Assembly (NCBI GenBank): GCA_015057025.1
Contig: SVFD01000006.1
Location: 124,001 to 188,000 of the forward strand
DNA: 64,000 nt
Reading direction: 5' to 3'
From: Lachnospiraceae bacterium
GTDB taxonomy: Bacteria; Bacillota; Clostridia; Lachnospirales; Lachnospiraceae
Position 1 is the stretch's first letter. Each line of letters opens with the position of its first letter. The notes under the pieces are model-generated. The model saw only the letters and a program-made list of their open reading frames with translations, did not search any database and had not been told where the DNA came from. Below, one piece after another: positions 1 through 64,000 of the stretch. Made by a program: the position numbers and the translations under genes.

Positions 1-1
1 A

Positions 2-307
2 AGGATTGAGGCAATCATTGTAGAATACGGTGTGGAGAAAATTGTTTTAGGATACCCGAAAAACATGAATGATACCGAAGGTGAAAGGGTACAAAAGACC
101 CTTGCTTTTAAAGAGATGCTTGAGAGACGTACGGCTTTGGAAGTGGAGCTTTGGGATGAGAGACTGACTACGGTGGAAGCGGATGCGGTAATGATGGAAG
201 TTGGAATTCGCAGAGAAGACCGTAAAAAATACGTAGATAAAATAGCTGCTGCTTTTATTTTGCAGGGATATCTGGATTACGCGAAGGAAATAAAGAATCA
301 GGATTAA
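2..307 (+). CDS. ruvX: RuvX/YqgF RNase H-fold protein (5' end outside window)
   Basis: This is the C-terminal 101 residues of a YqgF/RuvX protein. The reading frame is open to the window edge, so the true start lies upstream. The family marker DERLTT is present, preceded by a GYPKN segment and an E-GERVQK stretch typical of the family. YqgF proteins have an RNase H-like fold and act in pre-16S rRNA 5' maturation and/or as putative Holliday junction resolvases. In Bacillus the gene order is yrrK (ruvX) - yrzB (DUF1292) - yrrL (mltG-like) - yrrM - yrrO, and the same order recurs downstream here, which supports the call. Confidence 0.9.
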   Translation, partial: RIEAIIVEYGVEKIVLGYPKNMNDTEGERVQKTLAFKEMLERRTALEVELWDERLTTVEADAVMMEVGIRREDRKKYVDKIAAAFILQGYLDYAKEIKNQD

Positions 308-331
308 GTGTAATCGACGAAAGGATAACAG

Positions 332-592
332 ATGGAGAAGATTATATTTCAGGCAACGGGGGAAGAACCTGTTGAATTTTATGTTTTGGAACAGACTACC
401 GTGGCAGGAATAAATTATATTCTTGTTACCGATACGGAAGAAGGAGACGGAGATGCCCTTATTTTGAAAGATATCTCCGGTAAGGATGATGAAGAGGCAG
501 TCTATGATATCGTGTCAGACGATAAGGAATTAAATGCGATTGCCGAAATATTTGAGAATCTTTTAGATGACGTGGAATTTACCAAAGAGTAG
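332..592 (+). CDS. DUF1292 family protein (YrzB-like)
   Basis: A small acidic protein of 86 residues with the DUF1292 pattern: an N-terminal beta-rich segment (FYVLEQTTVAGINYILVTD), then a DE-rich C-terminal half with DDEEAVYDIVSDD. An AAAGGA ribosome site precedes the ATG. It sits 24 nt after ruvX as in many Firmicutes (yrzB). No biochemical function is established for the family; the call rests on sequence pattern and synteny. Confidence 0.85.
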   Translation: MEKIIFQATGEEPVEFYVLEQTTVAGINYILVTDTEEGDGDALILKDISGKDDEEAVYDIVSDDKELNAIAEIFENLLDDVEFTKE

Positions 593-621
593 GACACGAT
601 GATAATTTGGAGGAAATGAAA

Positions 622-2301
622 TTGAATATAGATGAAAAAAAGGGAAATTCAACCGGTAAAGTTAAAGTCATTCCGTTAGGCGGACTGGAACAAATCGGTA
701 TGAATATTACTGCATTTGAGTATGATGATACCATTATTGTAGTAGATTGCGGATTGAGTTTCCCGGCTGACGATATGTTGGGGATTGACCTTGTAATTCC
801 TGATATTACGTACTTGTTAGATAACAAGGATAAGGTAAAAGCTTTTATGATTACTCATGGACATGAGGATCATATAGGTGCATTGCCTTATGTATTAAAA
901 CAACTGAATATTCCTATATTTGCCACAACACTTACTATGGGTGTTATTGAGCATAAATTAAGGGAGCATGAACTTGAGGATGTGGTAAAGCGTCAGACGG
1001 TGCAGTTTGGAGATGTTGTACGCATCGGAAAGTTTAAGGTGGAATTTATTAAGACAAATCACAGTATTGTAGATGCGGCTGCTTTGGCTATTTATTCGCC
1101 CGCGGGTGTGATTGTCCATACCGGAGATTTTAAGGTGGATTATACCCCTGTATTTGGAGATGCCATTGATTTACAGCGTTTCGCAGAACTTGGTACTAAA
1201 GGGGTGCTTGCCTTAATGTGTGATTCTACCAATGCGGAGCGTCCCGGTTTTACCCAGTCAGAGCGAAGCTTGAGTAAAACCTTTGATACGATTTTTACGG
1301 AGCATAAAAATACCAGAATCATTGTGGCTACCTTTGCATCCAATGTAGACCGTGTTCAGCAGATTATTAATGCGGCTGACAGGTTTGGGCGTAAGGTAGT
1401 AGTAGAAGGCCGCAGTATGGTAAATATCATTGAAACGGCTACGAGTTTGGGACGGTTAAGCGTTCCTGAGAATACCTTAATCGATATCGAGATGTTAAAA
1501 GATTATCCCGAGGAGCAAACGGTTATTATTACCACGGGCAGCCAGGGTGAAAGTATGGCAGCCTTAAGCCGCATGGCTATGGGGCAGCACAGGAAGGTAA
1601 AAATTGGTTGCAATGATACGGTTATTTTCTCGTCCAGTCCTATTCCGGGAAATGAAAAGGCTGTAACGAAGGTAATTAATGAATTATTCCAAAAAGGTGC
1701 AGATGTTATTTTTCAGGATGCGCATGTGTCCGGTCATGCATGTCAGGAAGAAATTAAACTGATATATACGTTGACGCAGCCTAAATATGCGATTCCCGTG
1801 CATGGTGAATATAAGCATTTAAAGGCACATGCAAAGTTGGCAGAACAGTTGGGCATGGAGAAAGATAATATTTTTATTTTGAAATCCGGTGATGTATTGG
1901 AACTTGGTGAGGATGGCGCTGAAGTAACGGGAGAAGTACCGGTAGGTGCTATTTTGGTAGATGGTCTTGGCGTGGGAGATGTAGGTAATGTGGTTTTGCG
2001 TGATCGTCAAAGACTGGCTGAGGATGGTATTGTTATTGTCGTAGCGGTTATGGACAGTTATACAAATACTTTAGTATCAGGTCCTGATATTGTATCCCGT
2101 GGATTTACGTATACGAAAGACAATGAAGATTTAATCGAAGAAGCGAATGCCATTGCCTTTGAAACCATGGAACGTTTACAGGAACGCGGAATTACGGACT
2201 GGGGCAAGATGAAAGCAAATTTAAGGGATTCTTTAAATGAATTTTTCTGGAAAAAGACAAAGAGAAGACCTATGATTCTTCCGATTTTGATGGAAGTATA
2301 A
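622..2301 (+). CDS. rnj: ribonuclease J
   Basis: Ribonuclease J is a metallo-beta-lactamase/beta-CASP nuclease with 5'-3' exo- and endonuclease activity in mRNA decay and rRNA processing. The metal-binding motif HGHEDH lies near residue 80 and the GLEQIGMN strand precedes it. A later TGSQGE and HVSGHA segment is the beta-CASP signature, and HGEYKHL is the C-terminal metal histidine region. Length is about 559 residues, as usual for RNase J1. Start choice: GGAGG at 609-613 is 8 nt from a TTG at 622 but only 2 nt from ATG 616, so the TTG is preferred; ATG 616 and TTG 607 are in-frame alternatives adding two or five residues. The next gene encodes a YlbF homolog, an RNase Y-associated factor in Bacillus, so two RNA-decay genes are adjacent. 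Confidence 0.95.
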   Translation: MNIDEKKGNSTGKVKVIPLGGLEQIGMNITAFEYDDTIIVVDCGLSFPADDMLGIDLVIPDITYLLDNKDKVKAFMITHGHEDHIGALPYVLKQLNIPIFATTLTMGVIEHKLREHELEDVVKRQTVQFGDVVRIGKFKVEFIKTNHSIVDAAALAIYSPAGVIVHTGDFKVDYTPVFGDAIDLQRFAELGTKGVLALMCDSTNAERPGFTQSERSLSKTFDTIFTEHKNTRIIVATFASNVDRVQQIINAADRFGRKVVVEGRSMVNIIETATSLGRLSVPENTLIDIEMLKDYPEEQTVIITTGSQGESMAALSRMAMGQHRKVKIGCNDTVIFSSSPIPGNEKAVTKVINELFQKGADVIFQDAHVSGHACQEEIKLIYTLTQPKYAIPVHGEYKHLKAHAKLAEQLGMEKDNIFILKSGDVLELGEDGAEVTGEVPVGAILVDGLGVGDVGNVVLRDRQRLAEDGIVIVVAVMDSYTNTLVSGPDIVSRGFTYTKDNEDLIEEANAIAFETMERLQERGITDWGKMKANLRDSLNEFFWKKTKRRPMILPILMEV

Positions 2302-2316
2302 AGGAAAGGTGCACAT

Positions 2317-2649
2317 ATGCAAAAGGATGCTTACGTAAAAGCAACAGATAAATATATCGCAGCGTTACAGAAGACGGAAGAGTATATTAATTACTGCGAA
2401 GTAAAAGAAAGAGCGAAAGAAGATGAAAATCTTTGGAGGCAATTATGTGATTATCGCAGGAAAAGATATGAATTTCAGACAATGACCAGCGCAGAGGAAC
2501 TTTTTGACCGAGTAGATGCCTTTGAAAGAGATTATAGAGAGTGGAAAAAAGATCCGCGAGTAATGGCTTTTTTGGATGCAGAGCTGGCTTTTTGCAGAAT
2601 GATGCAGGAATCTAACTTGCGAATTATAGACGCTATGCAGTTTGAATAG
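2317..2649 (+). CDS. YlbF/YmcA family regulator
   Basis: A 110-residue all-helical protein of the YlbF/YmcA (former DUF964) family. In Bacillus, YlbF, YmcA and YaaT form a complex that steers RNase Y-dependent mRNA processing, and it influences competence, sporulation and biofilm formation. Here the gene begins 15 nt after the RNase J stop with a GGAAAGG ribosome site, so it is probably cotranscribed with it. Helical content and the LCDYRRKRYEFQTM segment fit the family. Which paralog it corresponds to cannot be told from sequence alone. Confidence 0.8.
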   Translation: MQKDAYVKATDKYIAALQKTEEYINYCEVKERAKEDENLWRQLCDYRRKRYEFQTMTSAEELFDRVDAFERDYREWKKDPRVMAFLDAELAFCRMMQESNLRIIDAMQFE

Positions 2650-2662
2650 CACGGAGGATAAT

Positions 2663-3046
2663 ATGGATAAAAAAATTGTTTGGGGAGTGGTCAAAGGAAT
2701 TTTTAAGATTACCCTTGCCCTAGCGGTAGTGTTATTGGTGTATAATTTAGCTTTAAAGGCATACGATTTCGGCTATCGTATTTTTGCAGAAGAACCCATT
2801 GAGGCCGGCGCGGGAAGAACCATATCCGTGTCCATCGTAGAAGGAAAGACTGTTTCGGAAATTGGCGATATATTAGAAGAAAAGGGATTGATACGGGATA
2901 GTAAAGTTTTTTATTTTCAGGAAATGTTTTCGGAATATAAGGGTGATTTAAAACCCGGAGTATATGAGCTTTCTACCAATATGACACCTTTTGAGATGAT
3001 GGAAATTATGTCAGCATCGGATGAAACCGAGACAGAAACAGAATAA
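2663..3046 (+). CDS. short MltG/YceG-like protein lacking the lytic transglycosylase domain
   Basis: A 127-residue protein with one N-terminal membrane segment (about residues 12-30) followed by the LysM-like half of an MltG/YceG protein (ISVSIVEGKTVSEIGDILEEKGLI, KPGVYELSTNMTPFEMMEIM). Full MltG proteins run to about 340-400 residues and carry a catalytic glutamate in a C-terminal domain that is absent here; the chain ends in an acidic TETETE tail. The start is ATG 2663 behind ACGGAGG. It occupies the position of yrrL (mltG) in the conserved cluster, so it looks like a lineage-specific reduced form rather than a random fragment. A cell-wall role without transglycosylase activity is inferred. 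Confidence 0.75.
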   Translation: MDKKIVWGVVKGIFKITLALAVVLLVYNLALKAYDFGYRIFAEEPIEAGAGRTISVSIVEGKTVSEIGDILEEKGLIRDSKVFYFQEMFSEYKGDLKPGVYELSTNMTPFEMMEIMSASDETETETE

Positions 3047-3061
3047 AAGCAGGTAAAAAAA

Positions 3062-3778
3062 GTGATTATTGATGAAAGAATGTTTACCTTTATCAATTCT
3101 TTTGGTGATGGTAACTCCGAATTTTTAAATAAACTTGAAGAAGAAGCGAAGAGGGATTATGTACCGATTATCCGTAAGGATATGCAGAACCTCCTTCGTT
3201 TCTTGTTGCGTTTCAGAAGACCTGTTAGAGTCCTGGAAGTAGGAACGGCTGTGGGATTTTCCACATTATTGATTGCAGAGAATACGTCTACTTCGACCAG
3301 TATTACAACCATCGAAAATTATGAAAAAAGAATCCCAATTGCCAAGGCTAATTTCAAAAGGGCCGAAATGGAACATAAGATTACACTCCTGGAAGGAGAT
3401 GCGGCAGAAATTCTCAAGGAATTAAAGAAACCTTATGATTTTATTTTTATGGATGCAGCGAAGGGACAGTATTTAAATTTTCTGCCGGATATATTAAGAC
3501 TTCTTGATAAAAGGGGAATACTGGTTTCGGATAATGTGTTACAGGATGGAGATTTGATGGAGTCTCGGTATGCAGTAACGAGAAGAAACCGTACTATTCA
3601 TTCCCGAATGAGAGAATATTTATACGAGTTAAAAAACAATCCGGATTTGGAGACTGTCATTCTTCCTGTAGGAGACGGTGTAACGGTGAGTTTGCGCATG
3701 GAAGCGTGGGAAAAAGAAGAATGGTATCAGGGACTTTTGGCAAATAAGAAGGAACAGTACGAGTCGAAAGATTGCTAA
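3062..3778 (+). CDS. trmR: tRNA 5-hydroxyuridine methyltransferase TrmR (O-methyltransferase)
   Basis: A class I SAM-dependent O-methyltransferase of 238 residues. The SAM-binding segment VLEVGTAVGFSTLLIA is near residue 55, the acidic IENYEK loop follows, and FIFMDAAKGQY carries the metal-binding aspartate of the caffeoyl-CoA/catechol O-methyltransferase group. The Bacillus homolog YrrM (TrmR) methylates 5-hydroxyuridine at the wobble position of tRNA. The next gene encodes the U32 protein that makes the hydroxyuridine precursor, which supports the tRNA substrate. The start codon is GTG at 3062. Confidence 0.85.
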   Translation: MIIDERMFTFINSFGDGNSEFLNKLEEEAKRDYVPIIRKDMQNLLRFLLRFRRPVRVLEVGTAVGFSTLLIAENTSTSTSITTIENYEKRIPIAKANFKRAEMEHKITLLEGDAAEILKELKKPYDFIFMDAAKGQYLNFLPDILRLLDKRGILVSDNVLQDGDLMESRYAVTRRNRTIHSRMREYLYELKNNPDLETVILPVGDGVTVSLRMEAWEKEEWYQGLLANKKEQYESKDC

Positions 3779-3798
3779 GAGACCGTTGGAGGCAATAG

Positions 3799-5034
3799 AT
3801 GATGAGAGAAAGAAAGCCGGAACTTTTAATACCGGCAAGTAGTCTTGAAGTATTAAAGACAGCAGTTATATTTGGTGCCGATGCAGTTTACATCGGTGGG
3901 GAGGCTTTTGGGCTTCGTGCAAAAGCAAAGAATTTTTCACCGGAAGATATGAGGGCAGGAATTAAATTTGCTCATGAGCATGGTGTTAAAGTGTATGTAA
4001 CTGCAAATATTCTTGCACACAATTCCGATTTGGAAGGAGCTGTGGAATATTTTAAGGAATTAAATACAATGAAGCCGGATGCGTTGATTATTGCAGATCC
4101 CGGTATGTTTATGCTGGCAAAAGAACATTGTCCCGGTATGGAGCTTCATATTTCCACTCAGGCCAATAATACCAACTATCAGACCTATTTGTTTTGGTGG
4201 AATCAGGGAGCAAAGCGAGTGGTAAGTGCAAGAGAGTTGTCTTTGGCGGAAATCAAGGAAATCCGTGAACATATTCCAAAAGATATGGAGATTGAAAGTT
4301 TCATTCATGGAGCCATGTGCATTTCTTATTCGGGAAGATGTCTTTTATCCAATTATTTTACGGGAAGAGATGCGAATCAGGGAGCTTGCACCCACCCTTG
4401 CCGTTGGAAGTATGCAGTAGTAGAAGAGACTCGTCCCGGAGAATATATGCCTGTATATGAAAATGAGAGAGGAACCTATATTTTTAATTCCAAAGATTTG
4501 TGTATGATTGAATACATTCCCCAAATTGTGGATGCCGGCATTGATTCCCTGAAAATAGAAGGTCGAATGAAAACAGCTTTATATGTGGCTGCAGTGGCAA
4601 GAACCTATCGAAAGGCGATAGATGATTATTTTACCTCGCCTGAAGAATATGAGAAGAATATGGACTGGTATCGTCAGGAGATTTCTAAGTGTACGTATCG
4701 CCAGTTTACTACAGGTTTCTATTTTGGAAAACCAAACGAGGAAACACAGATATATGACAGCAATACTTATATCAACGAATATATTTATTTGGGTATTGCA
4801 GAAGAAATTACAGAGGATGGTAAAGTTCGTATTGAGCAGAAGAATAAATTCTGTGTAGGTGATACCATTGAAATAATGAAGCCTGACGGACGTAATGTGG
4901 AAACGAAGGTGGAAGCCATGTTTGATGACAAATGCATAGCTGTGGATAGTGCACCTCATCCTCAGCAGGTGCTCTTTCTTCAGCTAAGTGAGGCTTGTGA
5001 AAAGTACGATTTACTTCGTGTAAGGAAAGCATAG
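3799..5034 (+). CDS. trhP: peptidase U32 family protein, tRNA hydroxylation protein TrhP-like
   Basis: A U32-family protein of 411 residues. Despite the family name these act on RNA: TrhP/YegQ introduces 5-hydroxyuridine at tRNA position 34. Four clustered cysteines (CISYSGRC then GACTHPC, near residues 173-200) match the Fe-S ligands of the family, and FIHGAMC is the family signature. LKIEGRMK follows in the second half. It lies directly after trmR, so the pair supplies consecutive steps (hydroxylation then methylation) of one wobble-uridine modification. Start: GGAGG at 3788-3792 serves either ATG 3799 or ATG 3802. Confidence 0.87.
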   Translation: MMRERKPELLIPASSLEVLKTAVIFGADAVYIGGEAFGLRAKAKNFSPEDMRAGIKFAHEHGVKVYVTANILAHNSDLEGAVEYFKELNTMKPDALIIADPGMFMLAKEHCPGMELHISTQANNTNYQTYLFWWNQGAKRVVSARELSLAEIKEIREHIPKDMEIESFIHGAMCISYSGRCLLSNYFTGRDANQGACTHPCRWKYAVVEETRPGEYMPVYENERGTYIFNSKDLCMIEYIPQIVDAGIDSLKIEGRMKTALYVAAVARTYRKAIDDYFTSPEEYEKNMDWYRQEISKCTYRQFTTGFYFGKPNEETQIYDSNTYINEYIYLGIAEEITEDGKVRIEQKNKFCVGDTIEIMKPDGRNVETKVEAMFDDKCIAVDSAPHPQQVLFLQLSEACEKYDLLRVRKA

Positions 5035-5113
5035 TATTTGCTTGTAAAAAGAGATCAAACAGTGTATTTTATTGTATGAATATGCTGTAAAAGAATCCGA
5101 ATGGAGAATATAT

Positions 5114-7225
5114 ATGACTGACAAAATTAACATTGAAGAGATTTTTGCTCAAAATGTCTTTACTTTGGATACCATGAAAAAATGGGTTCCTGCTGAAGCA
5201 TATGAAGAAGTAATCAGCGTAATGGAAAATGGTGGAGAACTTTCCGGTAAAACAGCTAACGTGGTTGCTAAAGCTATGAAGGACTGGGCAGTAGAAAACG
5301 GGGCTACCCACTATACACATTGGTTTCAGCCCTTAACCGGCTTTACGGCAGAGAAGCACGACTCTTTCATAACACATCCTGATAAAAACGGCAAAATGCT
5401 TTTGGAGTTTAAAGGAAAAGAATTGATTAAGGGAGAGCCGGATGCGTCGTCTTTTCCCTCAGGCGGATTGCGTGCTACTTTTGAAGCAAGAGGATATACT
5501 ACGTGGGATATTACATCTCCTGCTTTTATCAAAGAAGATGCCACCGGCAAAATCCTTTGTATTCCTACTGCTTTTTGCTCCTATAAGGGCGAGGCTTTAG
5601 ATAAAAAAACACCTCTTCTTCGTTCCATGGAGGTTGTGGGACAGCAGGCTATGCGTATTGTACGTCTGTTTGGTAATTATGAGGCGAAAAAGGTTATTCC
5701 TTCGGTAGGTGCAGAGCAGGAATACTTCTTAATTGACAGACAGAATTATTTAAAAAGAGATGATTTAATTTATGCCGGACGTACCCTGTTTGGTGCACCG
5801 GCACCTAAGGGCCAGGAAATGGATGACCATTATTATGGTTGCATCCGTGAGCGTATCGGCGCATATATGAAGGATTTAAATGTTGAACTATGGAAGCTGG
5901 GTGTAACGGCAAAGACACAGCATAATGAGGTGGCACCGGCGCAGCATGAACTGGCACCGATTTATGAAACTTCTAACGTGGCTGTAGACCATAATCAGAT
6001 AGTCATGGAAACTTTGAAGAAGGTTGCAGGACGTCACGGATTAACATGTCTTTTACATGAGAAGCCTTTTCATGGTGTGAATGGTTCCGGTAAGCATAAT
6101 AACTGGTCTCTGACTACGGATACCGGAATGAATCTTTTAGATCCCGGAGATACACCGAATGAAAATATTCAGTTCCTCTTGGTATTGGCATGTATTATGA
6201 AGGCCGTGGATACGCATGCGGATCTTTTAAGACAGAGTGCATCCGACGTGGGAAATGACCACAGACTGGGAGCTGATGAGGCACCGCCTGCAATTATTTC
6301 CATATTCCTGGGAGAACAGTTGGAAGATGTAGTAAAGCAGCTTGTGGAAACAGGAGAGGCAACTCATTTGGTAGAAGGAGGTGTTTTGGAAACCGGTGTT
6401 TCCACGCTTCCTGACCTTTTAAAAGATGCAACAGACCGTAATCGTACATCACCCTTTGCATTTACCGGTAATAAGTTTGAATTCCGAATGGTGGGTTCGT
6501 CTGATTCCATTGGCGATCCCAATACCATTTTAAATACTATTGTAGCAGAAGCATTTTGTGAAGCGGCAGACCGTCTGGAAGGTGCAGAAGATTTTGACTT
6601 AGCAGTGCACGATTTGATTAAAGAATACATGACTGCACATCAGAGAATCATTTTTAACGGTAACGGATATGCCCCCGAATGGATTAAGGAAGCAGAAAGA
6701 AGAGGGCTTCCAAATCTTCCTACTATGTTAGATGCGGTGGAGACGTTGACCACAGATAAGTCATTTGCGTTATTTGAGAAATTCAATATTTTTACGAGAG
6801 CTGAGTTGGAATCCCGTAAAGATGTTTTATATGAGACATATTCTAAGACAATCAACATTGAAGCAAAGTGTATGATTGAGATGTCTTCCAAGCAAATTAT
6901 ACCTGCAGAGATACGTTATGCAAAGTTGTTATCGGAGGCAGTAATCGGGGCAGAAAAAGCAGGTGTCAGTGCAGTAGTACAAAGACGTATTCTTTCAGAA
7001 GTTACGGAAGAACTTGAGAAAATGCAGTCGGCACTTCATAATCTCGAGGCAGAGTTAAAAACTGCACAGGGAATTGAGGAACATAAGGTTTGTGCGTTTT
7101 ATTACAGGGATCACGTAAAGACTGCGATGGAGGCACTCCGTGCTCCCGCAGATGCATTGGAAATGCTGACGGATAAAGAAGTATGGCCAATTCCTACATA
7201 TGGTGATTTGCTTTTTGAAGTATAA
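5114..7225 (+). CDS. glnN: glutamine synthetase type III
   Basis: ATP-dependent glutamate-ammonia ligase of the large GSIII class, 703 residues, typical of the class and far longer than GSI. Diagnostic segments include FTAEKHDSF near residue 80, EQEYFLIDR (metal-binding glutamate), NEVAPAQHELAP, and HGVNGSGKHNNWS in the ATP/metal site; a GSIII helical tail closes the protein. The start is ATG 5114 behind GGAGA; an upstream in-frame TTG at 5072 lacks a ribosome site. The cytoplasmic enzyme assimilates ammonium. No GlnR or TnrA site was recognised upstream. Confidence 0.95.
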   Translation: MTDKINIEEIFAQNVFTLDTMKKWVPAEAYEEVISVMENGGELSGKTANVVAKAMKDWAVENGATHYTHWFQPLTGFTAEKHDSFITHPDKNGKMLLEFKGKELIKGEPDASSFPSGGLRATFEARGYTTWDITSPAFIKEDATGKILCIPTAFCSYKGEALDKKTPLLRSMEVVGQQAMRIVRLFGNYEAKKVIPSVGAEQEYFLIDRQNYLKRDDLIYAGRTLFGAPAPKGQEMDDHYYGCIRERIGAYMKDLNVELWKLGVTAKTQHNEVAPAQHELAPIYETSNVAVDHNQIVMETLKKVAGRHGLTCLLHEKPFHGVNGSGKHNNWSLTTDTGMNLLDPGDTPNENIQFLLVLACIMKAVDTHADLLRQSASDVGNDHRLGADEAPPAIISIFLGEQLEDVVKQLVETGEATHLVEGGVLETGVSTLPDLLKDATDRNRTSPFAFTGNKFEFRMVGSSDSIGDPNTILNTIVAEAFCEAADRLEGAEDFDLAVHDLIKEYMTAHQRIIFNGNGYAPEWIKEAERRGLPNLPTMLDAVETLTTDKSFALFEKFNIFTRAELESRKDVLYETYSKTINIEAKCMIEMSSKQIIPAEIRYAKLLSEAVIGAEKAGVSAVVQRRILSEVTEELEKMQSALHNLEAELKTAQGIEEHKVCAFYYRDHVKTAMEALRAPADALEMLTDKEVWPIPTYGDLLFEV

Positions 7226-7236
7226 GGAGGGGAAAC

Positions 7237-8157
7237 ATGAAAGAACCTGTATTGGTAATCATGGCAGCAGGCATGGGTAGTCGTTACGGCGGCTTAAAAC
7301 AGATTGATCCTGTAGATGCAGCCGGTAATAAAATTTTGGATTTTTCCATTTATGATGCCTTGAGAGCCGGTTTTAAAAAAGCTGTTTTTATTATTAAAAA
7401 AGAAAATGAAATGCTTTTTAAAGAGTGCATTGGTGATGCAGTGAGTCGTCACATGGAAGTGGAATACGTATTTCAGGATATTACAGATGTGCCGGATGGT
7501 TTTAATATTCCCGATGAACGCATCAAACCTTGGGGAACGGCACATGCCATATTTAGTTGCCGTGAAGTTGTAAAAGGACCTTTTGCAGTTATCAACGCTG
7601 ACGATTATTATGGTGTGGAAGCATTTAAGGTTTTATATGATTTTTTAACTACCCATGAGGATGATGAAAAGTATCGTTATGCTATGGTAGGATACAGATT
7701 GGGGAATACATTAACAGAGAATGGTTCTGTGGCAAGAGGCTGCTGTGTAACCAATGATGAAGGTTATCTGGTATCCATTACGGAACGTACTAAGATTGTT
7801 AAGACGCCGGAAGGAGCTGCATATTCGGAGGATGAAGGCGTAACCTATACACCGATTAGTGTGGATTCTCCTGTATCAATGAATATGTGGGGATTTACAC
7901 CCAGTATTATTCCGGAGCTTGGTAAAACACTGGAAGATTTTTTTGCAACTCAGGTACAAAAGAATCCTCTTAAGGCAGAATGTTATCTGCCTATTGAAGT
8001 AGATAAGCTTTTAAAAGAAGGAAAAGCTACCGTGAAGGTGCTCTCATCCAAAGATAAATGGTTTGGCGTAACTTATAAGGAAGATAAGCCTTATGTTATG
8101 GATTCCATTCAGAAGTTAAAGGATGCAGGAATCTATCCTGATGTACTTTGGAACTGA
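7237..8157 (+). CDS. sugar-phosphate nucleotidyltransferase family protein
   Basis: A nucleotidyltransferase-fold protein of 306 residues with the N-terminal signature MAAGMGSRYGGLKQID (nucleotide-binding glycine loop) and INADDYYG, the metal-binding aspartates. It resembles NDP-sugar pyrophosphorylases, which make NDP-sugars from NTP and sugar 1-phosphate, but the exact nucleotide and sugar cannot be read off. It starts 11 nt after glnN with AAGGAGG and lies just before galE, so a UDP-hexose substrate is plausible. The pairing with galE is suggestive, not proof. Confidence 0.8.
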   Translation: MKEPVLVIMAAGMGSRYGGLKQIDPVDAAGNKILDFSIYDALRAGFKKAVFIIKKENEMLFKECIGDAVSRHMEVEYVFQDITDVPDGFNIPDERIKPWGTAHAIFSCREVVKGPFAVINADDYYGVEAFKVLYDFLTTHEDDEKYRYAMVGYRLGNTLTENGSVARGCCVTNDEGYLVSITERTKIVKTPEGAAYSEDEGVTYTPISVDSPVSMNMWGFTPSIIPELGKTLEDFFATQVQKNPLKAECYLPIEVDKLLKEGKATVKVLSSKDKWFGVTYKEDKPYVMDSIQKLKDAGIYPDVLWN

Positions 8158-8227
8158 TATAAAAAAGTGTCGGACATAACATCTTTGTAACTGTGTTATA
8201 TGCAGGAAAGATGGTAGGAGGAAGAAT

Positions 8228-9244
8228 ATGGCAATTCTTGTAACAGGCGGAGCCGGTTATATCGGTAGTCATACAGTGTTAGAACTGCAAAATGCAGGTT
8301 ATGAAGTTGTTGTAATTGATAATTTGTGTAATTCCAGCTGTAAATCTTTACAGCGTGTGGAAAAAATAACCGGGAAAAAGGTTCCATTTTATCAGGTGGA
8401 TATTTTGGATGAAGAAGGTTTGCGTGAGGTTTTCCGAAAGGAGCAGATAGAGTCTTGTATTCATTTTGCCGGTTTAAAAGCTGTAGGAGAATCTGTCAGA
8501 GAACCATGGAGATATTATTATAACAATATTTCGGGAACATTAAGTTTGATAAAAGTTATGAATGAATTTAATGTAAAAAATATTGTCTTTTCATCTTCTG
8601 CAACCGTATATGGAAATCCTGCGTTTGTACCGATTACAGAAGAGTGTCCCAAGGGCGAAATAACCAACCCATACGGACAAACCAAATCTATGTTAGAGCA
8701 GGTTTTGACAGATATACAGAAGGCGGATCCGGAATGGAATGTGGTGATTTTAAGGTATTTTAATCCTATCGGTGCTCATGAAAGCGGAAGCATAGGTGAG
8801 AATCCTAACGGAATACCAAATAATCTGATGCCTTATATTACTCAGGTGGCAGTAGGTAAACTACAGTGTTTGGGAGTGTTTGGTGATGATTATGATACTC
8901 CTGACGGTACAGGTGTACGTGACTATATTCATGTAGTGGATTTGGCGTTGGGGCATGTGCGTGCTATTGAGAAAATCGCAGAAAACAAGGGATTATGCAT
9001 TTATAATTTGGGAACAGGACACGGCTACAGTGTGCTTGATGTAGTAAAGAATTTTGAAGAAGCTTCCGGTGTAAAAATTCCATATGAAATAAAAGACCGC
9101 CGTCCCGGAGATATTGCACAGTGTTATGCAAGCCCCGAAAAGGCGGAGAAAGAACTGCATTGGAAAGCAGAACGTGATATTCTTAAAATGTGCGAAGATT
9201 CCTGGCGTTGGCAGTCTGATAATCCAAATGGGTATGATGATTAG
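8228..9244 (+). CDS. galE: UDP-glucose 4-epimerase
   Basis: Interconverts UDP-glucose and UDP-galactose. The NAD-binding glycine motif [11 protein letters not shown] opens the protein, a conserved SSSATVYG segment supplies the catalytic serine/threonine, and the YGQTK motif near residue 149 supplies the catalytic tyrosine and lysine. Length is 338 residues, the usual size. The ribosome site is AGGAGG at 8218-8223. The stop overlaps the convergent queT stop by 4 nt. Confidence 0.95.
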
Positions 9245-9750
9245 TATGTGATATGAAAAATCTGCTTTGCATATTTTTTTGTCATAAAAAGTAAGGGAAT
9301 ACCTAATATGCCGCAGGATATTATTTCACCGGCACAAACAGTAAGGGCAGAGAACCACAAAGGTTCCAGTCCATAAGCATATTTTAAAACAAAAGGAATA
9401 ATCAGAGTATTAGATATAATTGGCGGTATGGGAGCTACCCATGCCGCTATTTTATATTTTGCGGCTTTGCCGATTAAACAAGTGAAAAAAGCGCCTATTA
9501 ATGTGGCAAGACTGCCGAATATAATATCAATAATATTGGCACTTACTAAAAGGTTACTGATAATGCATCCGGCAAAGAGCCCCGGGATTGCTGCGGGTGT
9601 AAAAAAGGGTAATATGGTAAGAGCCTCCGAGAAACGAATTTGCACCATAAAAGATGCAAGACCAAAGATATTTGAAACTTCGGTAAGAACCACATAAAGG
9701 GCGGCAATCAGAGCCGCCTGTGTCAGAAAAAGTACTTTTTTGTTTTTCAT
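9241..9750 (-). CDS. queT: QueT family queuosine-precursor ECF transporter S component
   Basis: A hydrophobic protein of 169 residues with about five or six membrane segments (for example [16 protein letters not shown] and [16 protein letters not shown]). It matches the QueT family of substrate-binding S components, which with a shared ECF module import queuosine precursors such as preQ1. The assignment is strengthened by a preQ1-I riboswitch directly upstream that overlaps its ribosome site. No ECF ATPase genes are in the window; they are normally encoded elsewhere. Confidence 0.88.
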
Positions 9751-9758
9751 TTTATAAT

Positions 9759-9800
9759 CTCCTTAGTTTTGTTTAAGGTCAGGATGGTTTCGAACTGACC
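9759..9800 (-). promoter_or_regulatory. preQ1-I riboswitch controlling queT
   Basis: On the minus strand a 6-bp stem (GGUCAG/CUGACC) encloses the loop UUCGAAACCAUC and is followed by UUAAACAAAACUAAGGAG. This is the H-type pseudoknot layout of preQ1 class I aptamers: a short stem, a C-containing loop, and an A-rich tail ending at the ribosome site. The AAGGAG at 9759-9764 is the queT ribosome site, so ligand-stabilised pseudoknot formation would block translation. Confidence 0.88.
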
Positions 9801-9852
9801 ATATTTTATCATTAGCATTACCGCTTGTGGATAATGTTATGAACAAATTGAT

Positions 9853-10338
9853 TTAATCAACGCATATATCATTTTCAGGTGTTGAATTTGAAGTATCTTT
9901 TCCACCGGTTCTGTCAGTGCAGGTTAAGGTGACAACTACAACACCACCTTCTGTGCGAACATTACAGTCATTGTTATCGCCATGGGCAGAGCGGATTTTA
10001 CTCATAATTTCACTAATTTCGAAACCAAAAGATGATTCTAAACTGGTTTTTAATACACAGGTTGAGTTTAAAAACTGGGCATTATCATTGATATTCATTC
10101 CGGTATCAGATTCCATTAATTCTAAATACGGATGGCTTGCTTCATCAGCTTGTACTTCGGCATCAACAATAGCCATTGCTACGCCGCTTCGAATTGTATC
10201 CGCCAACTGGGCATCGGAAGAAACATTTGTTTTTTCAATATAACGTATTAACTGAGGAGCCATAACACCTACAGCAATTGCCATAATAGCAACTACGACT
10301 ATGAGCTCGATTAAAGAGAAACCTTTGTCATTTTTCAT
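9853..10338 (-). CDS. prepilin-type N-terminal cleavage/methylation protein (type IV pilin-like)
   Basis: A type IV pilin-like protein of 161 residues. It has a class III signal: basic MKNDK, then G|FSLIELIVVVAIMAIAVGVM with the conserved glutamate at mature position +5, forming the hydrophobic assembly helix. The C-terminal domain contains three cysteines plus a short threonine/serine tail. No prepilin peptidase, ATPase or platform gene is adjacent, so this is an orphan pilin in the window. AAAGGA precedes the ATG. Confidence 0.87.
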   Translation of the reverse strand: MKNDKGFSLIELIVVVAIMAIAVGVMAPQLIRYIEKTNVSSDAQLADTIRSGVAMAIVDAEVQADEASHPYLELMESDTGMNINDNAQFLNSTCVLKTSLESSFGFEISEIMSKIRSAHGDNNDCNVRTEGGVVVVTLTCTDRTGGKDTSNSTPENDICVD

Positions 10339-10525
10339 AATTAGGTCCTTTCTGTTTGTTTAATGTCTGCTTTTCTTTTGTATTATAAAATTGTTATAAA
10401 ATTAACAAGATTTACAATTAAAAAGATATCACCGAAATTACAAAATAGCAAGTAAAAAACATGAATAGTAAATAAAATGGTATGAATACCAACAAATTAC
10501 CAGGTTTAAGGTTATTATATACAAA

Positions 10526-10555
10526 GCCCCGTCCTTATGTGCATAGGGGCGGGGC
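10526..10555 (-). terminator. intrinsic terminator after prs
   Basis: A GCCCCG/CGGGGC stem with a loop of mixed pairing, followed on the minus strand by TTTGTATAT. It lies 31 nt beyond the prs stop on the strand of that gene. Confidence 0.7.
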
Positions 10556-10585
10556 AGTATATTTGCAGATATATTATATTAGTTT

Positions 10586-11764
10586 TTATTTCTGACGTTC
10601 TTTTAAGAGATTTTGAATTCTTTCACTGGGATTCAATAAATCGCTAATGGAGCTGTCATGATTCAAAGTATCAATGATATAAGCGATATATTTACTCATA
10701 TCACAGTTGATATACCATTCTCGCTGTAAAAGTTCGGGAGTCTGGTAAACCAAGTTGGTTGTTAATACTCTATGAATTAAGCCTTCTTCATATGCCTTAT
10801 CAAATTTCTCCAAACCATTTGTAAAGAGACCGAAGGTTGTAGCAATGAAAATACGATTTGCTTTACGTGCTTTTAAAGCTGTAGCAACTTCAATTACACT
10901 TTCGCCGGAAGAAATCATGTCATCAAGAATGATTACATCTTTGCCTTCTACGCTGGTGCCGAGATATTCATGTGCAACAATAGGGTTTCTGCCGTCTACG
11001 ACACGTGTATAATCGCGTCTCTTGTAGAACATACCCATATCAAGACCCAGTACGTTGGACATATAGATTGCACGTGACATACCGCCTTCATCGGGGCTGA
11101 TAGTCATCATATGTTCTGCATCTAATTTGATGTCGGGAACATTATTGATAAGTCCCTTGATAAACTGGTAAGTCGGCTGAACGGTTTCAAATCCGTGAAG
11201 AGGAATTGCATTCTGTACTCTGGGATCATGAGCATCAAAAGTAATGATGTTGTCTACACCCATTGCTACCAGTTCCTGAAGAGCTAAAGCACAGTCTAAG
11301 GATTCACGAGAAGTTCTCTTATGCTGTCTGCTCTCATAAAGAAAAGGCATAATTACAGTGATTCGTCTTGCCTTACCGCCTACAGCTGCAATAATTCTCT
11401 TTAAATCCTGATAATGATCGTCGGGAGACATTCTGTTTTTATTTCCACAAAGTGAATATGTTAAGCTGTGGTTACAAACATCAACCATAATATAAAGGTC
11501 ATCACCACGAACAGATTCGTTGATTACACCTTTGGCTTCACCGGAACCGAAACGGGGCACCTTGGTATCAAGAATATAAGTATCTCTTTGATAACCTGCA
11601 AAAGCTAAGCTGTCCTTGTGTTCGCTTTCGCGCTCGGTTCTCCATTTTACAAGATACTGGTCAACTTTTTCACCGAGAGAACGGCAACTTTCTAAGGGAA
11701 TCAAACCTAAGGAACCTACGGGAATGGTTTCCAGATTACGTACTTCTTGTCTTTTTTCAGACAT
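10586..11764 (-). CDS. prs: ribose-phosphate pyrophosphokinase (long form)
   Basis: Makes PRPP from ribose 5-phosphate and ATP for purine, pyrimidine, His, Trp and NAD synthesis. At 392 residues it is longer than the usual 310-320, with an N-terminal extension and a divergent N-domain. Functional segments are still clear: FDAHDPRVQNAIP, the ISPDEGGMSRA metal loop, the KRRDYTRVV flexible loop, and the PRPP-binding loop VIILDDMISSGES. Start ATG with GAGGA upstream. It may be transcribed with the dnaD-dnaI genes upstream (10 nt gap). Confidence 0.9.
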   Translation of the reverse strand: MSEKRQEVRNLETIPVGSLGLIPLESCRSLGEKVDQYLVKWRTERESEHKDSLAFAGYQRDTYILDTKVPRFGSGEAKGVINESVRGDDLYIMVDVCNHSLTYSLCGNKNRMSPDDHYQDLKRIIAAVGGKARRITVIMPFLYESRQHKRTSRESLDCALALQELVAMGVDNIITFDAHDPRVQNAIPLHGFETVQPTYQFIKGLINNVPDIKLDAEHMMTISPDEGGMSRAIYMSNVLGLDMGMFYKRRDYTRVVDGRNPIVAHEYLGTSVEGKDVIILDDMISSGESVIEVATALKARKANRIFIATTFGLFTNGLEKFDKAYEEGLIHRVLTTNLVYQTPELLQREWYINCDMSKYIAYIIDTLNHDSSISDLLNPSERIQNLLKERQK

Positions 11765-11774
11765 GGGGAAATCC

Positions 11775-12746
11775 TCACTTTCTGTTTGTCATTCTTTTTT
11801 TGTATATTCTCACATCCTGACCGGATAATTTGCAGACATCATAGTTACTTATGATTCTGGAAAAAATTCTGTCTGAATACCGGTCGCGTAAATCCTCCAT
11901 AGGAAGATTGGTGGATATTACCGTTGATTTACGACGAAGATGTCGTTCGTTTAAGCAGGTAAAAAGCTGGGATACCACAAAACTATTGGTAAGCTCTGTA
12001 CCTAAATCATCTAAAACCAAAAGGTCACAGTTATAAATATCATCATAAGGATTCATGCCGGAATCCCGTCCGTTTTTACGGAAGGCATATTCTGATATTT
12101 TAGCAAATAAATCGCCGGCACTGAAGTAAATGACAGAGTGTCCTTTTTCAATTAAAGCATTGGCAATACAATTGGAAAGAAAACTTTTGCCGGTTCCTAC
12201 TGTACCATAAAATAAAAGGTTTTGATAGTCTAATTCGAAGTTTTCTACAAAATTCTTGGATTTTAGGACAGCATTCTGTAATCGTGTCAAATCCTCGCCA
12301 TGTTGATATTCTAATGAAACATCCTCAAAGGATTCGTTTAAAAGAACTTCACGGATGTTAGATTGTTCATACAGCATATCCAACATTGCCTGTTTAAAGC
12401 AATGGCATTTCTCGCCTTCAATAAAACCGGTATCCTTACAGTAGGAACACATATAAACAGGATCCAAGTAATTAACGGAATATCCGGCAGCGGTTAAAAT
12501 CAGTTTTTTCTGACGGTTTAAATCCTCAAGAATTTCTTTTAATTCATCCAAAGAATCACTTTCGCCTAAAAGATTTTTTTTGCCATGTTCCACGGAAAGT
12601 GTCGCAGTCAGTTCATCCAGATGCTTATAATCAGGGAGTTTGTTGTATATTTCCGCTGTTCGTTCTTCTAATAGCTTTCTGGTTTCAAGGCGGCGTCTGT
12701 TATAGCCTTGGATAATGGTATCATATTGTGCATTTGTCAGTGCCAC
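11775..12746 (-). CDS. dnaI: DnaC/DnaI-like helicase-loader ATPase
   Basis: AAA+ ATPase of 323 residues resembling DnaI/DnaC loaders that place the replicative helicase on DNA. Walker A is GTVGTGKS near residue 183 and Walker B is LLVLDDLGTE. A Cys motif (CSYCKDTGFIEGEKCHC, near residue 100) precedes the ATPase domain and probably binds zinc, as in DnaI's N-terminal domain. A helical N-terminus fits helicase binding. The start is GTG behind AAAGGAG. It is 12 nt downstream of dnaD, so two primosome genes form an operon. Confidence 0.87.
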   Translation of the reverse strand: MALTNAQYDTIIQGYNRRRLETRKLLEERTAEIYNKLPDYKHLDELTATLSVEHGKKNLLGESDSLDELKEILEDLNRQKKLILTAAGYSVNYLDPVYMCSYCKDTGFIEGEKCHCFKQAMLDMLYEQSNIREVLLNESFEDVSLEYQHGEDLTRLQNAVLKSKNFVENFELDYQNLLFYGTVGTGKSFLSNCIANALIEKGHSVIYFSAGDLFAKISEYAFRKNGRDSGMNPYDDIYNCDLLVLDDLGTELTNSFVVSQLFTCLNERHLRRKSTVISTNLPMEDLRDRYSDRIFSRIISNYDVCKLSGQDVRIYKKRMTNRK

Positions 12747-12758
12747 GTTATATCTCCT

Positions 12759-13826
12759 TTAATTGCTTAGAATATCACGTTCTAAGGCTTCAAAGTCATA
12801 ATCATGTTGAGGAAACTGGTTAAATTTGTTCTGGTTTGCTTTGGCATATGTATTGATATTATTGCTCTTTGATTTATTACGATATACTTTGTCCAGTTCC
12901 TTTACTTCGCGGACAGAATTAACATTTTGCTCTTTCCAATTGGAAAGGATGCGGTCAGCATATTCAAAACGATGAGTATCTACAGCCAATACGGTTCTTT
13001 CGCAACATTCAAAAATAACATCCATTGAAAAACCAAAGCTACCGGTCCACTTATTGATATAATCAACTTCTTTAGCAGTGGGAGCTCCATTTTTGCCCAA
13101 GGCTTTCATAACAGAATAAATAGTTTTGTCATACTTGCTTATACCGGCCTTGGCTTGTGCTACAGTATCAATCCCCTGCTCATACCATCCCATTGCAGTT
13201 TTCTCGATGTAGCGCATTTCTTTTTTGCCGCGTTCCAAACAATATTCCAAAAGGGTATCCAACATGTCCATGGAATAACCAAGTTCCAGGTGAATATAAA
13301 GAATACTCTTTAAATCGGAAGGACTTAAAGTTTTGCCGAGATATTGTTCTGCAATGCAAAGCATTTCACTGATTTCTTCCTTATCTTTGTATGTACGTAA
13401 TTGATCAGCAGAATAGGAAGGTTTCTCAGGAGCTGTGCGGATGGAAGATGAAGTATTTTCAGAAGAAGGCATGGGAACCATGGATACAATAGGAGCCAGT
13501 GGCTTAATTGCAGGTTCGCCATTGTTGTTTGCCAAGGGAGCCTGTAACCGAATTCCTGTTATATTCTTGCCTTCATCGTATTCCAAAGATAAAATTTTCA
13601 TGCGTTCCCAATATTGAAGAGAACGGATAACATCCTTTTCCGTATGATTAAATTTATCTGCCATATCTGAAATACTTACAGACATATTTGCCGAAAACAT
13701 TCGAATCAAATATAAATATATTTTCAATTGTGCGTCGTTAGCATCTTTCATATAAGAATCGATGAACACATTTGATACACCGGTAAAACCGCATGCATCA
13801 TCCTGATAGAGCATAATCCGATTCAT
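12759..13826 (-). CDS. dnaD: DnaD domain replication initiation protein
   Basis: A 355-residue protein with an N-terminal winged-helix-like segment (residues about 20-90) and a DnaD/DnaB-type helical domain in the middle and C-terminal half (KSILYIHLELGYSMDMLDTLLEYCLERGKK...). DnaD-family proteins act after DnaA at the origin and help recruit the helicase loader, encoded by the next gene. The region just upstream carries two tandem pairs of DnaA boxes. AAGGGGA precedes the ATG. Confidence 0.87.
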   Translation of the reverse strand: MNRIMLYQDDACGFTGVSNVFIDSYMKDANDAQLKIYLYLIRMFSANMSVSISDMADKFNHTEKDVIRSLQYWERMKILSLEYDEGKNITGIRLQAPLANNNGEPAIKPLAPIVSMVPMPSSENTSSSIRTAPEKPSYSADQLRTYKDKEEISEMLCIAEQYLGKTLSPSDLKSILYIHLELGYSMDMLDTLLEYCLERGKKEMRYIEKTAMGWYEQGIDTVAQAKAGISKYDKTIYSVMKALGKNGAPTAKEVDYINKWTGSFGFSMDVIFECCERTVLAVDTHRFEYADRILSNWKEQNVNSVREVKELDKVYRNKSKSNNINTYAKANQNKFNQFPQHDYDFEALERDILSN

Positions 13827-13972
13827 TCTATAATCCCCTTACACTTTGGGCAAGGAAAACATCTTTGTCCCAAATATAATTTTCAAAGCAAGAGTGATTA
13901 TAACACAGAAGTTTTAAAAAAGAAATAGGCAAAATTGCCGTAAAGCCTTGATTTTACTGGGGTTGCAGAACT

Positions 13973-14134
13973 TGTGGATAATGTGGATAACTAATAAAAA
14001 CAGGTACACATAATTTCTAAAAAAGTCAAAAAGTCGTAAAAAACCGCGCTTGTGAAAATAGTTATGTAAACATAAAATATCCACAGACCTTGTGGAAGAA
14101 AAATCTTCCAAAAATCTGTGGATAATGTGGATAA
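13973..14134 (-). promoter_or_regulatory. tandem DnaA-box cluster upstream of dnaD
   Basis: The DnaA 9-mer TTATCCACA occurs four times without mismatch on the minus strand, in two directly abutting pairs: 13973-13981 with 13982-13990, and 14117-14125 with 14126-14134. A one-mismatch copy, ATATCCACA, lies in the opposite orientation at 14077-14085, next to a CCACA/TGTGG dyad (14081-14095). The cluster fills the 309-nt gap between murC and dnaD. It could be a DnaA-controlled promoter or a DnaA titration site; no dnaA or dnaN is nearby to support oriC. Confidence 0.7.
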
Positions 14135-14135
14135 G

Positions 14136-15515
14136 TTAGTTGCCAAGGAGGTTTTCTCCGATTTTTACTACGTCTCCGGCTCCCATAGTTATCAACAGGT
14201 CCCCGGGGATACAATTTTCTAATAAAAAATTTTCTATTTCATCAAAAGTGGGAAAATATTTGCAATCTCCCCCTAATTTAAGGATTTCCTTTTGCAAATC
14301 TTTAGAACTGATACCTAAAGTGTTTGTCTCCCTTGCAGCATAAATATCGGCCAGAATTACATGCTCCGCTTTAGAAAGTGCTTCCGCAAATTCGTGTAGG
14401 AATGCCTTGGTTCTGGTGTATGTATGAGGCTGGAAAACACACCACAAATGTTGGTGAGGATAATTTTGGGCAGCCTCTAAGGTCGCTGAAATTTCTGTGG
14501 GATGGTGTGCGTAATCATCAATAATATTGACTCCGCCCAAGCTTCCTTTAAATTCAAACCGTCTGTCAGTGCCGGTGAAGGACTGAAGGCCTCTTGCGGC
14601 GGTTTCCAAAGGAATATTTAAGAAGTCTGCCATGGCAAGAGCAGCCAGGGCGTTACATACATTATGTTTTCCGACAACTTCCAATATAATATCCTGCGTT
14701 TTCTTATCGGGAGTGTGGAACACAAAATGATAATTGCCGTGGTCGTCAATTTTCAAATCGGAAGCGTAATAGTCGCTTTCCGGGGTGAAACCGAAGGTTT
14801 TAACAGGACATTCTAAATTTGCAGTAATCACATCCCGGCCTTCAATGTCGTAATTTATCAATAAAACTCCGTCTTTAGGGATAAGTTGTGCAAATTTATG
14901 GAAAGATTCACGGATTTCATGAATATCTTTAAAAAAGTCCATATGATCTTCTTCCACATTTAAGATAATGCCGATCTTGGGAAAGAAGTTTAAAAAGCTG
15001 TTGGTGTATTCGCAGGCTTCTGTTAAAAAAACGTCCGAGCCGCCTACACGGATATTGCCATTGATGCTCTTTAAAATACCGCCGATGGACAGGGTAGGAT
15101 CTAAATTGGCAGCCATAAGAATTTCCGAAGCCATGGATGAGGTAGTGGTTTTGCCATGAGTTCCGCTGACTGCAACGGCATTTTTGTAATTACGCATCAT
15201 CTGTCCCAAAAGACATGCTCTTGACATCATGGGAAGGGATAATTCCACGCAACGGGCAAATTCCGGATTGTCTTCATGAATCGCTGCGGTATAAACTACC
15301 AAATCGATATTCTCAGAGATGTTGGAAGCTCGCTGGCCGATAAAAATTTCAGCTCCTGCATTACTTAATTCATCCGTCAACGGAGATTTCAGATTGTCTG
15401 AGCCGGAAACTTTAAAGCCTCTGGATAAAAGCACTTGCGCAAGACCGCTCATGCTGATGCCGCCAATGCCGATAAAATGTACATGTATGGGAGTGTTAAA
15501 ATCTATTTCATACAT
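14136..15515 (-). CDS. murC: UDP-N-acetylmuramate--L-alanine ligase
   Basis: Adds L-alanine to UDP-N-acetylmuramic acid, the first amino-acid step of the cytoplasmic peptidoglycan precursor. The Rossmann start HFIGIGGISMSGLA, the ATP loop GTHGKTTT near residue 119, and the C-terminal FQPHTYTRT are all Mur-ligase signatures. Length is 459 residues, as expected. AGAGGAAAA is the ribosome site. It is on the same strand as dnaD but separated by the DnaA-box gap. Confidence 0.95.
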   Translation of the reverse strand: MYEIDFNTPIHVHFIGIGGISMSGLAQVLLSRGFKVSGSDNLKSPLTDELSNAGAEIFIGQRASNISENIDLVVYTAAIHEDNPEFARCVELSLPMMSRACLLGQMMRNYKNAVAVSGTHGKTTTSSMASEILMAANLDPTLSIGGILKSINGNIRVGGSDVFLTEACEYTNSFLNFFPKIGIILNVEEDHMDFFKDIHEIRESFHKFAQLIPKDGVLLINYDIEGRDVITANLECPVKTFGFTPESDYYASDLKIDDHGNYHFVFHTPDKKTQDIILEVVGKHNVCNALAALAMADFLNIPLETAARGLQSFTGTDRRFEFKGSLGGVNIIDDYAHHPTEISATLEAAQNYPHQHLWCVFQPHTYTRTKAFLHEFAEALSKAEHVILADIYAARETNTLGISSKDLQKEILKLGGDCKYFPTFDEIENFLLENCIPGDLLITMGAGDVVKIGENLLGN

Positions 15516-15737
15516 AAGATTTTCCTCTTTTATTAGTATTGTTATTCTTTATAATACACTCCCTACGACAAAAAACCAAGAGCGTTTTGTTGGTTTTTGT
15601 GAAAAGTGAAAAAAGAAAATATCACTAAAAAAACCAAAAATTGACAAAATATACAAAAATTATTTACATTTTCTGTAAGATTTATAAAAAATATACAGAA
15701 AAAAACGCAAAAATAGAGAATTATTTCGTGCAAATGG

Positions 15738-15766
15738 TTCACTTTTATTTTTTCGCGTGTTATAAT
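15738..15766 (+). promoter_or_regulatory. probable sigma-A promoter of glgCD
   Basis: TTCACT (15738-15743), a 17-nt spacer and TATAAT (15761-15766). The 365-nt gap 15516-15880 between divergent murC and glgC is otherwise AT-rich with no other confident signal. Confidence 0.6.
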
Positions 15767-15880
15767 GTTGTAAGTGTATGCGGGGATTACATAGGAGGAG
15801 AGCAAACAATTGGGGGTTTTCTTTCCTTGTTATAAAATTTCAGTGCAGAAATGACACAAATACAGCTAAGGGGTGAAGAC

Positions 15881-17152
15881 ATGATCAAGAAAGAAATGAT
15901 TGCAATGTTACTTGCAGGTGGTCAGGGCAGCCGTCTTGGAATTCTGACATCCAAAGTAGCAAAACCGGCAGTGGCTTTTGGTGGAAAGTATCGTATTATC
16001 GACTTTCCTTTAAGTAACTGCATTAATTCAGGCGTTGACACGGTAGGTGTATTGACACAGTATCAGCCGCTTCGTCTGAACACACATATCGGTATCGGTA
16101 TTCCCTGGGATTTGGATCGTAACATCGGTGGTGTAACCGTATTACCTCCTTATGAGAAGAGTACCAACAGCGAGTGGTACACGGGTACTGCAAACGCGAT
16201 TTATCAGAATATTGATTATATGGACAGCTTCAATCCGGAATATGTTCTGATTTTATCAGGTGACCATATTTATAAAATGGATTATGAAGTAATGCTTGAT
16301 TTCCATAAGCAGAACGGCGCAGAAGTTACTTTGGCAGCTATGCCTGTACCTTTGGAAGAAGCTAAGAGATTCGGTATTGTTATTACCGATGAAAACCGTA
16401 AGATTGTTGACTTTGAAGAAAAGCCTGAGAATCCCAGAAGTAATCTCGCTTCTATGGGTATCTATATCTTTAACTGGAAAACTTTGAAGGCTGCTCTTCT
16501 TGCCAAGGCTGACCAGCCGAATCTTGACTTTGGTAAGCATATTATTCCGTACTGCCATGAAAATGGTGCTCCGTTGTACGCATATGAATATAACGGATAC
16601 TGGAAGGATGTAGGAACGTTACATTCATACTGGGAAGCAAATATGGAGCTTATTGATATTGTTCCTGTATTCAACTTGTATGAAGATTATTGGAAGATTT
16701 ACACCAAGAGTGATAAGTTACCGCCTCAGTACATGTCTGCTGACAGTGTAGTAGAGAAGTGTCTGATTGGAGAAGGTTCCGTTATTTGCGGTAAAGTTTA
16801 CAATTCCATTATTGGTTGTGGGGTAACCATTGAAGAAGGTACGGTGGTTCGTGATTCTATTATCATGAACGATACTACCATCGGAAAGAATTGTGAAATC
16901 AACAAAGCGATTATAGCTGAAAACGTTAACATTGGTAACGATGTAAAATTAGGTGTTGGCGAAGAGGCAGAAAATGATACAGCACCTCATATTTATAATC
17001 ACGGCCTTGTAACCATTGGTGAAAAGACAGTGGTGCCTAACGGTGTATCTGTAGGTAAGAACTCAGTAGTATCCGGAAATACTACAGTAGAAGATTATCC
17101 TGATATGTACCTTGGCAGTGGAAAAACTTTGATTAAGGCAGGTGACGAATAA
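15881..17152 (+). CDS. glgC: glucose-1-phosphate adenylyltransferase, catalytic subunit
   Basis: Makes ADP-glucose from ATP and glucose 1-phosphate, the committed step of bacterial glycogen synthesis. The nucleotidyltransferase loop [11 protein letters not shown] opens the protein, GDHIYKMDY holds a metal-binding aspartate, and FEEKP is the sugar-phosphate site. A left-handed beta-helix of hexapeptide repeats follows. ATG 15881 sits behind AAGGGGTGA; an in-frame ATG at 15851 lacks a ribosome site. glgD follows with 1-nt stop/start overlap, so translation is coupled. Confidence 0.95.
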
Positions 17153-18270
17153 TGAGAGCGATTGGAATTATTTTGGCCGGCGGCCATAACCACAGAATGC
17201 GTGAATTGTCTCAAAAAAGAGCCATTTCCGCTATGCCCGTAGCAGGCAGTTACAGAAGTATCGACTTTGCATTAAGCAATATGTCAAATTCTCACATTCA
17301 GCGTGTTGCAGTTTTAACACAGTATAATGCCCGCAGTTTGAATGAACATTTAAGTTCCTCTAAGTGGTGGGACTTTGGACGTAAGCAGGGGGGGCTGTAT
17401 GTATTTACACCTGTTGTGACAGCTGATAACAGCAATTGGTATCGTGGTACTGCAGATGCGATTTATCAGAACCTTGATTTCTTAAAGAACAGCCATGAAC
17501 CTTACGTAGTAATCGCTTCCGGTGACTGCGTATATAAGATGGACTATAATAAGGTTTTGGAATACCATATTGATAAAAAAGCTGATATTACTGTAGTATG
17601 CAAGGACATGCCGGAGGGTATGAATGTTGACAGATACGGTGTTATTAAGATGAACGAAGAAAGCCGTATTGAAGAATTTGAAGAGAAGCCCATGGTGGCT
17701 AAGACCAACACGGTTTCCTGCGGTATCTACGTAATCAGAAGAAGACTTTTAATCGAGTTGATTGAGAAGTCTGCTGAAGAAGGAAGACATGACTTGGTAG
17801 CAGATATTTTAATCCGTTACAAAGGTATGAAGAGAATCTTCGGTTATAAGATGAAGGATTACTGGAGAAACATTGCGTCAGTAGAAGACTACTATGAGAC
17901 TAACATGGATTTCTTGAAAACAGACGTAAGAAATTACTTCTTCCGTGAATATCCTGCTGTATATTCAAAGGTAGACGACTTAGCGCCTGCTAAGTATAAT
18001 GTGGGTTCAGATGTTAAGAACAGTCTTGTATCCAGCGGTAGTATTATTAATGGTAAGGTTGAAAACTCCATTATCTTTAAGAAGGTATTTGTAGGTAATA
18101 ACTGTACCATTAAGAATTCCATTATTTTAAATGATGTTTATATCGGTGATAATACTCATATTGAAAACTGCATTGTAGAGAGTCGTGATACTATTCGTGC
18201 AAATTCTTACTATGTAGGTGAAGGTGAGATTAAGGTCCTGATAGAGAAGAACGAAAGATACGATGTATAG
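17152..18270 (+). CDS. glgD: GlgD, regulatory subunit of ADP-glucose pyrophosphorylase
   Basis: A GlgC paralog of 372 residues that in Firmicutes forms a mixed complex with GlgC and raises its activity. It keeps the overall fold (LAGGHNHRMRELS, SGDCVYKMDY, FEEKP), but the first glycine loop departs from the catalytic GGxGxR form, as in other GlgD proteins that have little activity alone. The C-terminal hexapeptide helix is shorter than in GlgC. glgA and glgB are not in the window. Confidence 0.92.
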   Translation: MRAIGIILAGGHNHRMRELSQKRAISAMPVAGSYRSIDFALSNMSNSHIQRVAVLTQYNARSLNEHLSSSKWWDFGRKQGGLYVFTPVVTADNSNWYRGTADAIYQNLDFLKNSHEPYVVIASGDCVYKMDYNKVLEYHIDKKADITVVCKDMPEGMNVDRYGVIKMNEESRIEEFEEKPMVAKTNTVSCGIYVIRRRLLIELIEKSAEEGRHDLVADILIRYKGMKRIFGYKMKDYWRNIASVEDYYETNMDFLKTDVRNYFFREYPAVYSKVDDLAPAKYNVGSDVKNSLVSSGSIINGKVENSIIFKKVFVGNNCTIKNSIILNDVYIGDNTHIENCIVESRDTIRANSYYVGEGEIKVLIEKNERYDV

Positions 18271-18328
18271 TAACTGATTGTTTTGTGTTAGGGAACAACC
18301 ATTGTCCTTTGGGGGAAGGAGGGTTAAC

Positions 18329-18607
18329 GTGACCATTACAGATGTTCGCGTACGGAAGATTCCGAATGATGGCAAAATGAAAGCTGTTGCATCGATAACG
18401 TTGGATCAGGAATTCGTGATTCATGATATCAAAATCATCGAAGGTGACAAAGGGTTATTTATAGCAATGCCAAGCAGAAAAACTGCGGAAAATGAATTCC
18501 GTGATATTGCACATCCTATAAAACCGGAAATTCGGGAATACATTCAAGAAACAATTTTAAGAGAGTACAAAGAGTATATCGGGAAAGATAGGGAATCTGC
18601 TTCATAG
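18329..18607 (+). CDS. spoVG: septation/sporulation regulator SpoVG
   Basis: A small DNA- and RNA-binding protein of 92 residues, conserved in Firmicutes, affecting sporulation and many regulons. The N-terminal strand [10 protein letters not shown] and the IAMPSRKT and DIAHPI segments are near-invariant SpoVG features. The start is GTG at 18329 behind GGAAGGAGG, a strong ribosome site. A GC-rich terminator follows directly. Confidence 0.95.
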
Positions 18608-18622
18608 AAGGAATTACAATCA

Positions 18623-18647
18623 GGGGTGCCGACCGGCGCCCCTTTTT
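18623..18647 (+). terminator. intrinsic terminator after spoVG
   Basis: GGGGTGCC, loop GACC, GGCGCCCC (8 bp with one G-U pair), then TTTTT. It lies 15 nt after the spoVG stop. Confidence 0.9.
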
Positions 18648-18682
18648 ATATGCAAAATTTTTCTGTTCTCTTCTATAGTTAT

Positions 18683-18982
18683 TTAGCCGGTAACCGAAGG
18701 CAGATTCCCCAAGTTATTTTCTTCCGTACCGTCAGGCAGGGATTTAAGATATTCTGAATCTTTACGATGAGCAACACCCACACCTTTGATATCACCGGCT
18801 TTTGCCATGGCGACTCCTTTTTCTTTCGATACAGTGGCCCCGTCGGATAAGCGGTAACCGGTTATACGGCCACCGGATTTTACAAGGCCGATAATTTCTT
18901 TGGCATCTGCTTTAGGGGTAGGTACATCATCTAAGGCAGCATATGCAAGTTCTGCGCCTAATTCTTTTCTGTCTTTGTTCAT
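18683..18982 (-). CDS. DUF3892 domain protein
   Basis: A 99-residue protein matching the DUF3892 pattern: GLVKSGGRITGYRLSDGATVSKE, then a glycine-rich GDIKGVGVA step, and a C-terminal YLKSLPDGTEENNLGNLP. No function is known for the family. AGGAGG lies upstream of the ATG. It is a single minus-strand gene between spoVG and murI. Confidence 0.75.
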   Translation of the reverse strand: MNKDRKELGAELAYAALDDVPTPKADAKEIIGLVKSGGRITGYRLSDGATVSKEKGVAMAKAGDIKGVGVAHRKDSEYLKSLPDGTEENNLGNLPSVTG

Positions 18983-19201
18983 ATTAACCTCCGTGATATT
19001 ATATAAATGAGTAAATTTACATTAAAATATAATTATAGTATCTGAAAAAAAACGGATAATATGCGATAGGGTTTTTGTAATATTTTCTTTTCGAAATTAT
19101 GCGGATGTGATAACATGGAAAGTAGTATAAAATGAATGTAATAAAAATTTATTAAAGAAAGCAAATAACAAAATAAGAAAACGGGGAATGAGACCTTAGA
19201 T

Positions 19202-20011
19202 ATGAATACAATGGAAGATACTCTTTCTTTTAACAAACAACAAATTGAGCGTCCCATCGGAATAATGGATTCTGGAGTGGGTGGAATCAGCGTTCTTAGG
19301 GAACTGGTTAAGCTGATGCCGGGCGAAGATTACATATATTACGGAGATTCTGTCAATGCACCTTATGGAACCAAGCCTGCACAGGAGCTGATTGATCTTA
19401 CTATGAAGAATGCACGGTTTCTTTTGGAACAGGGAGCCAAAGCAATTGTTATAGCATGTAATACAGCCACCAGTGTAGCAGCAAATATTTTGCGGGAAAC
19501 ATATCCTGAAATTCCAATTATAGGAATTGAGCCTGCATTAAAGCCGGCAGTATTAGCCAAGGAACATTCCAAGGTACTTGTTATGGCAACAATAGTTACG
19601 TTGGAACAAAAGAAATTCGGGGATATGATGCATTTATATGAAGAGGATGCAGATATTATTAAAATGCCCTGTCCCGGTTTGGTAGAGCTGATTGAAAGCG
19701 GACATTTAAAAGATCAGGTTTTGTTAGATTATTTAGAAGAAAAATTTTCTGTTTTTCACAAAGAAGAAATTGATGCGGTGGTGCTTGGTTGTACTCATTA
19801 TCCGTTGATTAAAAATATGGTACAGAGCATTGTTCCGAATGCAACCATCTATGATGGTGGCTACGGAACTGCCAGACAGACTGAAAGACGTCTTGAAGAG
19901 TGCGGCTTACTATCCCAAAGAGAAACCGGAGGTCAGGTCGTATTTTACAACAGTCTGGGTACTGAAGAAATGTTGGATTTTTCCAGGTATTTGTTGGAAC
20001 TGTCTGAATGA
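19202..20011 (+). CDS. murI: glutamate racemase
   Basis: Supplies D-glutamate for peptidoglycan. Both catalytic cysteines are present: ACNTATS near residue 88 and GCTHYP near residue 199. The N-terminal GIMDSGVGGISVL and YYGDSVNAPYG segments are standard. Length is 269 residues. The ribosome site is weak (GGGGA is 14 nt upstream), so the ATG at 19211 is a possible alternative start. Confidence 0.93.
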   Translation: MNTMEDTLSFNKQQIERPIGIMDSGVGGISVLRELVKLMPGEDYIYYGDSVNAPYGTKPAQELIDLTMKNARFLLEQGAKAIVIACNTATSVAANILRETYPEIPIIGIEPALKPAVLAKEHSKVLVMATIVTLEQKKFGDMMHLYEEDADIIKMPCPGLVELIESGHLKDQVLLDYLEEKFSVFHKEEIDAVVLGCTHYPLIKNMVQSIVPNATIYDGGYGTARQTERRLEECGLLSQRETGGQVVFYNSLGTEEMLDFSRYLLELSE

Positions 20012-20084
20012 GAGTATATCTGATATGATGTCTGAATGATACAATATGATGGAGTGAGAAGATAAAGGAATAACGGAGGCTTCC

Positions 20085-21041
20085 ATGAAAAGAAAAGTAG
20101 TAGTTTTGGGTGGCGGAACCGGTTCGTCAACCCTGCTTCGCGGGTTAAAAGAATTTCCGGTGGATTTAACCGCCATTGTATCGGTGTGTGACGATGGAAG
20201 AAGTACGGGAGTGTTACGTGAGGAATTCAGTATTCCCGCAGTTGGTGATATACGAAGGGTATTAGTGGCTCTGTCTGAGACAGAGCCTTTGGTTATGGAG
20301 CTTTTTAATTACAGGTTTCATACCACCAGTGATTTAGACGGTCATACCGTGGGAAATCTTTTGTTGACGGCATCATCTGAAATTACGGGTAATTTGTCGG
20401 ATGGCATTGAGGCACTCAGTAAGGTATTTAATTTAAAAGGTAAGGTTGTGCCTTTAACGGAAGATAATGTAGTGCTTATGGGCGAGATGGCTGACGGCAG
20501 TGTTGTGGAAGGTGAGCATAACATTACGGAGAATCATAATGCAGTAAAGCGTGTCTTTTATAAGGAAGAGCCCGTGCCTACCAAGGAAGCGGTAAAAGCG
20601 TTGGAAGAGGCGGATTTGATTGTGCTTAGCATGGGCAGTCTTTTTACAAGTATTATTCCTAATCTGATATGTGAGGAGATTGTAGAAGCAATTGATAGGA
20701 GTAAGGGTAAGATTATGTATGTCTGCAATATGGTGACTCAGCCCGGTGAAACTGAGGATTTCAAGGTGTCCGACCATATTCGCCTGATTAATCAGTATTT
20801 GAATAAGCGCAAGGTGGATGTGGTAATTGCCAATGACGGCGCCATTGATGAGGAGATGGCGAAGCGTTATGAGTCGTTAGAACAGAAGGACCCTGTGGAG
20901 TTGGATAGGGCAGTGACGGAAAACCTGGTAGAGACAGTTATAAGTGATGACTATGTTACGGTAAAGAATAACCTGCTTCGACATAATGTGTTGAAGCTTG
21001 GAATGCATATTTTTGGGTATTTGCTTGGCGATGAAAAGTAA
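20085..21041 (+). CDS. yvcK: YvcK/CofD-like UDP-sugar-binding protein (gluconeogenesis factor)
   Basis: A CofD-fold protein of 318 residues. The opening VVLGGGTGSSTLLRGLK and DDGRSTGVLR loops are typical. The Bacillus homolog YvcK binds UDP-GlcNAc and is needed for growth on gluconeogenic carbon and for normal cell shape. Its usual partners (rapZ/yvcJ and whiA/yvcL) are not adjacent. CGGAGG precedes the ATG. Confidence 0.9.
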   Translation: MKRKVVVLGGGTGSSTLLRGLKEFPVDLTAIVSVCDDGRSTGVLREEFSIPAVGDIRRVLVALSETEPLVMELFNYRFHTTSDLDGHTVGNLLLTASSEITGNLSDGIEALSKVFNLKGKVVPLTEDNVVLMGEMADGSVVEGEHNITENHNAVKRVFYKEEPVPTKEAVKALEEADLIVLSMGSLFTSIIPNLICEEIVEAIDRSKGKIMYVCNMVTQPGETEDFKVSDHIRLINQYLNKRKVDVVIANDGAIDEEMAKRYESLEQKDPVELDRAVTENLVETVISDDYVTVKNNLLRHNVLKLGMHIFGYLLGDEK

Positions 21042-21098
21042 TACTTTATAAAAGAGATAGGAGATAAGAAGCCTGTTTTTTACAGAGACTATTGAGAT

Positions 21099-21776
21099 AT
21101 GGCAGAAAAAGACTTACAGTGCAAATACTGCGATACGGAAATGAAAGAAACGATATATGGAAATTATTCCGTTCGATGTCCTTATTGTTATCGCGTGCTT
21201 AAACATATAAGTGATAATGGCTTTGGACCGGTTACGCCGTTTCATATATGTGTAGGTTCTGAAGTTGTAGGTGTTGTGGAAAGTAAATTCAATCATTATA
21301 TACTGAAGTTTCAAGGCAGAGAGATTAAACTTAAAAAGACTTATTTTGACGCAGTGCACGAGGCGGAAGAGTATGTTGTAAATACTTTGGGCATGCAGAT
21401 TCCGGCGGTAGAGTTTCCTCTTTTTATCAGCAGAGCCAGTTTGTTCTTTTATGGGGAGGCTCTTGAGGAACCCTATGAAAATGATCACAAAATTCAAAGT
21501 GTTCACTTTGATGGTGAGTTGTTGGTCATTACGTTTAAAAATTGGGAAGAATTGTTTGTGTATCATCCGAAGGATATTGTAAGCACTGAGAAAGAACTGA
21601 GAATCGGAAGTGCAGCGAAGGTAAAATGGTCGCATATTCCGCGTGACAGAGTTGGTTCTAAAATAACGAATATTTATCAATGTCGTGATGATAAAATATG
21701 GAGAAAAAACAATCATGGTGAATGTATGATAACGGGCAATGGGTCAGAACCGGCAGTATTGTTGGAGAAGTGGTAG
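21099..21776 (+). CDS. hypothetical protein with N-terminal zinc ribbon
   Basis: A 225-residue protein of unknown function. The N-terminus holds two CxxC pairs (CKYCDTEM and CPYC, about 16 residues apart), a likely zinc ribbon. A beta-rich domain follows, with no recognised family. It heads a run of small accessory genes. No strong ribosome site is visible, so the start is uncertain. Confidence 0.6.
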   Translation: MAEKDLQCKYCDTEMKETIYGNYSVRCPYCYRVLKHISDNGFGPVTPFHICVGSEVVGVVESKFNHYILKFQGREIKLKKTYFDAVHEAEEYVVNTLGMQIPAVEFPLFISRASLFFYGEALEEPYENDHKIQSVHFDGELLVITFKNWEELFVYHPKDIVSTEKELRIGSAAKVKWSHIPRDRVGSKITNIYQCRDDKIWRKNNHGECMITGNGSEPAVLLEKW

Positions 21777-21788
21777 GAGAATAGGAAG

Positions 21789-22301
21789 ATGTTGAAATTA
21801 GTGCGTCCCACAGCCGAGCTAAAAGAGGCTGCGCTGGAATACAAATACGAACATTTCGAATATGGAGATAAGGAAATTAATGGTAGCGAACTTTTAGACC
21901 AAATGGATTCTTATGAAGATTGGTTGGTGTCTGTAAGTAACAATACATCGCCTGAAACCGTTAATCCTACATGGGTGGTAACGGATACTTTCTTTGCTGT
22001 AAATGAAGAGGGCAGAATTGTAGGTATCATAGATTTGCGCCATACCTTAAATGATTTCCTTAAGGACTTTGGAAACAGCGGTTACAGTGTCCGCCCGACG
22101 GAACGGCGAAAAGGTTATGCCACGGAGATGCTTCGTCAGGTAAAAGAGGTAGCAAAACAGGCAGGGATGACAGAGTTACATATGGCAACGTTCAAGGATA
22201 ACATTGCTTCCGTAAAAACCATTGTAAATAACGGTGGTGTATCAGAACGGGAGTTTGTAGCAGAAGGAAAACCCGCAGAGATGTATGTGATTGAGTTGTA
22301 A
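21789..22301 (+). CDS. GNAT family N-acetyltransferase
   Basis: A GCN5-related acetyltransferase of 170 residues. The acetyl-CoA-binding motif is YSVRPTERRKGYATEML (about residues 100-116), and NIASVKTIVNNGG is motif B. The substrate is unknown; the family ranges from antibiotics to ribosomal proteins. GGAGAAT precedes the ATG, 12 nt after the previous stop. Confidence 0.85.
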   Translation: MLKLVRPTAELKEAALEYKYEHFEYGDKEINGSELLDQMDSYEDWLVSVSNNTSPETVNPTWVVTDTFFAVNEEGRIVGIIDLRHTLNDFLKDFGNSGYSVRPTERRKGYATEMLRQVKEVAKQAGMTELHMATFKDNIASVKTIVNNGGVSEREFVAEGKPAEMYVIEL

Positions 22302-22364
22302 AAGCGAGAATGTTTTTATAATAGGATTATCAGAGAGATTTAATAAATATAAAGGAGTACCACA

Positions 22365-23057
22365 ATGAGCAGAATTAATATTTTGCATTACATAGCAGGT
22401 GCTAAACGAGCGGAGGGGCTGACCGTCATTATTGACGTATTTCGTGCCTTCTCGTTAGAATGTTATTTATACGATATGGGCGTAAAAGAAATTCGTCCCG
22501 TAGGCACAATTGAAGAGGCATTCCGCTTAAAAGAAACCTTGGAAAACAGTCTTTTAATCGGCGAGCGTCGCGGTAAAATGTGTGAAGGCTTTGACTATGG
22601 TAATTCTCCTTCTTCTGTAAGCCGGGAGAAAGTAGAGGGAAAGACGATTATTCATACCACAAGCGCCGGAACCCAGGGAATTGTCAATGCTACAGGTGCA
22701 AGCGAAATTATTACGGGTAGCCTTGTGAATGCAAGGGCTGTTGCACAGTATATCCAAAGTAAAAATCCTGAAGTGGTGTCTTTGGTTTGTATGGGGAATA
22801 ATGGCGTGACACAGGCTTTAGAAGACGAGTTGTGCGCGGAGTATATCAAGAGTATTTTGGAAGGAAGCGAACTGACGAATCTGAAGGAGAGGGCGGAAGA
22901 ATTGCAGTTTACCGGTGGCAGGCATTTCTTTGATGAAGCGCAGAAAGATGTTTTTCCGACAGCGGATTTTTGGATGTGCATTCAATATAACAAGTTCCCT
23001 TTCGTGATTGGAATTGAAAAGGACGAGATTGGCTATGTGGCAAGGAGAATATCATGA
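22365..23057 (+). CDS. 2-phosphosulfolactate phosphatase (ComB) family protein
   Basis: A 230-residue ComB-family protein. Signatures are IIDVFRAFS near the start, IGERRGKMCEGFDYGNSP, TTSAGTQGI and VCMGNNG. In methanogens ComB dephosphorylates phosphosulfolactate for coenzyme M synthesis; bacterial members without the other com genes, as here, have no assured substrate. Its stop overlaps the next start by 4 nt. Confidence 0.85.
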   Translation: MSRINILHYIAGAKRAEGLTVIIDVFRAFSLECYLYDMGVKEIRPVGTIEEAFRLKETLENSLLIGERRGKMCEGFDYGNSPSSVSREKVEGKTIIHTTSAGTQGIVNATGASEIITGSLVNARAVAQYIQSKNPEVVSLVCMGNNGVTQALEDELCAEYIKSILEGSELTNLKERAEELQFTGGRHFFDEAQKDVFPTADFWMCIQYNKFPFVIGIEKDEIGYVARRIS

Positions 23058-23263
23058 TTTTTACATATGAAGGAATGAAATGCACCATAATCGAAAATTA
23101 TTTTTGTGAGGGTGATGGACCGTATGTTAAAATCACAGACTCGAAAGATATAGACAAGGCATATGCAAAAGGGTTTGAGTGTATGGGACATCCTACGGAA
23201 ATTATGAAGAAGATTACGAAGGATGAGTATCTTTTATTGTTAAAGGGAGTAAGCGATGAATAA
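23054..23263 (+). CDS. small hypothetical protein (69 aa)
   Basis: An unrecognised 69-residue protein rich in Lys and acidic residues. It is embedded in an operon: its ATG overlaps the comB-like stop (ATGA) and its stop region overlaps the next ATG by 8 nt. That tight packing is the main evidence that it is real. No domain, signal or membrane segment is seen. Confidence 0.7.
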   Translation: MIFTYEGMKCTIIENYFCEGDGPYVKITDSKDIDKAYAKGFECMGHPTEIMKKITKDEYLLLLKGVSDE

Positions 23264-23588
23264 ATCTACTTTCGAATTGATTTATGATGTTGTAAAGCAA
23301 ATTCCCAAAGGGAAGGTTGCAACCTACGGACAGGTGGCGTCTCTTGCCGGAAATAAAAGATGGTCCAGGGTAGTAGGATATGCCTTGCATTCAAATCCTG
23401 ACCCTAAGAATATTCCCTGCCATCGTGTGGTGAACCGCTTGGGAGAGGTGTCTAAAGCTTTTGTTTTTGGCGGAGAAAATCGGCAGATTGAATTATTACA
23501 AAATGAAGGCGTGGAGTTTGTGGATGGCAAGGTTGATTTGGAGAAGTATCAGTGGAACCGCGTGACGATTGAGATGATGGAGGAATAA
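23256..23588 (+). CDS. MGMT family protein (O6-alkylguanine alkyltransferase-like)
   Basis: A 110-residue MGMT C-terminal-domain protein without the N-terminal half of full-length Ogt. The motif PCHRVVNRLGEV keeps the alkyl-acceptor cysteine, unlike alkyltransferase-like proteins with tryptophan there. IPKGKVATYGQVA is the DNA-binding helix region. Suicide repair of alkylguanine is possible but not proven for this short form. Confidence 0.85.
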   Translation: MNKSTFELIYDVVKQIPKGKVATYGQVASLAGNKRWSRVVGYALHSNPDPKNIPCHRVVNRLGEVSKAFVFGGENRQIELLQNEGVEFVDGKVDLEKYQWNRVTIEMMEE

Positions 23589-23589
23589 A

Positions 23590-24108
23590 ATGTCTGTATT
23601 ATTTACAACAGAGCGATTAACAGTAAGGAAGTTTAAACCTGAGGACTGGGAGGATTTGGCAGAAATCTTAACTGACCCGGAGGTGACATATTTTGAGCCC
23701 TATGAGACTTTTACAAGGGAGGCCTGCGTGAAGGAGGCTGAATTTTTTGCGAGAAGCGATGAATTCTATGCTGTGGTTTTGAATGGTAAGGTAATTGGTA
23801 AAATTTATTTCTCCAAGAGAGATTTTGGAACTTATGAAATCGGTTATACGTTTCATGGGGGATTCCAAGGAAAAGGATACGCGTGTGAGAGCGTCAAAGG
23901 TATGATGGCCTATGCTTTTAAGAATATGGGTGTGCGTCGTATCATCGCGGAAGTGAATACGAGAAACGATAAATCCAACCGATTAGTGGAGCGTTTGGGC
24001 ATGCGTCGGGAGGCGGAACATAAAGAGATTTTCCCGAATAAAGAGGATAAGAATAAGTACGAAGATTTTTATGTGTATGCTATGTTGGCGAAGGAGTTTG
24101 AAGGGTAA
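23590..24108 (+). CDS. GNAT family N-acetyltransferase (RimJ/RimL type)
   Basis: An acetyltransferase of 172 residues. The N-terminal TERLTVRKFKPEDWEDL and the acetyl-CoA loop GYTFHGGFQGKGYACE (about residues 83-98) resemble RimJ/RimL-type enzymes. NTRNDKSNRLVERLGMRRE is motif B. AGGAGG ribosome site overlaps the previous gene's stop region. Substrate unknown. Confidence 0.87.
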   Translation: MSVLFTTERLTVRKFKPEDWEDLAEILTDPEVTYFEPYETFTREACVKEAEFFARSDEFYAVVLNGKVIGKIYFSKRDFGTYEIGYTFHGGFQGKGYACESVKGMMAYAFKNMGVRRIIAEVNTRNDKSNRLVERLGMRREAEHKEIFPNKEDKNKYEDFYVYAMLAKEFEG

Positions 24109-24114
24109 AAAAGT

Positions 24115-24492
24115 ATGGAAGAGAAAATTACTTTGTGCGGAGACAATTGCAAGGAGTGCCCCAGATACAATGCGCATACTGATGAAGAGTTACGCGCGGT
24201 TGCTGAGTTGTGGTACAGAGTCGGTTGGAGAGACAGAATCGTTACAAATGAAGAGATAAAATGCACGGGTTGCCATTCACATAAACAATGTACATACAAG
24301 TTAGTGGAGTGCACGAAGGAACATAGTGTAGACAAGTGTAATCAGTGCAATTGCTTCCCTTGTGATAAAATTTCTCAAATGTTGTTGCGTTCAGAAGAAT
24401 ACCAAAAGGTGTGTAAAAAGATTTGTACGCCGGAGGAATATGAAATGCTGGAGAGGGCGTTTTTTGATAAAGAGAGGAATTTGAAAAGATAA
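24115..24492 (+). CDS. DUF3795 family cysteine-rich protein
   Basis: A 125-residue protein with about a dozen cysteines: CGDNCKECPRY at the start, CTGCHSHKQC in the middle, then CNQCNCFPCDK. This is the DUF3795 layout; metal or Fe-S binding is likely, but the function is unknown. It follows the acetyltransferase by 6 nt and probably ends the operon. Confidence 0.75.
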   Translation: MEEKITLCGDNCKECPRYNAHTDEELRAVAELWYRVGWRDRIVTNEEIKCTGCHSHKQCTYKLVECTKEHSVDKCNQCNCFPCDKISQMLLRSEEYQKVCKKICTPEEYEMLERAFFDKERNLKR

Positions 24493-24543
24493 AGGAGTGA
24501 AATATTTTTTGCTTATTTTACGCTATAGATTTTGTGGATAATA

Positions 24544-24573
24544 TTGTTGTTATCTGTCAAAATATGTTATAAT
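24544..24573 (+). promoter_or_regulatory. probable promoter of the zinc-ribbon gene
   Basis: TTGTTG (24544-24549), an 18-nt spacer and TATAAT (24568-24573), 38 nt before the start at 24611. A lone DnaA 9-mer (TGTGGATAA, 24533-24541) lies just upstream. Confidence 0.5.
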
Positions 24574-24610
24574 TAGAACACTAGTATGCGTGTAACGAGG
24601 GGGAATAATT

Positions 24611-25462
24611 ATGTTTTGCATGCAATGTGGTACACAGCTACCTGATGGAGCAAGATTTTGTATGAGTTGTGGAACTTCGTTAGGTAGCGTAGGAAATACA
24701 GATGTTGAAAAAACAAAATTAGTACCTGCGAAATGTACAAGTTGTGGAGCGCAGTTGGAAGTTGATTCTACTCAACAGGCAGCGATTTGTCCATATTGCA
24801 ATTCTGCATATATTGTAGAACAAGCGATTAATAATTTTCAGGTAAATATGAGCGGCAATATGAATATTAGCAATGCAACAATTAATGTTGTGAATTCTAA
24901 TACGAATCTCGAAAATTTATTTGCCAGAGCTGAAGAATATAAAAAACAAGGTAATTATGCAGCTGCTTTGGAGTATTATAATCGTGTCTTGGACGAGGAT
25001 ATTACACATTATGGAGCAAAACAAGGTGTCGCTTATATTGAGAATGAAATAGAGAATTATGTATATTACCAAATAGCCGGAAACAAAGTATTTACCAGTG
25101 GTATGCTGATGTTAAAAAAAGGTAAATTTGTTTTTCGTGATAATAAAGGAAAAGAAACAGTTTACGATTTGATGCTCATGAAAGATATTAAAAAATCAAT
25201 GGGAACAATGTCATTTGTGTATCCGGGAAAGTTTTCGGAACAGTCTTTTGGGGTTCAAGGAAATGTGCAGATGTTAATAGATTATATGTTACAGGCGCAA
25301 AGAGGTATTTACCCGGAAATGTGTTTTCGTCCAAAGTCAGATTTGGAGGAACATATTATTAAAAATTATCAAGGGCAAAAAGTCGAAGCAATCAAATATT
25401 ATCGCGAACGTACGGGGGTAGATTTACTTACCGCAAAAAATGCAGTTGATAAGATATTATAG
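24611..25462 (+). CDS. double zinc-ribbon protein with L7/L12-like C-terminus
   Basis: A 283-residue protein. N-terminal zinc ribbons (CMQCGTQLPDGARFCMSCG, then CTSCGAQLEV and CPYC) are followed by an Asn-rich linker, a TPR-like helical pair near residues 100-130 (FARAEEYKKQGNYAAALEYYNRVL), a beta-rich middle, and a C-terminal helix pair (EAIKYYRERTGVDLLTAKNAVDKIL). That last segment resembles the C-terminal domain of ribosomal protein L7/L12, which docks factors. The combination suggests an adaptor; no function can be assigned. GAGGGGG ribosome site. Confidence 0.75.
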   Translation: MFCMQCGTQLPDGARFCMSCGTSLGSVGNTDVEKTKLVPAKCTSCGAQLEVDSTQQAAICPYCNSAYIVEQAINNFQVNMSGNMNISNATINVVNSNTNLENLFARAEEYKKQGNYAAALEYYNRVLDEDITHYGAKQGVAYIENEIENYVYYQIAGNKVFTSGMLMLKKGKFVFRDNKGKETVYDLMLMKDIKKSMGTMSFVYPGKFSEQSFGVQGNVQMLIDYMLQAQRGIYPEMCFRPKSDLEEHIIKNYQGQKVEAIKYYRERTGVDLLTAKNAVDKIL

Positions 25463-25485
25463 TTAATTATATTGGTGTAAATTGA

Positions 25486-25519
25486 GAAAAGTAGTTTTTA
25501 TGGCTGCTTTTCTTTTTTT
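25486..25519 (+). terminator. intrinsic terminator after the zinc-ribbon gene
   Basis: GAAAAGTAG / CTGCTTTTC (9 bp with one G-U pair) with a 9-nt loop, followed by TTTTTTT, 23 nt past the stop. Confidence 0.85.
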
Positions 25520-25656
25520 AATAAAAATTGAAATAAACAGCCGCAAATCGTATTATTTAAATAGTCATATGCTAATCGGGGAGAAAACATGGTCAGAGAT
25601 ATTAAACTGCTATAAAATAATGTTGCAAATAGGTTCAAAAAGAGAAGTGACATAAA

Positions 25657-25759
25657 TTTTAGGGGATTTTTGCGCGATAAAAACAATAAAAAGTTCCCTA
25701 AAATTTTATTGATATTTAGGGGACTTTTGTATATAATATTGCGTATAAAAGTTCCCTAA
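25657..25759 (+). promoter_or_regulatory. Fic-gene promoter with four operator-like repeats
   Basis: A motif AAAAGTYCCCTAA (or its complement) occurs four times: partial TTTTAGGGGATTTT at 25657-25670, AAAAGTTCCCTAAA at 25689-25702, TTTAGGGGACTTTT at 25715-25728 and AAAAGTTCCCTAA at 25747-25759. They alternate in orientation. The promoter TTGATA (25709-25714), 17-nt spacer, TATAAT (25732-25737) lies among them: one copy fills the spacer, one ends 6 nt before the -35 and one follows the predicted start of transcription. This is a classical repressor-operator layout. Confidence 0.75.
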
Positions 25760-25777
25760 CGGAAAGAGGTGTTACAA

Positions 25778-26716
25778 ATGGCTGCAAATTATGCTGAAAT
25801 ACAGGAGTTATTGCAACAAAGAGCAGATATACAGGCACGGCTTAATTTAATGCCGTATGATGGGAATCCTGAGATTAAGGAAGTAAACGGTACCAAATAT
25901 TTATATATCCGCAAGAGAGTGGCAGGTAAATTAACATCTACGTATGTTGATGTTTACTCGGATGCTTTATATCAGTTACTATTGCGAAATGCGAAAGAGC
26001 GAAAAGACTTAAATAAGAGTATTCGAAAAATAAACAAAGAATTAATCGGTTTCGGATACGAAGATAAAGAATTATCTTTAAGGGTACTGCAGAATATAGA
26101 TTTTGCCAGAGCAAATATGAAAGCCAATATCTATGATCAGGCAGTGTTGGAAGGTGTGGCAACATCATTTCCGCAGACAGAGGATATTATTGAGAATGGA
26201 CAGGTAAATGGAGTTTCTGCTACAGATGTTCAAAAGATTCTGAATTTGAAACACGCGTGGGAATTTATTCTTGACAGGGATGTAATACGGAGTGAGAGTA
26301 ATTATCACATGCTGTGCCACATTGCGAAATTGGTAAATGAAGGATTCTTTTATGATGGTGGTCGCATCAGAGGTATTCCGGTGCAGATAGGAGGAACGAG
26401 TTATGTGCCACCGCTTCCGATTGAAACGGTTGTGATTGAGCGCATTGAAGAAATAAGAAAGCAGGATAAAGAGCCAATCGAAATCGCGATTGAATTGTGC
26501 ATGTATTGCATGAAAACACAAGTATTTAAGGACGGAAATAAAAGGGCATCCGTGATTTTTGCAAATCATTATCTGATTGCGCAAGGCAGTGGTTTCCTAG
26601 TTATACCGGAAAAGGAAGTGCCCGAATTCAAGAAGTTATTAATAGAATATTATGAAGGTGCACCGCTGGAAATGATAGGAGTGTTTTTGCGTGAGAAGTG
26701 TTGGAGAAATTTTTAA
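25778..26716 (+). CDS. Fic domain protein with Gln in place of catalytic His
   Basis: A Fic/Doc-superfamily protein of 312 residues. The N-terminal ~100 residues form a separate coiled helical module; the Fic domain follows. The active-site loop reads QVFKDGNKR at residues 248-256, where AMP-transferases have HxFxxGNxR, so the catalytic histidine is Gln. An inhibitory-helix-like segment (ATSFPQTED, about 128-136) and the GGRIRGIPVQIGG region are intact. ATG 25778 sits 8 nt after AAAGAGG; a GTG at 25769 is the in-frame alternative. AMPylation is doubtful; altered chemistry or a binding role is possible. Confidence 0.85.
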   Translation: MAANYAEIQELLQQRADIQARLNLMPYDGNPEIKEVNGTKYLYIRKRVAGKLTSTYVDVYSDALYQLLLRNAKERKDLNKSIRKINKELIGFGYEDKELSLRVLQNIDFARANMKANIYDQAVLEGVATSFPQTEDIIENGQVNGVSATDVQKILNLKHAWEFILDRDVIRSESNYHMLCHIAKLVNEGFFYDGGRIRGIPVQIGGTSYVPPLPIETVVIERIEEIRKQDKEPIEIAIELCMYCMKTQVFKDGNKRASVIFANHYLIAQGSGFLVIPEKEVPEFKKLLIEYYEGAPLEMIGVFLREKCWRNF

Positions 26717-26802
26717 TTTATGTGATTAAAGATTAGCTATATTATGGTCAGAAATAAAGATAATCTGGGTGAAAGAGTGTATATTATAGAAGAGGTACCG
26801 GT

Positions 26803-27240
26803 ATGGTCAGAGAAATCAAAGAAAACGAATTAAATCAACTTTTAGAATTATATTTACATTTGCACGAGACTTCTCTACCCGAGGAGTCTGAGCATTTGAA
26901 GCAAACTTGGCAGACAATTATGCAGGATTCAAATCACCACATTATCGTCAAAATTGTAGACGGTCAAATTGTATCTTCCTGCGTGTGCGTAATCATTCCG
27001 AATTTGACGCGAGGTGTAAGACCTTATGCTTTTATCGAGAATGTGGTGACACATAAAGATTACCGCGGTAAAGGTTATGCGAAGGAATGTTTGAATTTTG
27101 CCGCAGAAATTGCAAAGCAGATGAATTGCTATAAAATGATGTTGCTTACCGGTTCCAAAGAGGACGCGACGCTTAATTTTTATAAAAATGCGGGATATAA
27201 CAGTACGGATAAAACCGCTTTTATACAGTGGCTGGAGTAG
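26803..27240 (+). CDS. GNAT family N-acetyltransferase
   Basis: A 145-residue acetyltransferase. The acetyl-CoA loop is NVVTHKDYRGKGYAKECL (about residues 85-102), followed by CYKMMLLTGSKEDATLNFYKNAGY. It is a typical minimal GNAT domain; the substrate is unknown. GAGGTACC is the only ribosome-site candidate. A strong terminator follows 20 nt after the stop. Confidence 0.87.
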   Translation: MVREIKENELNQLLELYLHLHETSLPEESEHLKQTWQTIMQDSNHHIIVKIVDGQIVSSCVCVIIPNLTRGVRPYAFIENVVTHKDYRGKGYAKECLNFAAEIAKQMNCYKMMLLTGSKEDATLNFYKNAGYNSTDKTAFIQWLE

Positions 27241-27259
27241 GAGCACTATGAAGGTGTCA

Positions 27260-27286
27260 GGGAGGCTTAAGCCTCCCTTCTTTTTT
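27260..27286 (+). terminator. intrinsic terminator after the GNAT gene
   Basis: A perfect palindrome GGGAGGC TTAA GCCTCCC (27260-27277) followed by TTCTTTTTT. The minus-strand small reading frame at 27267-27425 ends inside this hairpin. Confidence 0.9.
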
Positions 27287-27425
27287 CGATATTTTTAAGG
27301 GTTTTCATATCTGTAGCGGTCACATTATGCATACTTTGAAAGCCGAAAATTACTTCTGGGCTTAAGCGAAAAGGTTCCTGCTTTTTTGAGTGACTGATTT
27401 CTTTTTTTATCGAATTCTTATTCAT
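27267..27425 (-). CDS. possible small protein (52 aa)
   Basis: A 52-codon minus-strand reading frame, beginning MNKNSIKKEISHSKKQEPFR, with an AGGAGA ribosome site 8 nt before the ATG. It is basic and has no recognised domain. It ends within the terminator hairpin of the convergent acetyltransferase gene. The good ribosome site is the only positive evidence. Confidence 0.4.
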   Translation of the reverse strand: MNKNSIKKEISHSKKQEPFRLSPEVIFGFQSMHNVTATDMKTLKNIEKRREA

Positions 27426-27512
27426 AATTATTCTCCTGTAAAAGTATATTTGATAACTGAATCGTAGCAGGGAATAAAACGTTCAAAAATGGTCAAAAGA
27501 GGATCCTTGTGT

Positions 27513-27591
27513 GAATTTGGGACATTGTATTCATTTTGATGGGCAAGTGTCCAAATTTGTCCATTGAAAAACATACTGTAAATTTTATAAT
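27513..27591 (+). promoter_or_regulatory. promoter and operator-like dyad of the TetR gene
   Basis: TTGAAA (27564-27569), a 16-nt spacer and TATAAT (27586-27591). Just upstream, GAATTTGGGACATTG (27513-27527) and CAAGTGTCCAAATTT (27544-27558) form an imperfect dyad that would suit a TetR-type autorepressor. Confidence 0.5.
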
Positions 27592-27620
27592 AAAAGAAAA
27601 AAAGGTAGGTGTGAAACAGA

Positions 27621-28205
27621 ATGAAATACGAAGTTACTTCATATAACACAAAGAAAATGCTTGCGGAATCACTGAAAAAAATAATGCGTAAAAAAGTTTT
27701 TTCAAAGATAACCATAAGTGAAATTATTCAGGATTGCGGGGTAAACCGAAAAACATTTTACTATCATTTTGAAGATATTTACGCATTGTTAAAATGGATA
27801 TTTGAGGATGAAGCAATAGAAGTGGTAAAGCATTTTGATTTGGCCGTTGAATATGAAGAGGCTATTTTATTCATTATGGATTATGTTGAACAAAATGATT
27901 ATCTTATAAATTGTGCGTATGATTCGATTGGAAGAGATGAGTTAAAACGCTTTTTTTACATAGATTTCTCAGAAATGGTTTTTTGTATTATGCATATTGT
28001 GGAGAATGAGACCGGCAAAGTGTTGGATGGAGAATACAAAAATTTTTTATGCGACTTTTATACGGAAGCACTTGTAGGTATTTTAGTTGAGTGGATAAAA
28101 AAGCATGAGGCTGATAAACGTATGCAAGTGATAGAATACATATCAGTAACCATTAAATCTTCATTAATAGCAATTGTGAATACATATGGTGCGAAAGTTG
28201 AGTAG
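27621..28205 (+). CDS. TetR/AcrR family transcriptional regulator
   Basis: A 194-residue regulator with the N-terminal TetR helix-turn-helix (ITISEIIQDCGVNRKTFYYHF, about residues 33-53). The C-terminal ligand domain resembles the DhaS-like TetR group. The neighbours pth and a GNAT gene give no obvious target, so autoregulation through the upstream dyad is the simplest guess. GGTAGGTG ribosome site. Confidence 0.87.
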   Translation: MKYEVTSYNTKKMLAESLKKIMRKKVFSKITISEIIQDCGVNRKTFYYHFEDIYALLKWIFEDEAIEVVKHFDLAVEYEEAILFIMDYVEQNDYLINCAYDSIGRDELKRFFYIDFSEMVFCIMHIVENETGKVLDGEYKNFLCDFYTEALVGILVEWIKKHEADKRMQVIEYISVTIKSSLIAIVNTYGAKVE

Positions 28206-28315
28206 AGACTGCATATTCTGTTTCTTGTTTTTTATCTTAATAAATGTCATAATGTATAAAGCGGACATACAAAGGATATTTCGTTATAAAAGGGAAAAAT
28301 ACTTTGGGCGAGCGC

Positions 28316-28344
28316 TTGCAGTATTTGTCCACGGGGAGTATAAT
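28316..28344 (+). promoter_or_regulatory. probable pth promoter
   Basis: TTGCAG (28316-28321), 17-nt spacer, TATAAT (28339-28344), 37 nt before the pth start. Confidence 0.65.
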
Positions 28345-28381
28345 CGAAATTCCCGAGTGGGTGAAGGAAAGAGGAGAGAAA

Positions 28382-28960
28382 ATGTACATTATCGTAGGCC
28401 TGGGGAATCCCGGATTGAAATATGACAACACAAGACACAACATCGGTTTTTCGGTGATTGATGCTATTGCAAATAAGTACAACATTGATGTTTTGGATAA
28501 AAAACATAAAGCCTTGGTGGGAAAAGGTGTCATCGAAGGGCAGCGTGTTATTCTGGCTAAGCCACAGACTTTTATGAATTTAAGTGGTGAAAGTGTCCGC
28601 GAACTCATAGACTATTATAAGGTGGACCCGGAGTGCGAACTGATTGTTATCTATGATGATATCAGTCTTCCTGTAGGCGGGCTTCGCATCCGTACCAAAG
28701 GCAGTGCCGGTGGACACAATGGCATTAAAAATATATTACAACATTTAGGTAATGATGTATTTTTGCGTATTAAGGTTGGCGTGGGCGAGAAACCGTCTAA
28801 AATGGATTTGGCGGACTACGTGCTGGGACATTTTACTGAAGATGAAATCAAGGCTGAAAAGGACGCGGCAGAGCGTTGTATCGAGGCCGTAAAATTGTTG
28901 TTGGCAGATGAAGTGGATGAGGCCATGAACCGTTTCAACAGGAAGGTTGCGCAGGAGTAG
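28382..28960 (+). CDS. pth: peptidyl-tRNA hydrolase
   Basis: Recycles tRNA from peptidyl-tRNAs released by stalled ribosomes. Hallmarks: IIVGLGNPGLKYDNTRHNIGF with the catalytic histidine, KPQTFMNLSGESV, and IYDDISLPVGGLRIRTKGSAGGHNGIK. Length 192 residues, as usual. ATG 28382 lies behind AAGGAGAG. In many Firmicutes pth directly precedes mfd; here a hydrolase gene and a structured element separate them. Confidence 0.95.
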   Translation: MYIIVGLGNPGLKYDNTRHNIGFSVIDAIANKYNIDVLDKKHKALVGKGVIEGQRVILAKPQTFMNLSGESVRELIDYYKVDPECELIVIYDDISLPVGGLRIRTKGSAGGHNGIKNILQHLGNDVFLRIKVGVGEKPSKMDLADYVLGHFTEDEIKAEKDAAERCIEAVKLLLADEVDEAMNRFNRKVAQE

Positions 28961-28962
28961 GG

Positions 28963-29760
28963 ATGGACGAAAAGATAATAAAATCTGACCGAGGAAGTGT
29001 CTATTATTGGATTTCGCGAGCGGTTGACGAGCAACGAGATACCCTGTTTTTTCTACATGGATTGACGGGTGATCATAACTTGTTTGAAAAGCAGATTGAA
29101 CATTTTAAAAATGATTATAATATTATTACATGGGATGCACCCATGCATGGCAAGTCAAGGCCATACGGAGACTTTTCTTATCCGAATGCAATAGAGGATA
29201 TGAAACAAATTTTGGACGATAACCATATTGAAAAGGTGATTTTGATTGGGCAGTCTTTGGGTGGATATTTTTCGCAATCTTTTATCAGGAGTTATCCGGA
29301 GAAAGTAAAAGGATTTGTTTCGATCGACTCAACGCCTTATGGTGAGATTTATTATTCAAAAAGTGACAGGTTTTGGCTGCGTCAGGTAGAATGGATGTCG
29401 CATTTGTATCCTTATAAGATGATGCAGAAGGCAATTGCAAAGCAGGTATCCACAACGCAGTATGCATATGAAAATATGCTATCTATGTTACAACAGTATC
29501 CAAAGAACGAGTTGTGCCATTTGATGGGAATCGGGTACGCGTCCTTGCTGGATGATTTATCGGATATGGAAATACCTTGTCCTGTCTTACTGATATTGGG
29601 AGAAAAGGACAAAACAGGAAAAGTAAAAACATATAATCGGGAATGGACAAAAAGAACGGGCTATCCGTTAATCATAATCAAAAATGCATCGCACAATTCT
29701 AATGCAGATAATCCGGAAGAAGTAAATGATGCAATTGCAAATTTTATAATGAATCCGTAG
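28963..29760 (+). CDS. alpha/beta hydrolase
   Basis: A 265-residue alpha/beta hydrolase. The oxyanion-hole HGLTGDH, the nucleophile elbow GQSLGG (serine near residue 94), an acid in GEKDKTG and the histidine in NASHNSNADNPEEV form a complete catalytic set. Substrate unknown. It starts 2 nt after the pth stop, so it is cotranscribed with pth, an insertion into the usual pth-mfd pair. Confidence 0.87.
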   Translation: MDEKIIKSDRGSVYYWISRAVDEQRDTLFFLHGLTGDHNLFEKQIEHFKNDYNIITWDAPMHGKSRPYGDFSYPNAIEDMKQILDDNHIEKVILIGQSLGGYFSQSFIRSYPEKVKGFVSIDSTPYGEIYYSKSDRFWLRQVEWMSHLYPYKMMQKAIAKQVSTTQYAYENMLSMLQQYPKNELCHLMGIGYASLLDDLSDMEIPCPVLLILGEKDKTGKVKTYNREWTKRTGYPLIIIKNASHNSNADNPEEVNDAIANFIMNP

Positions 29761-29836
29761 AGGAGAAAAAAATAACAATAGTTACAAACGTACTATTTTA
29801 CAAAAGTATATTGCTAGAATTAACATAATTTAATCG

Positions 29837-29997
29837 TAAGACAGAATGCCAAAGACAAAATATATTCTAAGGTGGGTGCTTTGTACCCGTCGGCACTTAA
29901 GTTGCGTGTTAAGCAACTTTATGTGCCGTTACGTGGGACAATGCAGCGAGAGCGTGCCCACCGGGAATATATTTGTCTGTCGGCATTCGTCCCCTTA
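29837..29997 (+). ncRNA. structured RNA or palindromic element, copy 1
   Basis: A 161-nt rod-like hairpin. Basal stem TAAG/CTTA (29837-29840 with 29994-29997); internal loop ACA / GTCCC; long stem GAATGCC/GGCATTC, then AGACAAA-TATATTC with its complement, then GGTGGG/CCCACC; a one-sided bulge on the 3' strand (TGCAGCGAGAGCGTG, 29942-29956); and an apical hairpin (29881-29941) with a CGGCAC stem, GTTGC stem and 7-nt loop. A second element at 48252-48421 shares the loops and architecture but not the stem sequence. A weak promoter TTTACA-18-TAACAT (29797-29826) would start transcription at its base. It ends 16 nt before the mfd ATG, so it could also be an mfd leader. Confidence 0.65.
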
Positions 29998-30013
29998 TAT
30001 AAGCGAGGTATAT

Positions 30014-33000
30014 ATGAACTTATTAAATGCACCGCTTCACGAGCTGGCGGAGTATGAAAAGGTGCAGGAGCTCCTTCGTAAAAATGCCGGTCCGGTGGAA
30101 GTTACCGGTTGCGCGGAAAGCCAGAAGTTGCATTTGATCAGCGGTCTGGCGGGCGATTATGATGTGAAACTAATCGTAACTTACGACGAGCTGAAAGCGA
30201 AGGAGATTGTGCAGGACTATTCCTTTTATGATAAGTCCGTGTGCTACTATCCTGCCAAGGATTTGATTTTTTATCAGGCCGACGTATTCGGAAACAGGAT
30301 TACCACCGAGCGTATGCGGGTAATCCGTAAAATCTTGGAAGGTAATCAAATTACAATTGTAACCACAATAGATTCTTTCATGCATCCCGTGATTCCTTTA
30401 TCGGTGTATGAAAAGAACATTTTAACTTTAAAAAAAGGTGCTGTAACAGAAGAAGCCGCTATTGCATACCGCTTAAGCACTATGGGGTATCGTAATGTGG
30501 CCCAGGTGGAAGAGACGGGACAGTTTTCCATTCGTGGCGGCATTATTGACGTGTTTGATTTAACGGAGGAGAATCCGTTTCGAATTGAAATGTGGGGCGA
30601 TGAGGTGGATTCTATCCGAAGCTTTGATGTGCAAAGCCAGCGTTCCATTGAGAAACTTCGCAGTATCACAATCTATCCTGCGGCTGAGATGTTTGTATCG
30701 GGAAGCATTTTAGAAGAAGGATTAAAATGTATTGAGAAGGATGCCAAGAAGAATGAAAAGGCCCTGCGTGATGCTTTTAAAACCGAAGAAGCTTATCGGG
30801 TGAAAAAGCAGTTTGAAGAGTTAAAAGAACAGATAGAAGAGTTTCAGAATCTCTGCAACCTGGAAAGTTATATTCGTTATTTTTATCCGGATGCAGAGAA
30901 GTTCTTAGATTTGTTTGGTGAGCGTAAAGTCGGAATTTTCTTAGATGAAATATCAAAGATTGATGCCCACGGAAAAGCTGTAGAAGCAGAATTTGCCGAC
31001 AGCATGAGCCATCGTGCAGAGAAGGGGTATGTATTGCCCGGACAGATGGCACTTTTACAGTCTTTAAAAATGACCTATGCTGATTTGCAGAAAAAACCGA
31101 TTGCGGCAGTTTCTGTTTTGGATTATACCAAGAGTCCAATCCGGTTTGCAGAGCGTTTACCGTTGCAGGTTATTTCGGTATCGCCCTACAACGGAAGTGT
31201 GGATTCCTTAATGAAGGATTTGAAGCGTTTTAAAAAGAACGGCTACCGCGTGCTTTTGGTATCGTCTTCGCGTACCAGAGCCAAACGTCTGGCGGAAGAT
31301 ATAACGGCAGAGGGCGTTTATGCCTTTTACAGTGAAAATAAAGACAGGGAGTTAGAAGCCGGAGAGGTTATGACTCTCTACGGCAGGGTGCGTCAGGGCT
31401 TTGAATATCCCCTGATTCGTTTTGTTGTACTTTCGGATACGGACATTTTTGGTGCGGAGCGAAAGAAAAAGAAGAAAAAAACCTCCGCCTATTCCGGTCA
31501 GAAGATTAAGGATTTCTCCGCGCTGAAAGTCGGGGATTATGTAGTGCACGAAAACTACGGTATGGGTATTTACCGTGGCATCGATAAAATCACCACAGAT
31601 GGCATCACTAAGGATTACATGAAGATTGAGTACAAAGATAAAGCAAATCTTTATGTGCTGGCTACAGCCTTTGACCTGATTCAAAAATATGCTTCTGCGG
31701 ATGCCAAGAAGCCGAAATTAAATAAACTCGGCACCCAGGAGTGGAGCAAAACCAAAACCAAGGTGCGACAGGCGGTATCCGGTGTGGCAAAGGAATTGGT
31801 GGAATTGTATGCAAAACGTCAACAGACCACGGGCTACCGTTACGGTAAGGATACTGTTTGGCAGAAAGAGTTTGAAGAACTCTTTCCTTATGAAGAGACC
31901 GAAGACCAGCTTGCGGCCATTGAAGCCACCAAAGCAGATATGGAAAGCGGTAAAATCATGGAGCGTTTAATCTGCGGTGACGTAGGTTACGGTAAGACCG
32001 AGATTGCAATCCGCGCGGCTTTTAAGGCGGTAATGGAAGGGAAACAGGTGGTGTACTTAGTGCCTACTACCATCTTGGCACAGCAGCATTACAATACCTT
32101 TGTACAGAGAATGAAAGACTTCCCTATGCGGATTGAACTTCTCTCCAGATTCCGCACGCCTACTCAGAATAAAAAGACCATCGAAGACCTGAAAAAAGGC
32201 ATGGTGGATATTGTAGTGGGAACCCACAGGGTTTTATCTGATGATGTACAGTTAAAGAATTTAGGACTTTTAATCATAGATGAGGAACAGCGTTTCGGCG
32301 TTACCCATAAAGAGAAGATTAAAAAGCTTCGTGCAGATGTGGATGTTTTAACCTTAACGGCAACACCGATTCCGAGAACGTTGCATATGAGTTTAATCGG
32401 TATCCGTGATATGAGTATCTTAGAGGAGCCGCCTCAGGACAGACTCCCCATCCAGACCTTTGTTATGGAATATAATGAAGAGATGGTGCGAGAGGCCATT
32501 GTCCGTGAACTTGCCCGCGGCGGTCAGGTTTACTATGTCTATAACCGCGTAAACGACATTGCGGATGTTGCAGCTTTGGTTTCGAGGCTGGTGCCGGAAG
32601 CGAGAGTTTCTTTTGCTCACGGGCAGATGAAGGAAACCGAACTGGAACAGATTATGTATGATTTTATCAACGGTGAAATTGATGTGCTGGTGTCAACCAC
32701 CATCATTGAAACGGGCCTGGATATTTCTAACGTAAATACCATGATTATTCACGATTCCGACAGACTTGGTTTGTCCCAGTTGTATCAGCTTCGCGGTCGC
32801 GTAGGGCGTTCCAATAAGACAGCCTATGCTTTCCTTATGTACCGCAGAAATAAGGTTTTAAAAGAAGATGCAGAGAAACGTCTTCAGGCAATCCGTGAGT
32901 TTACGGAGCTTGGCAGTGGTTTTAAAATTAGTATGCGCGATTTGGAAATCCGCGGTGCCGGAAATATACTTGGCTTAAAACAGCACGGACATATGGAAGC

Positions 33001-33541
33001 AGTAGGGTATGACCTTTATTGTAAAATGTTGAATGCTGAGGTTATGAAGCAGAAGGGCGAAGCTGTACAGGAGAATTTTGAGACACTGGTGGATTTGGAC
33101 GTGGATGCTTATATTCCCATGGAATATATTGTAAATGAAGTCCAGAAACTGGAGATGTATCAGCGTATCGCCGCTATCGAAGGTAAGACCGATTATGAAC
33201 AGATGGAAGAAGAACTTTTGGATCGTTTCGGAGCAATCCCCAAGCCTGCGGCCCATCTTCTTCGCATTGCATTAATCCGTGCCACGGCCCATCGTATGTA
33301 CGTAACGGAAATCAAAGGTTCTTTCGGTAAAATTAAAATCTCCGTCAAACCGGACGCGCCGGTGAAAACGGAGAATTTGGAAAACTTTTTAAAACGATAC
33401 GATGGCAAGATGCAGTTTGTCCGCACCGGCACGCCGGGATTTGAATTAAAATACGAGAAGCACGGCCTGATTGAAAAGGACGAGGTGCTTTTGCTGGAGA
33501 AGACCGAGCAGTTGTTGTGTGATATGGAAGTGTTGTTTTAG
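30014..33541 (+). CDS. mfd: transcription-repair coupling factor Mfd
   Basis: A large SF2 translocase of 1175 residues that removes stalled RNA polymerase at lesions and recruits UvrA. Domain order: N-terminal UvrB-like region (VEETGQFSIRGGIIDVFD), RNA-polymerase-interaction domain (VGDYVVHENYGMGIYRG, about residue 510), then the RecG-like motor with Walker A GDVGYGKTEIA, DEEQRFG box and STTIIETGLDI. The C-terminal TRCF domain is present. Start ATG 30014 behind GCGAGG; a longer frame runs upstream through the palindromic element but has no ribosome site. Confidence 0.96.
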   Translation: MNLLNAPLHELAEYEKVQELLRKNAGPVEVTGCAESQKLHLISGLAGDYDVKLIVTYDELKAKEIVQDYSFYDKSVCYYPAKDLIFYQADVFGNRITTERMRVIRKILEGNQITIVTTIDSFMHPVIPLSVYEKNILTLKKGAVTEEAAIAYRLSTMGYRNVAQVEETGQFSIRGGIIDVFDLTEENPFRIEMWGDEVDSIRSFDVQSQRSIEKLRSITIYPAAEMFVSGSILEEGLKCIEKDAKKNEKALRDAFKTEEAYRVKKQFEELKEQIEEFQNLCNLESYIRYFYPDAEKFLDLFGERKVGIFLDEISKIDAHGKAVEAEFADSMSHRAEKGYVLPGQMALLQSLKMTYADLQKKPIAAVSVLDYTKSPIRFAERLPLQVISVSPYNGSVDSLMKDLKRFKKNGYRVLLVSSSRTRAKRLAEDITAEGVYAFYSENKDRELEAGEVMTLYGRVRQGFEYPLIRFVVLSDTDIFGAERKKKKKKTSAYSGQKIKDFSALKVGDYVVHENYGMGIYRGIDKITTDGITKDYMKIEYKDKANLYVLATAFDLIQKYASADAKKPKLNKLGTQEWSKTKTKVRQAVSGVAKELVELYAKRQQTTGYRYGKDTVWQKEFEELFPYEETEDQLAAIEATKADMESGKIMERLICGDVGYGKTEIAIRAAFKAVMEGKQVVYLVPTTILAQQHYNTFVQRMKDFPMRIELLSRFRTPTQNKKTIEDLKKGMVDIVVGTHRVLSDDVQLKNLGLLIIDEEQRFGVTHKEKIKKLRADVDVLTLTATPIPRTLHMSLIGIRDMSILEEPPQDRLPIQTFVMEYNEEMVREAIVRELARGGQVYYVYNRVNDIADVAALVSRLVPEARVSFAHGQMKETELEQIMYDFINGEIDVLVSTTIIETGLDISNVNTMIIHDSDRLGLSQLYQLRGRVGRSNKTAYAFLMYRRNKVLKEDAEKRLQAIREFTELGSGFKISMRDLEIRGAGNILGLKQHGHMEAVGYDLYCKMLNAEVMKQKGEAVQENFETLVDLDVDAYIPMEYIVNEVQKLEMYQRIAAIEGKTDYEQMEEELLDRFGAIPKPAAHLLRIALIRATAHRMYVTEIKGSFGKIKISVKPDAPVKTENLENFLKRYDGKMQFVRTGTPGFELKYEKHGLIEKDEVLLLEKTEQLLCDMEVLF

Positions 33542-33563
33542 GTAGTGGAGATAAGAATTAGCA

Positions 33564-33611
33564 CAACGGAGCGTAGAATTCCTTTAAAATAGAGGACTCT
33601 ACGCTCCGTTG
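33564..33611. repeat. 19-bp inverted repeat downstream of mfd
   Basis: CAACGGAGCGTAGAATTCCT (33564-33583) pairs with AGGACTCTACGCTCCGTTG (33593-33611), leaving a 9-nt loop. There is no T-run on either strand, so it is not a standard terminator. It may be an mRNA-stabilising hairpin or a protein-binding site. Confidence 0.8.
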
Positions 33612-33663
33612 GTAGACAAAAGAGCTTGTTTTTATGATAATGAGCCCTGAAGGGAGGACAAGC

Positions 33664-34302
33664 ATGGATCTGAATAAAATAGGTAAGTTTATTTCAGAGG
33701 AAAGAAAAAAGAAAAATTATACTCAGAAGCAACTCGCAGATATTCTTAATGTTAGTGACAGAACAATTTCTAAATGGGAATGCGGCAAAGGATTTCCGGA
33801 AGTTTCATTGTTGCAGCCTCTTTGTAAAGTACTGGAGATTTCAGTGAATGAGTTGTTGACAGGTGAACGCTTGGATAGAGAGAATTATATGAAAAAGGCA
33901 GAACAAAAAATGGTTCATCTGGTAGAAGAAAAGAAAGAGAACAGAACAAAATTAATTCTGATTCTATTAATGGGACTTATATCCATTATTTCTTTTGTGA
34001 CACTGATTGTTGTTGTAAGTACATATTCGGATGTAATGAGCAATGAGGCAAAAGGTATATTGACATTTATTGCATGTGCCGTTTTTTTTGTTGGTTTGAT
34101 TGCCCTGATGGAGGGCGGACGCACATTCGGATATTATAAGTGTTTACATTGTGAAGAAACCTTTGTCCCCGGTTTCATTAACTATACAATAGCAATAAAT
34201 ATCGTTGCGTTAAGAATGATGCGATGCCCGCATTGCGGCAAATGGAGATGGTGTCTGAAAGTACTGACAAAGAAGGAGAGAGATGAAAGTGAAGGAACGT
34301 AA
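33664..34302 (+). CDS. XRE-family HTH protein with membrane segments and zinc ribbon
   Basis: A 212-residue protein with an N-terminal Cro/CI helix-turn-helix (residues 1-65: KNYTQKQLADILNVSDRTISKWE), a linker, two membrane helices (about 98-120 and 128-150), and a C-terminal zinc ribbon (CLHCEETF and CPHCGKW). This would place a DNA-binding domain on the inner membrane face. ATG 33664 lies behind AGGGAGGA. It overlaps the CPBP protease gene by 20 nt, so the two are translationally linked and may act together. Confidence 0.85.
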   Translation: MDLNKIGKFISEERKKKNYTQKQLADILNVSDRTISKWECGKGFPEVSLLQPLCKVLEISVNELLTGERLDRENYMKKAEQKMVHLVEEKKENRTKLILILLMGLISIISFVTLIVVVSTYSDVMSNEAKGILTFIACAVFFVGLIALMEGGRTFGYYKCLHCEETFVPGFINYTIAINIVALRMMRCPHCGKWRWCLKVLTKKERDESEGT

Positions 34303-34957
34303 TAAAATAATAATACAGATGGTAATCGCAATCATCGGTGTGGTTGCTGGTTTGTTGGGAGTGAATGCATTTAATCAATATGTGCTTATGAGCCTTCCGC
34401 TTATTTGGCGTATGGTTTTGATGATTGTAACATATTGGCCGATTGCGCTGGTTCCTTTTTGTATTATACTATTTAATAAGGATAAGTGGTCCGACTATGG
34501 ATTTTCAAAGGAAAAAATTGGATGTCAAGTACTCATAGGCCTTGGCATTGCATTGTGTATGTCATTTGTTTTTACGGTGATACCGCATTTGGCAGGGAAA
34601 AGTGACTGGGTAAATAATCAACATCAATATCAATATATGTGGCAATTCATATATGATTTTGTTTATTTTATTTTTGCAATTGCATTGGTGGAGGAGTTTG
34701 TTTTTCGTGGATTCTTCTACAAGAAGTTAGAAACACTTTTTGGTTCCGTTGTAGGTGCGATTATAGGTTCATCGGTTTTGTTCGGATTGTTTCATTTTCT
34801 GGGAGGAAATATAGTACAGATTCTTTGGACCGGTATCATCGGAGCTATATTTTGTATCTGTAGAGTTAAAATTAAAAATTGTACATTGTTGTCGGTTATT
34901 ATCGCGCATGGTGTATACGATGCATTGATTACAGTATGGTTAAATGTTTTTACGTAA
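34283..34957 (+). CDS. CPBP family intramembrane metalloprotease
   Basis: A multi-pass membrane protein of 224 residues with the CPBP (Abi) motifs EEFVFRGFF (EExxxR, residues about 142-150), FGLFHFLGG and AHGVYDA. Such proteases process membrane proteins or peptides, including prenylated targets and bacteriocin immunity factors. The overlap with the membrane-linked XRE gene makes that protein a candidate substrate, which is inference only. Confidence 0.87.
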   Translation: MKVKERNKIIIQMVIAIIGVVAGLLGVNAFNQYVLMSLPLIWRMVLMIVTYWPIALVPFCIILFNKDKWSDYGFSKEKIGCQVLIGLGIALCMSFVFTVIPHLAGKSDWVNNQHQYQYMWQFIYDFVYFIFAIALVEEFVFRGFFYKKLETLFGSVVGAIIGSSVLFGLFHFLGGNIVQILWTGIIGAIFCICRVKIKNCTLLSVIIAHGVYDALITVWLNVFT

Positions 34958-35022
34958 GATATATATAAATATTGCAAAGAAGAAATTATAGGATGTTTCT
35001 TCGTTATTTACGGAGGATAAAT

Positions 35023-35327
35023 ATGGCATTTGATTTTAAGAAAGAATATAAAGAATTTTATATGCCCGGAAATAAACCGCAAATTGTGACGGTGCCCAAA
35101 GCCAACTATATTGCTGTTAGAGGGAAAGGTAATCCCAATGAAGAAGGCGGTGCATATCAACAGGCAATTGGTATTTTGTATGCGGTGGCTTATACTTTGA
35201 AAATGAGTTATAAAACAGATTATAAGATTGAAGGATTCTTCGAATACGTTGTTCCGCCCTTAGAAGGATTCTGGTGGCACCTGAGAAATGGAAGACCGTG
35301 ATCAGGCATCCGATCAGAAAGGCATAG
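35023..35327 (+). pseudogene. GyrI-like domain protein, internally deleted
   Basis: The intact start (ATG 35023 behind GAGGATA) encodes MAFDFKKEYKEFYMPGNKP through PLEGFWW, the N-terminal part of a GyrI-like protein of about 200 residues. At about 35277 the reading switches frame: the next frame reads APEKWKTVIRHPIRKA then a stop (35277-35327), the expected C-terminus of the family. About 90-100 internal codons are missing. The frame that continues after the junction encodes only a short 92-residue product ending at 35301. Confidence 0.8.
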
Positions 35328-35387
35328 GTTTGCACCTATATGGGGCTTGTGCGAGATAATTTTTTGCAATAAAATTTAGGAGAGAAG

Positions 35388-35420
35388 GAATCATTACGGC
35401 GACGTAGTGGTTCTTTTTTT
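35388..35420 (+). terminator. intrinsic terminator after the GyrI-like pseudogene
   Basis: GAATCATTACG, loop GCGA, CGTAGTGGTTC (11 bp with two G-U pairs), then TTTTTTT. Confidence 0.9.
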
Positions 35421-35506
35421 CTTGTTAACTTTTTTTGAAGAGAAAGTGATAAAAATTATATTTAACAAAAGATAACACAAATTAATTTATGTGACTATTG
35501 GTTGTA

Positions 35507-35548
35507 ATTTATTATTTCTTTCATGTTGTGTATAAAAGAATAATAAAT
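35507..35548 (+). repeat. AT-rich inverted repeat
   Basis: ATTTATTATTTCTTT (35507-35521) pairs with AAAGAATAATAAAT (35535-35548), with one bulged T. It lies 12 nt before the first 38-bp direct repeat upstream of the AAA ATPase gene. The rest of the 35421-35559 gap shows nothing I can identify. Confidence 0.6.
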
Positions 35549-35559
35549 GCATATAGTAA

Positions 35560-35672
35560 TGAAAAAAGAGTTGCATTAGAGACCAAATTTTCAATAGACA
35601 TTGACGTAAATATAAAATGAGCCTATAATTATACTGAAAAAAGAGTTGCAAAAGAGACTAAATTTTCAATAG
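35560..35672 (+). promoter_or_regulatory. promoter bracketed by 38-bp direct repeats (AAA ATPase gene)
   Basis: Two 38-bp direct repeats (35560-35597 and 35635-35672), differing at three positions, each begin TGAAAAAAGAGTTGCA and end AAATTTTCAATAG. Each also has inverted TGAAAA/TTTTCA ends. Between them lies TTGACG (35601-35606), 17-nt spacer, TATAAT (35624-35629). The second copy abuts the ribosome site AGGAG (35671-35675). Repressor binding to both copies would shut promoter and start region. Confidence 0.75.
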
Positions 35673-35683
35673 GAGTAACGGAT

Positions 35684-36928
35684 ATGGAAAGAGACCTGTA
35701 TTTAAATAAACTCATAAGAAGAAAAAATAACGGTATGATTAAAGTGATTACGGGGATAAGGCGATGTGGTAAGACGTATTTATTGTTTAAATTGTTTTAT
35801 GAACATTTATTGCAATCAGGAGTAGATAAAGATCACATTATTAAAATAGCATTGGATGACAGAATGAATAAAAGATATCGTGATCCTGATGTGTTATGTG
35901 AATATGTTCATAGTGCAGTAAAGGATGAGGATAATTATTATATTTTATTAGATGAAGTTCAAATGGTACCGGAGTTTGAAGATGTATTAAATAGTTTCTT
36001 GCATATAAGAAACGTAGATACGTACGTAACCGGTAGTAACGCAAAGTTTCTATCAAAGGATATCATAACGGAATTTCGCGGCAGGGGCGATCAGGTACAT
36101 TTGTATCCTTTGTCTTTTGCGGAGTTCGTGCAGGGGAGAAATACAGATAAGCGACAGGCGTGGCAAGAATATACATTGTATGGCGGTTTGCCTAAAATGC
36201 TTGAGATTGAAAATGAAGAGGATAAAAGTGCTTATTTAAGAGATATTTTTAAAGAGACTTATATCAAAGATATTTTGGAAAGGAATGATGTAAGAAATCC
36301 GGTAGAAATGGAAGAACTGCTGGATTACTTATCATCAGCGATAGGTGGACTGACGAATCCTAAAAAATTATCAGATACATTTAAAACTATAAAGAATGTT
36401 TCTGTACATCCGGATACAATTAAAACATATTTAGATTATTTTGAAGATTCGTTTCTTATCAGCAGAGCAAATCGTTATGATGTAAAAGGAAAGAAATACA
36501 TTAGCACGCCTATGAAGTTTTATTTCACTGATTGCGGTTTGCGGAATGCACGAATTAATTTTCGCCAGTATGAAGAAACACATATCATGGAGAATATTAT
36601 TTATAATGAACTTTTAATACGTGGATTTAATGTAGACGTGGGAATGATTGAATATAATTATTGTGCCGAAAACAAGCGAAAAGTTCAAAAGCAACTGGAA
36701 GTTGATTTTGTATGTAACCAAGGTTCAAAGCGATTATATATTCAGTCTGCATTGGCTTTGCCGACAAAAGAAAAGGAAGAGCAGGAGCAGTTATCTCTTC
36801 GGAGCATTAATGATTCGTTTAAGAAAATAATTATAGTAAAGGAAGGACCTACACATTATAACGAGTCGGGAATTTTAATATTGAATTTGTTTGATTTCCT
36901 GTTAAAAGAAAATAGTTTGGAATATTAA
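35684..36928 (+). CDS. AAA_14/DUF4143 ATP-binding protein
   Basis: A 414-residue ATPase with AAA_14 then DUF4143. Walker A is GIRRCGKTYL (about residues 25-34), Walker B is YYILLDEVQ, and TGSNAKFLSKD is a sensor segment. The C-terminal half (LEVDFVCNQGSKRLYIQ) has a nuclease-fold-like acidic/lysine pattern common in DUF4143. These genes are widespread, variable accessory genes of unknown role. Its unusual operator layout suggests tight control. No partner gene is seen. Confidence 0.87.
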   Translation: MERDLYLNKLIRRKNNGMIKVITGIRRCGKTYLLFKLFYEHLLQSGVDKDHIIKIALDDRMNKRYRDPDVLCEYVHSAVKDEDNYYILLDEVQMVPEFEDVLNSFLHIRNVDTYVTGSNAKFLSKDIITEFRGRGDQVHLYPLSFAEFVQGRNTDKRQAWQEYTLYGGLPKMLEIENEEDKSAYLRDIFKETYIKDILERNDVRNPVEMEELLDYLSSAIGGLTNPKKLSDTFKTIKNVSVHPDTIKTYLDYFEDSFLISRANRYDVKGKKYISTPMKFYFTDCGLRNARINFRQYEETHIMENIIYNELLIRGFNVDVGMIEYNYCAENKRKVQKQLEVDFVCNQGSKRLYIQSALALPTKEKEEQEQLSLRSINDSFKKIIIVKEGPTHYNESGILILNLFDFLLKENSLEY

Positions 36929-36953
36929 AAATCGCAAAACCCGCAAAAAACAT

Positions 36954-36982
36954 TTGTAAACTACGCCTTTCTGCGTTATAAT
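36954..36982 (+). promoter_or_regulatory. probable asnS promoter
   Basis: TTGTAA (36954-36959), 17-nt spacer, TATAAT (36977-36982), 151 nt upstream of asnS. Confidence 0.65.
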
Positions 36983-36989
36983 CAAGTTT

Positions 36990-37047
36990 GTGTTATGGGT
37001 GAGAAGTGTCTATATTGTAAGTTATATTGACTTTTTTACCATAACAC
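36990..37047 (+). repeat. inverted repeat in the asnS leader
   Basis: GTGTTATGG (36990-36998) pairs with CCATAACAC (37039-37047) across a 40-nt loop, right after the promoter. No T-box sequence is present, so the dyad may serve another leader control or be a chance stem. Confidence 0.5.
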
Positions 37048-37133
37048 GATATAAAAGAATGAAATTATTTTATATGAAATAATTATTATATGAAATGCAG
37101 TAAATGAAGCATAGAAGAAACAAGGAGACCAGT

Positions 37134-38525
37134 ATGGAACTCATATCAGTAAGAGAACTTTTCAGAAACAGAGAACAGTATTTGGACAAAGAAATCGAAG
37201 TAGGCGGCTGGGTACGTAGTATCCGTGACAGCAAGACTTTCGGTTTTATTGTATTAAATGACGGTACATTCTTCGAGCCCCTTCAGGTGGTTTATCACGA
37301 TACTATGGATAATTTCGCGGAAATCAGTAAGGCGAACGTTGGTACCGCTTTAATCGTTAAAGGTAAATTGGTGGCAACACCGGAAGCAAAGCAGCCTTTC
37401 GAAATTCAGGCGACAGAAATCGTGGTAGAAGGTGCATCCACACCGGATTATCCTTTGCAGAAGAAGAGACATACCTTAGAGTATCTTCGTACTATGACAC
37501 ATTTACGTCCCAGAACAAATACGTTCCAGGCAGTGTTCCGTGTGCGTTCTCTTTGCGCTTATGCAATTCATAAGTTCTTTCAGGAGAGAGATTTCGTATA
37601 TGTAAACACTCCGCTGATTACCGGTAGCGACTGTGAAGGCGCAGGCGAAATGTTTACCGTTACTACAATGGACTTAAACAACGTGCCTAAGACAGAAGAC
37701 GGTAAAGTGGATTACTCCAAGGATTTCTTTGGTAAGAATACAAATCTTACCGTAAGCGGTCAGTTAAACGGTGAAACTTACGCAATGGCGTTCCGTAACA
37801 TTTATACCTTCGGACCCACCTTCCGTGCGGAGAATTCCAATACTACACGTCACGCTGCAGAGTTTTGGATGATTGAGCCGGAAATCGCTTTTGCGGATTT
37901 GAAAGATGATATGATGCTTGCGGAAAGCATGATTAAATATGTAATTCGTTACGTGCTTGAGAATGCACCTGAAGAAATGGCATTCTTCAACAATTTCATC
38001 GATAAAGGTCTTATCGAAAGACTGGAAGGTGTTATGAATGCGGAATTCGGTCACGTAACTTATACGGAAGCAATTGAAATCCTTGAAAAGAACAATGACA
38101 ATTTTGATTATAAGGTAAGCTGGGGTTGCGATTTGCAGACAGAGCATGAAAGATATCTTACCGAAGAAATCTTCAAGCGTCCTGTATTCGTAACTGACTA
38201 TCCGAAGGAGATTAAGGCGTTCTATATGAAGTTGAACGATGACGGCAAGACCGTTGCCGCAATGGACTGCCTTGTTCCCGGAATCGGTGAAATCATCGGC
38301 GGCAGCCAGCGTGAAGACGACTACGAGAAACTGTTGGCGCGTATGAAAGAACTTGGACTTAATGAAGAAGATTATGACTTTTATCTTGATCTTCGTAAGT
38401 ACGGTTCTGCAAGGCATGCAGGCTTCGGACTTGGCTTTGAACGTTGCGTAATGTACTTAACAGGTATGGGCAATATCCGTGACGTCATTCCCTTCCCCAG
38501 AACCGTAAACAACTGTGATCTATAA
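37134..38525 (+). CDS. asnS: asparaginyl-tRNA synthetase
   Basis: Class IIb aminoacyl-tRNA synthetase of 463 residues. An OB-fold anticodon-binding domain (residues about 15-100, [16 protein letters not shown]) precedes the catalytic domain: motif 2 is [19 protein letters not shown] and motif 3 is [13 protein letters not shown] 37134 behind AAGGAGA; an in-frame ATG at 37104 lacks a ribosome site. Followed by a hairpin and then asnA, which makes the amino acid used here. Confidence 0.95.
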
Positions 38526-38533
38526 GAAGTACT

Positions 38534-38570
38534 AAGGGTTGAAAATTGCTTCAACCCTTGCTTTGTTATT
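38534..38570 (+). terminator. hairpin between asnS and asnA
   Basis: AAGGGTTGAA / TTCAACCCTT (10 bp, 6-nt loop) followed by GCTTTGTTATT. Probably a partial terminator or attenuator ahead of asnA. Confidence 0.75.
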
Positions 38571-38598
38571 ATACATACACTTTTTAGGAGTTATTTTT

Positions 38599-39609
38599 AT
38601 GAGCAAAATTTATATCCCCGAGGGCTACAAGAGCCCCCAGCCTATTAAGGAAACCGAGATTGCAATCAAGGAAGTAAAGGACTATTTCGAGCGTGCTCTG
38701 GCATCTGCGTTAAACTTAACCCGTGTGTCCGCACCGCTTTTTGTAAAGCCGGAAAGTGGTCTTAACGATAATTTAAACGGTGTGGAACGTCCGGTTACCT
38801 TCGGTATCAAGGAACAGGATGATGCTGAGGTTGAAATTGTACACTCTCTTGCTAAGTGGAAAAGACTTGCATTAAGAGAATATGGTTTTGAGGTTGGAGA
38901 AGGTCTGTACACCGATATGACCGCAATCCGCCGTGATGAGGAGACTGACAACATTCATTCCATCTATGTGGATCAGTGGGACTGGGAGCGCATCATCGAC
39001 AAGAGCGAGCGTAACGAAGGAACCTTAAAAGAAACCGTTTTCCGTATTTATATGGCAATTAAACAGACTGAGTATTATATCTGCGGCAAGTATCATTTTA
39101 TGGATCCCTTCCTGCCCAATGAAATTACTTTTATCACCACTCAGGAGTTAGAGGATATGTATCCCGATAAAACCCCTAAGGAGCGTGAGAACTTAATCAC
39201 CAAGGAAAAAGGTGCTGTTTTCCTTTCTAAAATCGGCGGTGCCTTAAATTCCGGTGAAAGACACGATGGCCGTGCGCCGGACTATGATGACTGGGATTTA
39301 AACGGTGATATTTTGGTTTACTATCCCGTATTGGATATGGCTTTGGAATTATCTTCCATGGGGATTCGCGTAGATGAAGAAGCTTTAGACAGACAGCTTA
39401 AAATTTCCGGTTGCGAAGACAGGGCAAATATGCCGTTCCAGAAGGACGTTTTGGAAGCAAATCTTCCTTATACCATTGGTGGCGGTATCGGACAGTCGCG
39501 TATCTGTATGTTCTTTTTACAGCGTGCCCACATCGGTGAAGTACAGTCGTCTATCTGGCCCAAGGAAGTACATGATATTGCCAAGGCTAACGGCGTGAAT
39601 ATTTTGTAG
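38599..39609 (+). CDS. asnA: aspartate--ammonia ligase
   Basis: Ammonia-dependent asparagine synthetase of 336 residues, structurally related to class II synthetases. Typical segments: TRVSAPLFV, SLAKWKRLAL, WDWE and GGGIGQSRICMFFL near the C-terminus. ATG 38599 behind AGGAG. Lying next to asnS, it makes asparagine that asnS charges to tRNA, a joined supply and use pair. Confidence 0.95.
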   Translation: MSKIYIPEGYKSPQPIKETEIAIKEVKDYFERALASALNLTRVSAPLFVKPESGLNDNLNGVERPVTFGIKEQDDAEVEIVHSLAKWKRLALREYGFEVGEGLYTDMTAIRRDEETDNIHSIYVDQWDWERIIDKSERNEGTLKETVFRIYMAIKQTEYYICGKYHFMDPFLPNEITFITTQELEDMYPDKTPKERENLITKEKGAVFLSKIGGALNSGERHDGRAPDYDDWDLNGDILVYYPVLDMALELSSMGIRVDEEALDRQLKISGCEDRANMPFQKDVLEANLPYTIGGGIGQSRICMFFLQRAHIGEVQSSIWPKEVHDIAKANGVNIL

Positions 39610-39623
39610 GAGTTTTATTTTAG

Positions 39624-40271
39624 ATGAAAAAAGTTTTTATGCGATATATATTGCCGATTCTTGGTGTGATTGGGGTGGTGCTTTTGGATCAGTGGACCAA
39701 GTACCTTACCGTAACCAAAATCGGAGACAGCCGAATCGTTCTTTGGGAGAATGTGTTCGAACTTGTTTATGTAAAAAATAACGGAATGGCATGGGGAATG
39801 CTTCAAAATCAGCAGTGGCTGTTTATTGTTATGACCCCTATTGTTCTGATTTTTATGGCATGGTTCTATGTGAAAATGCCCTACGAAAAGAAATTTCTTC
39901 CGATGAGAATTTTGGAAGTAATGCTTGCCGGTGGTGCTATCGGAAATCTCTTAGACAGAATGTTTAGAGGAGAATTCTGTCAGGGTCACGTAGTAGATAT
40001 GTTTTATTTTAAAGCCATTAATTTCCCGGTATTTAATGTGGCGGATTCTTTTATAAGTGTAGCTTTTGTGTTGCTGGTAGTTCTGGTAATGTTTAAATAT
40101 TCGGAAGAAGATTTTGACAGAATGTTTCGTTTGAAGAAAGAAAAAGCAGTACAGGAGGATTCGGCGGAAGAATCCGAAAACAATGCTGTTGAAGAAATTA
40201 TAAAAAAAGAAGAAGTTACAGAAGTTGCGGAAGAAGCAACAGCAGAAAGTGTAGAGTCTGAAACTCCATAA
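39624..40271 (+). CDS. lspA: lipoprotein signal peptidase with acidic tail
   Basis: Aspartyl protease of four membrane helices that cleaves prolipoprotein signals. Catalytic aspartates: VVDMFYF and FNVADSFI; YVKNNGMAWG is the conserved first motif. Core length (~155 residues) is followed by a 55-residue Glu-rich tail (for example EEVTEVAEEATAESVE) not found in typical LspA. The tail is predicted cytosolic and of unknown role. The window encodes two lipoproteins it could process (44384 and 47506). Confidence 0.93.
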   Translation: MKKVFMRYILPILGVIGVVLLDQWTKYLTVTKIGDSRIVLWENVFELVYVKNNGMAWGMLQNQQWLFIVMTPIVLIFMAWFYVKMPYEKKFLPMRILEVMLAGGAIGNLLDRMFRGEFCQGHVVDMFYFKAINFPVFNVADSFISVAFVLLVVLVMFKYSEEDFDRMFRLKKEKAVQEDSAEESENNAVEEIIKKEEVTEVAEEATAESVESETP

Positions 40272-40295
40272 GGAGAATAGGACGAAGGAGATAAG

Positions 40296-41081
40296 ATGAA
40301 AATTATAGATGCACATGCGCATATATTTCCGGATAAAATCGCGGTGAAAGCGTCAGAGTCCATTGGGCACTTTTATGATATTCCTATGTATTCCGATGCT
40401 TCAAGCCACAGCCTTTTGGAAAAAGAAGAGCAGATTGGAACGGAACGAATTCTTGTGTGTTCTTCGGCATTGGCACCGGCTCAGGTAATCAGTATTAATG
40501 ATTTTATTGCGGCAGAATGTAAGGCACATCCTAAGTTTATCGGTTTTGGCGGTATGCATAAGGATTTCGAAGATTTTGATGCCGAGCTTGACCGTATGAA
40601 AGAATTAGGCCTTGTGGGTGTTAAATTTCACAATGATATGCAACAGTATGATATTGATGATCCGAAGATGTACCCGATTTATAAGGCGATGAGTGATAAA
40701 GGGTTAAAACTCCTTTTACATATGGGGGATGACCGTTACGATTATTCTGCTCCCGGACGAATGGCGAGAATTGCACAGGAATTTCCGGAGTTGATTATTT
40801 TAGCTTCTCACTTTGGCGGATATCACAGATGGGAAGATGCGTACAGAAATCCCCGGTTTGACAATGTATTTTATGATACTTCAAGTTCACTGCCTTTTAT
40901 TGACAGAAATACAGCACTTCGTCTGATTGAAAGATTTGGCGAGGACCATTTCTTCTTTGGAACTGACTTCCCTATGTGGAAGCCTAAAACCGAGCTTGAG
41001 AGATTCTTGAATCTGAAGCTTGGTGATGCGACTAACGAAAAGATTTTATATAATAATTTTGTAAGAGTTTTTAATTTGTAG
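40296..41081 (+). CDS. amidohydrolase family protein (ACMSD-like)
   Basis: A 261-residue metal-dependent hydrolase of the amidohydrolase-2 type. The N-terminal DAHAHIFPDK metal site, VKFHND, LLLHMGDD, ASHFGG and GTDFPMW (catalytic aspartate) are all present. The substrate cannot be read from the sequence; decarboxylase activity is also known in the family. AAGGAGAT ribosome site. Confidence 0.87.
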   Translation: MKIIDAHAHIFPDKIAVKASESIGHFYDIPMYSDASSHSLLEKEEQIGTERILVCSSALAPAQVISINDFIAAECKAHPKFIGFGGMHKDFEDFDAELDRMKELGLVGVKFHNDMQQYDIDDPKMYPIYKAMSDKGLKLLLHMGDDRYDYSAPGRMARIAQEFPELIILASHFGGYHRWEDAYRNPRFDNVFYDTSSSLPFIDRNTALRLIERFGEDHFFFGTDFPMWKPKTELERFLNLKLGDATNEKILYNNFVRVFNL

Positions 41082-41116
41082 GAAGCAAGGACTTCCTTTA
41101 CATAAGGAAAAGGAAT

Positions 41117-41160
41117 GCACCTCATATATTGCAACTTGCTTTATAGGGGTGCTTTTTGTT
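41117..41160 (+). terminator. intrinsic terminator after the amidohydrolase gene
   Basis: GCACCTC / GGGGTGC (7 bp with one G-U pair) with a long loop, then TTTTTGTT. Confidence 0.7.
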
Positions 41161-41196
41161 AATATGAAACCAGAGTAATAAATCAGGAGAATAAGA

Positions 41197-43155
41197 ATGC
41201 AGAAAGAAAACGAGAAATATTTATCCTTATTGGCAAAACAATATCCCACCGAGAATGCAGCAGCTGTGGAAATCATTAACCTTCAGGCGATTCTTGCCTT
41301 GCCCAAAGGTACCGAACATTTTCTTACGGACATTCACGGCGAGTACGAGCAGTTTGTTCATGTATTGAAAAACGGCTCAGGTTCCGTGCGCCGTAAAATA
41401 GATGAGGTTATGGGGAAAACCGTCAGCAACAGTTACAAAAGACAGTTGGCGACTTTGATTTATTATCCCAAGGAGAAATTGGAAATCGTCAAAGCTAAAG
41501 AGGAAGATATTGAAGACTGGTATATGATGACCTTACATCACCTTGTACAGGTTGTAAAATGTGTATCTTCCAAATATACCCGTTCCAAGGTACGTAAGGC
41601 AATTCCCAAGGGCTTTGTATATGTTGTGGAAGAATTGATTACCGAGAAGGAAGAGGTTTACGACAAGGAGCAATATTATAACAGTATTTTGCAGACCATC
41701 GTGCGTATCGGTCAGGCGGATGCGGTTATTATAACGCTATGCGAATTGATTCAGAGAATGGTTGTGGATCATTTACATGTAATCGGTGATATTTATGACA
41801 GAGGTCCCGGTCCTCATATCATTATGGATACCCTCTGCAAGTATCATTCGTTGGACTTTGTATGGGGTAATCATGACGTGGTTTGGATGGGGGCTGCGGG
41901 CGGTAATGCAGCTTGTATTGCCAACGTAATCCGTATGTCGGCACGTTACGGTAATTTGTCTGTTCTGGAGGATGGTTACGGTATTAATCTTTTACCGCTG
42001 GCAAGTTTTGCACTTCACTTTTATAAGGATACGGATTGTTCCTGCTTTGGATTAAAGGAGGACAGCAAGGGTCAGTTTACCAATGCTTCTGAAGTAGAAA
42101 TGCGTATGTATAAAGCGATTACCATGTTACAGTTCAAGCTGGAAGGACGCCTCATTCAGCGTAATCCTGAGTTTGGAATGGACAGTAATCTTTTATTGGA
42201 TAAAATTAATTATGATAAAAAGACGGTTTGTATTGATGGCGTGGAATATGCCTTGAAGGACTGCGACTTCCCCACCGTAGACCCTGAGCATCCTTATGAT
42301 TTAACAGAAGACGAATGGAAGCTTGTGGAGCATTTAAAGAAAGCTTTTATGAACTGTGAGAAGCTTCAGAAGCATATCAGACTTTTATACCAGAAAGGAA
42401 GTCTGTACCGCGTATCTAACGGTAACCTTTTATACCATGGATGTGTGCCTATGGATGAAAATGGTGAGTTCGGCAAGACTTTTATCGGGGATAAAGAAGT
42501 CAGTGGTAAGGCTATGTATGATGTACTGGAAGACCATGCCCGTAAAGGCTTTTTTGGAAAAGCCGGAACAGCGGAACATCAGAAGGGCGGCGATATTCTT
42601 TGGTACTTATGGAACGGTCCTAAGTCACCGGCTTACGGTCGTGCCAAGATGGCAACTTTTGAACGTTTATTTGTGGAAGATAAAGCTACCCATAAAGAAG
42701 AAAAAGATCCGTATTATAATTTGATAGAAGATGTGGCCACCGCAGATAAAATCCTTGCGGAGTTCGGAGCTGATGTGGCAGGCGGTCATATCATCAACGG
42801 ACATGTGCCTATTGAAACCAAGAATGGCGAAACTCCCATTAAGTGCGGCGGTAAGGTCTTAATGATTGATGGTGGTTTCTCTAAAGCATATCATGATAAA
42901 ACCGGTATTGCAGGATACACCCTTGTATCCAATTCTCACGGTATGCGTCTGGTTGCTCACGAGCAGTTTGAGACTACGGAGAAGGCGATTACGGAAGAAA
43001 CGGATATTATTTCCGATACTTTGGAAGTGGAGAAATTTGTCCGCAGAATGTATATTGCGGATACCGATATCGGTAAAAGGCTGAAAAGCAGTATTGAAGA
43101 TTTGGAAAAACTTCTTAAAGCTTATCAGCAGGGTAATATTGGTAACGGAGTGTAA
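41197..43155 (+). CDS. fbp: fructose-1,6-bisphosphatase, class III
   Basis: Gluconeogenic phosphatase of 652 residues, the Firmicutes-type class III enzyme. The metallophosphatase motifs are DIHGEYEQF, VIGDIYDRGPGP and VWGNHDVVWMGAAGG, and INGHVPIETKNGE lies late in the protein. The size and motifs fit Bacillus Fbp. It starts with CAGGAGAATA and is followed by an HD-hydrolase gene 9 nt later. Confidence 0.95.
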   Translation: MQKENEKYLSLLAKQYPTENAAAVEIINLQAILALPKGTEHFLTDIHGEYEQFVHVLKNGSGSVRRKIDEVMGKTVSNSYKRQLATLIYYPKEKLEIVKAKEEDIEDWYMMTLHHLVQVVKCVSSKYTRSKVRKAIPKGFVYVVEELITEKEEVYDKEQYYNSILQTIVRIGQADAVIITLCELIQRMVVDHLHVIGDIYDRGPGPHIIMDTLCKYHSLDFVWGNHDVVWMGAAGGNAACIANVIRMSARYGNLSVLEDGYGINLLPLASFALHFYKDTDCSCFGLKEDSKGQFTNASEVEMRMYKAITMLQFKLEGRLIQRNPEFGMDSNLLLDKINYDKKTVCIDGVEYALKDCDFPTVDPEHPYDLTEDEWKLVEHLKKAFMNCEKLQKHIRLLYQKGSLYRVSNGNLLYHGCVPMDENGEFGKTFIGDKEVSGKAMYDVLEDHARKGFFGKAGTAEHQKGGDILWYLWNGPKSPAYGRAKMATFERLFVEDKATHKEEKDPYYNLIEDVATADKILAEFGADVAGGHIINGHVPIETKNGETPIKCGGKVLMIDGGFSKAYHDKTGIAGYTLVSNSHGMRLVAHEQFETTEKAITEETDIISDTLEVEKFVRRMYIADTDIGKRLKSSIEDLEKLLKAYQQGNIGNGV

Positions 43156-43164
43156 GAGGTTTTT

Positions 43165-44382
43165 ATGACAGATAAAAGATATAAGAGCTTAAGTCTTGAA
43201 CTTCAGCAACGGATACAAGAGGACAGAGCCAACCATGTTGTCAATCCATATGCATGTAAGGATGAGGATATTATTCGGCGTGATCCGACTCATGACAAGG
43301 CAAATATATGGCGTCCGGCATTTGTAAGGGATGTGGAGAAAATTATGCATATTCCGTATTACAGCCGTTATATGGACAAGACGCAGGTGTTTTCTTTGTA
43401 TCACAATGATGATATTACAAGACGTGCCCAGCATGTGCAGTTGGTGGCACGAATTGCAAGAAATATAGGCAGTGTGCTGAATTTGAATACGGATTTGATT
43501 GAGGCGGCTGCTTTAGGACATGATATAGGGCATACACCCTTTGGACATCCGGGTGAACATAAGCTGAGTGAGTTGTATTATGCCAATACGGGAAGATATT
43601 TTAATCACAACATTCAGAGTGCCAGGGTTTTGGATGTGATTTTTCCTCTGAATCTGAGCTTGCAGACTCTGGACGGTGTTATTTGCCATAATGGCGAAAT
43701 GGAATGTAAAAATTACAAACCTAAGCATTATGAAGATTTTGCAGAATTCGATGCTAAGATGGAAGGCTGTTATCTTGATAAAAAAGCAATTAAAAAGCTT
43801 GTACCCTCAACTTTGGAAGCTTGTGTGGTCCGCGTGTCGGACATTATTGCATATCTGGGTAAAGACCGTCAGGATGCAAAACGTCTCGGTATCTATGATG
43901 ACAGCGATGCCTTCAGTGGCGGTGCCATTGGTAAAACCAATGCGGAAATTATTAATAACATGACCGTCAATATTATTGAAAACAGCTATGGTAAAGATCA
44001 TCTTGAAATGGATGATGCTTATTACGAAGCGTTTTCCCTGGCAAAGAAAGAGAATTACCAACGTATTTATCAGAAGCCTGAGGTGGAAAAGGTATACGCA
44101 CAGTGTATCTGTCCCATGATTGAGAAAATGTATGAGTATCTTTTAAAAGAGGCGAAGTCTTTATCAAAGGATACCATTGTATACAGGCATCATGTTTCTT
44201 ATATTGAAGAGATGACGGCACCATACAGAAGAGGACAGGCATATCGTGATATACCGGCAGATGAACTTGTTGTTGATTATATTGCAAGTATGACGGATGA
44301 TTATTTTGTGGAATTGTTCCGCTATCTTTTTCCGGACAGTACCTTAAAGGTAGAGTACATTGGATATTTTGAGGAGGAGTAA
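43165..44382 (+). CDS. HD-domain dGTPase-like phosphohydrolase
   Basis: A 405-residue HD-domain protein of the dNTP triphosphohydrolase family. [39 protein letters not shown] and HNIQSARVL hold the metal-binding His/Asp residues. [15 protein letters not shown] completes the site. dNTP control is the usual role; the exact nucleotide is not clear. It directly precedes the amidase gene (1-nt gap). Confidence 0.87.
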
Positions 44383-44383
44383 G

Positions 44384-45349
44384 ATGCGCAAGGCTTGGAA
44401 GAAAGTCACTTGGTTTGGAGCTTTTATCATGAGTTTGGTCTTACTGGGAGGTTGTACCCCTGAGAACTTATGGCATGAAGAATATGAAACTACGTTGGTG
44501 GGAACCGGTGAATATGAAGTGATTGAGGACGATGCTTTGAACTCGGTTTCGGTTTCAGAGAATGAGAGCAGCACTTCTTTGGAAGAAAGCTCGGGAGAAC
44601 GTGATGAGACATTGCCGGGAGTGGATGCAGAAAATGGCGATGTATTGCAAGAAAACGATGCGGAGGAGCCGTCAGAAACCGGGAATGCAATGCCAAATGA
44701 GCCGGAAGAAAATACCGGTAACGGTTATGTGGTTGTGATTGATGCAGGTCATCAGCTTAAAGGAAACAGCGAACATGAACCCATAGGCCCCGGAGCAAGT
44801 GAAACCAAGCCTAAGGTATCAAGCGGTACTACAGGCTGTGCCACAGGGCTTAAGGAATATGAATTAAATCTTGCCGTAGCCTTATTATTAAAGGATGAAT
44901 TGGAAGCAAGAGGGTATACTGTTATCATGGTAAGAGAAACTCATGATGTAGATATGAGTAACAGTGAACGTGCGGCAGTGGCAAATGAAGCAAATGCGGA
45001 TGCTTTTATAAGAATTCACGCCAACGGTTCAGAGGATTCCACTGTACACGGTGCGCTTACCATGTGTCAGACATCATCAAATCCTTATAACGGATATCTG
45101 TATCAAGAAAGCCGTGATTTATCCGAATGCGTGCTTGACGGTCTTGTAAATAAAACCGGTTGTAAAAAACGTAGTATTATAGAAACGGATACCATGAGCG
45201 GAATTAATTGGTGTACCGTACCTACCACGATTGTGGAGATGGGCTTTATGTCTAATCCGGAGGAAGATGCCCTGATGGCAACTCCGGAGTATCAGCAGAA
45301 GATGGCAGTCGGAATTGCTGATGGTATTGACGAGTATTTTGCAAAGTAG
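44384..45349 (+). CDS. lipoprotein N-acetylmuramoyl-L-alanine amidase
   Basis: Cell-wall amidase of 321 residues. It has a lipoprotein signal ([20 protein letters not shown] then LGGC lipobox), a ~90-residue acidic, Ser/Glu-rich linker, and an Amidase_3 domain (VVIDAGHQ..., [25 protein letters not shown]). The zinc ligands H, E and H are in the first, second and third of these. ATG 44384 lies behind GGAGGAG; an in-frame ATG at 44360 would break the lipoprotein signal. Confidence 0.92.
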
Positions 45350-45413
45350 TTATGTATTACACTTAGTGGAATATAGTGTTAAATAGGCGCTTTAATTTTA
45401 GAAAGGAAAAGCT

Positions 45414-46175
45414 ATGGAAATGGTTTTACTTACAGCCCTTGGCGTAGGCGGTGCAACCATCTTCGGTTCTTGCATCGGTTTTATGTTTAAGGGGCTGTCA
45501 CATAAATTTGCAGATATTGTATTATCCTTTGCGGCAGGCGTTATGTTAGCGGCAGCGGTGCTGGGGCTTATTGTGCCTTCGTTGGATTACGGTCATGGAA
45601 AGGTTGGTCTGATTGTAACAATTGCAGGGATTTTTGTGGGAGCTTTGTGCTTAAATCTGATTGATAAGCTGGTGCCCCATCTTCATAAAATTATAGGTTC
45701 GCCGGAGGAAGAAGAGGAGCACAAAAACGCAAATTTAAGCAAGGTTCTTTTATTTGTAATGGCGATAGCCATTCATAATCTGCCGGAAGGAATTGCAGCC
45801 GGTGTGGGATTTGGTTCCGAGGATGTTGCACAGGCTTTCCTCATTGCAGGCGGTATCGCGTTGCAAAATATTCCGGAAGGTATGGTTATTATCGGTCCGA
45901 TGCTGGCAGCAGGTGTAACCCCGAAGAAAACCTTTCTTTGTGCGGCCTTAACCGGCGTTGTGGAAATTGTAGGCACATTGATTGGATATTTTGCGGTAAG
46001 CATTTCAACGGCAATTCTGCCCTTTGCCTTAGCATTCGCGGGCGGAACCATGTTGTATATTATCAGTGATGAAATGATTCCGGAAACTCACGCCCATGGT
46101 AATCAGCGGGGTGCGACCTATGCTTTGCTGGTGGGATTCTGCGTAATGCTGGTAACGGATTATTTGTTGGGGTAG
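45414..46175 (+). CDS. ZIP family metal transporter
   Basis: A 253-residue transporter of eight predicted helices. The metal-binding HNLPEGIAAG (about residue 120) and the paired NIPEGM in the next helix are the ZIP signature. A His-containing acidic loop (EEEEEHKN) lies between helices three and four. It imports zinc or another divalent metal; the specificity cannot be told. AAAGGAAA ribosome site. Confidence 0.92.
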   Translation: MEMVLLTALGVGGATIFGSCIGFMFKGLSHKFADIVLSFAAGVMLAAAVLGLIVPSLDYGHGKVGLIVTIAGIFVGALCLNLIDKLVPHLHKIIGSPEEEEEHKNANLSKVLLFVMAIAIHNLPEGIAAGVGFGSEDVAQAFLIAGGIALQNIPEGMVIIGPMLAAGVTPKKTFLCAALTGVVEIVGTLIGYFAVSISTAILPFALAFAGGTMLYIISDEMIPETHAHGNQRGATYALLVGFCVMLVTDYLLG

Positions 46176-46184
46176 GAGGCTTTT

Positions 46185-46514
46185 ATGAAGTTTTATTTCC
46201 ATACGCATTATGCCAAGGATTTATGTCTGCAGTATATGCAGAACAAGAATGTGAACGATTTTTTTGAGTATAAGTGGGAGTATAAGTACGGGCAGTGGTT
46301 TATTACTTTTATCGAATATGCAAGAAGTATGCGTAGCCTTGGAAACAGCCCAAAACCGACTTTTATGGTGATTTTTAAGGAAACACCGGAAGGAACGGAT
46401 ATTGAGGTGGAGAAAGTAGAAGACATACCGATTATGTTTGTGTCTTTTAAAGAGGTCCATCAATTTTGGGAGACGAAACTGGATGCGGTGTTAATAAAAG
46501 AAGATACTTGGTAA
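46185..46514 (+). CDS. hypothetical protein (109 aa)
   Basis: An unrecognised 109-residue soluble protein, aromatic-rich in the first half, with no cysteine cluster or membrane segment. AGGAGG precedes the ATG by 7 nt and the gene follows the ZIP gene by 9 nt, so it is probably expressed with it. Confidence 0.65.
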   Translation: MKFYFHTHYAKDLCLQYMQNKNVNDFFEYKWEYKYGQWFITFIEYARSMRSLGNSPKPTFMVIFKETPEGTDIEVEKVEDIPIMFVSFKEVHQFWETKLDAVLIKEDTW

Positions 46515-46542
46515 AAAAGTTTTCCGACCATTAAAAAAAACA

Positions 46543-46571
46543 TTGTACTCAAAAAAAGATAGGTGTATAAT
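46543..46571 (+). promoter_or_regulatory. probable nagB promoter
   Basis: TTGTAC (46543-46548), 17-nt spacer, TATAAT (46566-46571), 38 nt before the nagB start. Confidence 0.7.
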
Positions 46572-46609
46572 TCCCTTGTAAAAATTTAACGTAAAGGGGC
46601 TTGAAATTT

Positions 46610-47341
46610 ATGAAAATTATCAAAGCAAAAGATTACGACGAAATGAGCCGCAAGGCTGCAAACCTCATTGCTGCACAGATTTATGTGAAACCGAACTGTG
46701 TGTTAGGTCTGGCAACAGGTTCCACACCCATCGGTACATATAAAGAGCTGGTAGCAAAGTACGAAGTGGGAGATTTGGATTTCTCGCAGGTTACAACCGT
46801 AAACTTGGATGAGTACAAGGGCATTACCAAGGAAAATGACCAGAGCTACTATTATTTCATGAACGATAATTTATTCAGCCACGTTAACATCAACAAGGAA
46901 AGAACCTTCCTTCCCGACGGAACGGAACCTGACAGCGATAAGGCATGTAATGAGTATAACGAGATTATTCATTCTGTAGGCGGACAGGATTTGCAGCTTC
47001 TCGGACTGGGACACAACGGTCATATCGGCTTTAACGAGCCGGCGGCAGACTTTCCTTTGGAGACACATTGTGTAGATTTGACAGAGTCTACAATTAAAGC
47101 AAATCAGCGTTTCTTCGCATCCTACGATGATGTGCCCAAGCAGGCATACACCATGGGTATCAAAACCATTATGCAGGCTAAGAAGGTGCTTGTAGTGGTA
47201 AGCGGTGAAGATAAGGCAGATATTGTACAGAAGGCATTCTTCGGACCGGTAACACCGGAAGTCCCTGCATCTGTATTGCAGTTGCATCCGGATTGTACCG
47301 TAGTTGCAGATGCTGCGGCATTATCGAAAGTAAATATGTAA
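46610..47341 (+). CDS. nagB: glucosamine-6-phosphate deaminase
   Basis: Converts glucosamine 6-phosphate to fructose 6-phosphate and ammonia, in aminosugar catabolism. Signatures: LGLATGSTPIGTYKELV, the catalytic NLDEYKG loop, and GLGHNGHIGFNEP. Length 243 residues. ATG 46610 behind AAGGGG; a TTG at 46601 is in frame but closer to the ribosome site than usual. nagA is not in the window. Confidence 0.95.
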   Translation: MKIIKAKDYDEMSRKAANLIAAQIYVKPNCVLGLATGSTPIGTYKELVAKYEVGDLDFSQVTTVNLDEYKGITKENDQSYYYFMNDNLFSHVNINKERTFLPDGTEPDSDKACNEYNEIIHSVGGQDLQLLGLGHNGHIGFNEPAADFPLETHCVDLTESTIKANQRFFASYDDVPKQAYTMGIKTIMQAKKVLVVVSGEDKADIVQKAFFGPVTPEVPASVLQLHPDCTVVADAAALSKVNM

Positions 47342-47350
47342 TAAAGATAA

Positions 47351-47382
47351 AAGTTGCAGGACTTATGTTCTGCAACTTTTTT
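47351..47382 (+). terminator. intrinsic terminator after nagB
   Basis: AAGTTGCAG / CTGCAACTT (9 bp, 10-nt loop) followed by TTTT. Confidence 0.9.
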
Positions 47383-47440
47383 ATATGAGAAATGTCTTTG
47401 TTATATTATGAAAAATCACGGTTTTTATTATAAATTTCTC

Positions 47441-47467
47441 TTGACAGCTCCAATATATATATATAAT
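47441..47467 (+). promoter_or_regulatory. probable promoter of the lipoprotein gene
   Basis: TTGACA (47441-47446) and TATAAT (47462-47467) with a short 15-nt spacer made of TA repeats. Confidence 0.5.
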
Positions 47468-47505
47468 GATTTTCACTAAATTTCAGCCAAAAGAGGAGGA
47501 AAAAA

Positions 47506-48234
47506 ATGAAGAAATTAGTGATAATCATGGCTACATTCATTATGAGTATGGCAATGTTGGTTGGATGTACAGGCGGTACAGAGGATGCGGAAGCGGCAGG
47601 TTCACAGGAACCGGTTAGTACAGAAGCAGAAGCTGAGGTGAATTCTGAGGAAGAGTCTGATGTTGTATCTGAGGATATTTCAGAAGAGGTTTCTGAAGAA
47701 GTAAGTGAAGAAGCAGAGGAAGCTGTTGATTATTCTGCTGAAGCGGTTATGGCACTTGTTGATGACTTAATTGCAAAGTATCCCAACGAGAATCCGGAAT
47801 ACATTAAGTCTGTAGTAATCGGAGCAAACATTGATTACATTACAGAAGATGATTTGAATACGATTCTGACCGCATACGGATATACGCTGGAAGATTTAAA
47901 TGTTTTGTTTGGGGAGTATATAGGAGATTTAATGAGTTGTTTTGTATTAACATTTGGTTATCATCAGGGTGGCGATGAACCTGAAGTGCTGTTTGATGAC
48001 AGAATGCCACTTTATGAAGTAACACTTAATAATAATGATATGGAATATATGAAGCTGGGATATTCGAGATATGACGAGGAATATGAACCGATTTCAGAAA
48101 ATTCTATAAAATTTGATGAATTCTATTATGACTCTGTAGACAAAGAACTTTATTCAAGCGGTATGATGGTGTGTGATGCCTTATGGACAGATTCTACAAT
48201 TTCTCCTTATACTAAATACATATCCGTAAATTAA
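47506..48234 (+). CDS. Glu/Ser-rich lipoprotein, function unknown
   Basis: A 242-residue predicted lipoprotein: signal MKKLVIIMATFIMSMAM and lipobox LVGC. A ~65-residue acidic linker rich in EVSEE repeats follows, then a C-terminal domain of no recognised family. No ligand-binding motif is seen. A 170-nt structured element begins 17 nt after its stop, so the transcript may carry that element in its 3' end. Confidence 0.75.
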   Translation: MKKLVIIMATFIMSMAMLVGCTGGTEDAEAAGSQEPVSTEAEAEVNSEEESDVVSEDISEEVSEEVSEEAEEAVDYSAEAVMALVDDLIAKYPNENPEYIKSVVIGANIDYITEDDLNTILTAYGYTLEDLNVLFGEYIGDLMSCFVLTFGYHQGGDEPEVLFDDRMPLYEVTLNNNDMEYMKLGYSRYDEEYEPISENSIKFDEFYYDSVDKELYSSGMMVCDALWTDSTISPYTKYISVN

Positions 48235-48251
48235 TGAATCTATATTATTTC

Positions 48252-48421
48252 ATAGCACAGCAAGGGGAGGGATTTCCTTTGTTCGATGACCGTTTAAGGT
48301 CGCCGGTGTTTGATGAAGAGACTTGTGTAAACAAGTCGATGAATCTAGCACCGCTGCGTTACCTTAATCGAGCGGGAGCGTGTCAGAGAACATGGAAATA
48401 CCCTCCCCTTGCGTCCCCTAT
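48252..48421 (+). ncRNA. structured RNA or palindromic element, copy 2
   Basis: A 170-nt rod-like hairpin. Basal stem ATAG/CTAT (48252-48255 with 48418-48421), internal loop CACA / GTCCC, a long stem (12 bp GCAAGGGGAGGG/CCCTCCCCTTGC, then ATTTCC/GGAAAT, GTTC/GAAC, TGAC/GTCA), a 3'-side bulge TCGAGCGGGAGCGT (48368-48381), and an apical part with TTAAGGT/ACCTTAA, CGGTG/CACCG and GACTTG/CAAGTC stems. It shares loop and bulge motifs and the basal-stem position with 29837-29997, although the stem sequences differ. No clear promoter precedes it; it may be processed from the upstream transcript. Confidence 0.65.
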
Positions 48422-48518
48422 ACATAAAAACGAAAGGTAAGCCTCTGCTAACTTAAAAATGCACAAAAACACCCTGTTTTTTTCTATCAAAATCGGACAT
48501 TATCCGTCGAAAAAGTCC

Positions 48519-48582
48519 TTGTTTTACGACGTTTATTATGATATTCTATATAAGGACACCTAGATTGTTAAAAAATAAACAA
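48519..48582 (+). promoter_or_regulatory. promoter and Rex operator of the mdh-hdr-flx-frd-fum operon
   Basis: TTGTTT (48519-48524), 17-nt spacer, TATTCT (48542-48547) form a moderate promoter. Downstream, TTGTTAAAAAATAAACAA (48565-48582) matches the clostridial Rex consensus TTGTTAANNNNTTAACAA at all but one specified position. It lies between promoter and start codon, ends inside the ribosome-site region and should block transcription when the NADH/NAD ratio is low. Confidence 0.75.
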
Positions 48583-48597
48583 AGGAGATAATCAAGT

Positions 48598-49545
48598 ATG
48601 AGCAAAAAAATCACAATCATTGGAGCCGGTAGCGTAGGTTCCACAATTGCGTACACACTTTCTCAGCAGGATATCGCCTCAGAAATCGTTCTGATTGATA
48701 TTAACAAGCAGAAAGTAGAAGGAGAAGTAATGGATATCGAACAGGGTACCTGTTTCCGTAATCCTATCAAAATTACAGCAGGTGAGTATGTTGATGCACA
48801 GGATTCAGACATCGTTATTATTACTTCAGGTATTGCTCGTAAGCCCGGTCAGACAAGAATTGAGCTTACGCAGACTAACGTTAACATTTTAAAGAGCATC
48901 ACACCCGAAATCGTAAAGTATGCGCCTAACGCACTTTACATCATCGTAAGCAATCCTGTTGACGTTATGACATATGTATTTACTAAGATTTCAGGACTTC
49001 CTGAGAACCAGATTATCGGTTCGGGTACAATCCTCGATACTGCACGTCTTCGTTGCGGACTTTCCGAACACTACAGCATTGCACAGAAGAATATCCATGC
49101 TTATGTATTTGGTGAGCACGGTGATACATCATTCATTCCCTGGTCAATCGCAAATGTTTGCGGTGTGCCTGCAGATGATTATGTAGGACTTGTTAAAAAC
49201 ATTGACAAAGATGTAAAAGAAGTAGATAAAGAAGCTATGATTACCTATGTACGTAAGTCAGGCGGACAGGTAATTGCTAACAAGGGCGCAACTTTCTATG
49301 CGGTTTCAGCATCTGTTTGTGCACTTTGCGGTATTTTAGCAGCTTCTGATGAATCTATGGCAACTGTATCTTCCATGATGCATGGCGAATACGGTATTGA
49401 AGATGTTTGTGTAAGTACATTAACATTAGTTGGACCTAAGGGTATTCAGGGTAAAGTACCCGTGAAGTTAACCGAAGAAGAAATCGGTAAGTTAAAGGCT
49501 AGTGCAGATGCACTCAAAGAAGTTATTGCTCAGATTGAATTATAA
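48598..49545 (+). CDS. mdh: malate dehydrogenase (LDH-like type)
   Basis: An NAD-dependent 2-hydroxyacid dehydrogenase of the LDH/MDH family, 315 residues. The Rossmann start IIGAGSVGSTIA, LDTAR (catalytic Asp147 and substrate Arg150) and GEHGD (catalytic His174) are complete. The specificity loop reads ARKPGQTR with Arg81 at the position that is Gln (residue 102) in lactate dehydrogenases and Arg in malate dehydrogenases. Context agrees: fumarase and fumarate reductase follow in the same operon. It would reduce oxaloacetate to malate. An automated LDH label is likely but probably wrong. Confidence 0.78.
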   Translation: MSKKITIIGAGSVGSTIAYTLSQQDIASEIVLIDINKQKVEGEVMDIEQGTCFRNPIKITAGEYVDAQDSDIVIITSGIARKPGQTRIELTQTNVNILKSITPEIVKYAPNALYIIVSNPVDVMTYVFTKISGLPENQIIGSGTILDTARLRCGLSEHYSIAQKNIHAYVFGEHGDTSFIPWSIANVCGVPADDYVGLVKNIDKDVKEVDKEAMITYVRKSGGQVIANKGATFYAVSASVCALCGILAASDESMATVSSMMHGEYGIEDVCVSTLTLVGPKGIQGKVPVKLTEEEIGKLKASADALKEVIAQIEL

Positions 49546-49589
49546 TTAATATACATTTTTATAAAATATAGGGAAAGGACAATAGAACT

Positions 49590-50384
49590 ATGAAGTACAG
49601 TTACTATCCGGGATGTACCCTTAGAACCAAGGCAAAAGACTTGGATGCATATGCAAGAGCTTCTGCAGTGGCTTTGGGATTCGAACTGGAAGAAATCGAG
49701 AACTGGCAGTGTTGTGGTGGTGTTTATCCTTTGGGATCTGATGAAATCGCAAGCAAGCTTTCTTCCGTTCGCGCCTTAAATGAGGCAAAAGAAAAAGGTC
49801 AGGATCTGGTAACCTTATGTTCAGCATGTCACCATGTTATTAAGCGTGTGAACGATGACATGAAGAATGTGGACGATATCCGTACCAGAGCAAACAATTA
49901 CATGCAGTTGGAAGAACCTTATGCAGGCGAAACAGAAGTGCTTCACTTTTTGGAAGTACTCCGTGACCGCGTAGGTTTTGACAAGATTAAAGAGAAAGTG
50001 GTTAATCCGCTTACAGGAAAGAAGATTGGTGCATATTACGGATGCCTCCTTCTTCGCCCCGGTAAGATTTTGGAATTTGATAATCCTGAGAATCCTACCA
50101 TCATTGAAGATTTTATCCGTGCAATCGGTGCAACACCGGTTGTATATCCTTACAGAAATGAATGCTGTGGCGGATACATATCTTTAAAAGAAAAAGACAT
50201 GTCTAAGAATATGTGTGAACGTATTATGGACAGTGCAGACGGAATGGGGGCTGAAATGCTCATCACAGCCTGCCCCTTATGTCTTTACAACTTAAAGAAG
50301 AACGGCAATGACAAGCTTCCTGTAGTTTACTTTACGGAATTGCTTGCAGAAGCTTTAGGAGTAAAAGAGGAGGTGGCTAAGTAA
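49590..50384 (+). CDS. hdrB: HdrB-like heterodisulfide reductase subunit B
   Basis: A 264-residue protein with two CCG domains. The cysteine sets (PGC, NWQCCGG with CSAC; YYGC, NECCGG with CPLC) would bind two non-cubane [4Fe-4S] clusters, the site of disulfide reduction in methanogen HdrB. This organism has no coenzyme M/B system, so the terminal acceptor must differ. Its stop overlaps the hdrC start by 1 nt. In methanogen thiol:fumarate reductase, TfrB carries a CCG part, so this subunit may act with the downstream fumarate reductase. Confidence 0.92.
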   Translation: MKYSYYPGCTLRTKAKDLDAYARASAVALGFELEEIENWQCCGGVYPLGSDEIASKLSSVRALNEAKEKGQDLVTLCSACHHVIKRVNDDMKNVDDIRTRANNYMQLEEPYAGETEVLHFLEVLRDRVGFDKIKEKVVNPLTGKKIGAYYGCLLLRPGKILEFDNPENPTIIEDFIRAIGATPVVYPYRNECCGGYISLKEKDMSKNMCERIMDSADGMGAEMLITACPLCLYNLKKNGNDKLPVVYFTELLAEALGVKEEVAK

Positions 50385-50773
50385 TGAATACAGCTAAAAA
50401 GCAGGCTGAATTAATTAAAGAAATCAGCGGTGTGAATCCTCTTAAGTGTATGAAATGCGGTAAGTGTTCCGCATCATGTCCTTCTTATAATGAAATGGAC
50501 ATTAAGCCTCATCAGTTCGTATCTTACGTGGTAAACGAGGACATCGAGGCTCTCGTAAATTCAAAATCATTATGGAAATGCCTTTCATGTTTTGCGTGTG
50601 TGGAACGTTGCCCCAGAGACGTTAAGCCCGGCAAGTTAATCGATGCTGCAAGACAGGTTGTTGTGCGTCAGAAGGGACAGGATTATCTGTCACCCAATGA
50701 AATTCCGGAACTTCTTGATCCGGAACTGCCTCAGCAGTTATTGGTTAGTGCATTCAGAAGATACAGGAGGTAA
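50384..50773 (+). CDS. hdrC: HdrC-like iron-sulfur subunit
   Basis: A 129-residue ferredoxin-like subunit with two [4Fe-4S] motifs, CMKCGKCSASCP and CLSCFACVERCP, linking HdrA to HdrB by electron transfer. It starts on the hdrB stop and is followed 5 nt later by hdrA, the order hdrB-hdrC-hdrA. Confidence 0.93.
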   Translation: MNTAKKQAELIKEISGVNPLKCMKCGKCSASCPSYNEMDIKPHQFVSYVVNEDIEALVNSKSLWKCLSCFACVERCPRDVKPGKLIDAARQVVVRQKGQDYLSPNEIPELLDPELPQQLLVSAFRRYRR

Positions 50774-50778
50774 GAAAC

Positions 50779-52767
50779 GTGCAGAGGATAGGTGTATTTG
50801 TCTGCCACTGCGGTAGCAATATTGCCGCTACGGTAGATGTGAAAAAAGTAGTTGAAATGGCACTGTTAGAGCCCGGCGTTGTCCATGCGGAAGATTACCA
50901 GTATATGTGTTCTGAAGCGGGTCAGGCAAAGATTCTCGAAGCAGTAAAAGAAAAAGGATTAACAGGCATCGTTGTATGTTCTTGTTCACCCCGTATGCAT
51001 GAAGCAACCTTTAGAAAGGCTGCAGAGCGTGCCGGTGTAAATCCTTACATGGTAGAAATTGCCAACATTCGTGAACATTGTTCATGGATTCATAAAGATA
51101 TGGAGGAAGCAACCAAGAAGGCTGTTATTCTTGCAAGAGCAGCTATCGCGAAGGTTAACTTAAATGCTCCCTTACAGCCCGGCGAGAGCCGCGTAACCAA
51201 GCGTGCATTGGTTATTGGTGGTGGTATCGCAGGTATCCAGACTGCAATCGACATTGCAGATGCAGGTTATGAAGTAGATATTGTAGAAAAGACACCCAGT
51301 ATCGGTGGTAGAATGTCACAGTTAGACAAGACATTCCCTACCCTTGACTGTTCAGCATGTATCCTTACACCGAAGATGGTGGAAGCTTCTGCTCATGAAA
51401 AGATTAACATCTATACATACAGCGAAGTTGAGAAGGTTACAGGTTTCGTAGGTGATTTTACTGTTGATATCCGTAAAAAAGCAAGAAGCGTAGATATGAA
51501 TAAGTGTACCGGTTGTGGCGTTTGTCAGGAAAAATGTCCTTCCAAAAAGGCTCCCAGCGAGTTTAATCGCGGACTTAACACAAGAAGCGCAATCTACACT
51601 CCTTTTGCACAGGCGATTCCTAACGTACCTGTTATTGACCGTGATGCTTGTCTTAAGTTCAAGACCGGTAAGTGCGGTTTGTGTGAAAAGGTTTGTCAGG
51701 CAGGCGCTATTGATTACGCTCAGCAGGATGAAATCATTACAGAGAAGTACGGCGCAATCGTAGTTGCTACCGGTTTTGATACCATCAAGCTTGATAACTA
51801 CGATGAATATGCATATAGCCAGAGCAAGGACGTTATCACTTCTCTTGAATTAGAACGTATTATGAATGCTGCAGGCCCCACAAAGGGTCACCTTGAACGT
51901 CTTTCTGACGGTAAGGCGCCCAAGGAGATGGTATTCATCCAGTGTGTAGGCAGCCGTTGTGCAGACAACAGAGGTAAGAGCTACTGTTCTAAGATTTGTT
52001 GTATGTATACTGCTAAGCACGCAATGTTAATTCGTGATAAGTATCCCGATGTAAACGTTACTGTATTTTACATTGACGTACGTACACCCGGTAAGAACTT
52101 CGATGAGTTCTACAGAAGAGCTGTTGAAGAATATGGTGTAAATTACATCAAGGGTCAGGTTGGTAAGGTTGCTCCTCTTCCCAATGGTAAGCTTTTGGTA
52201 CAGGGCGCAGACTTAATCGACAATAAGCAGATTTTAAAAGAGGCTGATATGGTTGTTCTTGCAACTGCAATCGAGCCCGATCCTTCCGTAAGAAAGATTG
52301 CTACAATGCTCACAGCCAGCATTGATACCAACAACTTCCTTACAGAAGCACATCCCAAGCTTCGTCCTGTAGAATCTCCTACAGCAGGTGTATTCTTATC
52401 AGGTGTATGTCAGGGACCTAAGGATATTCCCGAAACAGTTGCCCAGGCAGGTGCTGCTGCGGTTAAGGCAATCGGCTTACTTGCAAAAGATAAGTTGATG
52501 ACTAACCCTTGTACAGCAAAGGCTGACGAGCTTATGTGTAACGGATGTTCAACATGTGCTAACGTATGTCCTTATGGTGCAATCACTTATGAAGTTAAAC
52601 AGGTTAATGACCACGGTATCCGTGAAGACAGAAGAATTGCTGTTGTTAACAACGCTCTTTGTCAGGGTTGTGGTGCATGTACCGTTGTTTGTCCTTCAGG
52701 TGCTATGGACCTTCAGGGATTCTCGAATAGACAGATTCTTGCGGAGGTGGATGCAATATGTCGATAG
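50779..52767 (+). CDS. hdrA: HdrA-like bifurcating flavoprotein
   Basis: A 662-residue FAD/Fe-S protein. The N-terminal domain carries cysteine ligands (CHCGSN, CSCSP), the FAD-binding loop is VIGGGIAGIQTA near residue 147, an inserted ferredoxin has CTGCGVCQEKCP, and a C-terminal one has CNGCSTCANVCP and CQGCGACTVVCP. In the family this FAD splits electrons between a low-potential ferredoxin and a high-potential acceptor. GTG 50779 behind AGGAGG. Its stop overlaps flxD. Confidence 0.95.
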   Translation: MQRIGVFVCHCGSNIAATVDVKKVVEMALLEPGVVHAEDYQYMCSEAGQAKILEAVKEKGLTGIVVCSCSPRMHEATFRKAAERAGVNPYMVEIANIREHCSWIHKDMEEATKKAVILARAAIAKVNLNAPLQPGESRVTKRALVIGGGIAGIQTAIDIADAGYEVDIVEKTPSIGGRMSQLDKTFPTLDCSACILTPKMVEASAHEKINIYTYSEVEKVTGFVGDFTVDIRKKARSVDMNKCTGCGVCQEKCPSKKAPSEFNRGLNTRSAIYTPFAQAIPNVPVIDRDACLKFKTGKCGLCEKVCQAGAIDYAQQDEIITEKYGAIVVATGFDTIKLDNYDEYAYSQSKDVITSLELERIMNAAGPTKGHLERLSDGKAPKEMVFIQCVGSRCADNRGKSYCSKICCMYTAKHAMLIRDKYPDVNVTVFYIDVRTPGKNFDEFYRRAVEEYGVNYIKGQVGKVAPLPNGKLLVQGADLIDNKQILKEADMVVLATAIEPDPSVRKIATMLTASIDTNNFLTEAHPKLRPVESPTAGVFLSGVCQGPKDIPETVAQAGAAAVKAIGLLAKDKLMTNPCTAKADELMCNGCSTCANVCPYGAITYEVKQVNDHGIREDRRIAVVNNALCQGCGACTVVCPSGAMDLQGFSNRQILAEVDAICR

Positions 52768-53195
52768 AAAAAGAATTCAGACCTAAAATTGTAGCATTCT
52801 GCTGTAACTGGTGTAGTTACGCAGGTGCTGACCTTGCAGGCAGTAGCCGTTTGGCATATCCTGCAGATGTTAAGATTATTCGTGTGCCGTGTTCATGCCG
52901 TGTAAATCCTATGTTCATTCTTCGTGCATTTCAGAAGGGTGCAGATGGCGTTATCATGTGTGGTTGCCACCCCGGAGACTGCCATTACAGCACAGGTAAT
53001 TACTATGCAAGAAGACGTATGACATTATTATTCTCTATGCTTGATTACATCGGCGTAGAAAACGGCCGTACCCGTGTTGAATGGGTATCAGCTGCAGAAG
53101 GTGTGAAGTTCTCTACAACCATGAATGAATTCGTAGAGAAAATCCACTCTCTTGGTGAAAACGTAAGATTGGAGGATTTAAGATGCAAGAATTAG
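52758..53195 (+). CDS. flxD: FlxD/MvhD-like electron-transfer subunit
   Basis: A 145-residue MvhD-family [2Fe-2S] protein: CCNWCSYAGADLAG, VPCSCRVNP and CGCHPGDCHY are the expected cysteines. In other complexes it connects HdrA to the electron-input module. The start overlaps hdrA by 10 nt and its end overlaps flxC by 13 nt, so the operon is compact here. Confidence 0.9.
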   Translation: MSIEKEFRPKIVAFCCNWCSYAGADLAGSSRLAYPADVKIIRVPCSCRVNPMFILRAFQKGADGVIMCGCHPGDCHYSTGNYYARRRMTLLFSMLDYIGVENGRTRVEWVSAAEGVKFSTTMNEFVEKIHSLGENVRLEDLRCKN

Positions 53196-54157
53196 TAAAC
53201 CGCGCTAAAGAACTTCTTGCCGATGGTACCGTTGTTCGTGTACTTGGCTGGAAAGCCGGTGATTTGCCTTACAATCCCGAACCGGCTTACTTCACAAGCG
53301 CTGAAGAATTAGATAATTTCGTTTATAACGGATTTTGCGGTGCTAACCTTAGCAAGTATATGATTGAAGCTTCCAAGTTGGAAGGCAAGACCATGGTTTG
53401 TTTAAAGCCCTGTGATACATACAGCTTTAACCAGTTAATTAAGGAACATCGCGTAGACCGTGACAAAGCTTACATCGTAGGTGTAGGCTGTAAAGGTAAA
53501 TTGAATGTTGATAAAATCAAAGAAAAAGGCATTAAGGGTATCGAAAGTATTTCCGGTGCTGAAATGTCTGACGCATGCGATATATTGACAATTCAGACAC
53601 TTTACGGAGAAAAGACCTGCTCTTATGCAGAGGCAATGCTTGAGAGATGCCACGTATGTAAGGGTAAGGAACATATGATTTACGATGAAATCATCGGTGA
53701 ATCAAAGGATACCAAGGACGCAGAAAGATTTGCAGAAGTTGAAAAAATCGAAGCAATGAGTCCTGAAGAAAAGTTTGCATTCTTCCAGAAGGAATTAAGC
53801 AAATGTATCCGTTGCAATGCCTGCAGAAACGTATGTCCTGCATGTAGCTGCCGTAAGTGTGTATTCGACAGTACTAAGTTTGATACCGCACAGAAGGCAA
53901 ATGTGGATTCTTTTGAAGAGAAGATGTTCCACATTATCCGTGCATTCCACGTAGCGGGAAGATGTACAGACTGTGGCGAGTGCAGCCGTGTTTGTCCTCA
54001 GGGTATTCCTCTTCACTTATTCAACCGTAAGTTCATTAAGGATATTAATGAATTTTATGGTGAATTCCAGGCAGGTGCCGACAGCGAGGCAAGAGGACCT
54101 CTTACAAACTTTACATTTGATGACTGCGAACCCAGCATCGTAACAGAAAGGAGATAA
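53183..54157 (+). CDS. flxC: FlxC-like iron-sulfur protein
   Basis: A 324-residue protein with an N-terminal FrhB-like region and a C-terminal dicluster ferredoxin (CIRCNACRNVCP, then CTDCGECSRVCP); additional cysteines lie in CSCRKC. It matches the FlxC component of FlxABCD-HdrABC complexes by position and domain layout. The exact path of electrons through it is not established. Confidence 0.82.
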   Translation: MQELVNRAKELLADGTVVRVLGWKAGDLPYNPEPAYFTSAEELDNFVYNGFCGANLSKYMIEASKLEGKTMVCLKPCDTYSFNQLIKEHRVDRDKAYIVGVGCKGKLNVDKIKEKGIKGIESISGAEMSDACDILTIQTLYGEKTCSYAEAMLERCHVCKGKEHMIYDEIIGESKDTKDAERFAEVEKIEAMSPEEKFAFFQKELSKCIRCNACRNVCPACSCRKCVFDSTKFDTAQKANVDSFEEKMFHIIRAFHVAGRCTDCGECSRVCPQGIPLHLFNRKFIKDINEFYGEFQAGADSEARGPLTNFTFDDCEPSIVTERR

Positions 54158-54160
54158 TGT

Positions 54161-55192
54161 ATGTTTAAGATAGCAAAAGAAAATCTTTCCGCATTATTCT
54201 CCAAGATTGCGGAAAGCAATGAATTATATTTGCCCGTAAAAGTGGCTAATCAGACAAACTTTGCAAACTGGACAGAAGATGCAGAAGTAGATTTGGATAC
54301 TTTAAAAACTGTTAAATCTGCAAAAGATGCATTCTTCCCTCAGAGCGAAAACTTATATACCTGTACAAAGGAAGATAAGAAAATTAAGATTACCCCCGAA
54401 GAATTACAGGCACAGAACTTTGTCGTATTCGGCATGAAGGCTTGTGATGTTAAGGGTGTTGAGGTTTTAGACAAGGTATTCCTTGCAGAACCCGTTGATA
54501 CTTTTTATGCAGCAAGACGTGCACACGGTACTATTGTTGCACTTGCTTGTCATGAACCTGAAGAAACCTGCTTCTGTAAAGTATTTGGTACAGACTGCGC
54601 TGACCCTGTTGCTGACGTTGCAACATGGATGATTGACGGTGAACTTTACTGGAAAGCAATTACAGAAAAGGGTGAAGCATTAACCAAGGCTGTTGAAGGC
54701 TTATTGGTAAATGCAGATGAAGCGAAGGTAGAAGAGGAAAAGGCAGCAATTCGTGCAATCGTAGAAAAGCTTCCTTACTCTAACCTTTCATTGGAAGGTT
54801 GGAATGGCGACGTTCTTATGGAAAAGTTTGAATCTCCTGTTTGGGAAGAACTTTACAAGCCTTGTTTAGCATGCGGTACATGTACATTCGTATGTCCTAC
54901 CTGCCAGTGCTATGATATCAAGGATTATGATACAGGTCATGGTGTACAGCGTTATCGTTGCTGGGATTCATGTATGTATTCTGATTTTACAATGATGGCT
55001 CACGGTAATAACCGTACGAGCCAGATGCAGAGATTCCGTCAAAGATTTATGCACAAGTTAGTATACTTCCCTGCAAACAATGACGGTATGTACTCATGCG
55101 TAGGCTGCGGACGTTGTGTAGACAAGTGTCCTTCGTCCTTAAACATTGTAAAAGTAATCAAAGCTTTTGAGAATCAGGGAGGTAATGAATAA
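54161..55192 (+). CDS. flxB: FlxB-like iron-sulfur protein (sulfhydrogenase beta-like)
   Basis: A 343-residue protein with a sulfhydrogenase beta-like N-terminal region and a C-terminal dicluster ferredoxin: CLACGTCTFVCPTCQC and CVGCGRCVDKCP. This is the FlxB layout. It starts 4 nt after flxC and its stop overlaps the flxA start by 1 nt. Confidence 0.85.
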   Translation: MFKIAKENLSALFSKIAESNELYLPVKVANQTNFANWTEDAEVDLDTLKTVKSAKDAFFPQSENLYTCTKEDKKIKITPEELQAQNFVVFGMKACDVKGVEVLDKVFLAEPVDTFYAARRAHGTIVALACHEPEETCFCKVFGTDCADPVADVATWMIDGELYWKAITEKGEALTKAVEGLLVNADEAKVEEEKAAIRAIVEKLPYSNLSLEGWNGDVLMEKFESPVWEELYKPCLACGTCTFVCPTCQCYDIKDYDTGHGVQRYRCWDSCMYSDFTMMAHGNNRTSQMQRFRQRFMHKLVYFPANNDGMYSCVGCGRCVDKCPSSLNIVKVIKAFENQGGNE

Positions 55193-56046
55193 TGTGTGAA
55201 TGCAATTGTCATACAAATTATGAACTGGACACTTTGATTCCTAAGGTTGGTGTAATTACAGATATCCGTCAGGAGACACCGGATGTTAAAACATTCCGTG
55301 TAAATGCTCCCGAAGGTGGTAAGTTGTTTGAACATATGCCCGGACAGTGCGCAATGTTATGTGCCCCCGGTGTGAGTGAGGCTATGTTCTCTATTACATC
55401 TTCACCTACCAACAAGGAATTCCAGGAATTCAGTATTAAAAAATGTGGTCAGCTTACAGATTATCTTCACAGCCTCCAGGTTGGTGATGAAATTACAGTA
55501 AGAGGACCTTACGGAAATCATTTCCCGGTTGAAACAGAATTAAAAGGTAAGAACCTTTTATTCATCGCCGGTGGTATCGGTCTTGCGCCTCTCCGTTCCG
55601 TAATCAATTATGCAATTGATAACAGAGCGGATTACGGAACCATCGATATCCTTTACGGCTCACGTTCTGCAGATGACCTGGTTCAGTTAAAAGAAATCCA
55701 GGAATTGTGGATGAATACGGAAGGTGTTAATGTACACTTAACCATCGACCGTGAGCAGGAAGGCTGGGACGGACATGTAGGTTTCGTACCTGCATACTTA
55801 AAAGAACTTGAATTCTCTACAGATAAAACAGTTCTTGTCTGCGGACCGCCTATCATGATTAAGTTCGTTCTTCAGGGACTGAAGGAATTAGGTTTCAAGG
55901 ATGAACAGATTTACACTACCTTTGAGCTTCGTATGAAGTGCGGTATCGGTAAGTGTGGACGTTGTAACATTGGTTCTAAATATGTATGTAAGGACGGCCC
56001 TGTATTCCGTTTCGACGAAATAGATGAGCTGCCTAACGAATATTAA
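55192..56046 (+). CDS. flxA: FlxA-like NAD(P)H:FAD oxidoreductase
   Basis: A 284-residue ferredoxin-NADP reductase-fold protein: the FAD site has FSITSSP, the NAD(P)-binding segment FIAGGIGLAPLRS, the nicotinamide-binding VCGPPIM and a C-terminal [2Fe-2S] cluster (CGIGKCGRCNIG...C). It resembles PyrK and the sulfhydrogenase gamma subunit. In FlxABCD it is the NADH-oxidising entry point. With HdrABC it completes an NADH-driven bifurcating module. Confidence 0.9.
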   Translation: MCECNCHTNYELDTLIPKVGVITDIRQETPDVKTFRVNAPEGGKLFEHMPGQCAMLCAPGVSEAMFSITSSPTNKEFQEFSIKKCGQLTDYLHSLQVGDEITVRGPYGNHFPVETELKGKNLLFIAGGIGLAPLRSVINYAIDNRADYGTIDILYGSRSADDLVQLKEIQELWMNTEGVNVHLTIDREQEGWDGHVGFVPAYLKELEFSTDKTVLVCGPPIMIKFVLQGLKELGFKDEQIYTTFELRMKCGIGKCGRCNIGSKYVCKDGPVFRFDEIDELPNEY

Positions 56047-56085
56047 GAGGCATTTAATTAATTACGAAAGGACTGGTATTCCAAA

Positions 56086-56760
56086 ATGGAAAATATGGTA
56101 AATGTATACTTTTTTGGTAAGAAATACAGCGTACCTGCAGATTTAACAATCATGACAGCTATGGAATATGCAGGCTACACCTTAAACAGAGGATGTGGCT
56201 GCCGTCACGGTTTCTGCGGTGCATGTGCAACTATTTACAGAATCAAAGGTAAGAACGAGTTAAAGACTTGTCTTGCATGTCAGACACAGGTAGAAGAAGG
56301 AATGTATGTAGCAAGTATTCCTTTCTTCCCCACAGACAAGAGAACATATGATATTAATGAAATCAAACCTACACAGCAGATTATGATGGAACTTTATCCT
56401 GAAATCTATAGCTGTATCGGATGTAACGCATGTACAAAGGCTTGTACACAGGACTTAAATGTTATGCAGTACATTGCATACGCTCAGAGAGGCGAGTTTG
56501 AAAAGTGTGCAGAAGAGTCTTTCGACTGTGTAAGCTGTGGATGCTGTTCAGTAAGATGTCCCGCTGGTATTTCTCATCCTATGGTTGGTCTTCTTGCAAG
56601 ACGTCTTACAGGTAAGTACATTGCTCCCGAAACAGAGCATTTGAAAAACCGCGTTGAAGAAATCAACAAGGGTGCTTATGATGAGTTAATCGAGCAGATT
56701 ATGCAGAAACCCATCACAGAAATGCAGGAATTATACAACACAAGAGAAATTGAGAAATAA
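56086..56760 (+). CDS. frdB: fumarate reductase iron-sulfur subunit (FrdB-like)
   Basis: A 224-residue iron-sulfur protein with an N-terminal [2Fe-2S] site (CGCRHGFCGAC then CLAC) and two C-terminal clusters (CIGCNACTKACT and CVSCGCCSVRCP). This is the SdhB/FrdB and TfrB-N order. It lacks the CCG extension of TfrB, which is instead represented by the separate hdrB. No membrane anchor subunits (FrdC/FrdD) exist in the operon. Confidence 0.85.
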   Translation: MENMVNVYFFGKKYSVPADLTIMTAMEYAGYTLNRGCGCRHGFCGACATIYRIKGKNELKTCLACQTQVEEGMYVASIPFFPTDKRTYDINEIKPTQQIMMELYPEIYSCIGCNACTKACTQDLNVMQYIAYAQRGEFEKCAEESFDCVSCGCCSVRCPAGISHPMVGLLARRLTGKYIAPETEHLKNRVEEINKGAYDELIEQIMQKPITEMQELYNTREIEK

Positions 56761-56772
56761 GGAGGGATAAAT

Positions 56773-58374
56773 ATGTTTACAGCAGAAATGCAGGAATCCA
56801 TTAAAAAGGTGGAAGCTACAAGAGCAGAACGTATGAAAACCGAACCCAGACGTATGACCGCTGAGGAAAAGGATACCCTTCTGAAAGCTTACCATCCTGA
56901 CTACAGAGAAGATGGATTTGTAGAAATCAAAATCGGACCCAACAAGGGTCAGAAGGTTCCCACAGAATTAGGACACCTTCTTCATTCAAACAGCCGTCTT
57001 TTAACAGATAAGGTTGATTTAAACAAAGTTGATTATGACGTAGACGTACTTGTTATCGGTGGCGGTGGTGCAGGTTCTTCTGCAGCTATTGAAGCACACG
57101 AAGCAGGCGCTAATGTTATGATCGTTACAAAGCTTCGTATCGGTGATGCCAATACTATGATGGCTGAAGGCGGTATCCAGGCTGCAGATAAAGAAAACGA
57201 CTCACCTGTACAGCATTACCTTGATGCATTCGGTGGCGGACACTTCGCTGCAAGACCTGAACTTTTAAGACGTCTTGTTATGGAAGCTCCCGATGCAATC
57301 CAGTGGTTGAATAAGTTAGGTGTTATGTTCGATAAGGACGAAGACGGAAGAATGGTTACTACACATGGTGGTGGTACATCAAGAAAGCGTATGCATGCTT
57401 GTAAAGACTATTCAGGTGCAGAAATCATGCGTACACTTCGTGATGAAGTGTTAAACCGTCAGATTCCTGTTGTTGAATTTACTTCAGCAGTTGAATTAAT
57501 TAAAGATGAAAAGGGTCAGGTTGCAGGTGCAGTACTTCTTAACATGGAAACAGGCGATTACATGGTAGCTAAGGCTAAAACCGTTGTTATTGCAACAGGT
57601 GGTGCAGGTCGTCTCCACTACCAGAACTTCCCTACATCAAACCACTACGGTGCTACCGCTGACGGTTTGGTATTGGGATACCGTGCAGGTGCACCCCTTT
57701 TATACCAGGATACAATTCAGTATCACCCTACAGGTGTTGCTTACCCTGCACAGATCTTCGGTGCATTGGTAACAGAGAAGGTTCGTTCTCTTGGTGCTAT
57801 GCTTGTTAACGTAGATGGTGAAGCATTTATGCATCCCCTGGAGACCCGTGATGTTTCAGCTGCATCCATTATTCGTGAATGCTCTGATAGAGGTAAGGGT
57901 GTAACTACACCTCTTGGAAGCGGTGTATGGTTGGATACTCCCATGATTGAAATGATCGGCGGACCCGGAACCATCGAAAAGAGAATTCCTGCGATGCTTC
58001 GTATGTACTTAAATTACGACATCGATATGAGAAAAGAACCCATTTTGATTTACCCTACACTCCACTACCAGAATGGTGGTTTGGAAATCGGCGGAGACGG
58101 ATTCACCAAGGCAATCGACAACTTGTTAGTTGCAGGTGAAGCTGTTGGTGGTATCCACGGAAGAAACCGTTTGATGGGTAACTCATTACTTGACATCATT
58201 GTATTTGGCCGTAACGCAGGTAAGGCTGCAGCAGCTAAGGCTAAGACTGTTGAGTTGGGTACCATGAATATTGACCATGTGGCTGCATATGCTGAAGAGT
58301 TAAAGGCTGCAGGCATCGAATCTAACGATGTTTCACCTCTTCTTCTTCCTAAATACGCTCGTCACGAAAGATAA
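56773..58374 (+). CDS. frdA: soluble fumarate reductase/SdhA-like flavoprotein
   Basis: A 533-residue flavoprotein. FAD loop VLVIGGGGAGSSAAIEA near residue 92; the covalent-FAD histidine segment of SdhA/FrdA (RSHTVxAQGG) is replaced by DANTMMAEGG, so the FAD is likely non-covalent. YHPTG, TRDVSAASIIREC and GGIHGRNRLMGNSLLDIIVFGR are catalytic and structural segments. A ~88-residue N-terminal extension precedes the Rossmann fold, and the usual C-terminal helical domain is missing. L-aspartate oxidase is the main alternative, made less likely by the operon. Confidence 0.83.
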   Translation: MFTAEMQESIKKVEATRAERMKTEPRRMTAEEKDTLLKAYHPDYREDGFVEIKIGPNKGQKVPTELGHLLHSNSRLLTDKVDLNKVDYDVDVLVIGGGGAGSSAAIEAHEAGANVMIVTKLRIGDANTMMAEGGIQAADKENDSPVQHYLDAFGGGHFAARPELLRRLVMEAPDAIQWLNKLGVMFDKDEDGRMVTTHGGGTSRKRMHACKDYSGAEIMRTLRDEVLNRQIPVVEFTSAVELIKDEKGQVAGAVLLNMETGDYMVAKAKTVVIATGGAGRLHYQNFPTSNHYGATADGLVLGYRAGAPLLYQDTIQYHPTGVAYPAQIFGALVTEKVRSLGAMLVNVDGEAFMHPLETRDVSAASIIRECSDRGKGVTTPLGSGVWLDTPMIEMIGGPGTIEKRIPAMLRMYLNYDIDMRKEPILIYPTLHYQNGGLEIGGDGFTKAIDNLLVAGEAVGGIHGRNRLMGNSLLDIIVFGRNAGKAAAAKAKTVELGTMNIDHVAAYAEELKAAGIESNDVSPLLLPKYARHER

Positions 58375-58427
58375 AAGAGAGCGATTTTACAGAAGAGAAT
58401 GGTCAAAAAATAATGTATGTTTTTGTC

Positions 58428-58457
58428 GGGCGAAGGCGTTGGAAAACGTTTTCGCCC
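58428..58457 (+). repeat. 13-bp hairpin with GGAA tetraloop between frdA and the carrier
   Basis: GGGCGAAGGCGTT, loop GGAA, AACGTTTTCGCCC (two G-U pairs). No T-run follows, so it is not a terminator. It may set relative expression of the enzyme genes and the carrier gene by mRNA processing or stability. The other bases of the 58375-58497 gap show nothing clear. Confidence 0.8.
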
Positions 58458-58497
58458 CGCAATGCGTAAATATATTGTATGAGGAAGGAAAAAAATT

Positions 58498-59754
58498 ATG
58501 TCACTTTTTGGTGGTGTGATTCCCATTACAGGAATTACATTTTTAATGTTTAGTCTTTTAATTATTACTTTCCTTGGTTATGCACTTGGACGTATTTCCG
58601 TTAAAGGTGTAAACCTTGGTACAGCAGGTGTATTTATCGTAGCGCTTCTTTACGGATGTTTCTTCTTTGAGCCTTTAAGCGCACAGCTTACCGTAAAAGC
58701 AGCAGATGGTACTGCAGTAAACTACGCAGAAAATGCACTTAAAATTATTGAAAATCTTGGTTTGATTTTCTTTGTAACTTCCGTAGGCTTTATTGCCGGA
58801 CCGAAGTTCTTCGGTAACATGAAGAAAAACTTTAAGTCATACGTTATGTTAGGTCTTGTGGTTATTATCGGTGGCGGTCTTGCTGCAATCGGATGTATTT
58901 TTCTCGGAAGATGGTTACAGCCTGATGTACCCCACGATGAATTAACAGCTATGGTTGTTGGTCTTCTTTCAGGTTCCTTAACTTCAACCCCTGCATTCTC
59001 GGCAGCAAAGGCTACTGTAGACCCGGCATTGGAGGGGATTGTATCTGTAGGACATGGTATTGCATATTTGTTTGGTGTTATCGGTGTAGTACTTTTTGTA
59101 CAGTTAATTCCTAAATTCATGAAAGCAAATATGGACGAAGAAAGAGCAAAGCTTGTTCAGGCGTCTGACGGTGAAGAAAAGAAATATGACGGTAAGTTAA
59201 TTGAACTTGATGGCTTTGGTATTGCACCTTTTGCACTTGCGGCAGTAATCGGTATCTTTGTTGGTATGATTAAGGTGCCTTTGAGTGCTCAGGGCTTAAG
59301 CGGAACCACTTTTGCATTAACAACAACCGGTGGTTGTCTTTTGACTTCTTTGGTGTTTGGTCATTTTGGAAGAATCGGTAAAATCAGCATTATGCCTTCA
59401 GAAACTACATTAAAAGTATTCCGTGAATTAGGTCTTATGCTTTTCCTTATTGGTGCAGGTATCCCGGGTGGTGCTGAATTCGTTGCTGAATTCCATGTAT
59501 TATACTTTGTATACGGTGTAATTATGACAATCGTTCCGATGATTCTCGGATTCCTTTTTGCAAAATATGTTGTAAAGTTAAGTCTTTTAAACAACCTTGG
59601 TTCAATTACAGGTGGTATGACAAGTACACCTGCACTTGGAACCTTAATTAACACAGCAGGAACAGAAGACGTTGCGGCAGCTTATGCAGCTACATATCCT
59701 ATCGCTTTGATTTCAGTTGTTCTTGTATCACAGTTCTTAATCATCTTGTTTTAA
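58498..59754 (+). CDS. aspartate:alanine exchanger (AAEx) family membrane carrier
   Basis: A 418-residue carrier of about ten helices built from two repeated Asp-Al_Ex domains (GLLSGSLTSTPAFSAA and LGSITGGMTSTPALGT are the matched GxxT-STPA motifs). The family includes AspT and the succinate exporter SucE of Corynebacterium. Following fumarate reductase in the operon, it is a candidate C4-dicarboxylate exporter. The substrate has not been shown. AGGAAGGA ribosome site. Confidence 0.82.
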   Translation: MSLFGGVIPITGITFLMFSLLIITFLGYALGRISVKGVNLGTAGVFIVALLYGCFFFEPLSAQLTVKAADGTAVNYAENALKIIENLGLIFFVTSVGFIAGPKFFGNMKKNFKSYVMLGLVVIIGGGLAAIGCIFLGRWLQPDVPHDELTAMVVGLLSGSLTSTPAFSAAKATVDPALEGIVSVGHGIAYLFGVIGVVLFVQLIPKFMKANMDEERAKLVQASDGEEKKYDGKLIELDGFGIAPFALAAVIGIFVGMIKVPLSAQGLSGTTFALTTTGGCLLTSLVFGHFGRIGKISIMPSETTLKVFRELGLMLFLIGAGIPGGAEFVAEFHVLYFVYGVIMTIVPMILGFLFAKYVVKLSLLNNLGSITGGMTSTPALGTLINTAGTEDVAAAYAATYPIALISVVLVSQFLIILF

Positions 59755-59790
59755 TTATTTAATATTAACAACTTTAAAAGGAGAAAAATT

Positions 59791-60633
59791 ATGCGCGAAA
59801 TTAACGTAAGTAATGTAACTGACGTTGTTGAAAAGCTTTGTATCGATGCAAATACACATCTTCCCGAAGATGTAAAATGTGCAATCAAGAATTGCCGTGC
59901 ATGCGAAGATGGCGAAATTGCTAAAGGCGTATTAGACAACATCATTGAAAACTTTGAAATCGCTGATAATGAGAATGTGCCCATTTGTCAGGATACAGGT
60001 ATGGCTTGTGTATTCTTGGAGATCGGTCAGGATGTTCACTTTGTAGGCGGAGATTTAACAGACGCTATTAACGAAGGTGTACGTCGCGGTTATGATAAGG
60101 GATATTTAAGAAAGTCCGTTGTAAAAGATCCCGTAAGACGCGGTAATACAGGTGATAATACTCCGGCTATGATTTATACAGAAATCGTTCCCGGCGAAAA
60201 TGTTAAAATTACTGTAGGACCTAAGGGCTTCGGTAGCGAGAACATGAGTGCAATCAGAATGTTCAAGCCTTCTCACGGTATTGAAGGTATTAAAGATTTT
60301 ATCATTGAGACTGTTGAAACAGCAGGCCCTAACCCCTGCCCGCCTATGGTAGTAGGTGTTGGTATCGGCGGTACTTTTGATAAGGCTGCCTTACTTGCTA
60401 AGAAAGCACTTATGCGCCCTATCGATTCTGAGAATCCTGATCCTTACTATGCAGACCTTGAAAAAGAAATGCTTGAAAAGATTAACGAACTTGGTATCGG
60501 ACCTCAGGGCTTTGGCGGTAGAACAACTGCTATCGGCCTTAACATTGAAACTTTACCTACCCACATTGCAGGTATGCCTTGTGCAATCAATATTAACTGC
60601 CATGTAACCCGTCATAAATCGGAGGTGATCTAA
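59791..60633 (+). CDS. fumA: fumarate hydratase, alpha subunit (class I, two-subunit)
   Basis: Class I (Fe-S) fumarase N-terminal subunit of 280 residues. The [4Fe-4S] cysteine ligands include CQDTG, near residue 66, and further conserved cysteines. [11 protein letters not shown] and [17 protein letters not shown] are family segments. Converts malate to fumarate together with the next gene, whose start overlaps its stop by 1 nt. Related tartrate dehydratases share the fold, but the operon supports fumarase. Confidence 0.9.
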
Positions 60634-61193
60634 TGGAGAAGCATATTACATTACCTTTAACTGAAGAATTAGCTAAAACATTACATGCAGGTGATACCGT
60701 ATATTTAACAGGTACTATTTATACATCACGTGATGCAGGTCACAAGAGAATGTGTGAAGCACTTGCTAAGGGTGAACCCCTGCCCATGGACCCTACAGAC
60801 GCAACTATTTACTATGTAGGACCTACTCCTGCAAAACCTGGTCAGGTAATCGGTTCTGCAGGTCCTACCACCAGCGGACGTATGGATGCTTATGCACCTA
60901 CAATGATGTCTGTTGGCGCAAGAGGTATGATTGGTAAAGGAGCTCGTTTACCTGAAGTTATTGAGGCAATGAAGAAATACAATGGTGTATACTTTGGTGC
61001 TATCGGTGGTGCAGGTGCGCTTCTTGCAAAATGTATTAAGAAGGCTGAGCTTATTGCATATGAAGATCTTGGTGCGGAAGCATTAAGAAAGCTTTACGTA
61101 GAGGAAATGCCTTTGGTTGTTATCATTGACAGCGAAGGAAATAATCTTTACGAAGAAGGCAGAGCAGCATATCTTGCACAGAGAAATAAATAA
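60633..61193 (+). CDS. fumB: fumarate hydratase, beta subunit (class I, two-subunit)
   Basis: C-terminal subunit of the split class I fumarase, 186 residues: LPLTEELAKTLHAGDTVYLTGTIYTSRDAGHKR, GPTTSGRMDAY and GAIGGAGALLA are typical. It ends the operon and is followed by a strong terminator. Confidence 0.92.
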   Translation: MEKHITLPLTEELAKTLHAGDTVYLTGTIYTSRDAGHKRMCEALAKGEPLPMDPTDATIYYVGPTPAKPGQVIGSAGPTTSGRMDAYAPTMMSVGARGMIGKGARLPEVIEAMKKYNGVYFGAIGGAGALLAKCIKKAELIAYEDLGAEALRKLYVEEMPLVVIIDSEGNNLYEEGRAAYLAQRNK

Positions 61194-61208
61194 TTTATAA
61201 CAAAATAA

Positions 61209-61250
61209 GACCATTGCAATAATTTTTTGTTGCAATGGTCATTCTTTTTT
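61209..61250 (+). terminator. intrinsic terminator ending the operon
   Basis: GACCATTGCAA / TTGCAATGGTC (11 bp, 10-nt loop) followed by ATTCTTTTTT. It closes the mdh-to-fum operon 16 nt after fumB. Confidence 0.92.
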
Positions 61251-61364
61251 TGTTTAAAACATTTTTTTGCAAAAGGAAATATGATATAATAATTAAACTT
61301 ATTGTATTAGGGAAAAGATAAAGTGCATTGTTTAAGAGGGAAGACAGAATACGGAGGACATAAG

Positions 61365-62711
61365 ATGCTTTTAGATAAAATTAGAGCAACAATTCCGGAA
61401 GAATGCGGCAGTATGATATTTGTAGCAGATGCAAGAAATTGTGTTTTGTTATACATGAACAGTGAGATGAAAGAGAAACTGGGAATTCAGCCGGAAGATG
61501 ATTCTTATATAGGGAAAAAATGCAGCGATGTTTTGCAGGAAATAGAACATTCCTGTGAAAATTGCCATGCTTGCGGGGGATGCGATACGAAGCGGTTTAC
61601 CCATGCTTTATATCATAATGTTGCCCATGATGAATATTTTCAGATTCGTTGGAAAAGTATTGAGATAGAAGGGAATAATTTATATCTTGAAATTGCCGAT
61701 GAAGTGACAGAACAAATCAAACGGCAGGAAGATACACTGCATCAGTTAAACAGAGAACGTGTTTTAATTCGTTGTGCAAGGACACTGGAGTTAAAACTTG
61801 ATGTAAAAGACGCAATTAATCGTCTTTTCGAAATTATCGGTAATTATTATAAAGCCGGACGGACTTATCTGTTTGAGATAGATTATGAGAAGCAGACCAC
61901 ATCAAATACCTATGAGTGGGTAGCAGAAGGAAGTACTGCAGAGTTAGATAATCTTCAGAATGTGCCTATAGAATCAATTCAACCGTTTTTGGACATGTTT
62001 GAAGAAAAGGGAATGTTTTACATTACGGATTTGGATGCTGATATATCCAAAGATACTTTGACCTATCAGATTTTACAAGCCCAGAAAATTCATAGTCTGT
62101 TGGCCGTGCCGGTAGTAGAAGGTGAGACGATTGTAGGCTTTCTTGGAGTAGATGACCCACAAGAGAATATCCGTGATTTTGACCTGCTCACATCTGTGCT
62201 TTATTTTATCCAAAATGATCTGGAGAAACGTCGTGTAATGGAGCAGTTGGAGCGCTTAAGTTATGAAGATACGTTAACAGGTTTATATAATCGTAATCGA
62301 TATAATGTTGTCAGAACGTCGCTTAAGAAAAAAGCACCGGAAAAGCTGGGAATTGTGTATATGGATTTAAATGGTTTAAAACATGCCAATGATACATATG
62401 GACATGATTATGGTGATAAGCTGATTCGAAAAACTGCAAAGATTTTATATGAGATTATGGGAAAAGATGCTTATCGTATCGGTGGTGATGAATTTGTGGC
62501 TATATGCGTGGATATTGAGAAAGAGTTGTTAGAAGAACGTACCGCGGCTATTCGAAAGCGAATGAGTGAAGAAGAGATTAAAGTTTCCATAGGCTCAAGT
62601 TGGCGCGATGAAAGTGTCCATATTAAGGAACAGCTTCATGAAGCAGACCAAAGAATGTACGAAGAAAAGAAGATATATTATCGTCAAAATGATTTTAAAG
62701 AAAAGTTATAA
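61365..62711 (+). CDS. PAS-GAF-GGDEF diguanylate cyclase with cysteine cluster
   Basis: A 448-residue c-di-GMP synthase. The N-terminal PAS-like domain (1-120) contains CENCHACGGC, four cysteines in a CxxCxxCxxC spacing at residues 64-73. A GAF-like region (about 140-285) follows, then GGDEF with the active loop YRIGGDEF. The cysteine set could bind Fe-S or another redox cofactor, making this an oxygen or redox sensor. ATG 61365 behind GGAGGA. Confidence 0.87.
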   Translation: MLLDKIRATIPEECGSMIFVADARNCVLLYMNSEMKEKLGIQPEDDSYIGKKCSDVLQEIEHSCENCHACGGCDTKRFTHALYHNVAHDEYFQIRWKSIEIEGNNLYLEIADEVTEQIKRQEDTLHQLNRERVLIRCARTLELKLDVKDAINRLFEIIGNYYKAGRTYLFEIDYEKQTTSNTYEWVAEGSTAELDNLQNVPIESIQPFLDMFEEKGMFYITDLDADISKDTLTYQILQAQKIHSLLAVPVVEGETIVGFLGVDDPQENIRDFDLLTSVLYFIQNDLEKRRVMEQLERLSYEDTLTGLYNRNRYNVVRTSLKKKAPEKLGIVYMDLNGLKHANDTYGHDYGDKLIRKTAKILYEIMGKDAYRIGGDEFVAICVDIEKELLEERTAAIRKRMSEEEIKVSIGSSWRDESVHIKEQLHEADQRMYEEKKIYYRQNDFKEKL

Positions 62712-62843
62712 TATGTAAAGGTATAAAAGAAGTTACATTTTAGAAAAATGTGTAATGATAATATATAAGGTATAAAATTCCTCTGTTTACAGATACTACT
62801 AACATTAAAATTGTTATAGAATTTGTAAACGGAGGTTTTTTAT

Positions 62844-63386
62844 ATGAAAGCAACTGGTATTGTACGGCGTATTGACGATTTGGGGCGTATTGTTATACCT
62901 AAAGAAATACGACGCACATTGAGAATAAGAGAAAGTGACCCCTTAGAAATATTTACGGACCGCGAAGGCGAAATTATTCTGAAGAAATATTCGTCCATAG
63001 GTGAAATGAACAGTTTTGCAAAGCAGTATGCGGACAGTCTTGCACAGGTGTCCGGCAAGGTGGCTGTGATTGCGGACCGAGACAGATATATTGCTGTATC
63101 CGGGGGGATGAAATCCTTATTGGGAAAGCATGTTAGTAAGGATATGGAAAAAAGAATGGAAAAACGCGAAACTGTTGTAGCAAAGCAGGGTGAGAAGACA
63201 TTTACCCTGTTGGCAGATGATGAGAATGAGTATCAATCTCAGGCATTTGCTCCGATTATCTGTGAAGGTGACGTGGTAGGCGTCGTGTGTCTTTTATCTG
63301 CAGAAGCAAAAGACGCGATAGGAGATGTGGAACGTAAACTTGTCCTTTCGGCGGCAGCTTTTCTGGGAAAGCAAATGGAATTATAA
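62844..63386 (+). CDS. spoVT: stage V sporulation protein T
   Basis: A 180-residue regulator with an N-terminal AbrB swapped-hairpin domain (GIVRRIDDLGRIVIPKEIRRTLRI) and a C-terminal GAF-like domain. In Bacillus it tunes sigma-G genes in the forespore. CGGAGG ribosome site. Its end overlaps the convergent gene by 6 nt. Confidence 0.93.
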   Translation: MKATGIVRRIDDLGRIVIPKEIRRTLRIRESDPLEIFTDREGEIILKKYSSIGEMNSFAKQYADSLAQVSGKVAVIADRDRYIAVSGGMKSLLGKHVSKDMEKRMEKRETVVAKQGEKTFTLLADDENEYQSQAFAPIICEGDVVGVVCLLSAEAKDAIGDVERKLVLSAAAFLGKQMEL

Positions 63387-63653
63387 AAAGTCTTCTTCTA
63401 AAACCTGAAGCTCCATATAATCAAAATCTATTGGCTCGATAAAATTATCCTGAGTAAAACGTGCTTTACTTAAACGTTTAAAATCAGAGATGGTGGATTC
63501 GAGCCATATCGGTTTACTTAGATCAAAATAGATACAAGCCTCTTCTATACCATCAAAAATCTTGTGTGTGCGTGTCTTATCTGACGTATCTTCTATTACT
63601 GTATCTTTAAGCAATCGGTTATCTTTTATTATTTTAATCCATAAACGAAACAT
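63381..63653 (-). CDS. conserved hypothetical protein (90 aa)
   Basis: A 90-residue protein opening MFRLWIKIIKDNRL, with DLSKPIWLES and FTQDNFIEPIDFDYMELQ; a similar pattern is common in Clostridia but without assigned function. AAAGGAA precedes the ATG. Convergent with spoVT. Confidence 0.7.
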   Translation of the reverse strand: MFRLWIKIIKDNRLLKDTVIEDTSDKTRTHKIFDGIEEACIYFDLSKPIWLESTISDFKRLSKARFTQDNFIEPIDFDYMELQVLEEDFL

Positions 63654-63683
63654 AATGAGTTCCTTTCCCTCTAAAATGAGGAG

Positions 63684-63713
63684 TGCCCCGATGTCTGTTA
63701 AGACACCGAGGCA
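63684..63713 (-). repeat. inverted repeat upstream of the 90-aa gene
   Basis: TGCCCCGATGTCT / AGACACCGAGGCA form an imperfect 13-position stem around GTTA. It lies in the leader of the minus-strand gene. No T-run follows. I see nothing else definite between 63714 and 63976. Confidence 0.6.
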
Positions 63714-63976
63714 TTATGAAAAAAATTGTTAGCAATGTTAATGTCACATGAATGATTGTTCTCTTCAACTGTTTTTAGTATAACCGAGAAATATGAATAA
63801 AAAATGAACGCAAAGTTAAAGTAGTTTTAAAATTTGTTGAATCAAAGACTATAATATATGAATGAACAACTTTCAGATACTTTCATGTTGTAAAACCTTG
63901 CAAAAAATGATAAAATATTCTAAATCTATAATTTTGTATTCTATAGATTAATGGGGTTTAAGTTGGAGGAAAAACA

Positions 63977-64000
63977 ATGGATAATTTTATGGATAAACTG
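63977..64000 (+). CDS. start of an unknown gene (3' end outside window)
   Basis: ATG 63977 follows a GGAGGA ribosome site (63965-63970), and the frame reads MDNFMDKL to the window edge. Eight codons are too few to identify it. Confidence 0.55.

Follow-up and report, generated by a model that had tools for sequence, protein, structure and literature searches.

Introduction

The seven-gene input module considered here is the same as the FlxABCD-HdrABC module of Desulfovibrio vulgaris, for which a thiol acceptor has been proposed; we know of no fumarate reductase partner of that complex. A version directed at fumarate has been put forward for Pseudoclostridium thermosuccinogenes, in which a 'succinate operon' and the idea of ferredoxin-linked fumarate reduction were published together (PMC7282089; a preprint, 10.20944/preprints201912.0288.v1, also exists). 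According to PMC7282089, CO2 limitation raised expression of the operon about 4-fold, with some subunits short of significance, and H2 suppressed succinate formation in earlier work on the same organism; both observations fit the mechanism. In that earlier work, however, Na2S, added to lower the redox potential, acted in the opposite direction to H2, an outcome that counts against the mechanism. A further paper, from which CRISPRi is available for P. thermosuccinogenes, names the fumarate reductase in a pathway legend only (PMC9044749).

Results

A thirteen-gene operon with a conserved core

The initial annotation described thirteen codirectional, closely spaced genes containing the order hdrBCA-flxDCBA-frdBA, and all of these ORFs were recovered at 48598-61193 on the plus strand of the 64,000-nt stretch of DNA analysed (the window; Table 1). 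The intergenic distances are -13 to +44 bases, except for 123 bases between frdA and the carrier gene. From 5' to 3' the genes encode an MDH/LDH-family dehydrogenase, HdrBCA, FlxDCBA, FrdBA, an AspT-family carrier and a class I fumarase in two genes, with domain families running Ldh_1, CCG twice, Fer4, HdrA, FlpD, Fe-S, Fe-S, FAD/NAD, 2Fe-2S plus two 4Fe-4S, FAD_binding_2, Asp-Al_Ex and Fumerase/Fumerase_C. The strong terminator claimed for the operon end is borne out by a hairpin with a T-rich tail in a 3' stretch whose folding z-score is -5.47 relative to 200 shuffles; the terminator scan as a whole performed at chance level (12 sites vs 10.7 expected), and this hairpin has the longest stem found. 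The promoter scan was likewise at chance level (36 found vs 39.7 expected), and an Rfam scan of the window gave no match at gathering thresholds.

Table 1. Features of the operon, with window coordinates and the basis of each assignment
Feature	Position	Strand	Basis
NAD-dependent L-malate (or L-lactate) dehydrogenase, LDH/MDH family; malate dehydrogenase preferred	48598..49545	+	Ldh_1_N/Ldh_1_C
HdrB, two CCG domains, two non-cubane 4Fe-4S sites	49590..50384	+	PF02754 twice
HdrC, two 4Fe-4S clusters	50384..50773	+	TIGR03290 66.9 bits (under cut-off); Fer4 models
HdrA, FAD protein with ferredoxin domains	50779..52767	+	solved HdrA 5odc_A, 678.6 bits
FlxD (MvhD/FlpD-like)	52758..53195	+	PF02662 183.5 bits
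FlxC, 4Fe-4S protein	53183..54157	+	Fer4_8; position and order
FlxB, 4Fe-4S protein related to sulfhydrogenase beta subunit / AsrA	54161..55192	+	NF040829 197.6 bits (under cut-off); Fer4_22
FlxA, FAD/NAD(H)-binding entry subunit	55192..56046	+	PF00175, PF00970, PF10418
FrdB, one 2Fe-2S and two 4Fe-4S sites	56086..56760	+	PF13510; Fer4_7/9
FrdA, fumarate reductase flavoprotein, 533 aa	56773..58374	+	PF00890 238.5 bits
AspT/YidE-family carrier, possible succinate exporter	58498..59754	+	PF06826; TIGR01625 over cut-off
Class I fumarase alpha subunit	59791..60633	+	NF004885 426.6 bits, cut-off 276
Class I fumarase beta subunit	60633..61193	+	NF005310 288.2 bits, cut-off 238
Rho-independent terminator-like hairpin, T-rich tail	61209-61240	+	14 pairs

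The hdr and flx genes supply what an FlxABCD-HdrABC complex would comprise: two intact CCG motifs in HdrB, a full-length HdrA, an MvhD-like FlxD, FAD and NAD domains in FlxA, and Fe-S proteins as FlxB and FlxC, the last assigned by Fe-S domain and order only. No Flx-named model appeared among the profile matches of the operon proteins, the Flx names being given from domains and gene order, and HdrB, HdrC, HdrA, FlxB, FlxA, FrdB and FrdA all score under the curated cut-offs of their nearest NCBIfam models. HdrB matches a solved HdrB (9sfi_C, E 1.4e-34), has all ten CCG cysteines invariant in 24/24 aligned sequences, and is the sole CCG-family match in its own genome; it is the presumed electron exit towards FrdB. 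HdrA aligns over residues 3-660, its full length, with 5odc_A, a solved HdrA from the bifurcating complex of methanogens, and is the presumed site of bifurcation.

An atypical FrdBA with intact catalytic residues

In FrdB, C39, C44, C47 and C65 and two CxxCxxCxxxC motifs are invariant in 35/35 aligned sequences, and the domain search found no CCG match. FrdA carries about 85 additional N-terminal residues and is without the C-terminal helical domain of the profiles, coverage of TIGR01812 stopping at 423 of 568. The five catalytic residues checked, H318, E335, R359, H431 and R466, are invariant in 34/34 aligned sequences, as is N127, so that the covalent-FAD histidine is absent. Position 198, presumably Phe in SDH/FRD, is His in 31/34, where NadB has Glu (REGGH motif). 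The assignment of the pair as a fumarate reductase is supported by the catalytic residues and the operonic fumarase, with the qualification that both subunits are atypical, and fumarate as the substrate of FrdA is supported by comparison.

Three other identities were considered and rejected. L-aspartate oxidase, which the initial annotation had named as a possible outcome that would count against it, is disfavoured by a score of 254.4 on TIGR00551 (cut-off 452.75), by His198 in place of Glu, and by a separate, true NadB (540.3 bits vs cut-off 472, beside nadC and nadA), the only other FrdA homologue found in the genome. A membrane-anchored quinol enzyme does not fit a FrdA with neither C-terminal domain nor covalent-FAD His in an operon without an anchor gene. 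The TfrA model is the best NCBIfam match of FrdA, at 335.1 bits vs a cut-off of 718, and FrdB has no fused CCG domain.

Gene order and co-occurrence in other genomes

The search for hdrBCA-flxDCBA directly before frdBA that had been proposed earlier found the order intact at 16/16 loci in the family, 39/40 in the class and 55/55 on genome contigs, among loci with enough DNA; the three samples share some genomes, and the genomes share ancestry, so these counts are not independent events. The single departing class locus is rearranged. Because the order is kept across many genera and families, the nine-gene core is not a chance arrangement. Among 391 class genomes, FrdA and HdrB were both present in 52, FrdA only in 2, HdrB only in 2 and neither in 335, the four genomes with one of the two being 62-88% complete.

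Four loci, from four genomes, have an hdrCB pair adjoining frdBA without hdrA or flx, which points to HdrB/C as the direct donor of FrdBA. A full-length HdrA is encoded elsewhere in each of these genomes, with a second HdrB just upstream of it in three coordinate-matched places, which suggests that a distinct copy of HdrCB has been retained next to FrdBA. The distant HdrA could still serve the hdrCB-frdBA cluster in trans.

Genomes with a solitary frdBA encode HdrB elsewhere in 10/14 cases, nine of these ten inside an hdr-flx cluster (eight complete, one at a contig end). In the phylum sample no HdrB was found in 5/39 FrdA-positive genomes, four of the five being 99% complete, and FrdBA of the same family also has a multihaem cytochrome of the NapC type or a cytochrome of the b561 type as its neighbour; Hdr is therefore not an obligatory donor of FrdBA. 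Rank correlations of per-gene identity with FrdA, which are no more than suggestive because all identities were taken to one reference, and which carry no weight in the argument, were 0.53 for FlxB and FlxC, 0.52 for FrdB, 0.46 for HdrA, 0.41 for FlxA, 0.38 for HdrB, 0.36 for HdrC, 0.24 for FlxD, 0.20 for MDH, 0.11 for FumA, 0.06 for FumB and 0.04 for AAEx.

Companion genes and the rest of the genome

The reading of the first gene as MDH-type stands at the residue level, with Arg81 (in SGIARKPGQTR) at the substrate-specificity position of the LDH/MDH family, where the aligned solved LDHs listed have Gln in 4/5 and Arg in 1/5. It does not stand by NCBIfam cut-offs, which call L-lactate dehydrogenase on two models (343.9 bits vs 339; 326 vs 303.55) and narrowly miss one malate dehydrogenase model (277 vs 283). 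The malate/fumarate supply and exporter claimed as the operon's own are indeed encoded in it, the carrier being a possible succinate exporter, but they are a variable extra: homologues of the MDH-like enzyme, carrier and fumarase are jointly present in 18/43, 4/11 and 4/29 suitable loci. Elsewhere, the genome encodes one Rnf complex and a PEP carboxykinase.

Discussion

The genes for FlxABCD, HdrABC and FrdBA are conserved as a set and occur together, and the cluster-binding cysteines and catalytic residues checked in them are intact. We consider it likely, judging from gene content and conservation, that the product of the operon is a cytoplasmic NADH:fumarate,ferredoxin oxidoreductase, acting as the last step of a succinate fermentation. 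The operonic fumarase and MDH-like enzyme would supply fumarate. NADH would enter at FlxA, and electrons would travel through FlxBCD to the HdrA flavin, which would split each pair, one electron going to ferredoxin and the other to HdrC, then through the two non-cubane clusters of HdrB to FrdB and on to the FrdA flavin. The net reaction would be 2 NADH + fumarate + oxidised ferredoxin -> succinate + 2 NAD+ + reduced ferredoxin, at about -33 to -49 kJ/mol as computed from standard potentials, and reoxidation of ferredoxin by Rnf could yield ~0.56 ATP per succinate (2 H+ per 2 e-, 3.6 H+ per ATP). HdrB would act as an electron relay, not a disulfide reductase, and this is the least certain step. 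Parts of the initial proposal gain support from the comparison: a soluble NADH-Flx-Hdr-Frd unit, the operon having no anchor gene, and HdrB (with HdrC) to FrdBA as the likely electron path, given the hdrCB-frdBA clusters and co-occurrence in 52/56 class genomes. Rnf and PEP carboxykinase, both encoded in the genome, also speak in favour.

The step at HdrB is where a different account can be built, in which a small thiol/disulfide carrier accepts electrons from bifurcation by Flx-HdrABC, as proposed for D. vulgaris, and FrdBA is separate, merely co-regulated or itself thiol-using. All residues for disulfide chemistry are present in HdrB, Flx-Hdr is said to pass electrons to ferredoxin and thiols (PMC7282089), and some genomes have FrdBA without HdrB. 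Nevertheless, we think this account unlikely: HdrB and FrdA are nearly inseparable in the class, where no fumarate-independent thiol role is thus seen, and the hdrCB-frdBA clusters contain no recognisable carrier gene. It is more doubtful still that the same proteins work without bifurcation, both NADH electrons going to fumarate. Such an NADH-dependent fumarate reductase is assumed in the 2026 ATP balance of Blautia luti, where methyl-viologen:fumarate activity was found in extracts (PMC12773636), and B. luti MSK.16.34 holds the hdr-flx-frd operon (locus L118). However, another FrdAB is encoded in B. luti next to a small hydrophobic ORF (locus L324), so the extract activity is attributable to either set and not assignable to one enzyme; moreover, HdrA is full-length and close to a solved HdrA, and many extra subunits would be superfluous. 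Least probable is that FrdA works on aspartate, urocanate or other enoates: in favour of this, His198 departs from the Phe of SDH/FRD as well as from the Glu of NadB, but the five checked catalytic positions are invariant, fumarase is in the operon, and the genome's true NadB and the low TIGR00551 score speak against aspartate.

Returning to the bifurcating fumarate reductase, we can tentatively go further, with a confidence a little short of even: FrdBA may be a self-contained 'plug' with varied electron suppliers, and the Flx-HdrABC of gut Clostridia may no longer have a disulfide job, solely feeding FrdBA, with the HdrB clusters as a wire from the bifurcating flavin to fumarate. The suppliers would be Flx-HdrABC, an HdrCB pair, an HdrA-like fusion, and multihaem or b-type cytochromes. 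This raises the question of what role the non-cubane clusters of HdrB have without any known disulfide substrate.

If the proposed coupling is true, many gut Lachnospiraceae and Oscillospiraceae reduce ferredoxin as they form succinate, and those with Rnf link this to ATP synthesis as well. Should the operon also be active in B. luti, the ATP balance given in PMC12773636 would be about half an ATP per succinate too low. The thermophile proposal thereby becomes testable in cultured gut strains.

Comparison with known systems

A FrdABCD quinol:fumarate reductase differs from the present enzyme, which has no C-terminal FrdA domain, covalent-FAD His or anchor subunits. SdhABE, the 8-methylmenaquinol:fumarate reductase, is alike in its CCG subunit, SdhE being the top NCBIfam match of HdrB at 145.2 bits, but the scores are far under the cut-offs (500 for SdhE, 1100 for SdhA). 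Methanogen TfrAB shares the pairing of a CCG domain with a fumarate reductase and provides the best match of FrdA, whereas here the CCG domains are in HdrB, not fused to FrdB, and FrdA falls short of the profile at the C-terminal end. Among tubeworm symbionts, and likewise in Thioflavicoccus mobilis, flxABCD-hdrABC is interspersed with tfrAB and direct electron shuttling was proposed; these are Gammaproteobacteria, with korABCD and a reverse TCA cycle involving 2-oxoglutarate:ferredoxin oxidoreductase (PMC6315080). Closest is P. thermosuccinogenes, where, by the published gene list, fumarase, a seven-gene Flx-Hdr, a two-gene Frd and a putative transporter lie in one cluster with the same proposed coupling; it differs in being a thermophile, in having the fumarase at the other end, and in that MDH is not in the gene list (PMC7282089). 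Novelty of this energy-conserving route, about which the initial annotation was itself uncertain, is not supported, the idea and an equivalent operon being in print, as described in PMC7282089 and, in related form, in PMC6315080. What is new here is comparative: a proposal made for one thermophile may, on gene content, be extended to many gut Clostridia.

Gene content and active-site residues

Domain searches agree with the names that the initial annotation gave to the Hdr, Flx, carrier and fumarase genes, and all 13 genes lie on a single strand, overlapping or separated by at most 44 bases except for a 123-base gap before the carrier gene, with a hairpin of 14 pairs and a T-rich tail 3' of the operon. 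The host genome (2.65 Mb, 15 contigs, 97.9% complete) also encodes PEP carboxykinase and, by profile search, one RnfC over cut-off. The nearest named record among the loci compared, a Lachnospiraceae MAG recovered from the caecum of a water deer (L073), shares 89-91% DNA identity across the operon.

The first gene exceeds the L-lactate dehydrogenase cut-offs and narrowly misses the malate dehydrogenase model. Its Arg81, at the LDH/MDH specificity site, aligns with Gln in four of five solved LDHs and with Arg in the fifth; by the specificity rule for this family, this would favour malate as the substrate. HdrA residues 3-660 align with the solved HdrA 5odc_A at 678.6 bits, all ten CCG cysteines of HdrB are kept in 24/24 aligned sequences, and a genome-wide search of the host found no CCG family match outside the operon's HdrB.

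FrdA (533 aa) carries a FAD_binding_2 match across residues 91-472, with some 85 residues N-terminal to the flavin fold. TfrA is its best-scoring model (335.1 bits; cut-off 718), and since that match ends at position 426 of 546, the C-terminal helical domain found in this flavoprotein family is absent. Across 34 aligned sequences (the window's own and 33 relatives at 53-91% identity), H318, E335, R359, H431 and R466 are invariant and correspond, by alignment with E. coli SdhA, to the catalytic set. Position 127, where SDH/FRD carry the FAD-linking His, is Asn in all 34, which suggests non-covalent FAD and, by analogy, an enzyme that works as a reductase and not as a succinate oxidase. The Glu position of the NadB REGGH motif is occupied by His (31/34), Phe (2/34) or Lys (1/34), and the search of the host genome for further FrdA homologues found NadB alone, scoring 540.3 bits (cut-off 472) and encoded next to nadC and nadA. 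The FrdB motifs, for one 2Fe-2S and two 4Fe-4S clusters, are invariant in 35/35 aligned sequences.

Coordinates of the operon and of neighbouring or related features
Sequence	Coordinates	Feature
Window	47506-48234	Acidic lipoprotein-like ORF immediately upstream of the operon; no Pfam match
Window	48598-61193	Operon of 13 genes
Window	48598-49545	First gene, MDH-like with Arg at the specificity position; automatic annotation would label it L-lactate dehydrogenase
L192	4948-8178	Large HdrA-like protein, 1076 aa, with Pyr_redox_2; adjoins hdr genes, flxD and frdBA
L324 (Blautia luti)	1572-4362	Second, more classical FrdAB adjoining a small hydrophobic ORF

Conservation and co-occurrence

Full-length FrdA orthologues, all at 69% identity or more, occur in 18 other genomes among the 200 family genomes (own included), and the next-best matches are of partial coverage and at most 42% identity. 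The order hdrBCA-flxDCBA-frdBA is intact in 16/16 family loci with enough DNA (two further loci were too short) and in 39/40 such class loci (11 too short; G394, with FrdA split across two contigs, is left out), the sole deviation being frdBA-hdrBCA-flx. In genome_contigs it was intact in 55/55 loci long enough, drawn from the best 80 (75-99% identity) of at least 560 stretches that encode a relative of some kind (E <= 1e-3, orthologous or not); the three samples share some members, several contigs being of identical length in both collections. Titles among these best 80 include Blautia, Mediterraneibacter, Dorea, other Lachnospiraceae and Oscillospiraceae, and, judged from these genomes, the operon type is spread broadly in gut Clostridia. 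It is patchy within the window's own genus, because one member, G120, has only a distant FrdA homologue (31%, at L053) with the other operon genes absent from the 18 kb examined; a search of that genome found no closer FrdA.

The companion genes, counted as homologues of the window's own genes so that other fumarases or carriers are missed, vary among suitable genome_contigs, family and class loci, respectively: fumarase at 37/43, 7/11 and 10/29, MDH at 32/43, 10/11 and 22/29, the carrier at 28/43, 6/11 and 17/29, and all three together at 18/43, 4/11 and 4/29.

The same 391 class genomes (own included) were scored for FrdA (E <= 1e-60) and HdrB (E <= 1e-40): 52 encode both proteins, 2 have FrdA without HdrB, 2 have HdrB without FrdA, and 335 have neither. 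The Fisher p for this co-occurrence ignores shared ancestry and should not be read literally. Completeness of the four genomes with a single one of the two proteins is 62, 75, 77 and 88%. When the class sample is restricted to genomes with completeness of at least 90% and contamination of at most 5%, each protein is present in 43/318, and the two sets of 43 are identical, because nothing but those four exceptions separates the two lists. HdrB of any kind is present in 156/398 phylum genomes, so the search could detect HdrB without FrdA. High-scoring HdrBs (at least 313 bits, a threshold chosen after the scores were known, with a model built from FrdBA-neighbouring HdrBs) occur in 28 phylum genomes, FrdA being present in 28/28 and the HdrB lying at a distance from frdBA or on a different contig in 7. 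Overall, a partnership of HdrB/C with FrdBA has good comparative support.

FrdBA in other settings

All 39 full-length FrdA places in the phylum sample were examined, from 38 genomes besides the host's own; among the 33 with enough DNA, HdrA and HdrB are nearby in 14, hdrCB only in 4 and neither in 15. The four hdrCB-frdBA clusters (L193, L195, L197, L286) lack nearby hdrA or flx, and fumAB is upstream in three. Each of these genomes has a full-length HdrA elsewhere (55-57% identity), in G827, G625 and G934 just downstream of another HdrB, so that the HdrCB beside frdBA is an extra copy, on which HdrA might possibly act in trans. In a quick, midpoint-rooted HdrB tree of 41 rows, the window's type groups with the hdrCB-type and with the unlinked HdrBs f96, f151 and f152; the HdrBs of cytochrome-type genomes are set apart, and the frd-linked L205 row falls among them.

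With no Hdr nearby, frdBA adjoins a NapC-type multihaem cytochrome and an FMN-binding Fe-S protein at L198, a cytochrome b561-type Fe-S fusion at L208 and malic enzyme at L196; L203, L207 and L209 likewise bring the family beside cytochromes of these types or FMN-binding and other Fe-S proteins (Pfam identified genes at L198 and L208 and a single gene at L209; the others were named by eye). HdrB is encoded elsewhere in 10 of the 14 genomes holding the 15 Hdr-less loci, in nine of them within an hdr-flx cluster (eight complete, one cut by a contig end); for the tenth, G951, the analysis covered one of the contigs that carry its HdrB places. No HdrB was found in the other four, G949, G651, G869 and G648, all 99% complete, nor in 5/39 FrdA-positive phylum genomes overall. 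Because of these loci and genomes, and because the hdr state requires at least five changes on the FrdA tree (quick, thinned to 64 of 114 rows, with many open forks), FrdBA is modular and can, on this comparison, work without Hdr. G671 has two FrdA paralogues (L203 and L204), with no FrdB detected beside the L204 copy. A large HdrA-like protein (1489 aa) adjoins hdr genes, flxD and frdBA at L205, where, as at L192, neighbouring ORFs resemble kor and sucCD by eye and the cluster is reverse-TCA-like.

Proposed mechanism and relation to known systems

The hdrCB-frdBA clusters suggest that FrdB would receive its electrons from HdrC/HdrB with no carrier gene dedicated to the step; where the operon also encodes HdrA and Flx, the whole would be a bifurcating NADH enzyme. 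From the redox potentials of NADH and fumarate, the sum reaction is calculated to yield -49 to -33 kJ per mol succinate (ferredoxin -420 to -500 mV). PMC12773636 gives a ferredoxin potential of -400 to -500 mV and uses an Rnf stoichiometry of 2 H+ per turnover and an ATP cost of 3.6 H+; at these stoichiometries the ferredoxin would be worth 0.56 ATP per succinate via Rnf.

That source also reports that Blautia luti makes succinate, transcribes frdAB highly and has viologen:fumarate activity, and the fumarate reductase in its model depends on NADH; the words 'hdr' and 'heterodisulfide' do not occur in its main text. The operon is present in B. luti MSK.16.34 (L118; the published strain may differ), and because of the second FrdAB at L324 the published activity is not assignable to one enzyme.

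Among the titles and passages searched, which cover few subscription papers, none reports a purified bifurcating fumarate reductase. The operon that the initial annotation put forward as a distinct route of energy conservation is real and conserved, and its reading as an electron-bifurcating soluble fumarate reductase is probably right; its novelty does not stand, since such a system had been proposed before. PMC7282089 describes an equivalent succinate operon in P. thermosuccinogenes, and PMC6315080 suggests direct electron shuttling from Flx-Hdr to thiol:fumarate reductase in tubeworm symbionts. The operon is probably one of this known kind of system, itself still a proposal.
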